DNA of 64,000 nt from Diphasiastrum complanatum (lineage: Eukaryota; Streptophyta; Lycopodiopsida; Lycopodiales; Lycopodiaceae), in NCBI GenBank assembly GCA_029204225.1, contig CM055106.1:41060368-41124367 (forward strand), read 5' to 3'. The notes beneath the pieces were generated by a model. The model had not been told where the DNA came from. It ran no database searches and saw nothing but the letters and a program-made list of their open reading frames with translations. Shown here one piece after another: positions 1 through 64,000 of this stretch. A program made the translations under genes and the position numbers. How positions within the stretch are numbered: the first letter of the stretch is position 1; each line of letters opens with the position of its first letter.

Positions 1-1029
1 GCATAACGACAGTGCATTAAGTAGTTAAGACTTCATGCTCCCAATGCACTGAGCACTGACATGTTGTAGATTTACTAAGCTAAATTCTACTGCTTTTTTA
101 AGGTGACATTTTCACGTGCTAAAACATCCTTTTACACATTATTGAAAACAAGGTATTTGAGGGGGTCCTAGTGTGGTCTTATAATCGCATGGAAGGCAAA
201 TAGGAGATAAATCCTAAAGTAGCTTTCAATTTAGATAATTTGTACAAAACATATATATAGCAACTTGGTCCTAGTTCATTTGGTGATCTTATTTTTCGAG
301 ACATCCATCAATAAACAAAATACAACAACTTTTGCCAACTAATCTCAATCGGCTAATTCACAATCAACTTCAACTAGAACAACAATTTTATATTATTGCA
401 AGGCTGGGAGGCCAAATTTTTTGAGCTTTCACTTATAGTTAGGTCACCTACAACGACAAGTCACCACAACATAACCTCAGGTTACAATCACCATGATGTC
501 ACAAGCCACTCAACTCTACCAAACAAAGTAAAAAGAGGAGGCTAGAAAAGGAAAATTATCCAAACACCTTGTGTTCTTGTGGTGCTTAAGCTTTCCTTGT
601 ATTGTTGATGCTTTCATAACTAGTTTTCTTCAAGCTTTCATGTGTTGAGTCTATTCTTGTCCATACATCATATATAGACATGTATATTCACATACAATCT
701 AGAATTGATAGATGATTCCAATTCACATGGATGGCAAAATGTGGATTCAAAAGCATAGGTTGTGATGCAACAAACTACATGGCATGTTGTTTGTTGCACT
801 CACAACATTCAAAATTGCATTGAGGTTAATTCTTATAGAGAATGTATGCTAATCTAACCTCAACATTTACTAACTCCCATATATAATCAAGCATAATATT
901 TTTGTTCATGAGTTCCTTTGTTAGAACTTTTGATTGCCCCTCCAATTCAAGAAGAAATTTGGTGTGATTAACTGTAAGAAGAAATTTGACCTCTCACTTG
1001 TTGTGATTGACTGTAAATCATACCTAGGC

Positions 1030-3185
1030 AAATCTTGATTTGCATTGTATTTATAATATTAATGTATATTCTTGATATATCGGCGTCTAGACATAATGCA
1101 CTATTGTGTAGAACCAAGGAAACTGGATATCCTCAAAATATGCTTTTACTGTATTTGATGTTTGCAAAAGTTTGAGCCAAATTTTGATGACTTTGGAGCT
1201 TTGGTTCAAGGCTTCAAGCACCGTAGAACAGCTGAGTGTAAGCCTTACACATTTCTTGTGCGAAGTGGATATTTTATAGCTCTATACGTACCAGGAACCG
1301 TTGATGTGAGCTCATGTTGATACTGAAATTTTCAACTTTTTCTATCTTGAACGGTTTCTTTTGGATCTTCCATTTTGTTTTATTTGTATTGGTTATGAAG
1401 ATAATGATTGATCTAACATTGCAGCAACAAAAACATATGGATTCCTTTGAAGTAAATGCATCATTGAATATTTTTTAGCTTGTTTTTGTTTTTATTCTTA
1501 GCTGACCATGAAGAACTCATGATGTTGACGCTCGATCCGAGGTTGCAGCACCTGGAACATATGGATAGCTTTGATGTCAGTCAAACTAACAGATTTGCTC
1601 TGTATACTTTATGTAGGAACTTCTAGCACCATCAAGATCAACATTCAATATAAGGGCTCGACAGTACAAAAAAGTAGGTCATAAACAAAGAACATGCAAC
1701 TCCGACGCTGACACTTCAGGAGGAACACCTCCAGAAGCCGACTGAAATGACTGTTTTATTATCGTGGAACTCGCCCCGTAAGGGCAAAGCTCCTATTGCA
1801 AATACATCTTCAGCATAAGCAAGAGATAGAAGCATAGAATGCAAGTATTCAGACCTTCATTTAGGTTAGAGAGGCAAATTGGCCTTAAGAATTGAAATGG
1901 ATTCCGCACTCACAATAACATGGTCTTCTCCATAGTACCAACTTACAACAATTCGACTAGAATAACCTCAGATATTCCCAAATCACCACTGAAAATTCTG
2001 GTAAGAGCAGAGTGCAACCCCTCGAGACAGCTCATCATTGGCAATGCTGATATAGTCACTCCTTTGACAATTCCGTGCGCCCTTGTCACATGCATATTGA
2101 AGAGGATTGTAAAATTTGGATCTACCAAAATTTATTTAAGGATATGCAAAAAACTATAATACGCTAGTCCTCACAGTGTCTTAGATGCATGCTTTCAGTT
2201 CACATGGCACCCTTGAGTAAAGTTTTACAGATATAACAAAAGAGTATAATTTAGAAACGCTTAAACAACCACGATACCCTTGATACCTTGGGGGTAGCAC
2301 ATGCCATGTAAATCATGTGCATATATGCCTTGGCAAATATATAAGCAAGATCCTAATGTATCTGCAGAATCAAACACTACAAATCAGAAGCCATGCAAAG
2401 AAAGAACGACAAGCCAGATTCCCTAGATTGCCTGTATTGCCTTTTACTATCCATGACGTCGTAATTGAACCAAAAGCCCTAATACTTTCAAAGCAATAGA
2501 CAAATACACAAGCAATAAGCTGGCTAGGGTTTCATATTTGCTGCTTAGAAAAATCTCAATTACTGGATGTAGGATTAAGCCGTAAGTAATAGGCCAGAAA
2601 TAATTCTGTATCTACTTTCTGAATAACGAGATGCGCCGCGAGGCCGTATGATCATCGTTTTTTGCCTTTCAATTTCTCCACGAGCGATGCATACACGAAA
2701 ATACGCTGCCAAAGGTAAACAGTACAAGTTCAATGAAGCTATCTGCAGGTTCAGGAGGCAAACGGCATCATTGAAATCGAAATACATACCTGTTAACATA
2801 TCATTCCCAAACCTCGTGTTTCTAACACGACAGTTTGGTTCGATAGATCTAGCATATAGGGACAATTTAAACATACAAGCAAAACATGAGCAATTCATAT
2901 GCAATTCAGGCTTTCACGTGGCCTCTCTTGTCTTGCTCCTCTTCCTAAGAGGCCTTTCCTTCCCTTTGTTATTGTGTCGTCATTCCCATCGCCATCGGCA
3001 TCGCCATCGCCATCGCCATAGCCATAGCCATCGCCATCTGTGCTGTTATAGAGAAAACCTACTTCATAGAAGAGAGAAGGGCCTATGTATAATAAGCCAA
3101 AGTTGAAGGAGGAAAGCTGATGAGGTTATTGTATTTATAGTCCTTATGGCCGACTCAAAATTTCTCACATGCATATACATAGAGG
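1030..3185 (-). pseudogene. Gene-like unit L1, unknown function (copy 1 of 4)
   Basis: This block of about 2.15 kb reads as a gene on the minus strand and recurs at 16775-19035, 44046-45765 and 56405-58560. It has a TATA-like TATAAATA upstream, then a run of ATG-GCN hexamers at about 3020-2976 that would encode Met-Ala repeats and stops soon after. Several stretches resemble exons bounded by GT/AG, but no continuous frame survives, so I treat it as a decayed host gene or captured gene fragment. Two long overlapping frames on opposite strands at 2575-2904 and 2648-2890 are shared unchanged with R1. I do not recognise a protein family. On the opposite (plus) strand, near 1397-1460 and 1500-1580, sit two similar exon-like segments. 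Confidence 0.5.
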
Positions 3186-4735
3186 CAAATGCCTAACTCT
3201 ATCCCTTAAAGTCAGCCTTCCCATACACAATGTCAAAAGCGAAATTTTGTTTTCACATCACTTTTTTTTCTAAATTGGCAGAATGTGCATATCGACACCA
3301 ATGGCTGACTTCCATATGGCACATGCACACTCTACTATGAGCGCAAGTTTTTTTTTTCTCATTTACTTTTCTTTAAGTAAGAATGTTCATGTGCGATGTG
3401 TTTGCAAGTCATTGGTTGTCCATATGCACAATATGTAGGAATGTTTCTTGCTTAGGCATAAATCTTTTATTGATTGTTTGCACACAAATTTTGGTGAAAG
3501 GTTAAAAATCCTTGGAGAGCACAACATACAACAAACCACCTATGAGGACCTTTGAAATGTTATGATTGAGGTGAACCACATACAATTTTTAAATGCATAG
3601 TTGAGAGTTGTAACGACCATATATACAAGGACTTTTTGCTCAAGCCCACTAGCCAGTTTTTCATCAACCTAGTCATGATAATGCCAAATTCACCCAGGAT
3701 AGTGATGTTGTAACTCAAGTGTATATCCATGTGTGTCCAAAAAGAAAGAGTGACTTAAGACAAAAAAAATTCATTGAAATTTGTCTCCGCACACCTTCAC
3801 TCGATAGACACTTAGAACGAATAAGATACATTTGACTAGTAACTAATTATTTTCAATTTTAGTCAATGCGTGATGCGAATACAAATTTTGTATTGATAAG
3901 CATGATTACCTTACAAAACAATTCTGATATGCGTATAGGAAGTATTGTACTTGTTCTCAATTGCTATTCTAATTATTAGAAAATTCGTTATCTAGATATG
4001 GTTGATATTTTACATGTCTGGTAGTGTATGGATCATAACGGATGGAAATATTGTATATCTTTGGTTTGAGATGGATATTATGCATATCTCTAGCATATGA
4101 TCCAATTCAATTATATCCAATGAAGTAATGAGATTCTAAGTTATCTATGATGGATTCTAGATTAAAACTTGAATGTATTTTCATATCTAAGTTAGTACTT
4201 TCTTAAAAAATTCTTGTTGATCTAGATGTTTATGTCGTTGGTTATTCTAGATAATCAATATGAGGGGGATTTATGAGGATGACCAGTCCAAGTTGAGAAT
4301 AGAACATCATATATCTTCTATATCTAGGCATTACAAGATAAAAAACAAAAGGTGGTTAAAGAATCATTTCCATGTAGTGTACTTGTATAGATTGGTAATT
4401 GATAGTAAAAAATGTCGATTAATATTGAAAGAGCTTATGGATGACTCTAAAGAGAGAAGCACATCATGTTCCAAACTGACTAGGCTCATGTTGCAAGTAA
4501 TTTGATTTGATTAGCCAAGGCCTAGCATAGCTTTGTTGGTACATGACCTAGAGTCAAGGGATGCCCTTAAGTTAGAACAATCTCTAAATTGCGTTTTAGG
4601 ACCACTAGCATGGACATGCATAGGAAATTGCTTATCCCATTAAGGGTGAGGTTTTCACTAGTATCTTAGTTGAGAAATTGGGCCATGGAATGAGCCTATC
4701 ATGATGTTGGGGATGGCTCTGATGAATTATAAGCT
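3186..4735 (-). other. Internal remnant downstream of a copia LTR, no recognisable protein
   Basis: This stretch lies just after the end of a copia LTR read on the minus strand and corresponds to right-arm 54861-56400. The only notable open frame is 4260-4505 on the plus strand, which matches 55335-55087 with a few changes but resembles nothing I know. No gag, protease, integrase or reverse transcriptase motif is visible. It may be the untranslated leader of the element plus unrelated flank. In this arm the primer binding site is damaged: where the right arm has the full TGGTATCAGAGC, about 13 bp are missing at 4736. Confidence 0.4.
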
Positions 4736-5213
4736 CTGGGAAACTTCTTAAACGAAGTCCCAACCAACATGAGAAAGACAATGAATACTATGAAGAACAG
4801 TGATAACTGTGTTAAGGAGGATCATGGATTACTTAGAGAACAAAGATTAGAGAGCTGTTCAGTTTGCGTTGAATACAATTATTAGTGTAGGAGTCTTAAG
4901 ACTACCATGAAGAGAAATTGCAAAAAACAATTAGGCGTCTGTGACAGCCATGCAATTATCTAATACTAATATTCTGATACAAAAAAATGTTAATACAATT
5001 AGGCATCAAAGACAACCATACATTTCTCTGTTATGATACTATTTCAAGGGAAGAGTGAGAGTTAATGAACATTCAACAAGAATGCAAAGAGATGGAACAA
5101 TAGTGATTATATATATTAAAGTTGTAATAACAACGATCAGATCACAATACAATTGCGTTGATAAGCGTGTGATCCTACTTACAAAAACAAAACAATAGCT
5201 ATCATTCTGAATA

Positions 5214-5292
<79 letters not shown>

Positions 5293-5837
5293 ATCACTAA
5301 CTCTGAGGAGTCAGCTGCTGTAAAGACCCATTTTGGTCGTTTTCTGATGGAGTATCTTCATGCATCCTCTCTTACTTCTCCAATCGCTCATTTACTTATA
5401 GTACCTAGTAGATCTTGTGTTATTCTAACTTTACAACTACAAGATAGTTTAACAACTGTTTAACTGACTAATTAGGATAATCGTTATTGGAGCGTGAAGG
5501 CGTAGACAGTCTGTACTTGGAATCTTGTATAAATCTACAGAGTGTCGCAATTTTCGCATTTTTCGGGCGGATTGTTGCATATCTGAAAGTGCGTGAAATG
5601 GACTAAAACCTTCAGTGAACACTTTGTCATCTTTTTCACAAAACCTTTAGTGCCCAGAAAAGCCCGAAAGTGCAGTGGAAGTCTTTGTCAGGTTTTTTTC
5701 GCATGTTGCAACATTCAGTTCAAAAATGCAAACTGCTAAAAAAATAGTTCAATTTTTACAGACATCTTTGAGAGAGTAGTTTTGAGAGAAGAAAGGAAGG
5801 TTGTTAGGATGAGTAGGGATTAGATTAAATTCCAACA
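4736..5837 (-). mobile_element. Full-length copia LTR, about 1.1 kb, with TC microsatellite
   Basis: On the minus strand the block starts TGTTGGAATT at 5837 and runs to about 4736, where the right-arm counterpart ends in CCCCACA followed by the initiator tRNA-Met primer site. The length and the TGTTGGA start match copia A of this window (1126-1130 bp). It contains the motif family GTGTCGCA...TTTTCGCATTTTT shared with the LTRs of copia A and C, and a (TC)n tract. The right arm keeps only the last 155 bp. Assignment as the 5' LTR of a copia element whose internal region is lost is an inference. Confidence 0.6.
5217..5289. repeat. (TC)n microsatellite, 73 bp
   Basis: Uninterrupted TC dinucleotide tract of about 36 units inside the left copia LTR. 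Absent from the right arm because that part of the LTR is deleted. Confidence 0.98.
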
Positions 5838-7706
5838 TGTCATTCCTCCTAGACCTAGTTATGGCACCACCTTCTTGAGAAGTGGGCTATGGTAGTATGA
5901 GATGCCATATTGAGGGGGGGTTGAGAAAGGAAAAAGTGGGAACAGAAACAGTAAACTGGGTAATGACAATGTCCATGGTCAATGGTTGAGGGGGCTAATC
6001 GCATGTTGTTCCTTAATATTTACTACTTCTTTGGATCTATGTCAAGATGGATATTGATGGTCTTCACGACACACACACATCTTCCTCTCCTAAATATGTA
6101 GTAGGAGGTGAATTCAGTGACAAACAACAACTTTTAGTTAAAATTCCGTTAGGATCTATTGTAGTATGCATATCACATCAATCAATCACCATAGCCACTC
6201 CTCACAAGCTCTCAAGGATGGCACAACAAAAGCTAATAGATTACAAAGAAACATTGTACATATAGGAAAAGCCCCAAAGTGCATGGGCTTAACAAGTGTC
6301 ACTAAACTGGCCTACCACCTGCCAAGAGGCCCAATATTGCCAAACCAACTAACAAACCCAAGACATACCCCTGAGTATAGCATAACGAAACCAAAATCCA
6401 ATGTACAGGCTAATTTCCTTCTAGTGTGGCTACTCAGCTAACCCAAGTAGCTGGCTATGGGACGAGTGCCCGACTGATATGTCAATGGCAGGTCAAGTCC
6501 CAATAAAAACCAAGTACATTATATCTAATTAACTGTACACTAACTACAATATCACATTTGAAGCTTAATAAACAACTGAATCGGATCATAACTAATTTCT
6601 AACTCTCTCTCTTAAGCTCAAATGTGATAGGAGTAAAGAAATACAAATTGTAGCAACGTTTAGAGTATCCAAAAGATGTTATGCATATCATGCCACCTTG
6701 TACTTGACTCACACTCAAGCACACCAACAAACCACCAGGTTTGACTCACAAAGGATCATGCACACACGATGCTCACATAGACTCTCTACCACACTCTCGA
6801 CCAACTAACTTGTCTCCAATCTGACTTGAACACAATTGGACCACATGAGCGACATGGCTCAACCTGAGGAAATCGCACTACCACCATGAGACTTACATCC
6901 TCCATCTAGCTAGGCTGACATCCTATTAGACACTTACAAGCACAAACCTATAAAGCTGACATAAATGGGCTACTAAGGCTCTACCTAAGAAAATCTTACT
7001 GACACCATAAGATTGTACCCTCACCAGATAGACATCTAGTAGACATAACAACAAGTCAATGAGCATATCAAATGACTACTTTGTTTCTAGCGTAGAAAAT
7101 TCATAAACACATACAACTCTGACTCAGATCTAGACTCTTGTGACAAGGCAACATGCAAGCTCATACATACTCATGCAAACCAACATGAGTGATAAAGTGT
7201 CAAATGCATGACCATGGCCTGCCCAAACATGGTATCATGTCATACCAACACCTGTGCCACCTATAGATCTACTACTACACCACTAGTCACCAAATCAGGT
7301 CCTCTTGATCATGGCCACCCACACCTATAACCAAGATGCTCTCACGCCCAAGCATATCCAATTGATGTCACCATACATCATCCAAAGATCTCTAACAATC
7401 CAATGAGCGCTCCAAGCCTCATCTCTGATGTCTTTCCCAAACAAAGCAGTTCTCCAAGCCACTTTTCCCTAACATAATATCCAATAAGCCCTGAAATACA
7501 TCCATTCCCCATGCTCCAAGCACAAGAGTCTACCAAGGACTCAATGAATGAATGTACGCAAACCTCACCATAGGCTATACTTGAGTAGCTCACCCATCTC
7601 CCTGACATGTTGATGATGATTTGCCTATCCTACATCCCATGTAGGCTCAGCTTCCCATGATTGACGTTGCCAACTTTGACTTGATCAGCACAAAGACCTC
7701 CCACCA
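5838..7706. other. Left-arm-only segment without recognisable genes
   Basis: This stretch exists only in the left arm. It follows the TGTTGGA end of the copia LTR. Short open frames occur, the largest at 7378-7608 (minus, 76 codons) and 6047-6265 (plus), but none resembles a known family. Around 6440-6640 a purine-rich run (on the minus strand) followed by an LTR-like stretch suggests further degenerate retroelement sequence; I could not define ends. In the right arm the equivalent junction is at about 54687, with the short shared sequence AGG at the breakpoints. Confidence 0.4.
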
Positions 7707-7789
7707 AGGAGCCTGTCGCACCAATACATCCATCATATCATCCAAACCATAGAAAATGCATACTCGATCCAACCATTATGATGATCAAC

Positions 7790-9186
7790 TCACCCATGAT
7801 TCTGTAGAATATCAGGTAGGATAGCTCCACCAAAACCCTGTACTCTGTACCATCTGACATCTCCTCTATAGAGAATTCCATGATCTAGAGTACCCGAGAT
7901 GTATCTCAAGATCCTTTTAGCATTTTTCCAATGTATTACTAATGGATCTTGCATATATTGACTTAGCCTGCACACACTAAAGCATAGATCAGGCCTAGTG
8001 ATGGTGATCCACATTAAGGAGCCTATAAGTTGCCTATAAAGAGTGACGTCCATAAAGGATGCTTCATCACTTTTGTTGAGCACTTTTACATCTTGCTCCA
8101 TTGGTGTTTCTACATGCTTGCAATCTTGCATCTCGAATCTATTGAGCAAACTTTGAGCAAACCTAGTTTGACTAATGAAGATGAAATCTGAACCTCCAAG
8201 TACTTCTATGCCCAATATAAAGTGAAGTTGACCAAGATCTACCATCTTAAATTCTAGTGATAGATTTTTCCTGGTTTTCTCAATACCATCAATGTTATCA
8301 CCACTAAGGATGATGTCATCTACATACATAAATAAAAGTACAATGCCATTTACATCATACATTATGTACAAAGTTGGATCATATTCACTTTAAGTGAATC
8401 CAATAGAAACTAAGAAATCATGAAGTCTTGAATTCCAATATCTTGATGCTTGCTTCAAACCATATAAGCTCCTTCGAAGATGACATACTTTACCTTCCAT
8501 CCTGAGCTTGATGAAGCCTTGGGGCTGCTCCATGAAGATGTCTTCTTCCAAATAACCATTTAAGAATGTATTTAGAAACATCCATTTGAAAGAGCATCCA
8601 ACCAAAATGTGAAGCAAGTGCAAGAAGCAATCTTATTGTGACCATCTTGGCCACAGGTGCAAAAGTTTCTTCAAAATCTATGCCCTTGCTTGAGCATATC
8701 CTTTGGCAACTAGCCTTGCCTTGTGTTTGCTTACACTTCCATCCATATTGATTTCTAGCTTAAAAACCCATTTACATCCAATCACATTCTTAAGAGGTCT
8801 GTGCCATTCTTCATCAAAGCATTATATTCATCTATGCTTAAAACCATTCCTTTAAACTCAATGCATCTTCTACACATGAAGGTTCTTCAAAATTTGAAAT
8901 GAGTGCAAAGGATGAAGATGGATTACCCTCGGCTTGCTTCCCCTTGTCTTGGTATGTGAGACCCACATGATGGCTCCATTCTTGCCCTTGAGGATCTTCT
9001 TGGAGTGATTGGTTCACTTGGCTCTAGCTCCTCCTCAAGATCTATGACATCTTGATCCTCGACCACCTCCCTCTTGATAGGTGATTTGATTGAGCCATCA
9101 ATAAGTTTATGCATATTATCCTCATCAAAAATGATATCTCTAGAAACCACAAACTTCTTTGAAGATGGAATGTATACCTTATATCC
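7790..9186 (-). pseudogene. Copia B, 3' half (linker and reverse transcriptase), left copy
   Basis: Minus-strand remains of a Ty1/copia pol downstream of the copia A insertion. From 9186 it encodes the region after integrase (VSRDIIFDED block and acidic linker, then RRSSR), followed by the reverse transcriptase start (CKWVF-type block, about 8770), QPQGF and YGLKQAS (8390-8623), then the active site YVDD near 8320 and the blocks up to RYISGTLDHG (7790-8371). The RNase H domain and 3' LTR are missing. At least two frameshifts break the frame. The active-site Val is retained here, whereas the right arm has YADD. Confidence 0.88.
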
Positions 9187-9191
9187 CTTGT

Positions 9192-10320
9192 TGTTGGAGA
9201 AAGAGAGTATGTCATGTGTGAGAAACGAAAATAGCTCGAAAATGAAAAACGAACACGAAAAGAAACGAAACATGAACGAGAAACGAACTCGAACGGAAAG
9301 TGTTCGTGCGCAGCGGAATGAGCTATACGACTCTTTCCCTAAATATGACTATGCCTATCAGAGACAAACATGGCATTAGTGATAGAAATCATGGCCGTTC
9401 TGATTACGTAGCCAAACGCTAATTGAACACCAGAAAAATAACTTTTTGCGAATAGCTAGACAAATTATTTGTCGCGAATGATTCACGAAGAGAGAGAAAT
9501 AGCTCGACTGATAATTAGTCGTAAATGATTCACGAAGAGAGAGACTAATTACCAAATTGAACAACTGGAAAAGTCAGACAAAATGAAATCAAGCATAGCT
9601 ATACTAACACAAATCTGAATGCAGAACAAAGAGCTGTTATCAGATTAAGTATATTAAATATACATGTCAATAATGCGGTAGAGCACAAGACAATAGTGGA
9701 CGAAACCACATGCTCTACAAATCTAATTCAATCTGTAAAAGAATGAAACCTTATTATTGACAATAAAGAATCAATGCACAAGACATCTACTTCATTTATC
9801 TCTCTGATGAGCTTCTAATGCTAAATTCACACACACTTGATTTTCAATATCTTAATGAACGATCAGATTGAATACGCAAATGGTATTCAATATATATACA
9901 TATTGTTACAGGTGTGCAGATGAAGAAAGTACAAAGTGGATGTGCTGTTTGTAGGAGATCCTGGGTGGCTGCAATCGTTGTCAAGTCTGTTAGCGCAGTT
10001 GCATGGGGTGAGCGTGAAGAGGCCGTGACGTCAGCCTTCGCTGTAATGAACATTGGTGAAGATGCGAAAAATGCGACACTCTGACGAAATGCCTTAGGAT
10101 TGATATACAAGGTGCCTTCGGCATTTTTGTAAGGCAGTGTCGTCTTTTTCGCCTATCACAAATCACGTGTAAAAACACAGTGTTGTGTGTTTCACCTTTT
10201 CTTTGCCTGTGAGAATTTACATGTATATGTGCAGACTGTGTGACAACGTGAGTAAATATGCAGCAAGAATGGAGGCAGATTAAAAATGGGATTTAGGAGA
10301 GTAGAGGAGATAAATCCAAC

Positions 10321-10321
<1 letters not shown>
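9192..10321 (-). repeat. 3' LTR of copia A, left copy (1130 bp)
   Basis: Runs from TGTTGGA at 10321 to TCCAACA at 9192 on the minus strand. It contains a purine-rich end with repeated CGAAAACGAA-like motifs (about 9225-9300), an AATAAAG-like signal, and the paired motifs TTTACACGTGATTTGTGA and AAGGCAGTGTCGTC. The LTR differs from the partial 5' LTR by many substitutions, so it is not a recent insertion. Confidence 0.88.

Positions 10322-10351
<30 letters not shown>
10322..10351 (-). other. Polypurine tract of copia A expanded to 30 G
   Basis: Thirty consecutive Cs on the plus strand (G on the element's sense strand) lie directly before the 3' LTR, where the primer for plus-strand DNA synthesis is made. 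The right-arm copy has AAGGGGGGG here (7 Gs). Expansion by slippage is likely; a base-calling error in the run is possible. Confidence 0.9.
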
Positions 10352-13300
10352 TTAATCTGGATCCATGAATGACTTGATCTTCAGACTGAGCGATGCACAA
10401 AATATGTTGTGTGCATTAACACTAAGTGCTTTTGTGAATATGTCTGCAACCATGTCCTGCGTTCTACAGTATATTAAGCTTACCTCCTTGTTGAGAACCT
10501 TGCCCCTGATGTAGTGATATTTGATTTCAATGTGATTACTCCTAGAGTGAGATCTAGGGTTGATCGATAAAGCAATAGCACTCTGATTATCACAAAATGA
10601 AATTTTAGGGCTGTACTGATGCAGATTAACGTCTGACAGTAAATTCCTTAACCAAAACGCTTTCTTAATAGATTGAGAAGCAGTAATGTATTATGCTTCT
10701 GTAGAAGAAAGTGCGATAGAGGTTTGCTTACGACTGTTCCATGAGATAGGACCACCGTTGAAGAAGAATGTAAATTCAGATGTGGACTTATGATTGTCTA
10801 CGTCTCCTCCCCATCTTGCATCAAAATAACCACTGAGCTGATGAAGATTGTCGTTGCTAACATCTCCATAGCAGATGCACTGGTCCATGGTAGCTTGAAT
10901 ATATCTCATGACTCGTATGAGAGCCTTCCAATGGGTAATGCTAGGATTAGCCATATATTGGTTGAGTAAGCTTACAACAAAAGAGATATCTGATCTTGTA
11001 CAGACCATTGTGTACATGAGAGATCCAAGTATCGATCGATAGAAATACTCTCTCATCTGCTCCTCTTCCTGTTTGGTGTGGGGACATTGGTCCTTCGACA
11101 AATGCAAGCCTGGATCCATTGGTGAGTGAGCTAATTTACAATTCATTAGATTGTATTTGTTAAAAACACTATGAAAATATCTTTGTTGAGTGATGTAGAT
11201 CAGTCGTCTTGCTCTGTCTCTGTGGATCTGAATTTCCAAACAAAAGTGAGCTTCACCCAGATCAGTCATGTCAAACTCTGAAAACAGCATCTGCTTAGCA
11301 TCCTTGACCATATTGCTATTGTTGTTGAAGAGCAACGTATAAGGTGATGATAATGAAGGATTGCTGCACTGACTTGGAGTAAACGTTGCAATCAGCAGTG
11401 CTTGGTATGAATCCTTGTTCAATGAGAAATGTGTTGATCCTTTGAAACCAAGCTCTGGCAGACTATTTTAAGCCGTATAGTGCTTTGTGGAGTTTACAGA
11501 CATGATTCTTCATACCTTCCAAAACATATCCTTCGTGCTGGATCATGTAGATATCTTCTTGTATAACTCCATTCAGATAGGCTGTTTGTACATCAAGTTG
11601 ATGTACTTCGAGGTCGGCAGCTGCAGCATAAGACATGAGCATTCGGATCAACAAATGTTTGACTATTGGACTGAAAGTCTCGTTGTAGTCGACATTGAGG
11701 ATCTGAGTGAATCCTTGTGCTACCAGTCTTGCCTTCCTTCAATCAATTGTTCCGTTGGGATTGTATTTGATCTTAAAGATCCATTTGCAATCAATGATAT
11801 TGCAACCAATGGGAGCTTCGACTAGTGACCATGTTTGGCTTCCTCGTGTCTTTTGGGATTTGTGCTTAGGCAATGCACCCAAACACTTTTAGGTTCTTTA
11901 CTGAGGGCTTAGAGCCTGTCCACACCTCGTGGAGTGTCTTGCTTGAGAGGGCCTTGGTCGAACATCTGTTATGGACATAATCTGCAGTGGAGATAGCTTC
12001 ATCCCAGAATCTCTTGGGCAACGATGCATGTGCTAGCATACATTTGGCATATTCAACCAAGATACGGTTCTTCCTCTTGGCTAAGCCATTAGAGTGAGGA
12101 CTGTAAGGAGTGATGAACTGTTGGTCAATGCCTTGGCTTTGGCAGTATTCCTTAAACTCGATAGAGATATATTCTCCAGCGTTATCTGAGCTTAGAGCCT
12201 TGATCGTCTGTCCAGTCTCCTTTTCTGCATGCTCCTTGAAGATTCTGAAGCAGTTGAAGGCTTTTGATTTCTTTTTTATAAAATACACCATAGTCCTTTT
12301 GGAAAATTCATCAATAACGGTTAGAAATACTTGGCATCCTTCAGCGAAGGATTTTTCATCGGGCCACAAATGTATGAATGTACATCTAGCAATCTTCTAG
12401 CAATCTGCTGATGGCTTGATTTAAATGGTTTCCTAATCTGTATACCAACTAGAAAGTCTTGACAGACAGGTAACTCAACTTTATCGCGAGGATAGTCGAG
12501 ATCAAGAACAATAGATTGTCTAGACATTTGTTGTACAACAGCATGATTCAAATGACCAAGTCTATAATGCCAAAATAAAATTTTATTTGCATGAATAGAA
12601 GTATTGAGAGCCTGACTAGAGGCCAAAAAGCAATGACTTAATTTATAAAAGTATTCATGCCTCTTTTCGAGGGCTAGAATCTTGTCTGTCCTATCAACTA
12701 CTTTGCATTGATCACATTCGAATTCTACTCTATGTCCTAGATCTGTGATTCTGCTTATAGAGAGCAGATTTGTAGATAAATTTGGTACATACAAGACTTT
12801 AGAGAGTAGCTTAGACAGATCATTTTCAAAGCTTAATCTTATAGTGCCTTCACCTTTAATAGCTTGTGTGCTATATTGTCACCAAGGTGAACATATTTCT
12901 GGATACTGTAAAGTGTATAGGACTCAAAACAGCCAATAAGGCTAGTCATGTGATGAGTGGCTCCAGAATCTAGGAACCAAGAACTGTTGCCAGATGCTCC
13001 ATGATGGCTGGTCATGAAGACATCATGATCCGCTTCTTGAATAGGTTGTGGAGCTTCTACAGCTACATTTGTCACTATATTTGACTGTCCCTTACTGTTG
13101 TTCTTCGCTTGCAGTATCCTGCAGTCTTGAGTTTCATGGCTGTTTTGCTTGTAGTATCTGCAGAACAGCTTCTTTTTTGTCTGCGGATTCGACTGTTCTT
13201 TGTGTTGTGCAGGTTTTTGGATTGCTTTGGGCCTTTCTTCTTCTTCTGCTTAGTCGTGCTCTTGTTGGTGTATAAGACGTGAGAATCAGTTGAAGAACTT

Positions 13301-13392
13301 GAGGCTTCGTTCCTCCGCGTGTCTTCTTGCAACAACATAGTAATGACTCTCGAAAGAGTCAATTCTAGATGAGTCATGATGATCAATACTTA
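10352..13392 (-). pseudogene. Degenerate gag-pol of copia A, left copy
   Basis: Minus-strand Ty1/copia pol in several frames. In order: gag C-terminus with a zinc-knuckle remnant (about 13130-13200), protease WFLDSGATHHMT (near 12960), the pre-integrase block VPNLSTNLLSISRITD (12790) with WHYRLGHLN (about 12570), integrase core with SDNAGEY (about 12190) and PYSPHSNGLAKRKNR, then a jump straight to the reverse transcriptase (CKWIFKIKY, about 11790), LDVQTAYLNG, and RNase H with DARWGGD and ISWNSRKQT. The linker between integrase and reverse transcriptase is deleted. The YVDD active site near 11335 has been removed by an 11 bp deletion between ACGTTG direct repeats. The element cannot be autonomous. 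Confidence 0.88.
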
Positions 13393-14105
13393 CACAAATC
13401 TGAACGCAGAAAAAAGAGCTGTTATCAGATTAAGTATATCAAATATATATGTCAATATTGTCGTAGAGCACAAGACAATAGCAAACGAAACCATGTGCTC
13501 TACAAAGCTAATTCAATCTATAAAGGAATGAAACCTTATTACTGACAATAAAGAATCAATACATAAGGCATCTACTTCATTTATCTCTCTGATGAGCTTC
13601 TGATGCTAAATTTACACACACTTGATCTTCAATCTCTTAATGAAAGATCAGATTGAATACGCAAATGGTATTCAATATATATACATATTGTTACAAGTGT
13701 GCAGATGAAAAAAGTACAAAGTGAATGTGTTGTTTGTAGGAGATCGTGGGTGGCTGCAATCGTTGTCAAGTCTATTAGTGCAGTTGCATGGGACGAGCGT
13801 GAAGAGGCCGCGACGTCAGCCTTTGCTGAAATGAAAGTTGGTGAAGATGCGAAATATGCGACACTCTAACGAAATGCCTTAGGATTGATTTACAGGGTGC
13901 CTTCGGCATTTTTGTAAGGCAGTGTCATCTTTTTCTCTTGTCAGAAATCACGTGTAAAAACACAATGTTGCGTTTTTCACTTTTCTTCGCCTGTGAGAAT
14001 TTACATGTAAATATGCAGACTGCACGACAATGTGAGTAAATATGCAACAAGAATGGAGGCAGATCAAAAATGTGATTTAGGAGAGTAGAGGAGATAAATC
14101 CAACA
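13393..14105 (-). repeat. Truncated 5' LTR of copia A, left copy
   Basis: Starts TGTTGGATTTATC at 14105 and matches the first 700 bp or so of the 3' LTR, ending at CAGATTTGTGT. The last 400 bp, the primer site and the gag start are gone. It retains the 120 bp segment that the right-arm copy lacks. Confidence 0.85.
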
Positions 14106-15475
14106 CTTGCTTGCTTTGCCATATTCGAACATAATACCTTTGATTGATGATGGATCTTCCTTGGTCCTTTTCTCCAAAGATGTATGCACATAGCAAATGC
14201 ATCCAAACACTTTAAGTCCTTGGGATTTGGCTTTCTCCCGTACAAGACTTCAAAGGGTGTTTTTCCTTCAATAGAGCTACATGGAACTCTATTTATCAAA
14301 TGGTTAGCACAAGTGAGCGCTTCTCCCAAAAAGATTTTGGTAAACATGCATCAATCCTTAAGACTTTAAACATTCACACAATGTCTTGATCACAAAAATC
14401 TTTAAAAGCATTGGAGATATATTTTCCACCATTATCACTTCTAAAAGTTTTGATCTTTTGATCAAGATGCTTCTCAACAAATGCTTTGAACTTAAGAAAG
14501 CTTTCAAATACTTGTGCTTTAGATGATAGAATACAAAACCTTGAGTAATCATCTATGAAGGTAACAAAGATGGTGGCACCTCCATTGGACATTGTACTTG
14601 CAAAGTGTACATCTGAGTGGATCAACTCAAGTTGATGAGTTGTCTTTGTCATTGAACTTGAGAAGGGCTTCTTATGTGCTTATGAGAGAGCACATGGTTC
14701 ACATACTTTCTGCTCTTTTGCCAAGGATCTTGGAAGTCCTAAGGCAAGCTCCTCCTTACACATGACCTCCATGGACTTTGATGGTTGGATAGTTTGGTCT
14801 CCTCGGCTAGCATCACAATATTAGCGTCCACATAGGCATCTAATTTGAATAATCTTTCAAATTGTATGCCTCTAGCAATGATCTTGCCATCCTTTTTGAG
14901 GTTACATGCATTTGTGGTGAACTCCACAATCAAACCATTGTCAAGCAATCGTCCTACACCAAGCAAGTTCTTAGTGATACTAGAAATGTAAGAGTACTCC
15001 ATCAATCTTGATCTTCCTTGAAGATCCCAAGCATAAAGGTATGGATCCTATGCCTTCTACCTTACAAGCATAATCATTTTTTGTAAAGGTTGACTTGATA
15101 GGTCCATCATAGGTAGATAAGTTTGAGAAATACTCACTCTTACTTGTCATGTGAGAGCTAGCCCCACTATCTATCCACCAAGGGTCTTCACCTCTTATGC
15201 TTGAAGATGAGAGACTTGACATCGGAGTGAATCTTCATGAGAGCTCTCCTCTTCCTCTTGGCCTAGGTTTTTCTTGACTTTGAGATTGCTTCTTCTTGAA
15301 GCACTCCGAGGCATAGTGCCCCATCTTGCCACAAAAGTAGCATTTGATCTTCGACTTATCCTTCTTTGGCTTGCTTGAGCTTGGACTTGAAGATCCTTCT
15401 TGATCTTCACCTTTGACTTGATTCTTCTTGAATGCAGCATCCTTGCCTTTGGATTTGCTCTTGCTCTTGGTTGAG
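14106..15475 (-). pseudogene. Copia B, 5' half (gag knuckle, protease, integrase), left copy
   Basis: Minus-strand copia pol upstream of the copia A insertion. Zinc knuckle CYFCGKMGHYASEC near 15300-15350 shows a complete C-X2-C-X4-H-X4-C. It is followed by protease WWIDSGASSHMT (about 15180), the pre-integrase block SSITKNLLGVGRLLDNG (about 14960), integrase with LIHSDV (first Asp) and FRSDNGGKYIS (second Asp; the Glu-Tyr position is Lys-Tyr here), and finally NRVPCSSIEGKTPFEVLYGR. It breaks off at the GCAAG target duplication and resumes at 9186. Stops and frameshifts are present, and the gag N-terminus and LTR are missing upstream. Confidence 0.9.
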
Positions 15476-15552
15476 AGAAACAGATTCTGATGTTGACAAA
15501 ATCAGATTCTGTCTCGTGCTAGAATCGACAAACATTTGGCGCCGTCGCCGGG
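15476..15552 (+). mobile_element. Ultra-short LTR-like end plus tRNA-Asp-type primer site
   Basis: A segment TGAGAGAAACAG...CGACAAACA of about 60 bp is followed after TT by TGGCGCCGTCGCCGGG (15537-15552). The complement resembles the 3' end of tRNA-Asp, the primer used by many plant Athila/Tat and small LTR elements; one base differs from the right-arm copy (TGGCGCCGTTGCCGGG). The piece abuts the copia B gag. Reading rightward, the T-rich block and gene-like unit L2 follow. I found no second LTR, so this may be only a truncated end. Confidence 0.45.
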
Positions 15553-15599
15553 CTTGCAGCCTTACCCTAATTTATGAAATGAGCAACAAAAGGTGTTGT

Positions 15600-16465
15600 A
15601 GTTATCACATCATTTTGCGTTTTTGGGAACCGCCAGTCAAAAGTCCGATTTTTTTGGAACTTTTGAGTTTGTCGATTTTTGCATCCGCTGCTTTTTGAAT
15701 TTTTTGAGCTTTTCGATTTTTGCATTTTTTCGAGTTTTTCAAAAATTGCGTCCGATGATCCCATCCGACGATTGCATCAGACGACTGCCAAAAATCTAAA
15801 AACAATGCAAATATTTTCTCAAACAACTGCATCCGTTGCTTTTCTCAGTCTGGTATTTCCTATTTTTTAAATTTTCGGAATTTGAGCATTTTCTCTATTC
15901 GACAAGTTATTTTCCAAAAATATTTCATTTTTTTCAAGTCTCTCCAGTTTTTTCATTTTTTTGAGTTTCTTCACTTTTTTAGAGTTTCCACCGTGGCGCC
16001 GTTGTTTTGCACCGCCAGAAAAAAAAATTCGAGTTTTTTCACTGTATAATAAATTTTGCATTTGCTGACCTACAATAAATGTGCATTCGACAATAATTTG
16101 CATTTGCTCTTATTTCAGATTTTCGAGTTTTTGAAATTTTTGAGTTTTTCTTAGAAACTTCCATCTGACGTTTTTCTCCAGTTTTTTGAATTTTTGATTT
16201 TTTTTTCGAGTTTTTCATGTCTTTTCGAGAATTTTTTAAATTTTCATTTTCGAGTTTGTTCAAAAAATTTCGAGCTGATGACCACCTCACACGAGCAATC
16301 TATCCAAAAATTGCACCCTTTGAAATTATGGTTTTTGTATTTTTTTCGAGATTTTCGAGTTTCTCAGAAATTTTTCGAGTTCTCTAACTTTTTTTTGAGT
16401 TTTTTTTCGAGAAAATTGTGTCCGACGATTCCATCTGATGAGCTGCACAATGACTGCTGCATTTT
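15600..16465 (+). repeat. T-rich block of degenerate TTTTTCGAGTTTTT repeats
   Basis: About 0.9 kb dominated on the plus strand by T-runs interrupted by CGAG (TTTCGAGTTTTT and variants, more than a dozen times) and by a second recurring motif of the type CATCCGACGATTGCATC. Open frames on the opposite strand (Lys/Asn-rich, such as 15867-16103 and 16039-16290) are by-products of the composition. The right arm has the same block at 46072-46937 in reverse, almost unchanged. Confidence 0.8.
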
Positions 16466-16467
16466 TT

Positions 16468-16560
16468 AACTAAGTTTCGCACAGTCTACATTTTTTTAAC
16501 TAAGTTTCTCATAGTCTGCATATTTGAACTAAGTTTCGCACAGTTCACATTTGTCACCTT
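16468..16560 (+). repeat. Three tandem copies of a ~31 bp repeat
   Basis: The unit AACTAAGTTTCGCACAGTCT plus a T-rich tail occurs three times in tandem with small changes (TCGCACAG, TCTCATAG, TCGCACAG). The mirror copy in the right arm is at about 45977-46069. Confidence 0.85.
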
Positions 16561-16774
16561 TTTCATTTTTTGCCGTAAATTCTTATTTACATGCACCTTC
16601 TGGGATGTGGAAGATGCATGTAAAAAAATTTGAGAAAAAAGGAGGCACAAGAATTACATTCTATGAGGCACCTCCTTTTCCTTCATGAAAAAGCAAAAAA
16701 TGATTTCACATTCCACAAGAACATTCAAAAGTATAAACATCATTTGTGAGAAACAAAATACTCTTGTAACATTT

Positions 16775-19035
16775 TTGTCTATGTATATGCATGTATGAAA
16801 TTTTGGGTCGGCCCTTTAGGGGACTTTATCGGGCCCTTTAAATACAATAACCTCAATAAGCTCGTCAGCTTTTCCTCCCTTCGTCCTATATAAACAAGCT
16901 TTTTACCAGTTAAAGAACAATGGCGAAGGGAAGGGAGGCCTTCTCAGGAAAGGGCAGGCTCATGTTTTGCTTCTATATATGCTCAATTGTCTCTATGCTA
17001 CATCTATCTGTCCTGTTACAAACACGATCGTGTTTTGGTAATGCTATGTTAATAGGTATGTATTTCGATTTCAATGATGAGGCCGTATGCAGATTGCTTC
17101 AATGGGCTTGTTACCGTTTACCTTTGGCTGCGGAATTTGGTGTATGCATCGCTCGCAACCATGCATTTTTGTTGTGCAGATGAATGAAGTATTTGGAAGA
17201 CAAAGAACGATGATCATTCGGCCTCGCTGCGCATCTCGTTATGCAGAAAGCAGATACAGAAATCCTATTACCTAAACCCTATTACTGACTGCTTAATTGT
17301 GTATCCAGTGGATGGCATTGTCATAAGCAGCAGATATGAAACCCTAGCCAGCTTATTGCTTGGCTATTGATCTATTGCTTTGAAAAGTATTGGGGCTTTT
17401 GGTTCAATCACGACGTCATGGATAGTAGAAGGCAATCGAGGGAATCTGGTTTCTCATTCTTTCTTTGCATGGCTTCTAATTTGTAGTGTTTTATCCTTGT
17501 GGCTCTAGCAGGCAGATACATTAGGATATTGCTTACACTTGCCAAAGTTCAAATAATATACATCCCATGTGCTGCCGCCAAGGTATTAAGCGTGTCGTTG
17601 TTGTTATTATACTCTTTTGTTATATCTGTAAAACGTTTGCCATGTGAACTGAACGCATGCACCTATGATTCTGTGAGGATCCAGACACAAAGCTAGAGTA
17701 CTACAGTTTTTTGCATATCCTTGATTAATTTTTGGCACAAGCCATGAATTTATATTACCACCCTCTTCGATTTGCATGTGTCCAGGGCGCACGGAATTGT
17801 CAAATGAGTGCGTATATCAACATTGCCAATGATGAGCTGTCTCGAGGGGTTGCACTCCGCTACTAACCAGAATTATCAGTGGTGATTTGGAATCATCTGA
17901 GGTTATTCTAGTCGAATTGTTGTGAAATGGTTCTATCGAGAAAGCATGTCATTACGAGTGCGGAATCCATTTCGATTCTCAAGGCCAAGTTGCCTCTCCA
18001 ACCTAAATTAAGGTCTGAATACTTTGCATTTTATGCTTCTATCTCTTGCTTATGCTGAAGATGTATTTGCAATAGGAGCTTTGCCCTTATGGGTGCGCTT
18101 ACGGGGCGAGTTCCACGATAATAAAACAGTCATTTCAGTCGGCTTCTGGAGGTGTTCCTCCTGAAGTGTCAGCGTCGGAGTTGCATGGTCGTCTTACTTT
18201 TTGTACTGTCTGGTCCTTATTGGAATGTTGATTTTGATGGTGGTAGAAGTCCCTACATAAAGTATACAAATAATGTGCTAGTTCTGTGCACTGACATCAA
18301 AGCAATCCATATGTTCCAGGTGCTGCAACTTCAGATCGATCATCTACATCTGAGTTCTTCATAGGTAACTAAGAACAAAATAAAAACAAGCTAAAAATTA
18401 TTCGAGAATGAACTTACTTCAAAGGAATCCATATGTTTCTGTTGCTGCAGTGTTAGATTGATCATTATCTTCATCATGAGTTGTTCTTCATAGGCAGTAC
18501 AAATAAAACAAACGGAAGATTCAAAATAGTTCAAAACCGTACAAGATAGATTAAGTTGAAAAGATTTATTTCTGTGGAAAGATGACTGCATTGGGAAGTT
18601 TTGAGAGTCAGCATGAGCTTCCATCAACAGTGCCTGGTACTTAGAGAGCTATCAAAGCAAACTTATATCCGGACAGCATTCAATAGTTTGGAGAACCAGT
18701 TGAACTTTGAAGCATTTGCAAAGCTAGAGAGCTTAAAGTGCATCAGAATCATATAGCCCTACATGAGCTTCACCGTTCTTTAATGTTTATATGCCAAGTC
18801 CCTCCTTGTCGTCTTGCCAAGCACCTTCGTGAAGGGGTCCTTCTAAGAAATGTGCAAGGCTTACACTTACCTGCTTTGCTTTACTCTACGGTGCTTGAAC
18901 CAAAATCACCAAAATTCGGCTCAAAACTTTTGCAAATATCAAATATGGTTTCGCAAATTCTCAGGATATCCACTCATCTTGGTTTTACACAATAATGCAT
19001 TATATCTAAATGCCATACCAAGGGTCATTGCATGT
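16775..19035 (+). pseudogene. Gene-like unit L2, unknown function (most complete copy)
   Basis: This plus-strand copy of the 2.2 kb unit starts near TCTATGTATATGCATGT. ATG at 16920 opens MAKGREAFSGKGR and runs 87 codons to 17183. Recurrent exon-like stretches are 17172-17270 (…RQRTMIIRPRCASRYAE…), 17784-17920, 18040-18180, and a 3' part (about 18620-18995) with LSKQTYIRTAFNSLENQ. Its homology with R1 continues to about 19035, beyond the inner end of the inverted repeat. Stops interrupt any full-length translation unless introns remove them. I recognise no domain. It could be a retained host gene with many short exons; transcript data would decide. Confidence 0.5.
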
Positions 19036-20162
19036 GCGTAAAAGCATCTCAAAAAAATTTGCAATGTATTTTCAAGTAACTTTAATTGCAAGACTATGAT
19101 AGCTGTAGCAATTTGACAAATAAGAGGAACCTTACAGGTTGTAGGGTCCTCTTAAAAAATGTCTTACCACAGGTAAAAAAAAATGACAGATTCTTTTACC
19201 AACAGCAAAAAGCTATTAGCTCATGTAAAAAAATTGCTTAACATATTGGCTCCTTGGTTCCTCCTCATTGGCCCTCTACTGGCAACACCTCTCTCTCTTG
19301 GTTGTTCTTCTGTTGGTCGCGATGGCAGAAGATTGCTACTCTGACTGTGCTCCTTTTGTCTGCTCTGACTGTGCCTGCTGATCTGGCTGTTTCTTCTACA
19401 CTCGATCGTTTGTGGACAAGGCTTGCTTAACGGTCTGTGACAGATATTCATCATTCCTATGCGTGGCAGATTCAAGCGTTAGGCGTTGGTGTTGACAGAA
19501 ATGTAGGTGTTGATATGAAGCCATTAAGTGCATCATGACCCAATGCTCCGGATTGTCATGATATCAACAGAGTTCAGTATACAAAGACCTGGATAATAGT
19601 TGGTCCTCAGATTTGGTCGGCATCCTTCACTCACGATGCTATGTTGGCCATCAAACAAAACACAGGTCTCAGCAGATTTCAGCAAGAAGGGACTGAAGAA
19701 TGGCTCGTTGGTCAAGTTTGCTCGCTTCAACAATTATTGATGGCTGGTTTCAGATTCGTACTATGTGGTGAATGTCAGATTTTTGTCGGTTCAAAGCCAA
19801 CAACCTCATGCTAATGGGTTCTCGCAAGGCATTGGCATTTGCAATAGCTTCTCACAACATTGTGGCATTGGCAATATCAAAGCATTAGTCTCTCTAATTA
19901 TTGCTGAAACTCTCTAGATTCAATTGTGGTGCCGCATTCACAGAGTGATTTTTTTGATCGGCAAAATCGTTCTTCATTCCAAGAAGACCCCTATTGCAGT
20001 GAAAAGGTAGACAGACTGATCTGAACGTGAAAGGATGGTGATTGACACAAAGCAAGAGTGATTGATCAGCAAAATCGTTCCTCATCCCAAGCAGGCCCAT
20101 AATCATTTGCTCAAACTCACCAATATTGTGTAAAAAATCTCGGAGCTCCATAGCTAGCACGA
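19036..20162. other. Spacer sequence with small internal duplication, no recognised gene
   Basis: Lies between gene-like unit L2 and the GIY-YIG palindrome. Short minus-strand frames occur at 19221-19475 and 19894-20187. The second contains two related segments, LLGMRNDFADQ and LLGMKNDFADQ, about 40 residues apart, reflecting a small DNA duplication (bases about 19950-19995 and 20055-20100). No similarity to a known family is evident. Confidence 0.4.
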
Positions 20163-20404
20163 CGAATTTATTTTCCATTGTATTCATTTTAATTTATTGT
20201 ATTGAACATATGAAAATCATATCATTTTTATAACATACCTCAAATTTTCAGGATTTTTGAAACACTTTTATAAATTGTTTTTCATTACGATTCCGGATTC
20301 CGGATTCGATCAAGTCGAATAGGACGAAAATATAACATTTCGAAGCACATCCTAACAAAGGTTACTATGCAATACGTAACCTATATTTCGGTTATAACAT
20401 TTCT

Positions 20405-20869
20405 ATGTCAGATTGGAAGACTATGTCTCGGGTAGAATTGAATGCCCTCAACACATACCTGGGGAGACAACTTGGTCATCTCTCCGACACAAGAGCTCGA
20501 CTGACAGATGGTCTTATCACAATTGAAAACGTTTTGAAGATCTTGGAACGAGAAACTACTAACACATCGATTACACATCAGGTTCATATCCTTTAATCAT
20601 TCTAATGTACAATTTGCGTACAATGCATTTTATACACAAATGTAGATACAAACTTGCAAATAACAAATAACATGTGATAACTCTCGAATTTTCACAACCG
20701 ATATCACAACGATTTTTTTCTAGCAAAGAGGCTTGTCAAGTTAACGCTATTTTTTTAATCGAAATAGATATTTTTCTATTATAAAAGCAAACCCATTCAT
20801 TTTTAATATTCTTCGCAGGATCCGCCACCGCCACCCCCACCGAAACGACTACGAGCAAGTTCTTTATAA
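20405..20869 (+). CDS. Small two-exon ORF with Pro-rich basic tail, palindrome 1 left copy
   Basis: Exon 1 (20405-20581) encodes about 59 residues, MSDWKTMSRVELNALNTYLG onward, charged and helical-looking. A donor CAG/GTTCAT and acceptor TTCTTCGCAG/GA define an intron of 237 bp (20582-20818). Exon 2 (20819-20869) gives D-P7-KRLRASSL then a stop. The copy at 38013-38485 has the same intron (236 bp) and the same PPPPP-KRLRASS tail, which argues that the splice is real. Exon 2 overlaps the start of the GIY-YIG frame in another phase. Function unknown; the basic tail might be a nuclear localisation signal. Without the splice it would read 63 residues to 20596. Confidence 0.45.
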
Positions 20870-21170
20870 TCTACAAAATAATCGCTCGAATAGGCAAGCT
20901 AACCTATATCGGCCAAACAACATATTTTGACAAATGCATGTGACAACATGCTCATAGACCATCGAAAGGGATGGTTATAACAGGACTTGCGGTGATTTTT
21001 TTGATTATTTCGAAGCTCGGATATTAGCAATTGTTAATGAAATTGACTTGCGGCGATACTTCGATTGCAGATAGATTGGAAAAAATGTATATTAAAATGT
21101 TTAGATCTCAAAAAATGCAAATTTGCGATAACTTAAGCAATCGTCCATCGCTCTTATGCAAATTTTTGGA
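20845..21170 (+). pseudogene. GIY-YIG nuclease, broken copy (palindrome 1, left arm)
   Basis: The reading phase starting at 20845 shows the SKFFIIYK block and LTYIGQTT of a GIY-YIG domain, then a stop after FDKCM and a frameshift in the middle. The C-terminal block with LEKMYIKMFRSQKMQIC is intact in another frame (21031-21231). The start codon of the intact copy (ATG) is ACG here. The opposite arm carries the intact version. Confidence 0.8.
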
Positions 21171-21628
21171 AACGTCGATCTCACATATAAAATTTTTTGA
21201 CACATTTTGTCGATTCGTAATCTTAGTATAAATTCATAATTTTAATTCAGTTATTAATGAATTCTTTTGCAATATTTTGAATAACTTTGTATTTTTTTTC
21301 TTTAAATAATGTAGAGTTTTTATTTACGTTCATGATTTTGTCAAGATATTCAAACTCAGTTGAAAAACGTTCTCATTAGCAATCAAAATTAGTTAAAAGA
21401 AATTATTAACTAGCAACTATTTCAATTCCGACCTTGTTCTTGATCATTATTGATTTGAAATGTTTTGATTTTCTAAAAAAAATTTCAAAACACATTTATG
21501 TAACTACCAACTGTGTGATTACAAACCTTTTTGAGAATGACATTTGTATGCTTAATAGACCCATAGATAATGCTTTTATAATTTGTTATTTCATGTTCCT
21601 TTTCAAAATGCAAGTTTTTTTTAAGTAA

Positions 21629-21823
21629 CGACATAACGACATCAAATTTACATCATGGTTCGAATACAAAAATCAATTATCATTATGGCATGCAATTCGC
21701 TCTTTACAATTTATGTTTGTCTCGATTCGAGACAAACATAAATTGTAAAGAGCGAATTGCATGCCATAATGATAATTGATTTTTGTATTCGAACCATGAT
21801 GTAAATTTGATGTCGTTATGTCG
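21629..21823. repeat. Perfect palindrome core with 1-base spacer
   Basis: About 97 bp on each side of base 21726 are perfectly self-complementary (apex ...TTTGTCTCGA-T-TCGAG...). It would form a cruciform with essentially no loop. Such centres are normally unstable and usually lose symmetry at the apex. Confidence 0.95.
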
Positions 21824-22838
21824 TAACTTAAAAAACTTCCATTTTGAAAACGAACATGAAATAACAAATTATAAAAGCATTATCTATGTGTCTATTAAAC
21901 ATAGAAATGTCATTATCTGAAAGGTATCTGTAATCACACAATTAGTAATTACAAAAATGTGTTTTGGAATTTTTTTAGAAAATCAAAATATTTCAAATCA
22001 ATAATGATCAAGAACAAGGTCGGAATTGAAATAGTTGCTAACTGATAATTTCTTTTAACTAATTTTGATTGCTAGTGACAACGTTGTTCAGCTGAGTTTG
22101 AATATCTTGACAAAATCGTGGTTTCTATAAACGTAAAATAAAAACTCTACATCATTTAAATGGCAAAATACAAAGTTATTCAAAATATCGCAGAAGAATT
22201 CATAGATAACCGAATTAAAATTATGAATTTATATTAAGATTACGAATCAATAAAATGTGTAAAAAAATTTCATACGTGAAATCGACGTTTCAAATACCAA
22301 TATTTGCGTAAGAGTGATGGACGAATGCTTAAGTTATTACAAATTTGCATTTTTTGAGATCTAAACATTTTGATATACATCTTTTCTAATCTATCTGCAA
22401 TCGAAGAATCATTAACAATTTCTAATATCTGAGCCTCAAAATAATCAAAAAAATCGTCGCAAGTCCTACCATAGACTATCCCTTTTGGTGGTCTATGAGC
22501 ATGTTGTTGCATGCATCTGTCAAAATCTGTTGTTTGGCCGATATAGATTAGCTTGCCTATTCGAAAGACAATTTTGTAGATTGTGAAGAATTTGCTCGTA
22601 GTCATTTTGGTGGTGATGGCAGTGTCAGGTCCAGCGAAGAATATTGAAAATTAATGAGGTTTTTTTTTATGATCAAAAATATCTATTTTGAACAGAAAAA
22701 TAGCGTTAAGTTGACATATCTCTTTGCTAGAAGAAGATCGTTGTGATATCGGTTGTGGAGATTCGAGCGTTATCACCTGTTATTTGTTAATTGCAAGTTT
22801 GTATTTACATTTGTGTATAAAATGCATTGTAGGCAAAC
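21727..22838 (-). repeat. Right arm of palindrome 1, inner part
   Basis: Mirror of the left arm from the apex out to the gypsy insertion point. It carries the intact GIY-YIG ORF on the minus strand. It continues after the insertion at 29109-29525. Confidence 0.92.
22270..22605 (-). CDS. GIY-YIG family endonuclease, 111 residues
   Basis: Single-domain GIY-YIG nuclease frame. Visible motifs: TIY at residues 8-10, YIG at 21-23, the catalytic Arg30 in FDRCMQQH, and the metal-binding Glu74 in RLEKMYI. The spacing fits the roughly 90-residue GIY-YIG fold; nothing follows except a short basic tail. Known members nick or cut DNA in homing endonucleases, repair and Penelope-type retroelements. ATG is at 22605; both plus-strand copies have ACG at this codon, so translation may originally begin elsewhere. 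Upstream on the same strand (after removing the gypsy insertion) are the small ORF, the 128-residue ORF and the Helitron-type Rep/helicase. I infer a nuclease of a DNA transposon. No reverse transcriptase lies in the module. Confidence 0.8.
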   Translation of the reverse strand: MTTSKFFTIYKIVFRIGKLIYIGQTTDFDRCMQQHAHRPPKGIVYGRTCDDFFDYFEAQILEIVNDSSIADRLEKMYIKMFRSQKMQICNNLSIRPSLLRKYWYLKRRFHV

Positions 22839-23757
22839 TGTTGTAAAGCTGACTCAGGTGCACCCAACGTGCCCTGTAAGACTCTAAGGGGTGACACTCC
22901 CTAAGGTCCCAGAGCAAGTTAGAACGTCAAGGACTGAGCCTCCGACCTGTGGTGAGCCAGTCAAGTAGTCACAAGTCATGAGCTAGCTCTGGAGCTCGAG
23001 TCATGGCCTAGTCAGGAAGCAAGTTGATTCTGCCACCGGAACGGCTCCCGGGACCCATGTCCGGGAGCCAGACTGATTCTGCCAGGCTTGCCAGGCTTAA
23101 TCAGCAAAATAAAAACTAAGTCCCAAAAAGCGTGCTTTACCAGAAAGCACTATGTTTCAGAACAGAGGGGGTGCGCCGAATCACAGCAGAACTATAGGGG
23201 GGAGTCCGGCAGACAGAAACTTGGGCAGCTCAACCAGCGCCAGGAATCCAGTCGCCAAGTCTCAGCTCCCTCTACCAGCACGAGCCAGGCACAATGCCCA
23301 GCACGTGTTGGTGGCCCCGAGACCGGTCAGTCTATGTATGAATGTAACCTCTTCCAAATCTAATAAAGTTGATCCTTGGGGATGATTACCATTTTGGTTT
23401 CGCCTCCGGGACTGGTCCAAGTGGAAGGACCCTTACTACAACCTTTTTGTGTCGCTGGCGCCTAAGGGTCCTTGTCATCGACATGGGGCTTGCCGCTATG
23501 TCAATTGGTCAGTTTGGCGACCACTATGCCTTGGGTTTCATGTGTGGCTTGTCTTTGCCTTTGGTTACCTTTTGGGGACGGATTCTGAGTTGGCTTTTGG
23601 GTTGGTTGGGATTCCAGTTTTCTTAAGTCTGAATGGTTAAGCTTGTTACGTTTCTGAGTTGGCTTTTACGTAAGTGCATGATGGATGAATGTTAGACTTA
23701 AGCGCATATTGAGGAAACCGCTCAAGTCCCATCGCCTTTTGAGGCGCCGGCGCAACA
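22839..23757 (+). repeat. 5' LTR of the chromovirus (919 bp)
   Basis: TGTTGTAAAG to GCGCAACA, same length as the 3' LTR. It contains an AATAAAG-type signal near 23362. Confidence 0.96.
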
Positions 23758-23759
23758 TG

Positions 23760-23773
23760 TGGTATCAGAGCCG
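23760..23773 (+). other. Primer binding site, initiator tRNA-Met type
   Basis: TGGTATCAGAGCCG two bases after the 5' LTR; complementary to the 3' end of plant initiator tRNA-Met. Confidence 0.93.
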
Positions 23774-24471
23774 ACTAGCCGGTCAGCTACGCAAGTCTCA
23801 CAGGGATGGCCACGTTTTGGGATTTGTCAGAACAACCGTTGCTCAAGGTGCTGCCCACAGTGTAAGCACGGGTGCGTCCACGGTCGGGGTGGTCGACAGA
23901 ACGGGGGACTTGATGAGTCAAAGTGCTGCCCTCGAGGTGTAAGCACGGTCAGTTCTCGCGGTTCGGGCCTGGCGCTGTTTGCACGTAGGACGGATGAGAC
24001 AAAGTGCTGCCTAGGTAGGTGAAAGCACGGTCTGTACCTTGTGGGGTGCGGGGCGACATATTCGAACTGTACGGATTAACCATTGATACAGAGATGCTGC
24101 TCGAATTCGGGTGTAAAGCACGGGTGGTTAGCTGCCGGTGCGGGATAGCTGCCGATCGTTTAGCTATAAGGGTTATCGACCAAAAAGTGGTGGGGCGTGA
24201 CTGAGGCAATGTGCTGCTTAATGGTGAAAGCACAGATGGTTGGATGGATGTTTTCCCGTGGACTAATTCTGTGATAGATTTGTGTGGGCGCGGCTAGGCA
24301 AAGATCCTACGTCCGGTCTCAAGGGGAATGTGACTTGAGAGGGATCCTCTGTTTAGCTTTGGTTGGTATGTTCGTTTGTGGTGTGCTTGCTTGGACCTGA
24401 ATTATCCCTGACTACTTCTTTTGATCCAGGTGATCTGATCTAGTTGGGAGTTGTGAGAGGAGCTTACATTT

Positions 24472-27400
24472 ATGAGTGGACGACGCACAAGTATGGAAAG
24501 GAACTTCCATGGGGCAACCCCCAAGATTGGTTCAAGATTGTTATTCTTATCAGGAAAGATCGCGAGGAGGAAGTCAGATTTCATGATCGACTCCGGAGCT
24601 TCACATAACTATATCTCAAGGAGCGTAGTGGAACAATTCAGCTTGCCGACCAGGAATGTTACATCTACTCTCAAGGTAGAAACAGTGAAGGGAGCACTAG
24701 ATGCAGACAAAGCGACATTGAACATCCCGGTGCAGATTGGAAGATGGAAGGCTAAACTTAACTTTGTGATTTTAGAGATGGATGCCTTTGATGTGATTTT
24801 GGGCCTCCCTTGGTTAAATGAACACTGTATCGCAGTTTTGGGTAGGAGCTCAAATTTGGTCCTCTTGGATTATAAGGGACAAATCTGCGTGACAAAAGCC
24901 CTGCCCGGAGGAAATGCTAAGGATACCGATATTGAACAAAATCTGGTTACAACATTAGTGATGAAAAGAATGGCGAAAGGGAAAAGGTCAAAGTGCTTTC
25001 TTTGCATCTGTCGAGAAGTCCCAGAAGGGAAAAGCGTGCGACAAGAAAACTTGCCAAAAGAAGTGGCAGATCTGTTAGAAAAATTTAGCGATGTGTTCCC
25101 GGAGGAACTCCCAGCTAAGCTACCTCCTCGAAGACCAGTGGACCATAAAATTGAGTTGGTACCAGGAACAGAGCCAACTTCACGAGCACCCTACAGAATG
25201 TCACAAGAAGAGTTGGCGGAACTGAAACGACAACTTGGTGAATTGATAGACAAAGGTTTTATTAGACCTAGCGCTTCACCTTTTGGAGCCCCAGTGTTGT
25301 TCGTGGAAAAGGCAGACAAAACTCTTCGAATGTGTGTGGATTATTGCATGCTTAACAAGAGTACCATCAAGAACAAGTACCCCATGCCTAGAATTGATGA
25401 CCTATTCGACCAACTCAAACATGCCAAATACTTTAGCCGAATAGATCTCAGATCTGGATATCATCAAATTAGAATAGCTAAAGGTGATGAGCACAAAACG
25501 ACGTTTCGAACGCGGTACGGAAGTCACGAGTTCCTGGTGATGCCATTCGGTCTAACAAACGCACCAGCCACTTTTTGCACGTTGATGAACAATATATTTC
25601 AAGACTGCCTGGATGAATTCGTCATTGTGTACATTGATGACATATTAGTATTTAGCCGGAACCTTAAAGATCACATTCAACATTTAAGGACAGTTCTCCA
25701 ACGACTGAGGAGGAACTGCTTGTTTGCGAAAAGAGAGAAATGTGAGTTTGTGGTGGAGGAAGTTGACTTCCTTGGACATGTTATAGGCCACGGACGGATT
25801 CGAATGGATCCTAAGAAGATCAAGGCTATCTTGGATTGGCTAGCACCTAAAACTGTTCATGGCATCAAATCCTTTGTGGGCTTATGTAACTTTTATAGGA
25901 GATTCATTGAGGCATTCAGCAAAATTGTGGCACCACTGTTGGAGCTGACTAAGACTCATCTGAAGATGACATGGACACCGGAATGTGAAGCAGCGTTCCA
26001 AGAACTAAAGCGACAGATCACTCAAGAACCCATCCTTGCCTTACCGGACTTTAGCAAACCTTTTGAAATACATACAGATGCGTCGAACTTTGCTATTGGG
26101 GCCGTGCTGATGCAAGACGGAAAACCTGTTGCATATTTTTCAAAGAAATTGAGTGATGTAGAGCGACGATGGCCAACTCATGAAAAAGAAATGGTCGCAG
26201 TAGTCCAAGCAGTGGAGCATTGGAGACATTATGTGGCAGGAAAACCCTTTAAGGCGTTCACTGATAATGTATCACTCAAGTACTTCTCATCCCAAGGTAT
26301 GCTCACGCCAAAGCAAATGCGATGGCAAAACTTTCTCTCAAAATTCAATATAGACATTTTACACACGGCGGGAAAGAACAATGTGGTGGCGGACGCACTA
26401 AGTAGACAGGAACACTTGATGGCAACAGTGAAAACTCAGGTGACTGACCTACTCCAAGAAATCAGAGAGAATTATGGTGTAGATGCGTTGGCGAAGGACT
26501 TAATGATCGAATTCCAACTGGGAAAGCCTCATAAACATTTCACTTGGAAAGATCAAATGGTTGTTTATAAACAACGCAGAGTATATGTCCCAGACAACAT
26601 CAACCTGAGGAAGAAAATCTTGCGAGAACATCATGACGTACTAGCCGCCGGGCATCCAGGGGTGAATCGCATGTATGAACTTCTCAAAAGAGGCTTCTAT
26701 TGGCCAAGTATGTGGGCAGATGTTGAATCCTATGTACAAACATGTCCGACATGTCAACAAGTGAAGGTGGAACCGCTAGCTCCAGCTGGACTACTCCAAC
26801 CATTACCGGTACCAGCATACCCATGGGATTCGGTGAGCATGGATTTTATTGTTCAACTACCACGGTGCCAAGGATTCGACTCAATTTATGTGGTGGTTGA
26901 CCGCTTTTCAAAGCAAGTTCATCTAGTACCAACTAAAAGTTCAGTGACAGCTGAAGAAGTGGCAAGGTTATTTTTCAAATGTGTTTTCAAATACCACGGC
27001 CTGCCTAGAACGATTATTTCTGACCGAGACACCAAGTTCGTCGGAAAGTTTTGGACTTGTCTATTTCGCCTCGTGGGAACCGGATTGAATTTCAGTACTG
27101 CATATCATCCTCAGACTGATGGGCAAACGGAGCGAGTCAATCGACAGATTGAACAATATTTACGAAATTATGTCGCTTGGGACCAATCCGATTGGGTCAA
27201 CTACTTGGATATTCTCGAGTTTGCACATAACAACAAAGTGAACAGATCTACTGGAAGGGCACCCTTCGAGATAAGCAATGGTCGGCTACCGATTGTTCCA
27301 AGCTCTTTTCTTACAGGCGTGCAGGAAACACCAGTACCCACTGTAGAGGAATTCATCAATGAGTGGCACACAAAGCTGACCGAGGTGAAGGCGTTTTTAG

Positions 27401-27948
27401 AGCAATCACAAAGGAGTATGGCAGCTGACGTAAACCCACATCGACGAGAACTGGAATTTGAGGAAGGTGATCAAGTATGGCTGAACACAAAGAACATTGC
27501 GCTACCAAAAGGTTTTTCTCATAAGTTTGCTCGACCTTATGCGGGACCATATTATGTCACCAAGAAGATCAACTCAGTGGCTTATCGATTAGCGCTGCCA
27601 TCCAGCTTGGATATACACAATGTGTTTCATATCTCATTACTGTACAAACCAGATGAGCGAATTGATCGGCAACACGAACTCCGTCACCCACCAACGACAC
27701 TTGATGATACGAAGAGGCAGCTTGTACCAGAACAAATATTGACACATAGAAAGCGAACTGGCGTTCAACGTGAATATCTAGTGAAGTGGCTACGGGCTCC
27801 ACTTATTGAGGCTTCTTGGGAGTATGAAGACAAACTTAAGGAGGGAGCCCCTGAAGTACTAGCAGATTATCTGCAGAAGAACCAACGCAATAGCCGTTTT
27901 CCCAGATCGGCACACAAAGCACTACCTGGCCGCATGCCTTTTACATAA
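24472..27948 (+). CDS. Gypsy pol polyprotein with chromodomain (1158 residues)
   Basis: Intact frame carrying, in order: retropepsin (DSGA at 40-43, DVILGLPWL near 105), reverse transcriptase from about 220 to 400 (RMCVDY block, [22 protein letters not shown], active site YIDD at 387-390), RNase H ([21 protein letters not shown]), integrase with the CPTCQQ zinc end, catalytic SMDF and ISDRDTKF blocks and [15 protein letters not shown] near 880, and a C-terminal chromodomain ([11 protein letters not shown]...ASWEYEDKL). It would make the enzymes for copying RNA into DNA and integrating it; chromodomains of this group bind modified histones. The start at 24472 is the first Met before the protease. 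No gag domain or zinc knuckle precedes it, so particle protein must come from another copy. Confidence 0.96.
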
Positions 27949-28177
27949 ACATTCATGGCCATTCTGAAGTTCAAGGAACTTTCCGGTATTTTTCTTAAGT
28001 TTGCCAATAAATCACTTGCAGCTTTACACAGGTTTTACGTAAGTGAACTTTATCTACACTTTTCCTGTGCTACTGCCAATGTATTTTGTAATTCAAAGTT
28101 GCTAAGGCCGGTGAATTAAGCCCGTGCCATACGTCCTCGGTCTAGTTTGGCCCTGATGAGGACATCAACTTTTTCAA

Positions 28178-28189
28178 ACGAGGGGAGGA
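28178..28189 (+). other. Polypurine tract of the chromovirus
   Basis: ACGAGGGGAGGA immediately before the TG of the 3' LTR; primer for plus-strand synthesis. Confidence 0.9.
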
Positions 28190-29108
28190 TGTTGTAAAGC
28201 TGACTCAGGTGCACCCAACGTGCCCTGTAAGACTCTAAGGGGTGACACCCCCTAAGGTCCCAGAGCAAGTTAGAACGTCAAGGACTGAGCCTCCGACCTG
28301 TGGTGAGCCAGTCAAGTAGTCACAAGTCATGAGCTAGCTCTGGAGCTCGAGTCATGGCCTAGTCAGGAAGCAAGTTGATTCTGCCACCGGAACGGCTCCC
28401 AGGACCCATGTCCGGGAGCCAGACTGATTCTGCCAGGCTTGCCAGGCTTAATCAGCAAAATAAAAACTAAGTCCCAAAAAGTGTGTTTTACCAGAAAGCA
28501 CTATGTTTCAGAACAGAGGGGGTGCGCCGAATCACAGCAGAACTATAGGGGGGAGTCCGGCAGACAGAAACTTGGGCAGCTCAACCAGCGCCAGGAATCC
28601 AGTTGCCAGGTCTCAGCTCCCTCTACCAGCACGAGCCAGGCACAATGCCCAGCACGTGTTGGTGGCCCCGAGACCGGTCAGTCTATGTATGAATGTAACC
28701 TCTTCCAAATCTAATAAAGTTGATCCTTGGGGATGATTACCATTTCGGTTTCGCCTCCGGGACTGGTCCAAGTGGAAGGACCCTTACTACAACCTTTTTG
28801 CGTCGCTGGCGCCTAAGGGTCCCTGTCATCGACATGGGGCTTGCCGCTATGTCAATTGGTCAGTTTGGCGACCACTATGCCTTGGGTTTCATGTGTGGCT
28901 TGTCTTTGCCTTTGGTTACCTTTTGGGGACGGATTCTGAGTTGGCTTTCGGGTTGGTTGCGATTCCAGTTTTCTTAAGTCTGAATGGTTAAGCTTGTTAC
29001 GTTTCTGAGTTGGCTTTTACGTAAGTGCATGATGGATGAATGTTAGACTTAAGCGCGTGTTGGGGAAACCGCTCAAGTCCCAGCGCCCTTTGAGGCGCCG
29101 GCGCAACA
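28190..29108 (+). repeat. 3' LTR of the chromovirus (919 bp)
   Basis: Pairs with 22839-23757 without indels; about 16 substitutions by eye. Followed by the target duplicate CAAAC. Confidence 0.96.
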
Positions 29109-29525
29109 CAAACTATACATTAGAATGATTAAAGGATATGAATTCATGCGTGTTAGTTGTTGTCATAATCGAGGTGTTAGTAGTTTCTCGTTCCAAGATC
29201 TTCAAAACGTTTTCAATTATGATAGGACCGTCTGTCAGTCGAGCTCCTGTATCGGAGAGATGACCAAGTTGTTTCCCCAGGTCTATGTTAATGGCATTCG
29301 ATTCTGCCCAAGACATAGTTTTCCAATCTAACATAGAAATGTTACAACCGAAATATAGATTATGTATTGCATAGTACCTTTGTCAGAATGTGCTTTGAAA
29401 TGTTGTATTGTTGTCCTATGCGTCTTGATCGAATCCGGGATCGCAATGGAAAATATGTTATAAAAATGATATGATGTTCATATGTTCAATACAGTAAATT
29501 AAAAAAAATACAATGGAAAATAAAT
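29109..29525 (-). repeat. Right arm of palindrome 1, outer part
   Basis: Continuation of the palindrome after the gypsy insertion; mirror of about 20163-20625. It ends at the shared AAATTTATTTTCCATTGTAT region. Beyond this, left and right flanks differ. Confidence 0.9.
29113..29334 (-). pseudogene. Small ORF, palindrome 1 right copy, splice sites lost
   Basis: Encodes MLDWKTMSWAESNAINIDLG and on through GHLSDTGARLTD, homologous to 20405-20581 and 38013-38186. The donor CAGGTT is changed to GAATT, and the acceptor (in the inner arm, about 22632) reads TG instead of AG. The chromovirus sits between the two exons. In contrast, the neighbouring GIY-YIG frame of the same arm is intact. Confidence 0.55.
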
Positions 29526-29872
29526 TTAAAAAAAAGAGGTGATTCCACAGGTTGTCCGTGACGTTCATGCACATACGCTTCTTTTGCACATTTTTGTATT
29601 GTTATATACGTGCTCATAGTGTAATTATTTTGAAACATGTTTTTGTATTGTTCCAGATCAACTCCACAAGCATTTAACGGGAACATTTGTCGCGTCATAG
29701 GATAAATTTGCAATTCTTCAATATCTTCAGACGTCGAATCTTGCAGTTTTTGAACTTTTTCTTTTAATTTTCGAAAAAACTTGCGAAAGTTTTCATCATG
29801 AAAATTATTATTAGAATTAACTTCTGAATTTCGAATAGTTAAAAGCATTGTTTTTTTAGGTACTTTATTCAA
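29486..29872 (-). CDS. Hypothetical protein, 128 residues, between helicase and palindrome
   Basis: Open frame on the same strand as the Rep/helicase, ending 20 residues into the palindrome edge. It is Lys/Asn/Glu-rich with a helical stretch (FFRKLKEKVQKLQDS), then MTRQMFPLNACGVDLEQYKN. The last residues (FFKFIFHCIFF) come from AT-rich palindrome sequence. I recognise no domain. A helicase C-terminal extension or an accessory protein of the same element are both possible; it could also be a chance frame in AT-rich DNA. Confidence 0.4.
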   Translation of the reverse strand: MNKVPKKTMLLTIRNSEVNSNNNFHDENFRKFFRKLKEKVQKLQDSTSEDIEELQIYPMTRQMFPLNACGVDLEQYKNMFQNNYTMSTYITIQKCAKEAYVHERHGQPVESPLFFKFIFHCIFFNLLY

Positions 29873-30113
29873 TCATACAAAATGATTTACGATATTCATA
29901 ACAATGTACATTTTCGGCCTCTGAAAGTTCTGGTAATTAATGCCATATCAGATGTCTGCTTTGTAGAATTGAAAAATTAGAAATGAAATACTTTGGATAT
30001 GATATTACCAAAACAATGAACAACAACATTAAAAAAATTAATATGTAGTAGAATAGGACTATATTGTGAATATTAATTGACAATGGTTACTGTTGGATCA
30101 AAATCTGCGGGTG

Positions 30114-33100
30114 CTAATTTACTTGTAAGAATATGTTTTCTTGTCTTGTCACTCGAGATAACATAACATAGGTAAATTCTGGACAGAAACTTTTTTGAAT
30201 ATTAATTATTGTAGTGTCATGGATTGTATTGCCTTGTGATTTATGAGCTGTAATAGCGTATGCTAATGTTAAAGAAAATGTATATTTGTAATATATTTTA
30301 GAATCGTACCTCGATTTTTTAGTAGTTAATGGTATAATTTTCATTTTTTTGTCAGATCCATTAATTGTTATCGTGATAGAATCTATTTCGTTGGTTTGTT
30401 TTGAATATGCAAAGTCTTGAATCGTTCTGATCACTCCATTAACTATTCCATTTGTTATGTCTAGATTCGCAAGAACCATGACCTTTGCATTTATTGCAAT
30501 TTGGTCTAGTTGATGAAATGATGAGTCTTCAACCCATGATTTAAATTCTAGATTGTCCGATGCATTTGTTTTCATTGGTACATTTATGATGTTCTCATCT
30601 TTGAAGATTTTTTCCAATGCACATTTGTTATATCTTTTGAGATTTTTTGTGTGCGTGCATATTATTGTCACATTAGAGCTAATCATTTTAAGAATTTGTT
30701 CTTTTGAAATTATTTGTTTATTCAATGTATCATTGATTTCTTCTAATGTTGCCTTTCTAAATCTCATCGTGTTTAAAAATGAAAGATACAAGGCATATGA
30801 CGAGTGTCGAATCGAATAAGTCAAGTGGATTTGAATCGCCATTTTTCAATATAAAGATGTGGAAATGTTGCATATCGAGCATAAGTTATCGGTTCTATGT
30901 TTACATATTGCTGGCAAATGCGCATGATCGCTTACTAATAACAAGATGAAATTTTGGAAAGGCAGGCGATATGGATTTAATGTTACTTTATTTATTTGAT
31001 GTATGACAAGTTGTAACGTTTGAGCAGTCATCATAGATATTTTGTCGATAATAATGATATAAACATTAAGTATTGTTTTGTAACGCATGTGAGTAGACAT
31101 CAGATTTCGTATATATAGAGCATTAACAGGAATCGAAAATAAGTTGTGCACTGTTAATGCACGTATACTAAGCCTAGACGAAGCTGCACCTGTTGTGGCA
31201 CACAACAAAATAAACTTGTTCATTTCTTTGAGCGAGAATGTTAGATATTTTATTAGATGCATTTTTTGACTTCTCGCTGAACCTGATAGTACAAAAATAC
31301 TGACTCATTTGACATCAAAATCGAAAAAGCATTTTCTTGTTCCGTTGACAAAGAAGGATTTTCAAATGATTGAAATCATGTGAAATACCTAACATGTTTT
31401 TTGTATCATTTGCTAATGATACATGAGCGTTATTTTTTTAATCAAATATGACTTGAAATAATGGCTCACGAGAAAATGATTTATGTTGCAGTAAGATATT
31501 TATAATTTATTGTCGTTGTTCATTTTGAAACATTTGTTTATTCAAATAATCTTCAACATAGCGTTCAATGTCTTTTTCATCTCAAATGAAATCACGCAAT
31601 ATACATTATGTATAATATGATCGATCATTGTTGTCAGGACTTAAAAGTTCACGTTCTTCTTGAAATTGGCATCTTTCTAATAACACATTGAAAACAAAAC
31701 CTTCTATTTGATACGCAGGATGATAAGTTATGAATCTAATTACTTTAGTATTTTTGTTGAACAGCCTCATTTCTTTTGATAATAGAGATTGGTAAACACG
31801 TGAAACTAATTTCTGACAATGATATCGGTTTTGTCAAGATGTAGCTAGATATTAATTTTAATACATTTTCATCTGCATGAGATAACCCGATCTTTTTTGG
31901 ATCATCTATATTCAAATTCAATGGCCCTGTTGGCTCTGACTTCATTGTGTATATCAATAGGTAATATGACCAGCCTGTGTTTGTAATCCGTTGTAAATTC
32001 ATGTGCGCTTGCCATAACAATAGCATTGTTGGATGGTAAGGTACTATGTTACGATCTTCATATGTAGGTCGAAAGTATTGCCATCGTTCTATTTCTGTGT
32101 CCAATTCAGTTGATGTCGAACATTTTTCGAATGGAAATCCATACAACTTTTTTTGTATCACCTTTGATGGTGCAAGATGATCGACAATAATGGATTTATT
32201 TTCGTACGACTAATTCATATATTTGTTTTTCTATTGGATCTAATGGAATTTCGAATTTTTTTGTCTGCAAATTGAATTTTACATGAACGAATGCAACGAT
32301 TTCATTTCCAATTTTTTTTCACATCTTTTCTTTTAACCCATAACATGATATGGGCATGTACAAAATCTCGATTTTGAAATTCATATTGTAACAGTAATGT
32401 TTAATTCGTCCTAAGATAGCTCTTTTTGAAAGAACAAATTCTTTCATAAATAGTTCTAATATCTTGAAAAAAAACAATGAACATTCAATTGAACAATTTC
32501 TCTAATCAAAATCGATATTATAGTTTTTCACTATTTCTTCTATTTTGTCGGATTTCTGACCATCGTAATTTAGTTGTTTCATCACTTGTCAATGTCAAAA
32601 AAAAATCTGGCAATCCCCAATGTGTCACCATCGTTAATAAATCTTTAAAATTTTGTCTATGCCATGACGATGTGCCTGGCATTTCACGTGGCAAAGTGAA
32701 TTTCAAAACGTTTCTAAAAATTTGTTCATTGTTTGCATTTGGATGTTTATTAACGAAATCGATAATGTCTTTTTGCAAGACAACGGATGACACCTTTGTT
32801 GTTATCAAGATGGCTTGTCGTATTTGATACAATATAAGTAAATATGGTGGAAATAGAGCAAACGGCGAAAACAATGAAGAAACTCTCATTTTTGATATAA
32901 TCAATATAACGTATTTTTTATTATAGTAACCATGGCCAAATGGAAACAGAAATGAAAATATTGCATTTTCTAATGTGATCAATTGTTTTTCTTCAATCAC
33001 TAATGGCAATCCAGAAACTTTTGTTCTAAACATTGATATTTCTTTTCTTTCATGTCCCGTTTCTCTAATTCGTAAATTCAAATATGTATATATGTCATCT

Positions 33101-33162
33101 TTTTGAATATCTTGTCTTTTGCTACAGGGCGTTACGTCTTGTAATAATATATATATACGCAT
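30114..33162 (-). pseudogene. Helitron-type Rep/helicase, decayed
   Basis: Minus-strand fragments in order. 33162-32518 ends in a Helitron N-domain signature (GTSSWHRQNFKDLL, then GLPDFFLTLTSDE). Near 32385-32330 another phase reads YEFQNRDFVHAHIMLW, the HUH metal-binding motif of rolling-circle initiators. 32161-31745 contains NIVPYHPTMLL and YYLLIYTMKSEP, the position of the catalytic tyrosine helix. 31262-30846 is the helicase core: ATTGAASSRL, Walker B as IIIIDKISMM (Glu replaced by Lys) and the DHAHLPAI block. 30842-30114 has YAITAHKSQGNTI and YVMLSRVTRQENIFL, motifs V and VI. Frameshifts and stops break it into at least five pieces, so it is inactive. Family assignment is firm; the association with the downstream GIY-YIG ORF is inference. 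Confidence 0.88.
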
Positions 33163-34440
<1,278 letters not shown>

Positions 34441-35330
34441 TCAAATGTGAATTTGGGAGATAACTATACATATAATATAAAAGGAGTTGAAAATGTACAT
34501 GTTGAACTACTTTCAAAGAAGATTGGAAATATAAAGGACATGTTTTATGTATTACGAATCAACAAAGACTTACTTTCATTATCAACTATTGCGAAGCGAT
34601 ACATCATAGTGCAATTTCATGAAGAAATGTGTCTCATCAAGAGAAAGGAAAATGAAATAGTAATTGAGGGCATATAGGACGATTATACAAATTTCAAGCT
34701 CAAGTAGTGGATCATAATGCAAGTGTTGCGAAGATTGGATCAATGTTTCACAAAAGGTTTAGACATCTGAATCACAAAAGTTTACAAGTCTTGAGGAAAT
34801 ACAATATAGTTACAAATTAAAAACCAGAAATAAAATGAAAAATAATTTCGCCTTCCATCTTGAATCTATAAACCTTGGTTTTATGGGCATAATATTGAAT
34901 CTATTTTATATATGAGTTTTGAAATTCAATGAGATCTAAGTTTTGCATCTAGTTTTCCAATTTACTTCATGAGAAGACAAATGTAGTTAGAAAACATTGG
35001 GAGAAGAGCATGCATTTACAAGTCAAACAGAATTGTCACGTTTTCTCATAAGTTTACACAAAGTTTGTGAAGCCTTTAGACGCAGATAGTTCGTGAATAT
35101 TTGAAAGTTATCCGTAGTGTGGCCAGTATGTTTATGACATATGAGCTAAAGAAGTAAGTTTTGCAATCAAAATGCTCGAATAGCTTCTAGACTAGGATAT
35201 CGTCAATTTATTTTTAGACTCGTCCTAAAAATGTTATAGAAAATCAGATTCCAAAATAATCATATACGAGTTGAAAACTACATGTAAGTGATTTGAGAGT
35301 GTTTGGTAGCATTGCAACTTCTATTGAATA
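34441..35330 (+). pseudogene. Degenerate copia fragment (protease end to integrase end)
   Basis: 34447-34677 encodes [18 protein letters not shown] and KDLLSLSTIAKRYIIVQFHE, the block after the copia protease. 34745-34820 reads FHKRFRHLNHKSLQVLRKYN, the pre-integrase zinc region. Near 35285-35330 DLRVFGSIAT marks the integrase end. The intervening integrase core is unreadable owing to stops. No LTR or primer site could be tied to it. Confidence 0.75.
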
Positions 35331-36480
35331 ATGCTTTACTACTGCAGGCCTTTTCTAATATGCCTATGTAGGTTTACTCAGATTAACATGCAATGCCAAT
35401 TGAATTTGCAATGTTTGGTTTCATGTTTTTAAGATATATCAAGCTAACCACTAATTGACGATATAATATTTGGTCTACAATGAATAAACAAAACGTTTCT
35501 AATTACAAAGCCTTGCTAGCTTTCAGCCCTCTGCCTGACGGAAGATTCGCGAACACGAAAGTCAAGAGACACGAAGCACGAAAAATTCGCGAACACTTGA
35601 CGAGAAGACACGAACATGAAAGACTCGCTAACGAGAATCTTTTGCGGTCCAACACGAAAAAGTCAGATGACGGAAACAAAAACCAACGATGTGACACGAA
35701 AAATGTCACGAAACCCTCTCTCTGCCCTCACGCTCCAAAGAGTACCAGCGAAGTTCATGCAAGTACCCAGAAGTACATATATCTGACCTGATGGCATGAC
35801 GTCAACAGATACAATCTAGGTCGTGGCTAATCCAGCACACTTGTAATTTTCTGATTAGTTGTAGATGTTTAGTCACTCTAATCTTAAAAGTTACATAGAA
35901 CGACTATATACTTGCTGGATAATACTTGAAAACAGAATATAGAATACACATACAGTGTAGAAGTCTGATGCTAATAAGCAATCAAGAAGAAATACAGATG
36001 ATAAGTCCGCTTGCGTGCGAGACAAGTTCTGTAATCATGATCCATAGAGATCCACAAGTCCGCTAGTAAGAAGACATCTATTTGTGAGAGAACTCTATTT
36101 TCTCTCACGCCAACGCATTGCGTGGATCTGCATGCAGTGCTTGAAGAATCAAAGGAAAACAATATATGATTTTGTAGCCATCGCGCACATGTCTTCTTTT
36201 ATGTTGTATGATCTCGAATGCAAATGTTTCTGTTGTTATTCGTGTGTCTGATTCTCCCATTCATTTCAATTCCGCACATTGGTTGAATTTGTTGAATGCT
36301 ACATTAATATATAAACGTAGATCATCAGTGCCTGACTACATTCCGGAGGACCGTAAGAGTGATTCAGCTGGCAGTGTCCAGTGACCACATCTGAACTCCA
36401 TCCGAATCGCAAGAGAATCGCGGTCGTGACAGTTTCGCAAAAAACTGTTTCTTCTAATCAGTGGCATGCAGAGCATATCA
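35331..36480 (+). other. LTR-like stretch, boundaries unclear
   Basis: Contains repeated CACGAA/CGAACAC motifs (35540-35700) like the 3' part of copia A LTRs, and further text resembling copia R-U5 sequence (35930-36130). It ends near TCAGTGGCATGCAGAGCATATC (36460-36482), which looks like a corrupted TGGTATCAGAGC primer site. The frame 35480-35791 (Lys/Arg-rich) is probably a by-product of the CGAA repeats. Confidence 0.35.
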
Positions 36481-36599
36481 CCCTTACCGATTCTCATCAA
36501 GAGATACATTGACTACTTGGTGATAACGCAATTATGTAATCTATTGATCTAGAAGGTGGTAAATAATGAGGTCTTCAACTAGGAAAACATTTTTGAATT

Positions 36600-37200
36600 C
36601 AACTATGATCTTACTCTTTTCAATTTGTTCCTCATCTAAATTCAATAATGTAAAAAATTTAGGAAATTCACAACTATTTAGATGCATTTCAAAAAACCCA
36701 AAATGGGGTTATAAAACAAAGAATAGAGCTTCATATCGTGAATAAATTTTTTTATTATATTAGCCATTAAAACCATCTTAGATAGATGGACATATATCTC
36801 TCCAAACAATGTAACTACTTTATTTTCTTTTTGAAATGAGAGCACATGCTTCTCAAAATCAATATCAGAAGATCTTCTAAATGATTACTCATAGCCTAAA
36901 AATATATACGTATGTGCTAAATCTAAAACATGAAAATCAACTAATTATCTATAGCCTTTGAATAAAAAATGTGAGCTTCGGAACTCTGACTTTCCAAGTC
37001 TCCAACTCTGCACCTTAAGCTAGATATACTTTATATCTATGATTGTCGGCTTCAATTTCCAAGTCGAGTTTTTGTACAAGACGAGAATTAATGAAATTAT
37101 GAGTTGAAACACTATCCACTAATATACTTCTTGATCACACTCATAATCAATCAGGTTAATCTCCAACTTTAGATTTTCCTTATCTTGAAGTTTGCTAAGA
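36600..37200 (-). pseudogene. Ty3/gypsy protease remnant
   Basis: Minus strand near 37125-37050 encodes LVDSVSTHNFINSRLVQKLD, the gypsy retropepsin active-site block with DSG changed to DSV. Downstream, DFEKHVLSFQKENKVVTLFG fits a decayed continuation. No reverse transcriptase remains. Confidence 0.6.
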
Positions 37201-37279
37201 CTTTTCCTACTAGAAAAAATGTCTAGTGTTACGGACAATCACATAGAAAATAAATGTCCTCAATTGAAAAAATGAATAG

Positions 37280-37707
37280 AAACCAATATTTGCCATCTGT
37301 GCAATTCGCCTGATCATGAGACTGCTTTTTGCCACTTTAATCCGAGCATTGTCTAGCAACGATATGCCCAGATGGGATATTGGAAACCTTTTTATGGATG
37401 GAATTCGACAGCCAAATCTCGTCTTGGATATCCGAAACGACTAGCATTACCAGCCCCACCAACGCAACTGGCTCCTCCTGCTAATCTGATGGAACCAGAA
37501 CCTTACAAAGGTACCCAGCAATGGAATTACAATAATAATCATGAGAGCGAACCTTTGGAGCAATATGCTATTTATGTTGTCGCACAACAACAGACATCTA
37601 GAAATTGGACCACAACACCACTTGGATGCTTTGCATGTGGAGAAAATCACGGAGTTGCAGAATTTTTTAACTTTAAGCAAGCTTACATAAAGGCCATGTT
37701 AAAATAA
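37280..37707 (+). pseudogene. Gag-like fragment with CCHC zinc knuckle
   Basis: Plus strand 37290-37335 reads CHLCNSPDHETAFC, a canonical C-X2-C-X4-H-X4-C knuckle. A stop follows, and an open frame (37372-37707, 111 residues) carries a Pro/Gln/Asn-rich middle and a second knuckle-like CFACGENHG lacking its last Cys. Gag of an LTR element is the likeliest source. Its family and partner pol are not evident; the neighbouring gypsy protease lies on the other strand. Confidence 0.5.
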
Positions 37708-38012
37708 AAAAGAGGACAAGTCTTCATGTATATCAAGAAATATTCCATCCAATTTGAGAATTAGAAGATCAAATCCTCGCAAATTTTTAATAAATAACTC
37801 TGAAAACAATTCAAATTTCAATACTCAATTCAAAAAAAGATAATAGCTTGCAACTCAAGTTTTCAAAAATTTTGAAACACTTTTATAGATGGTTTTCCAT
37901 TGCGATCTTGGATTCAATCAAGACGAATAGGACGACAATACAACATTTCGAAGCGTATTCTGACAAAGGTTACTATGCAATACGTAACCTATTTTTCGAT
38001 TATTGAAAAACT

Positions 38013-38485
38013 ATGTCTCGAACAGAATTGAATGCCATCAACACAGGCCTGGGGAGACAACTTGGCCATCTCTCCGACACAGGAGCTCGACTGACAGACG
38101 ATCCTATCACAATTGAAAATGTTTTGAAGATCTTGAAACGAGAAACTATCAACACATCGATTACGACAACAACTAACACGCATCAGGTTCATATCCTTTA
38201 ATCATTCTTATGTACAGTTTGCCTACAATGCATTTTATACACAAATGTAAATACAAACTTGCAATTAACAAATAACAGACGATAACTCTCGAATATCCAC
38301 AACCGATATCACAACGATATTTCTCTAGCAAAGAGGTATGTCAAGTTAATAATATTTTTTGTTCGAAATAAATATTTTTCGATCATAAAAAAGAACCCAT
38401 TAATTTTCAATATTCTTCGCAGGATCTGACACCACCACCACCACCGAAACGACTACGAGCAAGTTCATCACAATCCACAAAATAA
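38013..38485 (+). CDS. Small two-exon ORF, palindrome 2 copy
   Basis: Exon 1 38013-38186 encodes 58 residues starting MSRTELNAINTGLGRQLG. The intron is 38187-38422 (236 bp, GT...AG). Exon 2 encodes DLTPPPPPKRLRASSSQSTK and a stop. Intron length, splice sites and the Pro-rich basic tail agree with 20405-20869. Unspliced reading stops at 38201. Function unknown. Confidence 0.45.
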
Positions 38486-38748
38486 TCTCTCAAATAGGCA
38501 AGCTAATCTATAGAAAAAAAACAACAAATTTTGACAGACGCATGCGACAACGTGCTCACAAACCACCGAAAGGGATGGTCTATGACAAAACTTGCGACGA
38601 TTTTTTTGAAGCTCAGATATTAGAAATTGTTAATGATTCTTTGATTGCAAATAGATTAGAAAAAATGTATATCAAAATATTTAGATCTCAAAATATAAGA
38701 ATTTGTAATAACTTTAGCGATCGTCCATCACTCTCACGCAAATATTGA
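38452..38748 (+). pseudogene. GIY-YIG nuclease, palindrome 2 copy, active site lost
   Basis: The frame is still open and runs TTTSKFITIHKI to the C-terminal LEKMYIKIFRSQ block. However, the YIG motif has become YRK and the GIY-side motif is TIH, so it should be inactive. No ATG at the start (ACG). A short deletion (YFDYF region) is also seen relative to 22270-22605. Confidence 0.75.
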
Positions 38749-39765
38749 TATTTGAAACGTCGATCTCACATGAAAATTTTTGACACATTTTATTGATTCG
38801 TAATCTTAATATAAATTCATAATTTTATTTTTTTGATATTTTGAATAATTATGCATTTTTTCCTTTAAATGATGTAGAGTTTTTATTTTACGTTTATAGA
38901 AACCACGATTTTGTCAAGATATTCAAACTTAGTTGAACAACATTGCCATTAGCAATTAAAATTCGTTAAAAGATATTATCAGCTAGCAACTATTTCAACT
39001 TCGACCTTGTTCTTGATCATTATTAATTTGAAATGTTTTGATTTTTAAAAAAAATCTCATAATACATTTCTGTAATTACTAATTGTGTGAGAATGACATT
39101 TTTGTGTTTAATAGACACATAAATAATGCTTTTATAATTTGTTATTTCATGTTCTTTTTCAAAATGCAATTTTTTTTAAGTTACGACATAATGACATCAA
39201 ACATACATGGGTCGAATACAATAATCAATTATCATTACATGCAATTCACTCTTTCAATTTATGTTTGACTCAAATAAGGACAAACATAAATTGTAAATAG
39301 TGAATTGCATGTCATAATGATAATTGATTTTTGTACTCGACCCATGTATGCAATTTGATGTTGTTATGTTGTAACTTAAAAAACTTGCATTTTGAAATGG
39401 AAAATGAAATAACAAATTATAAAAGCATTATCTATGTGTCTATTAAACATAGAAATGTCATTCTCAAAAAGGTTTGTAATCACACAATTAGTAATTACAT
39501 AAATGTGTGTTGGGATTTTTTTAGAAAATCAAAACATTTCAAATCAATAATGATAAAAACATAATTGAAATAGTTGCTAGTTAATAATACCTTTTAACTA
39601 ATTTTGATTGCTAATGGCAACATTTTTTTCAACTGAGTTTGAATATCTTGGCAAAATCATGATTTCTATGAACGTAAAATAAAAACTCTGCATCATTTAA
39701 AGGGAAAAAGATAAATTTATTCAAAATATTGCAGAAGAATTCATTAATAACTGAATTTATATTGG

Positions 39766-42700
39766 ATGTACTTCATAACCTTTGTTAGCGCTTTCCAATG
39801 AGTTAAGCCTGGATTTGATAGGAACTGACTAAGTAAACTGATCGAATATGCAAGGTCTGAAATCATTGCGTACATCAATGAGCCGATGATAGATTGAAAC
39901 GGATAGCATTTCATTTTCTCCTTTTCTACCTCAGTTTGAGGAGACTGTTCCTTTGATAATTTTAGTCCAGGGTCGAGTGAAAAGTAACTTGGTTTGCAGT
40001 TGGCCATACCATACTTTTCCAGCACATTGTTGAGATATCGTTGCTAATTGATAAAAACCAATCTGCTGGGTCGATCTCGTTGGATTTGGATTCTGAGACA
40101 ATAGTGCGCTGGACCCATGTCAGTCATCTTGTATTCTTGGGCCAGCATGCATTTGGTATCCTTCATCAGATTCAGATCGTTACTAAATAGTAGTGTATCA
40201 TCTACATAGAGAGTGATGATGATGAAGTAATCTGATACAAACTTGAAGTAGACATTCGAGTCTGCTGCGTTTGGAATAAAACCATTATTTGTTAGAAACG
40301 TGTTGATCTTCTGGAACCAGGCTTTGGGTGATTGTTTCAGCCCGTAGAGAACCTTGTGGATTTTGCATACAAGGTGCTTTTGATTGTCCTTGAGTTTGTA
40401 TCCCTCTGGCTGCGACATATAAATTTTCTCTTCAATGGTTCCGTTGAGGAAAGGTGTCTGGACATCCATCTGGTGGACTTCAAGATCTGTTGAGGAGTAG
40501 GCGGATTGAAGCATGTTTGACAACTGTGCTGAAAGTTTCAGAATAATTCAGATCTGGAATTTGGAAAGCCTTTGGCGACTAGTCTGGCCTTGTAACGATT
40601 TAGCTTTTCTCCAGTATCGTATGTCGCCTTGAATATCCATTTGTATGGATTTGGTTTCCAGTCCTTTGGCAGCTCAGTGACTATCCATGTTTGATTTTCC
40701 ATCAGATAATCGAATTCGGTGTCCATCGCTGCTTTCCACTAATCAACATCAGGAGTAGACATTGCCTCAAAAACGGTGGTTGGTTCCTGCACAAAGTAGC
40801 AGGTCGGATCATCCATAAATTTGGATGGAGGCTGTCTGGACTTGTTCGACCTTCTGGTTTGAACTTCGGTCCTCTGATGTGTGTTGACTAGATTCTGACT
40901 CATTGTTTGAGTCAGTGTCGCTTTTCTACAGTTGAATCCCTGGATCGAAATTTGCGTGCTTGATCCCGGGATCGGATTTGTCAGCAACTTTTTCCTTGTG
41001 GTCGATGAACTGGTCTTCTATAAAAATGACATCTCTAATGGTGAATGCCTTCTCAATATCCAAATTGTAGAGCTTGTATGCCTTGTGATATGGAAAATAG
41101 CTGATGAAAATCGTTTTTCTGCTTTTGTCATCTAGCTTTCTTCTTAGATCTTTTGGAATCTGAACAAAAGTCATGCATCCAAACACTCGAATATTTTTGA
41201 GTGATGGTTTCGATCACGTCCATACCTCATAAGGTGTCTTGCCATTCAGGGCTTTGGTGATGGATCGATTTTGTAAATAGGCAGCTGTTGTAACAGCTTC
41301 TGCCCAAAATTTCTTTGGAAGAGAGGCATGGGCCAGCATGCTCTTGGCACTTTTGATGAGTGTCCGATTCTTCTATTCAGCTACACAATTGGACTGAGGT
41401 GAGTAGTTGGGTGTAAAATGTTGATGTATCACATTGGCCTTGCAGAACTCCTTGAATATTGTGGAGATATACTCTCCCCCCCTCCATCTGTGCGTAGAGC
41501 TTCGATCTTCCTCTGAGTCTGATTTTCTACAGACGCTTTGTGCTGCTTGAAGAATTTGAACACTTTGAATTTGTTCTTCATATAGTTAGTAGCAGTCCTT
41601 CGAGAGAAGTTATCGATGAAGGTTAGAAAATAGAGAGTTCTCTGTGTGGAAGCAATCTGCATCGGGCCACAAATGTCGTTGTGTACAAGGTCAAGCCAAC
41701 CTTTGGAAGTATGAACTGAATCTGAAATGAAGGGACTTCTTGCATGCTTGCTGATAATACAACTTGTGCATGGAGAAGTTGGCTTGCTGACAGAAGGCAG
41801 ATCTTGTACTAGTCTCTGAGCAGACATTTGCTGAATACTATTGAAATTGAAGTGGCTAAGTCTGAAATGTCACAGCATATCAGTTGATTCAGAAGTGACT
41901 GTATGAAGAGCTTGACTGTTAGAAGAGTAACAGTGGTTGAGTTTGTAGAGATAACCACTTCTTCTTCCGAAGGCTAGAACCTTCCGGGATTTGTCAAAAA
42001 TTGTGCAACCTTCTGTATCAAATTCGACCTTTCGACCTGAATCGGTGATTCTGCTAATTGAGAGCAGATTCTTGGTTAGATTTGGAATGTGGAGAACGTT
42101 GGACATCAACTTTGACTTCACCTTTCTAGAAATCGACTCTGACTGTTCCTTCATCTTCGATTGAATGTGATGAGTTGTCTCCAAGTTGCACAACTCTTGT
42201 ATGGGTGAATGACTTGTAGTCCTTGAACCAATCACAATGGTGAGTCATGTGTTGAGTTGCTCCAGAATCTAGATACCAAAAATCGATATCCTGTTGTTCT
42301 CCAACTTTGGTCATGAAAGCTGTTTCATCTTCTTCTTATTGTTGAATTGAGTAACTGGTTGTAACATTGTGTGCTTGTTGTTGGAGCCGCTTCTTCTTTT
42401 CGTTGTTGTACTTCAAAGTTCGACAGTCCTTGATTTCGTGGCCAATCCTCTTATAGTATCTGTAGAATAGTTTCTGCACTAATTGAAATGATAAAGAACT
42501 TGAATTCGATCCTAAACCAGAATTTGGTCCAATCTGCATGTTGCTCTTCTTGTCAATATAACCTGACTTTGTAGATCTCTTGGATCTAAACTTCTGATTT
42601 TTGGAATAGCTCGAGGATCTGATCCTGAGCCTGAGGAGGATGTTGATCTTGTATGAGCAGCAAAATCACTCTTGACATAGTGAGGTGCTCGAAATTGCCA

Positions 42701-43270
42701 TGACTCAATTCTCGTAGGCTTAAGGTAAACTCGTTAATAGAGTCATGAGAGTATCAGAATCTTCTATGACTGAGCCAGTTGCAGTTATTTGCGTCAGACA
42801 TTCTTAGGGTGAAAAATTTCTTCAAATGTAACTTGAAAGTCACATCCCTGATATTGTAGAGGGTTGCTAGGATGTCCCATGCATTCTTAGCAGTCTGAAA
42901 AACACGTATGTGCTTAATCTGAGTATCTTTGATGATGAGGGTGATCATGGCAAATGCTTTGCCATCTCTCAATCTTCACTTGGTGATGTTGGCTGCATCA
43001 CCTTGTGGTTTGAGCTTTGTGCCATCAAGGATGTTCCACAGTTCTTTGGCTAGTAGTATAACCTTCATCTTGAATTTCCAGAGATGGTAGTTATCTCCAT
43101 CGAGTTTGTCAATGACAGATGAACTAGATGATGGATCCATTCTGAATGAACGAGATCGTTGGTAGAAACAACGATTGTCAGAATATTGTTAGCTGCTCAT
43201 TTGCTAGAGAGACGTCTTGGTAGAAACAAGACTGATAATCCGCAGTAGATATGCAGATTACTAAACTGCC
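39766..43270 (-). pseudogene. Copia C gag-pol, truncated at RNase H
   Basis: Minus-strand order: gag (42972-42754, KHIRVFQTAKNAWDILATLY), knuckle remnant YRYYKRIGHEIKDC (42460, both first Cys changed to Tyr), protease WYLDSGATQHMT (42280), VLHIPNLTKNLLSISRITD (42090), integrase (41827-41429, LVHNDICGPM, ALRTDGGGE), FGCMTF (41180), reverse transcriptase (40726-40044, YKWIFKATYD, LDVQ-type MDVQTPFLNG, YVDDTLLF near 40205) and the block GSLMYAM (39890). It stops at 39766 directly against the palindrome 2 arm; the rest of RNase H and the 3' LTR are gone. Several frameshifts. Confidence 0.9.
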
Positions 43271-43283
43271 TGCTCTGATACCA
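43271..43283 (-). other. Primer binding site of copia C
   Basis: Minus strand TGGTATCAGAGCA directly after the LTR end ...ACGACA; initiator tRNA-Met type. Confidence 0.92.
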
Positions 43284-43444
43284 TGTCGTAAAAAGTGGGG
43301 ACATGCAACGGAAGCTTGAACGTGGTCGTCTAGGAACGGAAACGCAACAGTTAGTAGCAGAAATATTCAAGATGAATCATTCATACAAAACTGCGCAAAT
43401 GAACAATACAGTAGTGAGACAACAATTGCACTCTGATTAATATA

Positions 43445-43865
43445 TCCCGAAGGTGCCTTCAAAACGAAAGCATAGAAATGCGAAAAAAGCGACAATGCCT
43501 TTAAAATGGATTTTGGTCAGAGTGTCGCATTTTTTTGCAAGGTGCGAAAAAGGCGAAAAACTCGATAGTGCCTTAAAAATGAAATTTGATCACATTGTCG
43601 TATTTTTCCCGAAGGTGCGAAAAATGTAAAAAATTCGACAGTGCCTTTAATATGAAATTTGGTCATAGTGTCGCACTTTTTCCGAAGGTGCGAAAAATGC
43701 AAAAAACCCGACAGTGCCTTAAAAATGAATTTTGGTCATAGTGTCGCATTTTTTTTTGAAAGTGCGAAAATTGCAAAAAAGGCGAAAGTGCCTTAAAATG
43801 AGTAAGGCGCAAAAAATCCCTAAGGTACGAAAAAGGTGAAAAAAGCGACAGTGCCTTAAAACGAA
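43445..43865. repeat. Minisatellite of ~72 bp units in the copia C LTR
   Basis: Five to six units with the core AAGGTGCGAAAAA...GACAGTGCCTT...GGTCATAGTGTCGCA, at about 43535, 43609, 43681, 43753 and 43820. The same core occurs once in copia A LTRs. Confidence 0.88.
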
Positions 43866-43907
43866 AATATTTTAAGAAAAAACGAAGCTTTGGAAGAATC
43901 AGCTACT

Positions 43908-43961
43908 AATCCAGCTGTCATGGTGGATTCCACCATAATGTCTTACTAAGACAGCTGGATT
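43908..43961. repeat. Nested hairpin
   Basis: Outer perfect 12 bp arms (AATCCAGCTGTC and its complement) enclose an inner 8 bp hairpin ATGGTGGA/TCCACCAT. Located 85 bp from the inner boundary of the right arm. Confidence 0.9.
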
Positions 43962-44045
43962 TTGCAAATACAAATTCTGATAAAAATTGTGCTAGTGAAG
44001 ATGCCTCCAAAACACAAGGAAAACCAAAGAACACAGCATTACTTG

Positions 44046-45765
44046 CTTATGAAGAACTCATGATGAAGATAATGATCAATCTAACACTGCAGCAACAGAA
44101 ACATATGGATTCCTTTGAAGTAAGTTCATTCTCGAATAATTTTTAGCTTGTTTTTATTTTGTTCTTAGTTACCTATGAAGAACTCAGATGTAGATGATCG
44201 ATCTGAAGTTGCAGCACCTGGAACATATGGATTGCTTTGATGTCAGTGCACAGAACTAGCACATTATTTGTATACTTTATGTAGGGACTTCTACCACCAT
44301 CAAAATCAACATTCCAATAAGGACCAGACAGTACAAAAAGTAAGACGACCATGCAACTCCGACGCTGACACTTCAGGAGGAACACCTCCAGAAGCCGACT
44401 GAAATGACTGTTTTATTATCGTGGAACTCGCCCCGTAAGCGCACCCATAAGGGCAAAGCTCCTATTGCAAATACATCTTCAGCATAAGCAAGAGATAGAA
44501 GCATAAAATGCAAAGTATTCAGACCTTAATTTAGGTTGGAGAGGCAACTTGGCCTTGAGAATCGAAATGGATTCCGCACTCGTAATGACATGCTTTCTCG
44601 ATAGAACCATTTCACAACAATTCGACTAGAATAACCTCAGATGATTCCAAATCACCACTGATAATTCTGGTTAGTAGCGGAGTGCAACCCCTCGAGACAG
44701 CTCATCATTGGCAATGTTGATATACGCACTCATTTGACAATTCCGTGCGCCCTGGACACATGCAAATCGAAGAGGGTGGTAATATAAATTCATGGCTTGT
44801 GCCAAAAATTAATCAAGGATATGCAAAAAACTGTAGTACTCTAGCTTTGTGTCTGGATCCTCACAGAATCATAGGTGCATGCGTTCAGTTCACATGGCAA
44901 ACGTTTTACAGATATAACAAAAGAGTATAATAACAACAACGACACGCTTAATACCTTGGCGGCAGCACATGGGATGTATATTATTTGAACTTTGGCAAGT
45001 GTAAGCAATATCCTAATGTATCTGCCTGCTAGAGCCACAAGGATAAAACACTACAAATTAGAAGCCATGCAAAGAAAGAATGAGAAACCAGATTCCCTCG
45101 ATTGCCTTCTACTATCCATGACGTCGTGATTGAACCAAAAGCCCCAATACTTTTCAAAGCAATAGATCAATAGCCAAGCAATAAGCTGGCTAGGGTTTCA
45201 TATCTGCTGCTTATGACAATGCCATCCACTGGATACACAATTAAGCAGTCAGTAATAGGGTTTAGGTAATAGGATTTCTGTATCTGCTTTCTGCATAACG
45301 AGATGCGCAGCGAGGCCGAATGATCATCGTTCTTTGTCTTCCAAATACTTCATTCATCTGCACAACAAAAATGCATGGTTGCGAGCGATGCATACACCAA
45401 ATTCCGCAGCCAAAGGTAAACGGTAACAAGCCCATTGAAGCAATCTGCATACGGCCTCATCATTGAAATCGAAATACATACCTATTAACATAGCATTACC
45501 AAAACACGATCGTGTTTGTAACAGGACAGATAGATGTAGCATAGAGACAATTGAGCATATATAGAAGCAAAACATGAGCCTGCCCTTTCCTGAGAAGGCC
45601 TCCCTTCCCTTCGCCATTGTTCTTTAACTGGTAAAAAGCTTGTTTATATAGGACGAAGGGAGGAAAAGCTGACGAGCTTATTGAGGTTATTGTATTTAAA
45701 GGGCCCGATAAAGTCCCCTAAAGGGCCGACCCAAAATTTCATACATGCATATACATAGACAAAAA
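44046..45765 (-). pseudogene. Gene-like unit R2 (truncated copy)
   Basis: Mirror of L2 with coordinates summing to 62,537 and almost no differences, but cut at 44046, so it lacks the 3' quarter present in L2 and R1. The frame MAKGREAFSGKGR... (45617-45354) is unchanged. On the plus strand at 44056-44237 are two similar exon-like segments separated by a 49 bp GT-AG interval (44120-44168). Confidence 0.5.
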
Positions 45766-46071
45766 TGTTACAAGAGTATTTTGTTTCTCACAAATGATGT
45801 TTATACTTTTGAATGTTCTTGTGGAATGTGAAATCATTTTTTGCTTTTTCATGAAGGAAAAGGAGGTGCCTCATAGAATGTAATTCTTGTGCCTCCTTTT
45901 TTCTCAAATTTTTTTACATGCATCTTCCACATCCCAGAAGGTGCATGTAAATAAGAATTTACGGCAAAAAATGAAAAAGGTGACAAATGTGAACTGTGCG
46001 AAACTTAGTTCAAATATGCAGACTATGAGAAACTTAGTTAAAAAAATGTAGACTGTGCGAAACTTAGTTAA

Positions 46072-46937
46072 AAAATGCAGCAGTCATTGTGCAGCTCATC
46101 AGATGGAATCGTCGGACACAATTTTCTCGAAAAAAAACTCAAAAAAAAGTTAGAGAACTCGAAAAATTTCTGAGAAACTCGAAAATCTCGAAAAAAATAC
46201 AAAAACCATAATTTCAAAGGGTGCAATTTTTGGATAGATTGCTCGTGTGAGGTGGTCATCAGCTCGAAATTTTTTGAACAAACTCGAAAATGAAAATTTA
46301 AAAAATTCTCGAAAAGACATGAAAAACTCGAAAAAAAAATCAAAAATTCAAAAAACTGGAGAAAAACGTCAGATGGAAGTTTCTAAGAAAAACTCAAAAA
46401 TTTCAAAAACTCGAAAATCTGAAATAAGAGCAAATGCAAATTATTGTCGAATGCACATTTATTGTAGGTCAGCAAATGCAAAATTTATTATACAGTGAAA
46501 AAACTCGAATTTTTTTTTCTGGCGGTGCAAAACAACGGCGCCACGGTGGAAACTCTAAAAAAGTGAAGAAACTCAAAAAAATGGAAAAACTGGAGAGACT
46601 TGAAAAAAATGAAATATTTTTGGAAAATAACTTGTCGAATAGAGAAAATGCTCAAATTCCGAAAATTTAAAAAATAGGAAATACCAGACTGAGAAAAGCA
46701 ACGGATGCAGTTGTTTGAGAAAATATTTGCATTGTTTTTAGATTTTTGGCAGTCGTCTGATGCAATCGTCGGATGGGATCATCGGACGCAATTTTTGAAA
46801 AACTCGAAAAAATGCAAAAATCGAAAAGCTCAAAAAATTCAAAAAGCAGCGGATGCAAAAATCGAGAAACTCGAAAGTTCCAAAAAAATCGGACTTTTGA
46901 CTGGCGGTTCCCAAAAACGCAAAATGACGTGATAACT
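46072..46937 (-). repeat. T-rich CGAG block, right-arm copy
   Basis: Mirror of 15600-16465; same motifs, one or two base changes. The three-copy 31 bp repeat is at 45977-46069. Confidence 0.8.
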
Positions 46938-46984
46938 ACAACACCTTTTGTTGCTCATTTCATAAATTAGGGTAAGGCTGCAAG

Positions 46985-47064
46985 CCCGGCAACGGCGCCA
47001 AATGTTTGTCGATTCTAGCACGAGACAGAATCTGATTTTGTCAACATCAGAATCTGTTTCTCTC
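46985..47064 (-). mobile_element. tRNA-Asp-type primer site and short LTR-like end, right copy
   Basis: TGGCGCCGTTGCCGGG on the minus strand (46985-47000) next to a 60 bp TG...CA segment, mirror of 15476-15552. This copy has the standard TTG in the middle of the primer site. Confidence 0.45.
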
Positions 47065-48430
47065 AACCAAGAGCAAGAGCAAATCCAAAGGCAAGGATGC
47101 TGCATTCAAGAAGAATCAAGTCAAAGGTGAAGATCAAGAAGGATCTTCAAGTCCAAGCTCAAGCAAGCCAAAGAAGGATAAGTCGAAGATCAAATGCTAC
47201 TTTTGTGGCAAGATGGGGCACTATGCCTCGGAGTGCTTCAAGAAGAAGCAATCTCAAAGTCAAGAAAAACCTAGGCCAAGAGGAAGAGGAGAGCTCTCAT
47301 GAAGATTCACTCCGATGTCAAGTCTCTCATCTTCAAGCATAAGAGGTGAAGACCCTTGGTGGATAGATAGTGGGGCTAGCTCTCACATGACAAGTAAGAG
47401 TGAGTATTTCTCAAACTTATCTACCTATGATGGACCTATCAAGTCAACCTTTACAACAAATGATTATGCTTGTAAGGTAGAAGGCATAGGATCCATACCT
47501 TTATGCTTGGGATCTTCAAGGAAGATCAAGATTGATGGAGTACTCTTACATTTCTAGTATCACTAAGAACTTGCTTGGTGTAGGACGATTGCTTGACAAT
47601 GGTTTGATTGTGGAGTTCACCACAAATGCATGTAACCTCAAAAAGGATGGCAAGATCATTGCTAGAGGCATAAAATTTGAAAGATTATTCAAATTAGATG
47701 CCTATGTGGACGCTAATATTGTGATGCTAGCCGAGGAGACCAAACTATCCAACCATCAAAGTCCATGGAGGTCATGTGTAAGGAGGAGCTTGCCTTAGGA
47801 CTTCCAAGATCCTTGGCAAAAGAGGAGAAAGTATGTGAACCATGTGCTCTCTCATAAGCACATAAGAAGCCCTTCTCAAGTTCAATGACAAAGACAACTC
47901 ATCAACTTGAGTTGATCCACTCAGATGTACACTTTGCAAGTACAATGTCCAATGGAGGTGCCACCATCTTTGTTACCTTCATAGATGATTACTCAAGGTT
48001 TTGTATTCTATCATCTAAAGCACAAGTATTTGAAAGCTTTCTTAAGTTCAAAACATTTGTTGAGAAGCATCTTGATCAAAAGATCAAAACTTTTAGAAGT
48101 GATAATGATGGAGAATATATCTCCAATGCTTTTAAAGATTTTTGTGATCAAGACATTGTGTGAATGTTTAAAGTCTTAAGGATTGATGCATGTTTACCAA
48201 AATCTTTTTGGGAGAAGCGCTCACTTTGCTAACCATTTGATAAATAGAGTTCCATGTAGCTCTATTGAAGGCAAAACACCCTTTGAAGTCTTGTACGGGA
48301 GAAAGCCAAATCCCAAGGACTTAAAGTGTTTGGATGCATTTGCTATGTGCATACATCTTTGGAGAAAAGGACCAAGGAAGATCCATCATCAATCAAAGGT
48401 ATTATGTTCAAATATGGCAAAGCAAGCAAG
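47065..48430 (+). pseudogene. Copia B, 5' half, right copy
   Basis: Plus-strand mirror of 14106-15475: knuckle CYFCGKMGHYASEC (about 47190-47230), protease WWIDSGASSHMT (about 47360), pre-integrase block (47532-47798), integrase 47885-48163 with LIHSDV and FRSDNDGEYIS (the Glu is intact here, unlike the left arm), and GKTPFEVLYGR (about 48270). A one-base deletion at about 48226 shifts the frame relative to the left arm. It ends at target site GCAAG (48426-48430). Confidence 0.9.
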
Positions 48431-49025
48431 TGTTGGATTTATCTCCTCTACTCTCCTAAATCACATTTTTGATCTGCCTCCATTCTTGTTGCATATTTAC
48501 TCACATTGTCGTGCAGTTTGCATATTTACATGTAAATTCTCACAGGCGAAGAAAAGTGAAAAACGCAACATTGTGTTTTTACACGTGATTTTTGACAAGA
48601 GAAAAAGATGACACTGCCTTACAAAAATGTCGAAGGCACCCTGTAAATCAATCCTAAGGCATTTCGTTAGAGTGTCGCATATTTCGCATCTTCACCAACG
48701 TTCATTTCAGCAAAGGCTGACGTCGCGGCCTCTTCACGCTCGCCCCATGCAACTGCACTAATAGACTTGACAACGATTGCAGCCACCCACGATCTCCTAC
48801 AAACAGCAAAGCATCAGAAGCTCATCAGAGAGATAAATGAAGTAGATGCCTTGTGTATTGATTCTTTATTGTCAGTAATAAGGTTTCATTCCTTTATAGA
48901 TTGAATTAGCTTTGTAGAGCACATGGTTTCGTTTGCTATTGTCTTGTGCTCTACGACAATATTGACATGTATATTTGATATACTTAATCTGATAACAGCT
49001 CTTTGTTCTGCGTTCAGATTTGTGT
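48431..49025 (+). repeat. Truncated 5' LTR of copia A, right copy
   Basis: Matches the first part of the 3' LTR up to CAGATTTGTGT. A 120 bp gap relative to the left copy lies at about 48810, between CAAACAGCA and AGCATCAGAAG. Confidence 0.85.
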
Positions 49026-52000
49026 AAGTATTGATCATCATGACTCATCTAGAATTGACTCTTTCGAGAGTCATTACTATGTTGTTGCAAGAAGACACGC
49101 GGAGGAACGAAGCCTCAAGTTCTTCAACTGATTCTCATGCCTTATACACCAACAAGAGCATGACTAAGCAGAAGAAGAAGAAGAAAGGCCCAAAGCAATC
49201 CAAAAATCTGCACAACACAAAGAACAGTCGAATCCGCAGACAAAAAAGAAGCTGTTCTGCAGATACTACAAGCGAAACAACCACGAAACTCAAGACTGCA
49301 AGATACTGCAAGCGAAGAACAACAGCAAGGGACAGTCAAATATAGTGACAAATGTAGCTGCAGAAGCTCCACAACCTATTCAAGAAGCGGATCATGATGT
49401 CTTCATGACCAGCCATCATGGAGCATCTGGCGACAGTTCTTGGTTCCTAGATTCCGGAGCCACTCATCACATGACTAGCCTTATTGGCTGTTTCGAGTCC
49501 TATACACTTTACAGTATCCAGAAATATGTTCACCTTGGTGACAATATAGCACACAAGCTATTAAAGGTGAAGGCACTGTAAGATTAAGCTTTGAAAATGA
49601 TCAGTCTAAGCTACTCTCTAAAGTCCTGTATGTACCAAATTTATCTACAAATCTGCTCTCTATAAGCAGAATCACAGATCTAGGACATAAAGTATAATTC
49701 GAACGTGATCAGTGCAAAGTAGTTGATAGGACAAGCAAGATCCCAGCCTTCGAAAAGAGGCATGAATACTTTTATAAATTAAGTCATTGTTTTTTGGCCT
49801 CTAGTCAGGCTCTCAATACTTCTATTCATGCAAATAAAATTTTATTTTGGCATTATAGACTTGGTCATTTGAATCATGTTGTTGTACAACAAATGTCTAG
49901 ACAATCTATTGTTCTTGATCTCGACTATCCTCGCGATAAAGTAGAGTTACCTGTCTGTCAAGACTGTCTAGCTGATATACAGATTAGAAAACCATTTAAA
50001 TCAATCCATCAGCATATTGCTAGAAGATTGCTAGACGTACATTCATACATTTGTGGCCCGATGAAAAATTCTTCGCTGAAGGATGCCAAGTATTTTATAA
50101 CCTTTATTGATGAATTTTCCAGGAGGACTATGGTGTATTTTATAAAGAAGAAATCAAAAGCCTTCAACTGTTTCCGAATCTTCAAGGAGCGTGTAGAAAA
50201 GGAGACTAGACGAACGATCAAGGCTCTAATGTCAGATGACGGTGGAGAATATATCTCTATCGAGTTTAAGGAGTACTACCAAAGCCGAGGCATTGAGCAG
50301 CAATTCATCACTCCTTACAGTCCTCAGTCTAATGGCTTAGCCGAGAGGAAGAACCGTATCCTGGTTGAATATCCCAAATGTATGCTAGCACATGCATCGT
50401 TGCCCAAGAGATTCTGGGATGAAGCTGTCTCCACTGCAGATTATGTCCAGAATAGATGTTCGACCAAGGCCCTCTCAGGCAAGACACTCCACGAGGTGTG
50501 GACAGGCTCTAAGCCTTCAATAAAGAACCTAAGAGTGTTTGGGTGCATTGCCTAAGCGCAGATCCCAAAAGACACGAGGAAGCCAAACATGGTCACTAGT
50601 CAAAGCTCCCATTGGCTGCAATATCATTGATTGCAAATGGATATTTAAGATCAAATACAATGCCAACGAAACAATTGATCGAAGGAAGGCAAGACTGGTA
50701 GCACGAGGATTCACTCAGATCCCCAATGTCGACTACAACGAGACTTTCAGTCCAATAGTCAAACATTCGTTGATCCGAATGCTCCTGTCTTATGTTGTAG
50801 CTGCCGACCTTCAAGTACATCAACTTGATGTACAAACAGCCTATCTGAATGGAGTTATACAAGAAGATATCTACATGATCCAGCCCGAAGGATATGTTTT
50901 GGAAGGTATGAAAAATCATGTCTGTAAACTCCACAAAGCACTGTACGGCTTAAAACAGTCTGCACATTTCTCATCGAACAAGGATTCATACCAAGCACTG
51001 CTGATTGCAACGTTTATTCCAAGTCAGTGTAGCAATCCTTCATTATCATCACCTTATACGTTGATGATACGTTGCTCTTCAATAACAATAGCAATATGGT
51101 CAAGGATGCTAAGCAGATGCTATTTTCAGAATTTGACATGACTGATCTGGGTGAAGCTCACTTCTGTCTGAGAATTCAGATCCACAGAGACAGAGCGAGA
51201 CGACTGATCTACATCACTCAACAAAGATATTTTCATAGTGTTTTTAACAAATACAATCTAATGAATCGTAAATTAGCTCACTCACCGATGGATCCAGACC
51301 TGCACTTGTCGAAGGACCAATGTCCCCAGACCAAGCAGGAAGAGGAGCAGATGAGACAGTATTTCTATCGATCGATACTTGGATCTCTCATGTACACAAT
51401 GGTCTGCACAAGACCAGATATTTCTTTTGTTGTAAGCTCACTCAGCCAATATATGGCTAATCCTAGTATTACCCATTGGAAGGCTCTCATACGAGTCATG
51501 AGATATATTCAAGCTACCATGGACCAGTGCTTCTGCTATGGAGATGTTAGCAACGACAATCTTCATCAGCTCAGTGGTTATTCTGATGCAAGCTGGGGAG
51601 GAGATGTAGACAATCGTAAGTCCACATTTGAATTTACATTCTTCTTCAACAATGGTCCTATCTCATGGAACAGTCGTAAGCAAACCTCTATCACACTTTC
51701 TTCTACAGAAGCAGAATACATTGCTGCTTCTCAATCTATTAAGGAAGCGTTTTGGTTAAGAAATTTATTGTCAGACGTTAATCTGCATCAGTACACCCCT
51801 AAAATTTTATTTTGTGATAATCAGAGTGCTACTACTTTATCGACCAACCCTAGATCTCACTGTAGGAGTGATCACATTGAAATCAAATATCACTACATCA
51901 GGGGCAAGGTTCTCAACAAGGAGGTAAGCTTAATGTACTGCAAAACGCAGAACATGGTTGCAGACATATTCACGAAAGCACTCAGTGTTAATGCACACAA

Positions 52001-52055
52001 CAAATTTTGTGCATCGCTCAGTTTGAAGATCAAGGCATTCATGGATCCAGATTAA
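49026..52055 (+). pseudogene. Gag-pol of copia A, right copy
   Basis: Gag end with knuckle remnant CRYYKRNNHETQDC (second Cys to Tyr; about 49255), protease WFLDSGATHHMT (49441), a frameshifted pre-integrase part, then integrase frame 49794-50555 with HYRLGHLN, CQDC, the first catalytic region altered to DVHSYICGP, MSDDGGEY and PYSPQSNGLAERKNR. A deletion joins FGCIA to the reverse transcriptase start (CKWIFKIKY, about 50630). Reverse transcriptase: LDVQTAYLNG, an in-frame stop just before the YVDD site (about 51035), YVDD intact at 51056-51067. The frame to 52055 carries RNase H (DASWGGD, SWNSRKQT, STEAEYIAASQS) up to the polypurine tract. Confidence 0.9.
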
Positions 52056-52062
52056 GGGGGGG
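52056..52062 (+). other. Polypurine tract of copia A, right copy
   Basis: Seven Gs following ATTAA, directly before the 3' LTR; the left copy has 30. Confidence 0.9.
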
Positions 52063-53188
52063 TGTTGGATTTATTTCCTCTACTCTCCTAAATCCCATTT
52101 CTAATATGCCTCCATTCTTGCTGCATATTTACTCACGTTGTCGCGCAGTCTTCATATTTACATGTGAATTCTCACAGGCGAAGAAAAAGGTGAAAAACGC
52201 AACATTGTGTTTTTACACGTGATTTGTGACAGGCGAAAAAGATGACACTGCCTTACAAAAATGTCGAAGGCACCCTGTAAATCAATCCTAAGGCATTTCG
52301 TCAGAGTGTCACATTTTTCGCATCTTTACCAATGTTAATTTCAGCGAAGGCTGACGTCACGGCCTCTTCACGCTCACCCCATGCAACTGCGCTAACAGAC
52401 TTGACAACGATCCACCCACGATCTCCTACAAACAGCACATCCACTTTGTACTTTCTTCATCTACACACCTGTAACAATATGTATATATATTGAATACCAT
52501 TTGCATATTCAATCTGATTGTTCATTAAGAGATTCAAGGTCAAGTGTGTGTAAATTTAGCATTAGAAGCTCATCAGAGAGATAAATGAAGTAGATGCCTT
52601 GTGCATTGATTCTTTATTGTCAATAATAAGGTTTCATTCTTTCACAGATTGAATTAGCTTTGTAGAGCATGTGGTTTCGCCCGCTATTGTCTTGTGCTCT
52701 ACCGCATTATTGACATGTATATTTGATATACTTAATCTGATAACAGCTCTTTGTTCTGCATTCAGATTTGTGTCAATATAACTATGCTTGATTTCATTTT
52801 GTCTGACTTTTCCCGTTGTTCAATTTGGTAATTAGTCTACCTCTTCGTGAATCATTTGCGACTAATTATCAGGCGAGCTATTTCTCTCTCTTCGTGAATC
52901 ATTCGAGACAAATAATTTGTCTAGCTATTCGCAAAAAGTTATTTTTCTGGTGTTCAATTAGCGTTTGGCTACGTAATCAGAACGGCCGTGATTTCTATCA
53001 CTAATGCCATGTTTGTCTCTGATAGGCATAGTCATATTTAGGGAAAGAGTCATATAGCCAATTCCGCTGCGCACGAACACTTTCCGTTCGAGTTCGTTTC
53101 TTGTTCATGTTTTGTTTCTTTTCGTGTTCGTTTTTCGTTTTCGAGCTATTTTTGTTTCTCTCACACGACATACTCTCTTTCTCCAACA
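52063..53188 (+). repeat. 3' LTR of copia A, right copy (1126 bp)
   Basis: TGTTGGATTT to TCTCCAACA. It shares with the solo LTR at 61425-62514 the module TACGTAATCA...TGATAGGC(A/G)TAGTCAT near its 3' part. Confidence 0.9.
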
Positions 53189-54608
53189 GCAAGGGATATA
53201 AGGTATACATTCCATCTTCAAACAAGTTTGTGGTTTCTAGAGATTTAATTTTTGATGAGGATAATATGCATAAACTTATTGATGGCTCAATCAAATCACC
53301 TATCAAGAGGGAGGTGGTCGAGGATCAAGATGTCATAGATCTTGAGGAGGAGCTAGAGCCAAGTGAACCAATCACTCCAAGAAGATCATCAAGGGTAAGA
53401 ATGGAGCCATCATGTGGGTCTCACATACCAAGACAAGGGGAAGCAGGCCGAGGGTAATCCATCTTCATCCTTTGCACTCATTTCAAGTTTTGAAGAACTT
53501 TCATGTGTAGATGATGCATTGAGTTTAAAGGAATGGTTTTAAGCATAGATGAATATAATGCTTTGATGGAGAATGGCACATGGATCCTTGTTGATAGACC
53601 TCTTAAGAATGTGATTGGATGTAAATGGGTTTTTATGCTAAAATTCAATATGGATGGAAGTGTAAGCAAACACAAGGCAATGTTAGTTGCCAAAGGATAT
53701 GCTCAAGCAAAAGGCATAGATTTTGAAGAATCTTTTGCACCCGTGGCCAAGATGGTCACAATAAGATTACTTCTTGCACTTGCTTCACATTTTGGTTGGA
53801 TGCTCTTTCAAATGGATGTTTCTAAATACATTCTTAAATGGTTATTTGGAAGAAGACATCTTCATGGAGCAGCCCCAAGGCTTCATCAAGCTCAGGATGG
53901 AAGGTAAAGTATGTCATCTTGAAAGGAGCTTATATGGTTTGAAGCAAGCATCAAGATCTTGGAATTCAAGACTTCATGATTTCTTAGTTTCTATTGGATT
54001 CACTCAAAGTAATGTATGATCCAACTTTGTACATAATGTATGATGTAAATGGCACTGTAATTTTATTGATTTATGCAGATGACATCATCCTTAGTGGTGA
54101 TAACATTGATGGTATTGAGAAAACCAAGAAAAATCTATCACTAGAATTTAAGATGGTAGATCTTGGTCAACTTCACTTTATATTGGGCATAGAAGTACTT
54201 GGAGGTTCAGATTTCATCTTCATTAGTCAAACTAGATTTGCTCAAAGCTTGCTCAATAGATTCAAGATGCAAGATTGCAAGCATGTAGAAACACCAATGG
54301 AGCAAGATGTAAAAGTGCTCAACAAAAGTGATGAAGCATCCTTTATGGACATCACTCTTTATAGGCAACTTATAGGCTCCTTAATGTGGATCACCATCAC
54401 TAGGCCTGATCTATGCTTTAGTGTGTGCAGGCTAAGTCAATATATGCAAGATCCATTAGTAATACATTGGAAAAATGCTAAAAGGATCTTGAGATACATC
54501 TCGGGTACTCTAGATCATGGAATTCTCTATAGCGGAGATGTCAGATGGTACAGAGTACAAGGTTTTGGTGGAGCTATCCTACCTGATATTCTAAAGGATC
54601 ATGGGTGA
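53189..54608 (+). pseudogene. Copia B, 3' half, right copy
   Basis: Resumes after the target duplication with GYKVYIPSSNKFVVSRDLIF, acidic linker (53200-53457), reverse transcriptase from about 53533 (CKWVFMLKFN, GIDFEESFAPVAKMVTIR), a frameshift near 53840, YGLKQASRSWN (53940), then the active site as YADD at about 54073 (Val to Ala; left arm has YVDD) and RYISGTLDHG (54500). RNase H and 3' LTR are missing. Confidence 0.88.
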
Positions 54609-54688
54609 GTTGATCATCATGACGGTTGGATCTAGTATGCATTTTCTATGGTTTGGATGATATGATGGATGTATTGGTGCGACAGGCC

Positions 54689-54844
54689 TACAGTAATAAT
54701 CGTATTCAACGCAAACTAAACAGTTCTCTAATCTTTGTTCTCTAAGTAATCCATGATCCTCCTTAACACAATTATCATTGTTCTTCATGGTATTCATTGT
54801 CTTTCTCATGTTGGTTGGGACTTCGTTTAAGAAGTTTCCCCACA
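54689..54844 (+). repeat. 3' end of a copia LTR (remnant)
   Basis: Last 155 bp of the LTR that is complete in the left arm (4736-5837), ending TTTCCCCACA. Confidence 0.65.
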
Positions 54845-54847
54845 GAG

Positions 54848-54860
54848 TGGTATCAGAGCT
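54848..54860 (+). other. Primer binding site, initiator tRNA-Met type
   Basis: TGGTATCAGAGCT three bases after the LTR end. The left arm has lost most of this site. Confidence 0.9.
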
Positions 54861-56404
54861 TACAATTCATCAGAGCCATCCCCAACATCATGATAGGCTC
54901 ATTCCATGGCCCAATTTCTCAACTAAGATACTAGTGAAAACCTCACCCTTAATGGGATAAGCAATTTCCTATGCATGTCCATGCTAGTGGTCCTAAAACG
55001 CAATTTAGAGATTGTTCTAACTTAAGGGCATCCCTTGACTCTAGGTCATGTACCAACAAAGCTATGCTAGGCCTTGGCTAATCAAATCAAATTACTTGCA
55101 ACATGAGCCTAGTTAGTTTGGAACATGATGTGCTTCTCTCTTTAGAGTCATCCATAAGCTCTTTCAATATTAATCGACATTTTTTACTATCAATTACCAA
55201 TCTATACAAGTACACTAAATGGAAATGATTATTTAACCACCTTTTGTTTTTTAAAATCTTGTCATGCCTAGATATAGAAGATATATGATGTTCTATTCTC
55301 AACTTGGACTGGTCATCCTCATAAATCCCCCTCATATGGATTATCTAGAATAACCAACGACATAAACATCTAGATCAACAAGAATTTTATTAAGAAAGTA
55401 CTAACTTAGATATGAAAATACATTCAAGTTTTAATCTAGAATCCATCATAGATAACTTAGAATCTCATTACTTCATTGGATGTAATTGAATTGGATCATA
55501 TGCTAGAGATATGCATAATATCCATCTCAAACCAAAGATATACAATATTTCCATCCGTTATGATCCATACACTACCAGACATGTAAAATATCAACCATAT
55601 CTAGATAACGAATTTTCTAATAATTAGAATAACAATTGAGAACAAGTACAATACTTCCTATACGCATATCGGAATTGTTTTGTAAGGTAATCATGCTTAT
55701 CAATACAAAATTTGTATTCGCATCACGCATTGACTAAAATTGTAAATAATTAGTTACTAGTAAAATGTATCTTATTCGTTCTAAGTGTCTATGGAGTGAA
55801 GGTGTGCGGAGACAAATTTCAATGAAATTTTTTTGTCTTAAGTCACCCTTTCTTTTTGGACACATGTATGGATATACACTTGAGTTACAACATCACTATC
55901 TTGAGTGAATTTGGCATTATCATGACTAGGTTGATGAAAAACTGGCTAGTGGGCTTGAGCAAAAAGTCCTTGTATATATGGTCGTTACAACTCTCAGCTA
56001 TGCATTTAAAAGTTGTATGTGGTTCACCTCAATCATAACATTTCAAAGGTCCTCATAGGTGGTTTGTTGTATGTTGTGCTCTCCAAGGATTTTTAACCTT
56101 TCACCAAAATTTGTGTGCAAACAATAAATAAAAGATTTATGCCTAAGCAAGAAACATTCCTACATATTGTGCATATGGACAACCAATGACTTGCAAACAC
56201 ATCGCACATGAACATTCTTACTTAAGTAAATGAGAAAAAAAAACTTGCGCTCATAGTAGAGTGTGCATGTGCCATATGGAAGTCAGCCATTGGTGTCGAT
56301 ATGCACATTCTGCCAATTTAGAAAAAAAAGTGATGTGAAAACAAAATTTCGCTTTTGACATTGTGTATGGGAAGGCTGACTTTAAGGGATAGAGTTGGCA
56401 TTTG
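54861..56404 (+). other. Internal remnant after the primer site, no recognised protein
   Basis: Mirror of 3186-4735. Frames 55087-55335 (minus) and 55856-56038 (plus) resemble nothing known. No copia gag or pol motif is visible. Confidence 0.4.
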
Positions 56405-58560
56405 CCTCTATGTATATGCATGTGAGAAATTTTGAGTCGGCCATAAGGACTATAAATACAATAACCTCATCAGCTTTCCTCCTTCAACTTTGGCTTATTA
56501 TACATAGGCCCTTCTCTCTTCTATGAAGTAGGTTTTCTCTATAACAGCACAGATGGCGATGGCTATGGCTATGGCGATGGCGATGCCGATGCCGATGGCG
56601 ATGGGAATGACGACACAATAACAAAGGGAAGGAAAGGCCTCTTAGGAAGAGGAGCAAGACAAGAGAGGCCACGTGAAAGCCTGAATTGCATATGAATTGC
56701 TAATGTTTTGCTTGTATGTTTAAATTGTCCCTATATGCTAGATCTATCGAACCAAACTGTCGTGTTAGAAACACGAGGTTTGGGAATGATATGTTAACAG
56801 GTATGTATTTCGATTTCAATGATGCCGTTTGCCTCCTGAACCTGCAGATAGCTTCATTGAACTTGTACTGTTTACCTTTGGCAGCGTATTTTCGTGTATG
56901 CATCGCTCGTGGAGAAATTGAAAGGCAAAAAACGATGATCATACGGCCTCGCGGCGCATCTCGTTATTCAGAAAGTAGATACAGAATTATTTCTGGCCTA
57001 TTACTTACGGCTTAATCCTACATCCAGTAATTGAGATTTTTCTAAGCAGCAAATATGAAACCCTAGCCAGCTTATTGCTTGTGTATTTGTCTATTGCTTT
57101 GAAAGTATTAGGGCTTTTGGTTCAATTACGACGTCATGGATAGTAAAAGGCAATACAGGCAATCTAGGGAATCTGGCTTGTCGTTCTTTCTTTGCATGGC
57201 TTCTGATTTGTAGTGTTTGATTCTGCAGATACATTAGGATCTTGCTTATATATTTGCCAAGGCATATATGCACATGATTTACATGGCATGTGCTACCCCC
57301 AAGGTATCAAGGGTGTCGTGGTTGTTTAAGCGTTTCTAAATTATACTCTTTTGTTATATCTGTAAAACTTTACTCAAGGGTGCCATGTGAACTGAAAGCA
57401 TGCATCTAAGACACTGTGAGGACTAGAGTATTATAGTTTTTTGCATATCCTTAAATAAATTTTGGCAGAACCAAATTTTACAATCCTCTTCAATTTGCAT
57501 GTGACAAGGGCGCACGGAATTGTCAAAGGAGTGACTATATCAGCATTGCCAATGATGAGCTGTCTCGAGGGGTTGCACTCTGCTCTTACCAGAATTTTCA
57601 GTGGTGATTTGGGAATATCTGAGGTTATTCTAGTCGAATTGTTGTAAATTGGTACTATGGAGAAGACCATGTTATTGTGAGTGCGGAATCCATTTCAATT
57701 CTTAAGGCCAATTTGCCTCTCTAACCTAAATGAAGGTCTGAATACTTGCATTCTATGCTTCTATCTCTTGCTTATGCTGAAGATGTATTTGCAATAGGAG
57801 CTTTGCCCTTATGGGTGCGCTTACGGGGCGAGTTCCACGATAATAAAACAGTCATTTCAGTCGGCTTCTGGAGGTGTTCCTCCTGAAGTGTCAGCGTCGG
57901 AGTTGCATGTTCTTTGTTTATGACCTACTTTTTTGTACTGTCGAGCCCTTATATTGAATGTTGATCTTGATGGTGCTAGAAGTTCCTACATAAAGTATAC
58001 AGAGCAAATCTGTTAGTTTGACTGACATCAAAGCTATCCATATGTTCCAGGTGGTGCAACTTCGGATCGAGCGTCAACATCATGAGTTCTTCATGGTCAG
58101 CTAAGAATAAAAACAAAAACAAGCTAAAAAATATTCAATGATGCATTTACTTCAAAGGAATCCATATGTTTTTGTTGCTGCAATGTTAGATCAATCATTA
58201 TCTTCATAACCAATACAAATAAAACAAAATGGAAGATCCAAAAGAAACCGTTCAAGATAGAAAAAGTTGAAAATTTCAGAATCAACATGAGCTCACATCA
58301 ACGGTTCCTGGTACGTATAGAGCTATAAAATATCCACTTCGCACAAGAAATGTGTAAGGCTTACACTCAGCTGTTCTACGGTGCTTGAAGCCTTGAACCA
58401 AAGCTCCAAAGTCATCAAAATTTGGCTCAAACTTTTGCAAACATCAAATACAGTAAAAGCATATTTTGAGGATATCCAGTTTCCTTGGTTCTACACAATA
58501 GTGCATTATGTCTAGACACCGCTATACCAAGAATATACATTAATATTATAAATACAATGC
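56405..58560 (+). pseudogene. Gene-like unit R1, unknown function
   Basis: Mirror of L1. TATAAATA at 56451-56458; ATG at 56552 followed by nine more ATG-GCN/CCN type hexamer halves (Met-Ala/Met-Pro), then a stop at about 56618. Exon-like segments: 56866-56985 (VCIARGEIERQKTMIIRPRG), 57462-57647 (AHGIVKGVTISALPMMSC) and about 57735-57910 (two open phases, ending near GGVPPEVSASELH). Homology with L2 covers the whole unit. The 99-residue frame 56716-57015 is identical to the corresponding part of L1. No family recognised. Confidence 0.5.
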
Positions 58561-59780
58561 AAATCAAGATTTGCCTAGGTATGATTTACAGTCAATCACA
58601 ACAAGTGAGAGGTCAAATTTCTTCTTACAGTTAATCACACCAAATTTCTTCTTACATTGGAGGGGCAGTCAAAAGTTCTAACAAAGGAACTCATGAACAA
58701 AAATATTATGCTTGATTGTATATGGGAGTTAGTAAATGTTGAGGTTACATTAGCATACATTCTCTATAAGAATTAACCTCAATGCAATTTTGAATGTTGT
58801 GAGTGCAACAAACAACATGCCATGTAGTTTGTTGCATCACAACCTATGCTTTTGAATCCACATTTTGCCATCCATGTGAATTGGAATCATCTATCAATTC
58901 TAGATTGTATGTGAAATATACATGTCTATATATGATGTATGGACATACTCAACACATGAAAGCTTGAAGAAAACTAGTTATGAAAGCTTCAACAATACAG
59001 GGAAAGCTTAAGCACCACAAGAACACAAGGTGTTTGGATAATTTTCCTTTTCTAGCCTCCTCTTTTTACTTTGTTTGGTAGAGTTGAGTGGCTTGTGACA
59101 TCATGGTGATTGTAACCTGATGTTATGTTGTGGTGACTTGTCGTTGTAGGTGACCTAACTATAAGTGAAAGCTCAAAAATTTTGGCCTCCCAGCCTTGCA
59201 ATAATATAAAATTGTTGTTTGAGTTGAAGTTGATTGTGAATTATCCAATTAAAATTAGTTGGCAAAAGTAGTTGTATTTTGTTTATTGATGGATGTCTCG
59301 AAAAATAAGATCACCAAATGAACTAGGACCAAGTTGCTATATATATGTTTTGTACAAATTATCTAAATTGAAAGCTACTTTAGGAATTATCTCCTATTTG
59401 CCTTCCATGCGATTATAAGACCACACTAGGATCCCCTCAAATACCTTGTTTTCAATAATGTGTAAAAGGATGTTTTAGCATGTGAAAAGCTCACCTTAAA
59501 AAAGCAGTAGAATTTAGCTTAGTAAATCTACAAAGAACATTCTAATCACATTCTATAAGCAATCCTAAACACTTGCACACATTCTTTTGAAATGATTGTA
59601 TGCATCTTTTATTCTTTTAAATTGACAACATTTTTCAATGATTAAGTCAAAATTGTAATAACATACTTGAAGGAGAAACTTTGCATAATACTATATGTTA
59701 ATGGCATTTACTTATTGATATTTAAATAACACTACAAACAAACCATCAATGTTCACATATATAAAAATGTATCGTAGGAA
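58561..59780. other. Outer arm end and right flank, no genes seen
   Basis: 58561-59533 mirrors 64-1030 of the left arm, AT-rich, without credible frames. 59534-59780 has no counterpart on the left. Confidence 0.5.
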
Positions 59781-61259
59781 TGTTGAGCTAACATATAACT
59801 GAACGCAATAAGAAGATAGATTGATTCAGTAAGTAGCATGTACAAATCAGATGATGAGAACACAAAACGATAACAAATGAAATCGTGTACTCTAGCTATC
59901 TCTTAGTAGTTGAAAACTCTGTCTGATGCACTTCCACTGACAAGTAGTAAGTGCGAATAACAATACTAATAAAACTCTGTGAAACTAAGCTAGAGCTAAA
60001 GAAGTCTTTGATGATAAGCTATTTATACTAAAGCAAGTAACGCATATCCAGTAGGATAGCTAATCAAGTTGTAGATCACAATTGTCAGTTGGCTGTAATG
60101 CCTTGACATCCATTCAGTTAGAACTTCCCGAAAGTTTACTTGCAAAGCAGTTCATATCAGGTGGAACAATAATTGTCGTTCTTCGACATGGTCGACTCCT
60201 TCAACTTTCATCGGCATCGTCGATAAGTCGGATGTTGTCCGATATGTCGGAGCCACTACAGACTGTAGATGTTGGGATTCGAGACAATGCACGTCACGAC
60301 AGTGAGAAGCGAGCAGAATCCTCGGTGCATGCAACTACATATATCGTATTCAGACCATTTTCGAACTAATCGAATTCTATCTTACTTGATTACAGCTTCG
60401 AAGTCGCTGGATCAAAACACTCGATTCCATAGCCATGCACGAATTCATTGAGTTATAGATTTAGATTTTATGTGCAAAAGCGTAAAGCGTCTAGGAATTA
60501 GGGCAAAGAATTTGACTTATGCTATCAGTCACACAAATAGTTTAATCTACAAATCATTTATTTGCAAGCATGAATCTATCTGAACATACACGACTTGAAT
60601 TATGGAACGAATATTAATTAGTCACGAATGATAACAGTCTGAATGTAGACAAAGTCACGTTCTTTCTAAGACAATACTCTGTAGTAACAGAGAGAAAGAA
60701 CAGAATAATTGCACTCTGGATGTTCAATGGTTTTAGCATTGTAACCTTACAACTGATAAGTTGATGGATATTTGTACAAATGGTTAGCCAATTAAAAGAA
60801 TGATTAATCTGTACATTGCAAATTAGATTAAGGCACTGCTTGCTGTTGTCAGTCGCTTTCAAACAGTATTTGAGTCCGTTGGAGATCCTGTCCGGTCGTG
60901 ACGATGGTACAATTGAGCCCGACTCGACTTGAGAGTGACAGATGACCAGCTTATGAGCTCGAATTAGTCAAGGTTGTCGAATAATCATCGAGATGGCAGG
61001 TAGCCGACGTGGCAGTATGGCTGAGTGGTCGAAAGTCAAAGTTGTCGAAATGTTCGATGTGGCGAATGCCGAATAATTGAGGTGGTCAAACATTTTCGTG
61101 TTGTCAGAACTCTATTATGAATTTCTTTGTATTTCTACAGACTGTTAGAAAATATGTGTATTTTTGCAGAGTGTGCAACTATATAGGTATTTTACAGTAG
61201 TTAGAGAAATGGACCTAGATCAGAAAAAAGATAGGGATGGAGAGGATAGGAATCCAACA
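59781..61259 (-). repeat. 3' LTR of copia D
   Basis: On the minus strand begins TGTTGGATTCCTATCC at 61259, right after the polypurine tract. It contains an R-U5-like region (59840-60050) similar in layout to copia A. The proposed end at 59781 (TAGCTCAACA on the minus strand) is tentative, giving 1479 bp. Frames inside it (60082-60369, 60152-60334) are probably not coding. Confidence 0.55.
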
Positions 61260-61424
61260 CCCCCCTTCATCTGGATCCTTGAATGCCTTGATTTGCAAAT
61301 TCAAGATATCACAGAAATTCTTGTGTGCTTCTTGGTTTAATCCTTTCATGAATATGTCAGCTTCCATGTATTGGGTTCTACAAAATTTTAGACTTACCTC
61401 CTTGTTGAGTATCTTGCTCCTAAT
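61260..61424 (-). pseudogene. Copia D RNase H end and polypurine tract
   Basis: Minus strand: ILNKEVSLKFCRTQ, MEADIFMKGLNQEAHKNFC and QIKAFKDPDEGGC, the end of copia RNase H, closely similar to copia A (51905-52055). The polypurine tract AAGGGGGG is at 61260-61267. The frame continues at 62520 after the solo LTR. Confidence 0.88.
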
Positions 61425-62514
61425 TGTTAGATTATTCTCCTTACTACTAATCGACTAATCGTTTTGTAATCTTCATCCAATTGTTTTTCCAGTTCTGCAG
61501 ATTTTTCTGTGTCTTACATAGTTTGCAAATTTACAAGTGTTTTTACACAATCTGCATAAATACACGGAGTCTGACAACAGTGTCGTTTTTTTTTGCATTT
61601 TTTCGTTGTTGGGAATTTTGAGTAAAAATGCAGTTTTACGTTTTTCGCATTTTCAAAGTGTCCTAAAATTAAGAAAATGACTTTACTGAAGACCCTTTCA
61701 TTTTTCACCCTTCGAGATTTTCTCTCACTTCGGCATTTTCGCTGTTTTCTAATGGTAGTTTACATTCATTTTTGTAGAGTGACAGTTTCACTCATTTATG
61801 CAGACAAACTATTTATGGCGATTGACGCTGCTTATCAGCAATTAATTTCTAAGAAGGAACTGGATGAATGTCAGCGGACTCCAGCCAACTGGCAATCGCA
61901 TTTGACAACCTAATTACTTAGTATAAATCAGTTGTTCATGATCTCATTATCGTGTTGTGAATTGCGAAGGAGTTGAGTGTTATTACACGACGCTTCCTAC
62001 GCTCTTATCAAGTAGATCATTCACGACCACCAGAAAGTATTGTAGTTAGCTCTCTATCAAGCTTTCAAGCTTGAACTCTCTTGAGCATTCTAGCTCAGTC
62101 TTTAGAGTTTATTTTAGAGTTGCTATTGCGCTACTACTTAATAGCAGAGTTGCTTATTTCAGACTTATTCTCAGTTACTTAGAGATAGCTTAGAGTGCAC
62201 AGTTTTGATCCGCTATTACTTGCGCTCGTTTGCATCTGATTTGTTTTTTTACTGAATCAATCAAACTTCTTATTGTATTTAGTATGTGTTAGAATGTATG
62301 CATCTCTTTAATGTTTTTGTAACTGATAGAAATTGTCTGAGAATTCAAAAGTTTATGTTTGGTTACGTAATCACTTAGTTTCTAGCAATTTCAAAATTAG
62401 TTACTAAAGATTGAACGAATTTCCATCACTACTGTTTTGTTCAATATTGATAGGCGTAGTCATGCATTGGAAGTAGGAAGTTTTTGCTATTTCATTATTC
62501 ACCTATTTCTAATA
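61425..62514 (+). mobile_element. Solo copia LTR, 1090 bp, in copia D
   Basis: TGTTAGATTA...TTTCTAATA flanked by the exact 5 bp duplication CTAAT (61420-61424, 62515-62519). No internal region, so it arose by LTR-LTR recombination. Its 3' module TTACGTAATCA...TGATAGGCGTAGTCAT relates it to the copia A LTR in the same orientation. Plus-strand frame 61677-61913 lies within it and is not considered a gene. Confidence 0.88.
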
Positions 62515-62519
62515 CTAAT

Positions 62520-62718
62520 GTAGTGATATTTAATTTCAATTTGCTTGCTCCTAGAATGAAATCTAGGATTGATCGATAATGCGATAGCACTGAGATTGTC
62601 ACACTATATCATTACTGGAGCAGATTGTTTGACACCAATATCAGACAATAAGTTTCTCAACCAAATTGTCTCTTTCGTGGCTTGAGAGACTGCAATGTAT
62701 TCACATTCAGTAGATGAC
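62520..62718 (-). pseudogene. Copia D RNase H, continuation
   Basis: Aligns with copia A 51700-51900 region (…TEAEYIA-like end, WLRNLLSD-like, and the SDHIEIKYHYI-like block). Broken at 62718 by the LTR of a gypsy element. Confidence 0.8.
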
Positions 62719-63245
62719 TGTTAGAATCTCCATCTTCATGCCGGTCATTGCTAAAGCACAAACAAGTGACGAATGCTACGTTACCACCCAACCATAGAGG
62801 TACTGCCACCTCACCCCCGTGCACTGGAGCTATAGACCACCATCAAGCAAGCTCGGATCTCATGTAAGCCATGGTGTCCCATACCACCATGCCTTACCCT
62901 CGACCCTCGCCTACCTACATCCTGAGGCCTAGATACTCGTCCTGACTTGACCACCAGTGGAAGAGCCCTTCATTCTCCCATGGAGAATGAATGCCAAGCT
63001 CATGGAGATCCACCTCTATATACATAGTCCAAGTGGGTCATCTCTGTCCATAGGAGTCACGGATGACCAACGACACGCGACAATTGGTGCACACTGATGC
63101 GAGTCCATAACCACGAGTCACCGCGCCCCAATAAGACATTGACATGTGGCACCCATAAGACCTATAGCTCTGGATCAACGTTCCATCCCATAACTGAGAC
63201 TGTCACCTCGAGTTTCTTGTTGCGTGCCCTTATGGGTACGTAACA
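62719..63245 (-). repeat. 3' LTR of a second gypsy element (527 bp)
   Basis: Minus strand TGTTACGTACCC (63245) to ATTCTAACA (62719). GC-richer than its surroundings. It lies inside copia D RNase H. The 5' LTR is beyond the window, so the target duplication cannot be confirmed. Confidence 0.85.
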
Positions 63246-63260
63246 TCCCCTCCCTCTTTT
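63246..63260 (-). other. Polypurine tract of the second gypsy element
   Basis: AAAAGAGGGAGGGGA on the minus strand next to the LTR. Confidence 0.88.
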
Positions 63261-63417
63261 AAGAGTCTCCTTCTAAAGGAAACAAACCAAGGAAGTTTAG
63301 TCTTAAATAGTCCTCTCTCTCCCAAGTTTCATCATCAACTGACTTGCCTTTCCAATGTATGAGAAATTCAGAAACCAAACAGTTTCTCAATTGTGACGAC
63401 GAACGACAACAACTTTT

Positions 63418-63998
63418 TCAGGTACGTTTGGGAACAAAGGTAGATAGATCCTCTAACTCAACTAGTTCACCTTCCGGAATTAGGCAATCATTCCTACTAA
63501 GTTGTTCCTTTAAACGACTTACATGGAAAATAGGATGAACCCCAATCCCAATCAAAAAATCTAGCTGATAAGTGATCGGATTGATTTTCTTTACAACCTT
63601 ATAAGGTCTGCTGTATCGAGGAGATCGCTTATTGCATTTTCCCGTTCGAAGTACCTTCGAATTTTTTTTCATGCTTTCCTTGGCCACTAGTAGCATTTCT
63701 TGCATATCTTGCAAGAAATATATTGCAGTCTGCACCTTGAGACCTTTGAGTTCGACCGAAACTGGAGAACGTGGCTGAAAGCCATACATCAACATAAAAG
63801 GACTAAATCTGGTGGCAGAATGCTTGGCACTATTGTGCGCGAACTCAACCAAAGAGACATACTTTTTTCAATCAAATTGTTGGTGAGAAATATATGCTCT
63901 AAGCATATCTTCCAACATCTGGTTGACACGTTTTGTCTGCCCATTAGATTCTGGGTGATCCGAAGAACTAAGACTAAGGGTTGTTTCAAGTTTTTCAA
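63418..63998 (-). pseudogene. Gypsy integrase C-terminus (partial, runs to the window edge)
   Basis: 63852-63418 encodes VEFAHNSAKHSATRFSPF (end of the integrase core), RSPRYSRPYKVVKKINPITY (GPY/F-like module) and HPIFHVSRLKEQL, typical of Ty3/gypsy pol ends. 63998-63789 carries, in another frame, the preceding integrase block, so there is a frameshift near 63850. No chromodomain is evident downstream. Confidence 0.85.
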
Positions 63999-64000
63999 AA

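Follow-up and report, generated by a model that had tools for sequence, protein, structure and literature searches.

The window analysed here, 64,000 nt of the forward strand of Diphasiastrum complanatum (assembly GCA_029204225.1, contig CM055106.1, positions 41,060,368-41,124,367), contains a degraded copy that belongs to a large family of Helitrons. This copy is probably the remnant of an element that carried a RepHel gene, a second gene (ORF2) overlapped by a GIY-YIG nuclease frame, and a 3' hairpin followed by CTAG, and the large palindrome at its 3' end is, on the same reading, a secondary fold-back product. How the genes of the family are ordered, spaced and oriented, and how its 3' end is built, could be read directly from its copies. 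The region is also AT-rich, as had been remarked in an earlier note on this DNA, with 26-36% GC per kb compared with 44-53% in the gypsy element inserted into it.

The RepHel gene and its neighbours

The RepHel gene lies in fragments on the minus strand. The Pfam scan identified the Rep (Helitron_like_N) part at 32518..33162 (PF14214, E 4.2e-8), which is at most 90% identical in amino acid sequence to the Rep of other copies, and the PIF1-like helicase part at 30846..31262 (PF05970, E 9.5e-9). The middle part, at 31745..32161, is an open frame homologous to other copies in which a YxxxY-like stretch can be discerned by eye and for which the Pfam scan gave no match, while the C-terminal helicase part, at 30114..30842, has a match below the cut-off (PF21530, E 0.0024) and at least 150 related genomic places scored. 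A recognisable 5' non-coding part of the element, at 33531..34363 on the same strand, matches copies L015 and C5a.

Across the family, PF14214 and PF05970 score above their cut-offs in the RepHel frames, where Rep (HUH) and a PIF1-type helicase are joined into a single coding unit. In the C3 copy an open frame of 800 amino acids runs from just past the HUH region through the helicase, and directly before it, in an adjacent frame, is the HxH stretch VHAHIMLW, which we take to be the HUH-type motif of Rep; no fully intact RepHel frame was seen among the frames examined. Copies of the element continue upstream of RepHel to a start beyond the sequence compared, and a candidate 5' TC end at C3 coordinate 816 was rejected because six copies run on upstream past it. 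The family comprises at least two subfamilies (A and B), which share the same layout and whose GIY-YIG proteins are 54-62% identical to each other.

The minus-strand order of Rep, PIF1 helicase, a 128-residue ORF and a GIY-YIG ORF described in the earlier note is borne out by the Pfam matches and the reading frames, and its proposal that these form one element is supported by the test suggested there. When the best 150 places for each of the helicase and the GIY-YIG domain were compared (some of the counted pairs being duplicates of one locus), 56 of the GIY-YIG places had a listed helicase within 10 kb. Among these listed places, 46 of the 56 were on the same strand as the helicase, all 46 were downstream of it, and the distance between the matches was 529-1578 bp in 45 of the 46 and 1289-1386 bp in 31. 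Furthermore, all 20 of the 10-kb loci that were fetched contained ORF2 matches and 13 contained RepHel matches. The fixed strand, order and spacing, together with ORF2 and RepHel at the fetched loci, indicate that the GIY-YIG frame belongs to the Helitron.

It is highly improbable that the GIY-YIG/ORF2 palindrome is instead an independent fold-back transposon or homing-type parasite nested beside a Helitron. Such an element would account for the second palindromic copy of the same 3' module in the window (37854..39763; centre near 39285, right arm about 0.48 kb), which has no helicase, and for the 94 of the best 150 GIY-YIG places without a listed helicase within 10 kb, many copies being internally deleted. 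However, it is difficult to reconcile with a strand, order and spacing to the helicase (about 1.3 kb) that are constant in two subfamilies, with the overlap of the GIY-YIG frame and an ORF2 exon, or with single copies that finish at a Helitron-type 3' end. In addition, one copy from a Helitron lineage further removed also has ORF2 exon 2 behind its helicase, although GIY-YIG was not found in the 2.5 kb of that copy that was examined.

ORF2 and the GIY-YIG frame

The 128-residue ORF and a small two-exon ORF were previously listed as separate ORFs. On the basis of splice signals and reading frame, they are read here as exons of a single gene, ORF2, on the minus strand. Exon 1, the core of the 128-residue ORF, lies at 29540..29779 (59% identity to the subfamily B ORF2a in an alignment) and a partial, degraded exon 2 at 29143..29382 (71% to exon 2 of another copy). 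A probable exon 3 of 57 nt, at 22720..22776, was recognised in a 16-copy alignment, where the segment is mostly 57 nt long and, in most of the copies, is preceded by an acceptor-like ...ACAG or GCAG and followed by a donor-like GTATG; this donor site is altered in the window copy. The last exon, exon 4, overlaps the GIY-YIG frame in a different frame. The C-terminal tail of ORF2, PPPxxKRxR, resembles a nuclear-localisation motif. The ORF2 frames gave no Pfam match above the cut-off, a homologue search with exon 2 found none, and the predicted structure of exon 2 (pLDDT 57) is too weak for use.

The GIY-YIG ORF of the window (22270..22605, minus strand) scores 34.2 bits against PF01541 and its subfamily B counterpart 48.3 bits, compared with a cut-off of 22.6, and at least 150 places scored genome-wide. 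The domain retains its catalytic residues: two tyrosines and an asparagine, which we take to belong to the active site, are invariant in all 12 aligned copies and a glutamate is present in 10, while the glycine of the YIG motif is replaced in 3. The dN/dS ratio is 0.35 for subfamily A (36 pairs) and 0.78 for subfamily B pairs. The eight best Foldseek matches comprise UvrC GIY-YIG domains together with two small proteins, presumably also of GIY-YIG fold (E 0.04-0.26), and Slx1-Slx4, in entries on branched DNA, appears at ranks 14 and 15. Homologues of the window protein were not found by direct search, and a search with the alignment gave 17 distant proteins at 30-42% identity. Distant matches also occur on three viral contigs.

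The ATG with which the window ORF had been taken to begin occurs in only 2 of 16 aligned copies (the main copy of the window and L011) and was rejected as the start codon of the family. In fact, the 16-copy alignment contains no conserved ATG for the GIY-YIG frame and, as judged by eye, no conserved frameshift or alternative splice sites; expression of the frame is consequently only putative.

The 3' end and the palindrome

The palindrome reported earlier is real, with arms that match far beyond chance. A self-comparison identified the mirror arm at 20165..21725 (plus strand), which duplicates the final 1.56 kb of the element and includes a decayed GIY-YIG frame (20848-21165) and a decayed ORF2 exon 2 (20246-20572). 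The original 3' arm, on the minus strand, consists of an inner part (21727..22838) and an outer part (29109..29526), split by a Ty3/gypsy LTR retrotransposon on the plus strand (22839..29108; LTRs at 22839-23757 and 28190-29108, 98.3% identical over 919 bp, with a 5-bp duplication, CAAAC), so that the gap in this arm is a later event. The sub-arms include one of 216 nt at 90% and one of 109 nt at 99% with 1 nt between. At the centre, 21716..21736, is the 3' subterminal hairpin of the element, as indicated by the fold of the junction and by a position matching the hairpin of single 3' ends. As a single strand the palindrome junction folds with -18.8 kcal/mol (z -10.3), compared with -3.7 and -3.0 kcal/mol (z -0.8 and -0.7) for single-end hairpins, which are weak alone.

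Helitrons depend for their stop signal on a 3' hairpin. In this family, 20 distinct 3' ends consist of the hairpin, then ATTGCGTAGCTAG-like bases, then TT, with the TT following in 20 of 20 and CTRR present in 18 of 20. Single 3' ends are of Helitron type (hairpin, 9 nt, CTAG), and they are located where the palindromes fold. Helitrons typically begin with TC and insert between an A and a T without duplicating the target; the side of the insertion covered here is the 3' one, where T was the next base in all 20 ends. Copies whose end is lost or not reached (C12, L025, L028, L006/L012, L007, L008, L014 and L019) were excluded from the count, as was L077, which stops within the hairpin and lacks both the tail and a second arm.

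These single ends bear directly on the interpretation put forward in the earlier note, in which an undescribed DNA element has a giant hairpin or palindrome as its natural terminus, resolved by the GIY-YIG enzyme. Such an element is very improbable, and largely contradicted already. A mirrored arm does occur in 10 of 40 scored 3' ends (8 with both arms, 2 with one short arm and 4 tail bases kept), always centred on the one hairpin at whose position the search was made, and the branched-DNA entries found by Foldseek would suit a resolving nuclease. The remaining 30 ends, however, are single or partial and lack a full second arm. The outer edge is also not at a constant distance, the shorter arm measuring 24 nt (C18/C4), about 0.21 kb (L057), 0.48 kb (the second copy in the window), 1.56 kb (the window palindrome) and up to several kb, reaching back into the helicase in L055, a double element with a helicase on both sides. 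The palindrome was accordingly rejected as the terminus: the element ends at the centre hairpin rather than at the outer edge, 20163. Nor are the C5 palindromes likely to have transposed as units, since L013 and L015 share flanking DNA and were therefore copied along with their surroundings. With palindromes in only two neighbourhoods (C5 and C15) and the C18/C4 case, the number of independent events is small.

A palindrome could also arise if two separate elements inserted tail-to-tail and a later deletion, from one hairpin to the other, removed both tails and the spacer. The arms of one palindrome are only 86-90% identical, in the C5 group the divergence between the two arms is about the same as that separating them from the C15 arms, and L055 is long on both sides, all of which would be natural for two insertions. 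Despite this, such an origin is unlikely: all eight two-arm junctions turn at one single hairpin and have lost the 13-base tail on both sides, so that on both C5 and C15 two elements would need to have landed face to face at that one point and then to have lost exactly the same bases. At the C18/C4 junction, an arm of 24 nt faces four tail bases (ATTG) that lead into the long arm. Read along the strand, the four tail nucleotides are followed directly by the complement of the arm, with the bulge bases of the predicted hairpin left out. A strand primed from its own end at this point would give such an arrangement; the junction could alternatively reflect an ATTG microhomology deletion between facing elements, or a later deletion.

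On the fold-back explanation preferred here, a strand whose end lay at the 3' hairpin or just beyond it would fold back and prime copying of itself, giving the mirror arm with loss of the 13-nt tail, and the C5 palindromes (L013, L015 and L016) would then have multiplied together with their flanks, segmental duplication being the simplest route. The last of the steps that formed the palindrome may, with a probability somewhat short of even, have been unrelated to transposition and due to the ordinary repair of breaks, for which any short inverted repeat would do, an alternative that overlaps the preferred explanation and differs in that step only. Fold-back inversions occur in yeast and human genomes. 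Published work describes such inversions arising through single-strand hairpins (PMC7467729) and, at breaks, very short templated inverted duplications (PMC11724301). The events found here all centre on one hairpin, the position to which the search was confined.

The GIY-YIG protein would most likely serve to make a second nick, directed by DNA structure, in the course of transposition, perhaps at the 3' hairpin or at the integration branch, and this putative enzyme may process the hairpin. A bolder and rather doubtful extension is that a Helitron lineage recruited GIY-YIG as a transposition factor cutting at or beside the 3' hairpin, the resulting self-priming 3'-OH occasionally leading to rolling-hairpin-like replication and covalently joined tail-to-tail doubles.

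Comparison with known systems

To our knowledge, the only extra nuclease described in Helitrons is that of Helentrons. No GIY-YIG in a Helitron is reported in the literature found, which comprised passages of open full texts, titles and the openings of abstracts, with subscription papers and Repbase outside this scope. Penelope-like elements and rotifer Terminons use GIY-YIG domains, and Terminons may carry Rep ORFs (PMC6431247). Unlike the Helitron in the window, these are built on a reverse transcriptase, for which there was no match in the element's frames that were scanned. The viral Mariner PGv-1 is a DNA transposon with an accessory GIY-YIG gene (PMC3627910), but it has a Mariner transposase, whereas the present family is of the rolling-circle type. 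Every copy of a fold-back or TIR transposon is bounded on both sides by the inverted repeat, in contrast to the 3' ends described above. Plant Helitrons can carry an RPA gene beside RepHel (PMC4683698) and so resemble the family in having a second gene there, although ORF2 has no RPA or other Pfam match above the cut-off.

The fold-back junctions may record strand ends formed in vivo, and in this way bear on the hairpin as a terminator. The family shares RepHel, with Helitron_like_N and a PIF1 helicase, with canonical Helitrons (Helitron1, Helraiser/Helibat), and its 3' end is comparable with that of Helraiser, in which a CTAG-3' end lies 11 nt beyond a palindrome (PMC4778049). In addition to these features it has ORF2 and the GIY-YIG nuclease. 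Helentrons are also Helitrons with an additional endonuclease, the domain having come from a retrotransposon (PMC5148889), and the termini of Helitron2 are asymmetric terminal inverted repeats with hairpins at both ends (PMC3627910). The RepHel frames scanned, incomplete as they are, gave no Pfam match to a retrotransposon-derived endonuclease domain; compared with Helentrons and Helitron2, the present family has its nuclease in a GIY-YIG frame of its own and a CTRR-like 3' end. In the role proposed for it, this nuclease would be analogous in place, but not in fold, to the Helentron endonuclease, and a CTRR-type Helitron with an independently acquired nuclease of a different fold suggests that such elements benefit from a second cut and offers a system in which to test it.

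Linkage of the GIY-YIG frame to the helicase

In the window (C15:41060368-41124367), domain searches bear out the Rep and helicase remnants that the earlier note placed on the minus strand, with matches to Helitron_like_N at E 4.2e-8 and to PIF1 at E 9.5e-9. The GIY-YIG domain of the ORF at 22270-22605 is likewise genuine: its score of 34.2 bits lies above the cut-off, 22.6. The genome (1.74 Gb, 5176 contigs) was searched with the GIY protein, giving 773 candidates of which 150 places were scored, and with the C-terminal helicase frame, giving 1037 candidates of which 150 were scored and 151 matches reported; the 150 listed were used. A listed helicase lies within 10 kb of 56 of the 150 scored GIY places, and the linkage test suggested in the earlier note, namely whether the two share a strand at this distance, came out in favour of one element, with 46 of the 56 on the same strand and the GIY match downstream in all 46. 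Some of these pairs are duplicates of one locus, so the 46 do not represent independent insertions. The gap between the matches is 529-1578 bp in 45 of the 46 pairs and 1289-1386 bp in 31. Among the ten opposite-strand cases, five are parts of palindromes (four on contig C5 and the mirror arm in the window) and one is the second copy in the window.

No helicase within 10 kb was found among the matches listed for the other 94 of the 150 scored GIY places, and at four fetched loci (L009, L011, L018 and L020) most or all of RepHel, the joint Rep and helicase gene, is gone. In 20 chosen 10-kb loci, ORF2 was matched in every one and the RepHel peptide in 13. A separate observation is that less than 2 Mb of one chromosome (C8:0.6-2.5 Mb) accounts for 37 of the 150 GIY-YIG places scored; the two loci examined there (L026, L027) hold them in inverted pairs about 5 kb apart, which looks like local amplification of the 3' module of the Helitron.

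ORF2 and the GIY-YIG frame

The '128-residue ORF' and the 'two-exon ORF' of the earlier note stand as frames but are probably not separate genes, since an alignment of 16 copies reads them as exon 1 and the remainder of ORF2. A segment of mostly 57 nt with splice-like borders separates exon 2 from the last exon in this alignment, and with the segment included the four exons keep a single frame throughout, ending in PPPxxKRxRxSxS. From these sequence features we infer that ORF2 is one gene of four exons. Its frames gave no Pfam match above the cut-off, and no homologue of exon 2 was found.

GIY is read in a shifted frame that overlaps the final exon of ORF2. No conserved ATG is present for it in the 16 aligned copies, 15 of which carry an ACG seven codons ahead of the first conserved tyrosine, and on this pattern translation would start at that ACG, a non-AUG start. 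Two tyrosines and an asparagine are retained in all of 12 aligned copies and a glutamate in 10, residues that we take to be those of the active site; in three copies another residue takes the place of the YIG glycine. The GIY dN/dS is 0.35 within subfamily A, to which the window copy belongs (36 pairs, with stop codons in two of the rows), and 0.78 within the second subfamily, B (15 pairs), a value that might be the pattern of young copies decaying after insertion; for A-B pairs synonymous sites are saturated and dN is 0.31. Six UvrC GIY-YIG entries, together with the small bacterial proteins EF2693 and UPF0213, make up the top eight PDB hits of a structure model (pLDDT 72); with E values of 0.04-0.26, they give the predicted fold moderate support.

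The 3' end and the palindromes

In single copies, the arm runs beyond the palindrome centre into TTTGACTCGAA-TCGGGACAAA-ATTGCGTAG-CTAG (variants occur), followed by TT and then by unrelated DNA. Distinct 3' ends number 20, comprising six, three of subfamily B, and 11 that remained after 17 fetched stretches with identical flanks were merged; the count leaves out copies with a lost end and locus L077, whose fetched end stops inside the hairpin. TT comes next in 20/20 and CTRR is present in 18/20, and the constant TT may be a target preference or two further terminal bases.

The palindrome reported in the window also proved genuine, with arms at 20165-21725 and, mirrored, at 21727-22838 and 29109-29526. 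The right arm is interrupted between CAAAC copies by a Ty3/gypsy element (22839-29108) with LTRs 98.3% identical over 919 bp; the element is fairly young and has a single open polyprotein frame of 1158 aa. On a larger scale, an inverted duplication (64-18496 and 44044-59533; arms about 15-18 kb, 94-99.5% identity) brackets the 25-kb stretch holding the Helitron, has Ty1/copia-like frames in its arms (by eye), and may extend beyond the left edge of the window.

A 219-base junction query was scored at 40 of 41 candidate places. Both arms were matched over the query at eight (two in the window, six on C5), one arm plus 24 nt of the other at two near-identical places (C18 and C4), and the other 30 are single or partial 3' ends; a ninth palindrome, L007 on C5, has lost its centre. 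All eight two-arm junctions turn at the 3' hairpin, as expected if a strand ending at or near it folded back and primed copying of itself. Were the palindromes instead two elements inserted facing each other, two tails should initially be left, whereas the ATTGCGTAGCTAG tail is absent from both sides in 8/8. The C18/C4 junction passes the hairpin, continues for four bases into the tail (ATTG) and then turns into the complement of the arm; the bases predicted to bulge in the hairpin of single ends are missing. Priming by a folded 3' end would produce such a junction, although an ATTG microhomology deletion between facing elements would give the same one.

Under fold-back priming, palindromes would turn where a free 3' end lies at or just beyond the hairpin. 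Helitron transposition involves Rep cutting and strand peeling, and such an end could arise by Rep mis-cutting, by cutting by the predicted GIY-YIG nuclease, or when an ordinary break is resected. At this step the chief competing explanation is general fold-back repair not tied to transposition, a process already known from yeast and human work. The shorter arm ranges from 24 nt to one extending back into the helicase (L055), and arm identity is somewhat higher beside the centre (99% in the first 100 bases in the window, 89-93% in six others measured), which could reflect conversion.

In the arm tree, the C5 palindromes L013 and L016 each have one arm that groups with the L015 arm of the opposite side, and the remaining arms pair crosswise as well (each 100/100), indicating that the C5 palindrome formed once and was later copied; the flanking DNA common to L015 and L013 (95.8% over 740 bp) points to copying by segmental duplication. 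The two palindromes of the window (the second at 37854-39763) form their own group (97/99) with unresolved internal order. Palindromes probably formed in at least three events (C15, C5 and C18/C4).

Subfamilies and relation to known Helitrons

Subfamilies A and B share the same layout, with GIY proteins 54-62% identical and RepHel DNA about 72% identical. The compared B copies are mostly 90-95% identical to one another, and B therefore moved more recently. About 200 bp upstream of RepHel (compared on C6, C12, C3, L009 and L018) are about 80-84% identical between A and B, above the coding regions (about 72%); this stretch has 444 candidate places genome-wide, of which 40 were scored. Upstream searches of copies did not reach the 5' end of the element. 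In the window, a perfect 112-bp GA repeat and then a 27-bp tandem repeat (34252-34438) adjoin the recognisable 5' part of the Helitron.

A more distant group (41-47% identity in the helicase search) was sampled by one copy, which has ORF2 exon 2 behind the helicase (49% identity, E 7e-17) but, across the 2.5 kb that was fetched, nothing matching GIY. On this one copy, which is thin evidence, ORF2 may have joined the helicase first and GIY-YIG afterwards. Beyond exon 2, this copy (L080, C7:5516500-5519000) yielded neither an ORF2 exon 1 nor a GIY match at E below 0.1; the DNA there contains a long TC repeat and other frames, possibly reflecting truncation or captured host DNA.

Across 5.39 million openly available full texts, no report of a Helitron with GIY-YIG was found; passages from papers mentioning both concern Penelope elements, Terminons, a viral Mariner, homing enzymes or other genes. 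Compared at the 3' end, where a hairpin is followed by CTAG, the element resembles the canonical Helitron Helraiser, which is described (PMC4778049) as ending in 5'-TC/CTAG-3', with a palindrome of 19 bp lying 11 nt from the 3' terminus and the hairpin working as a terminator.
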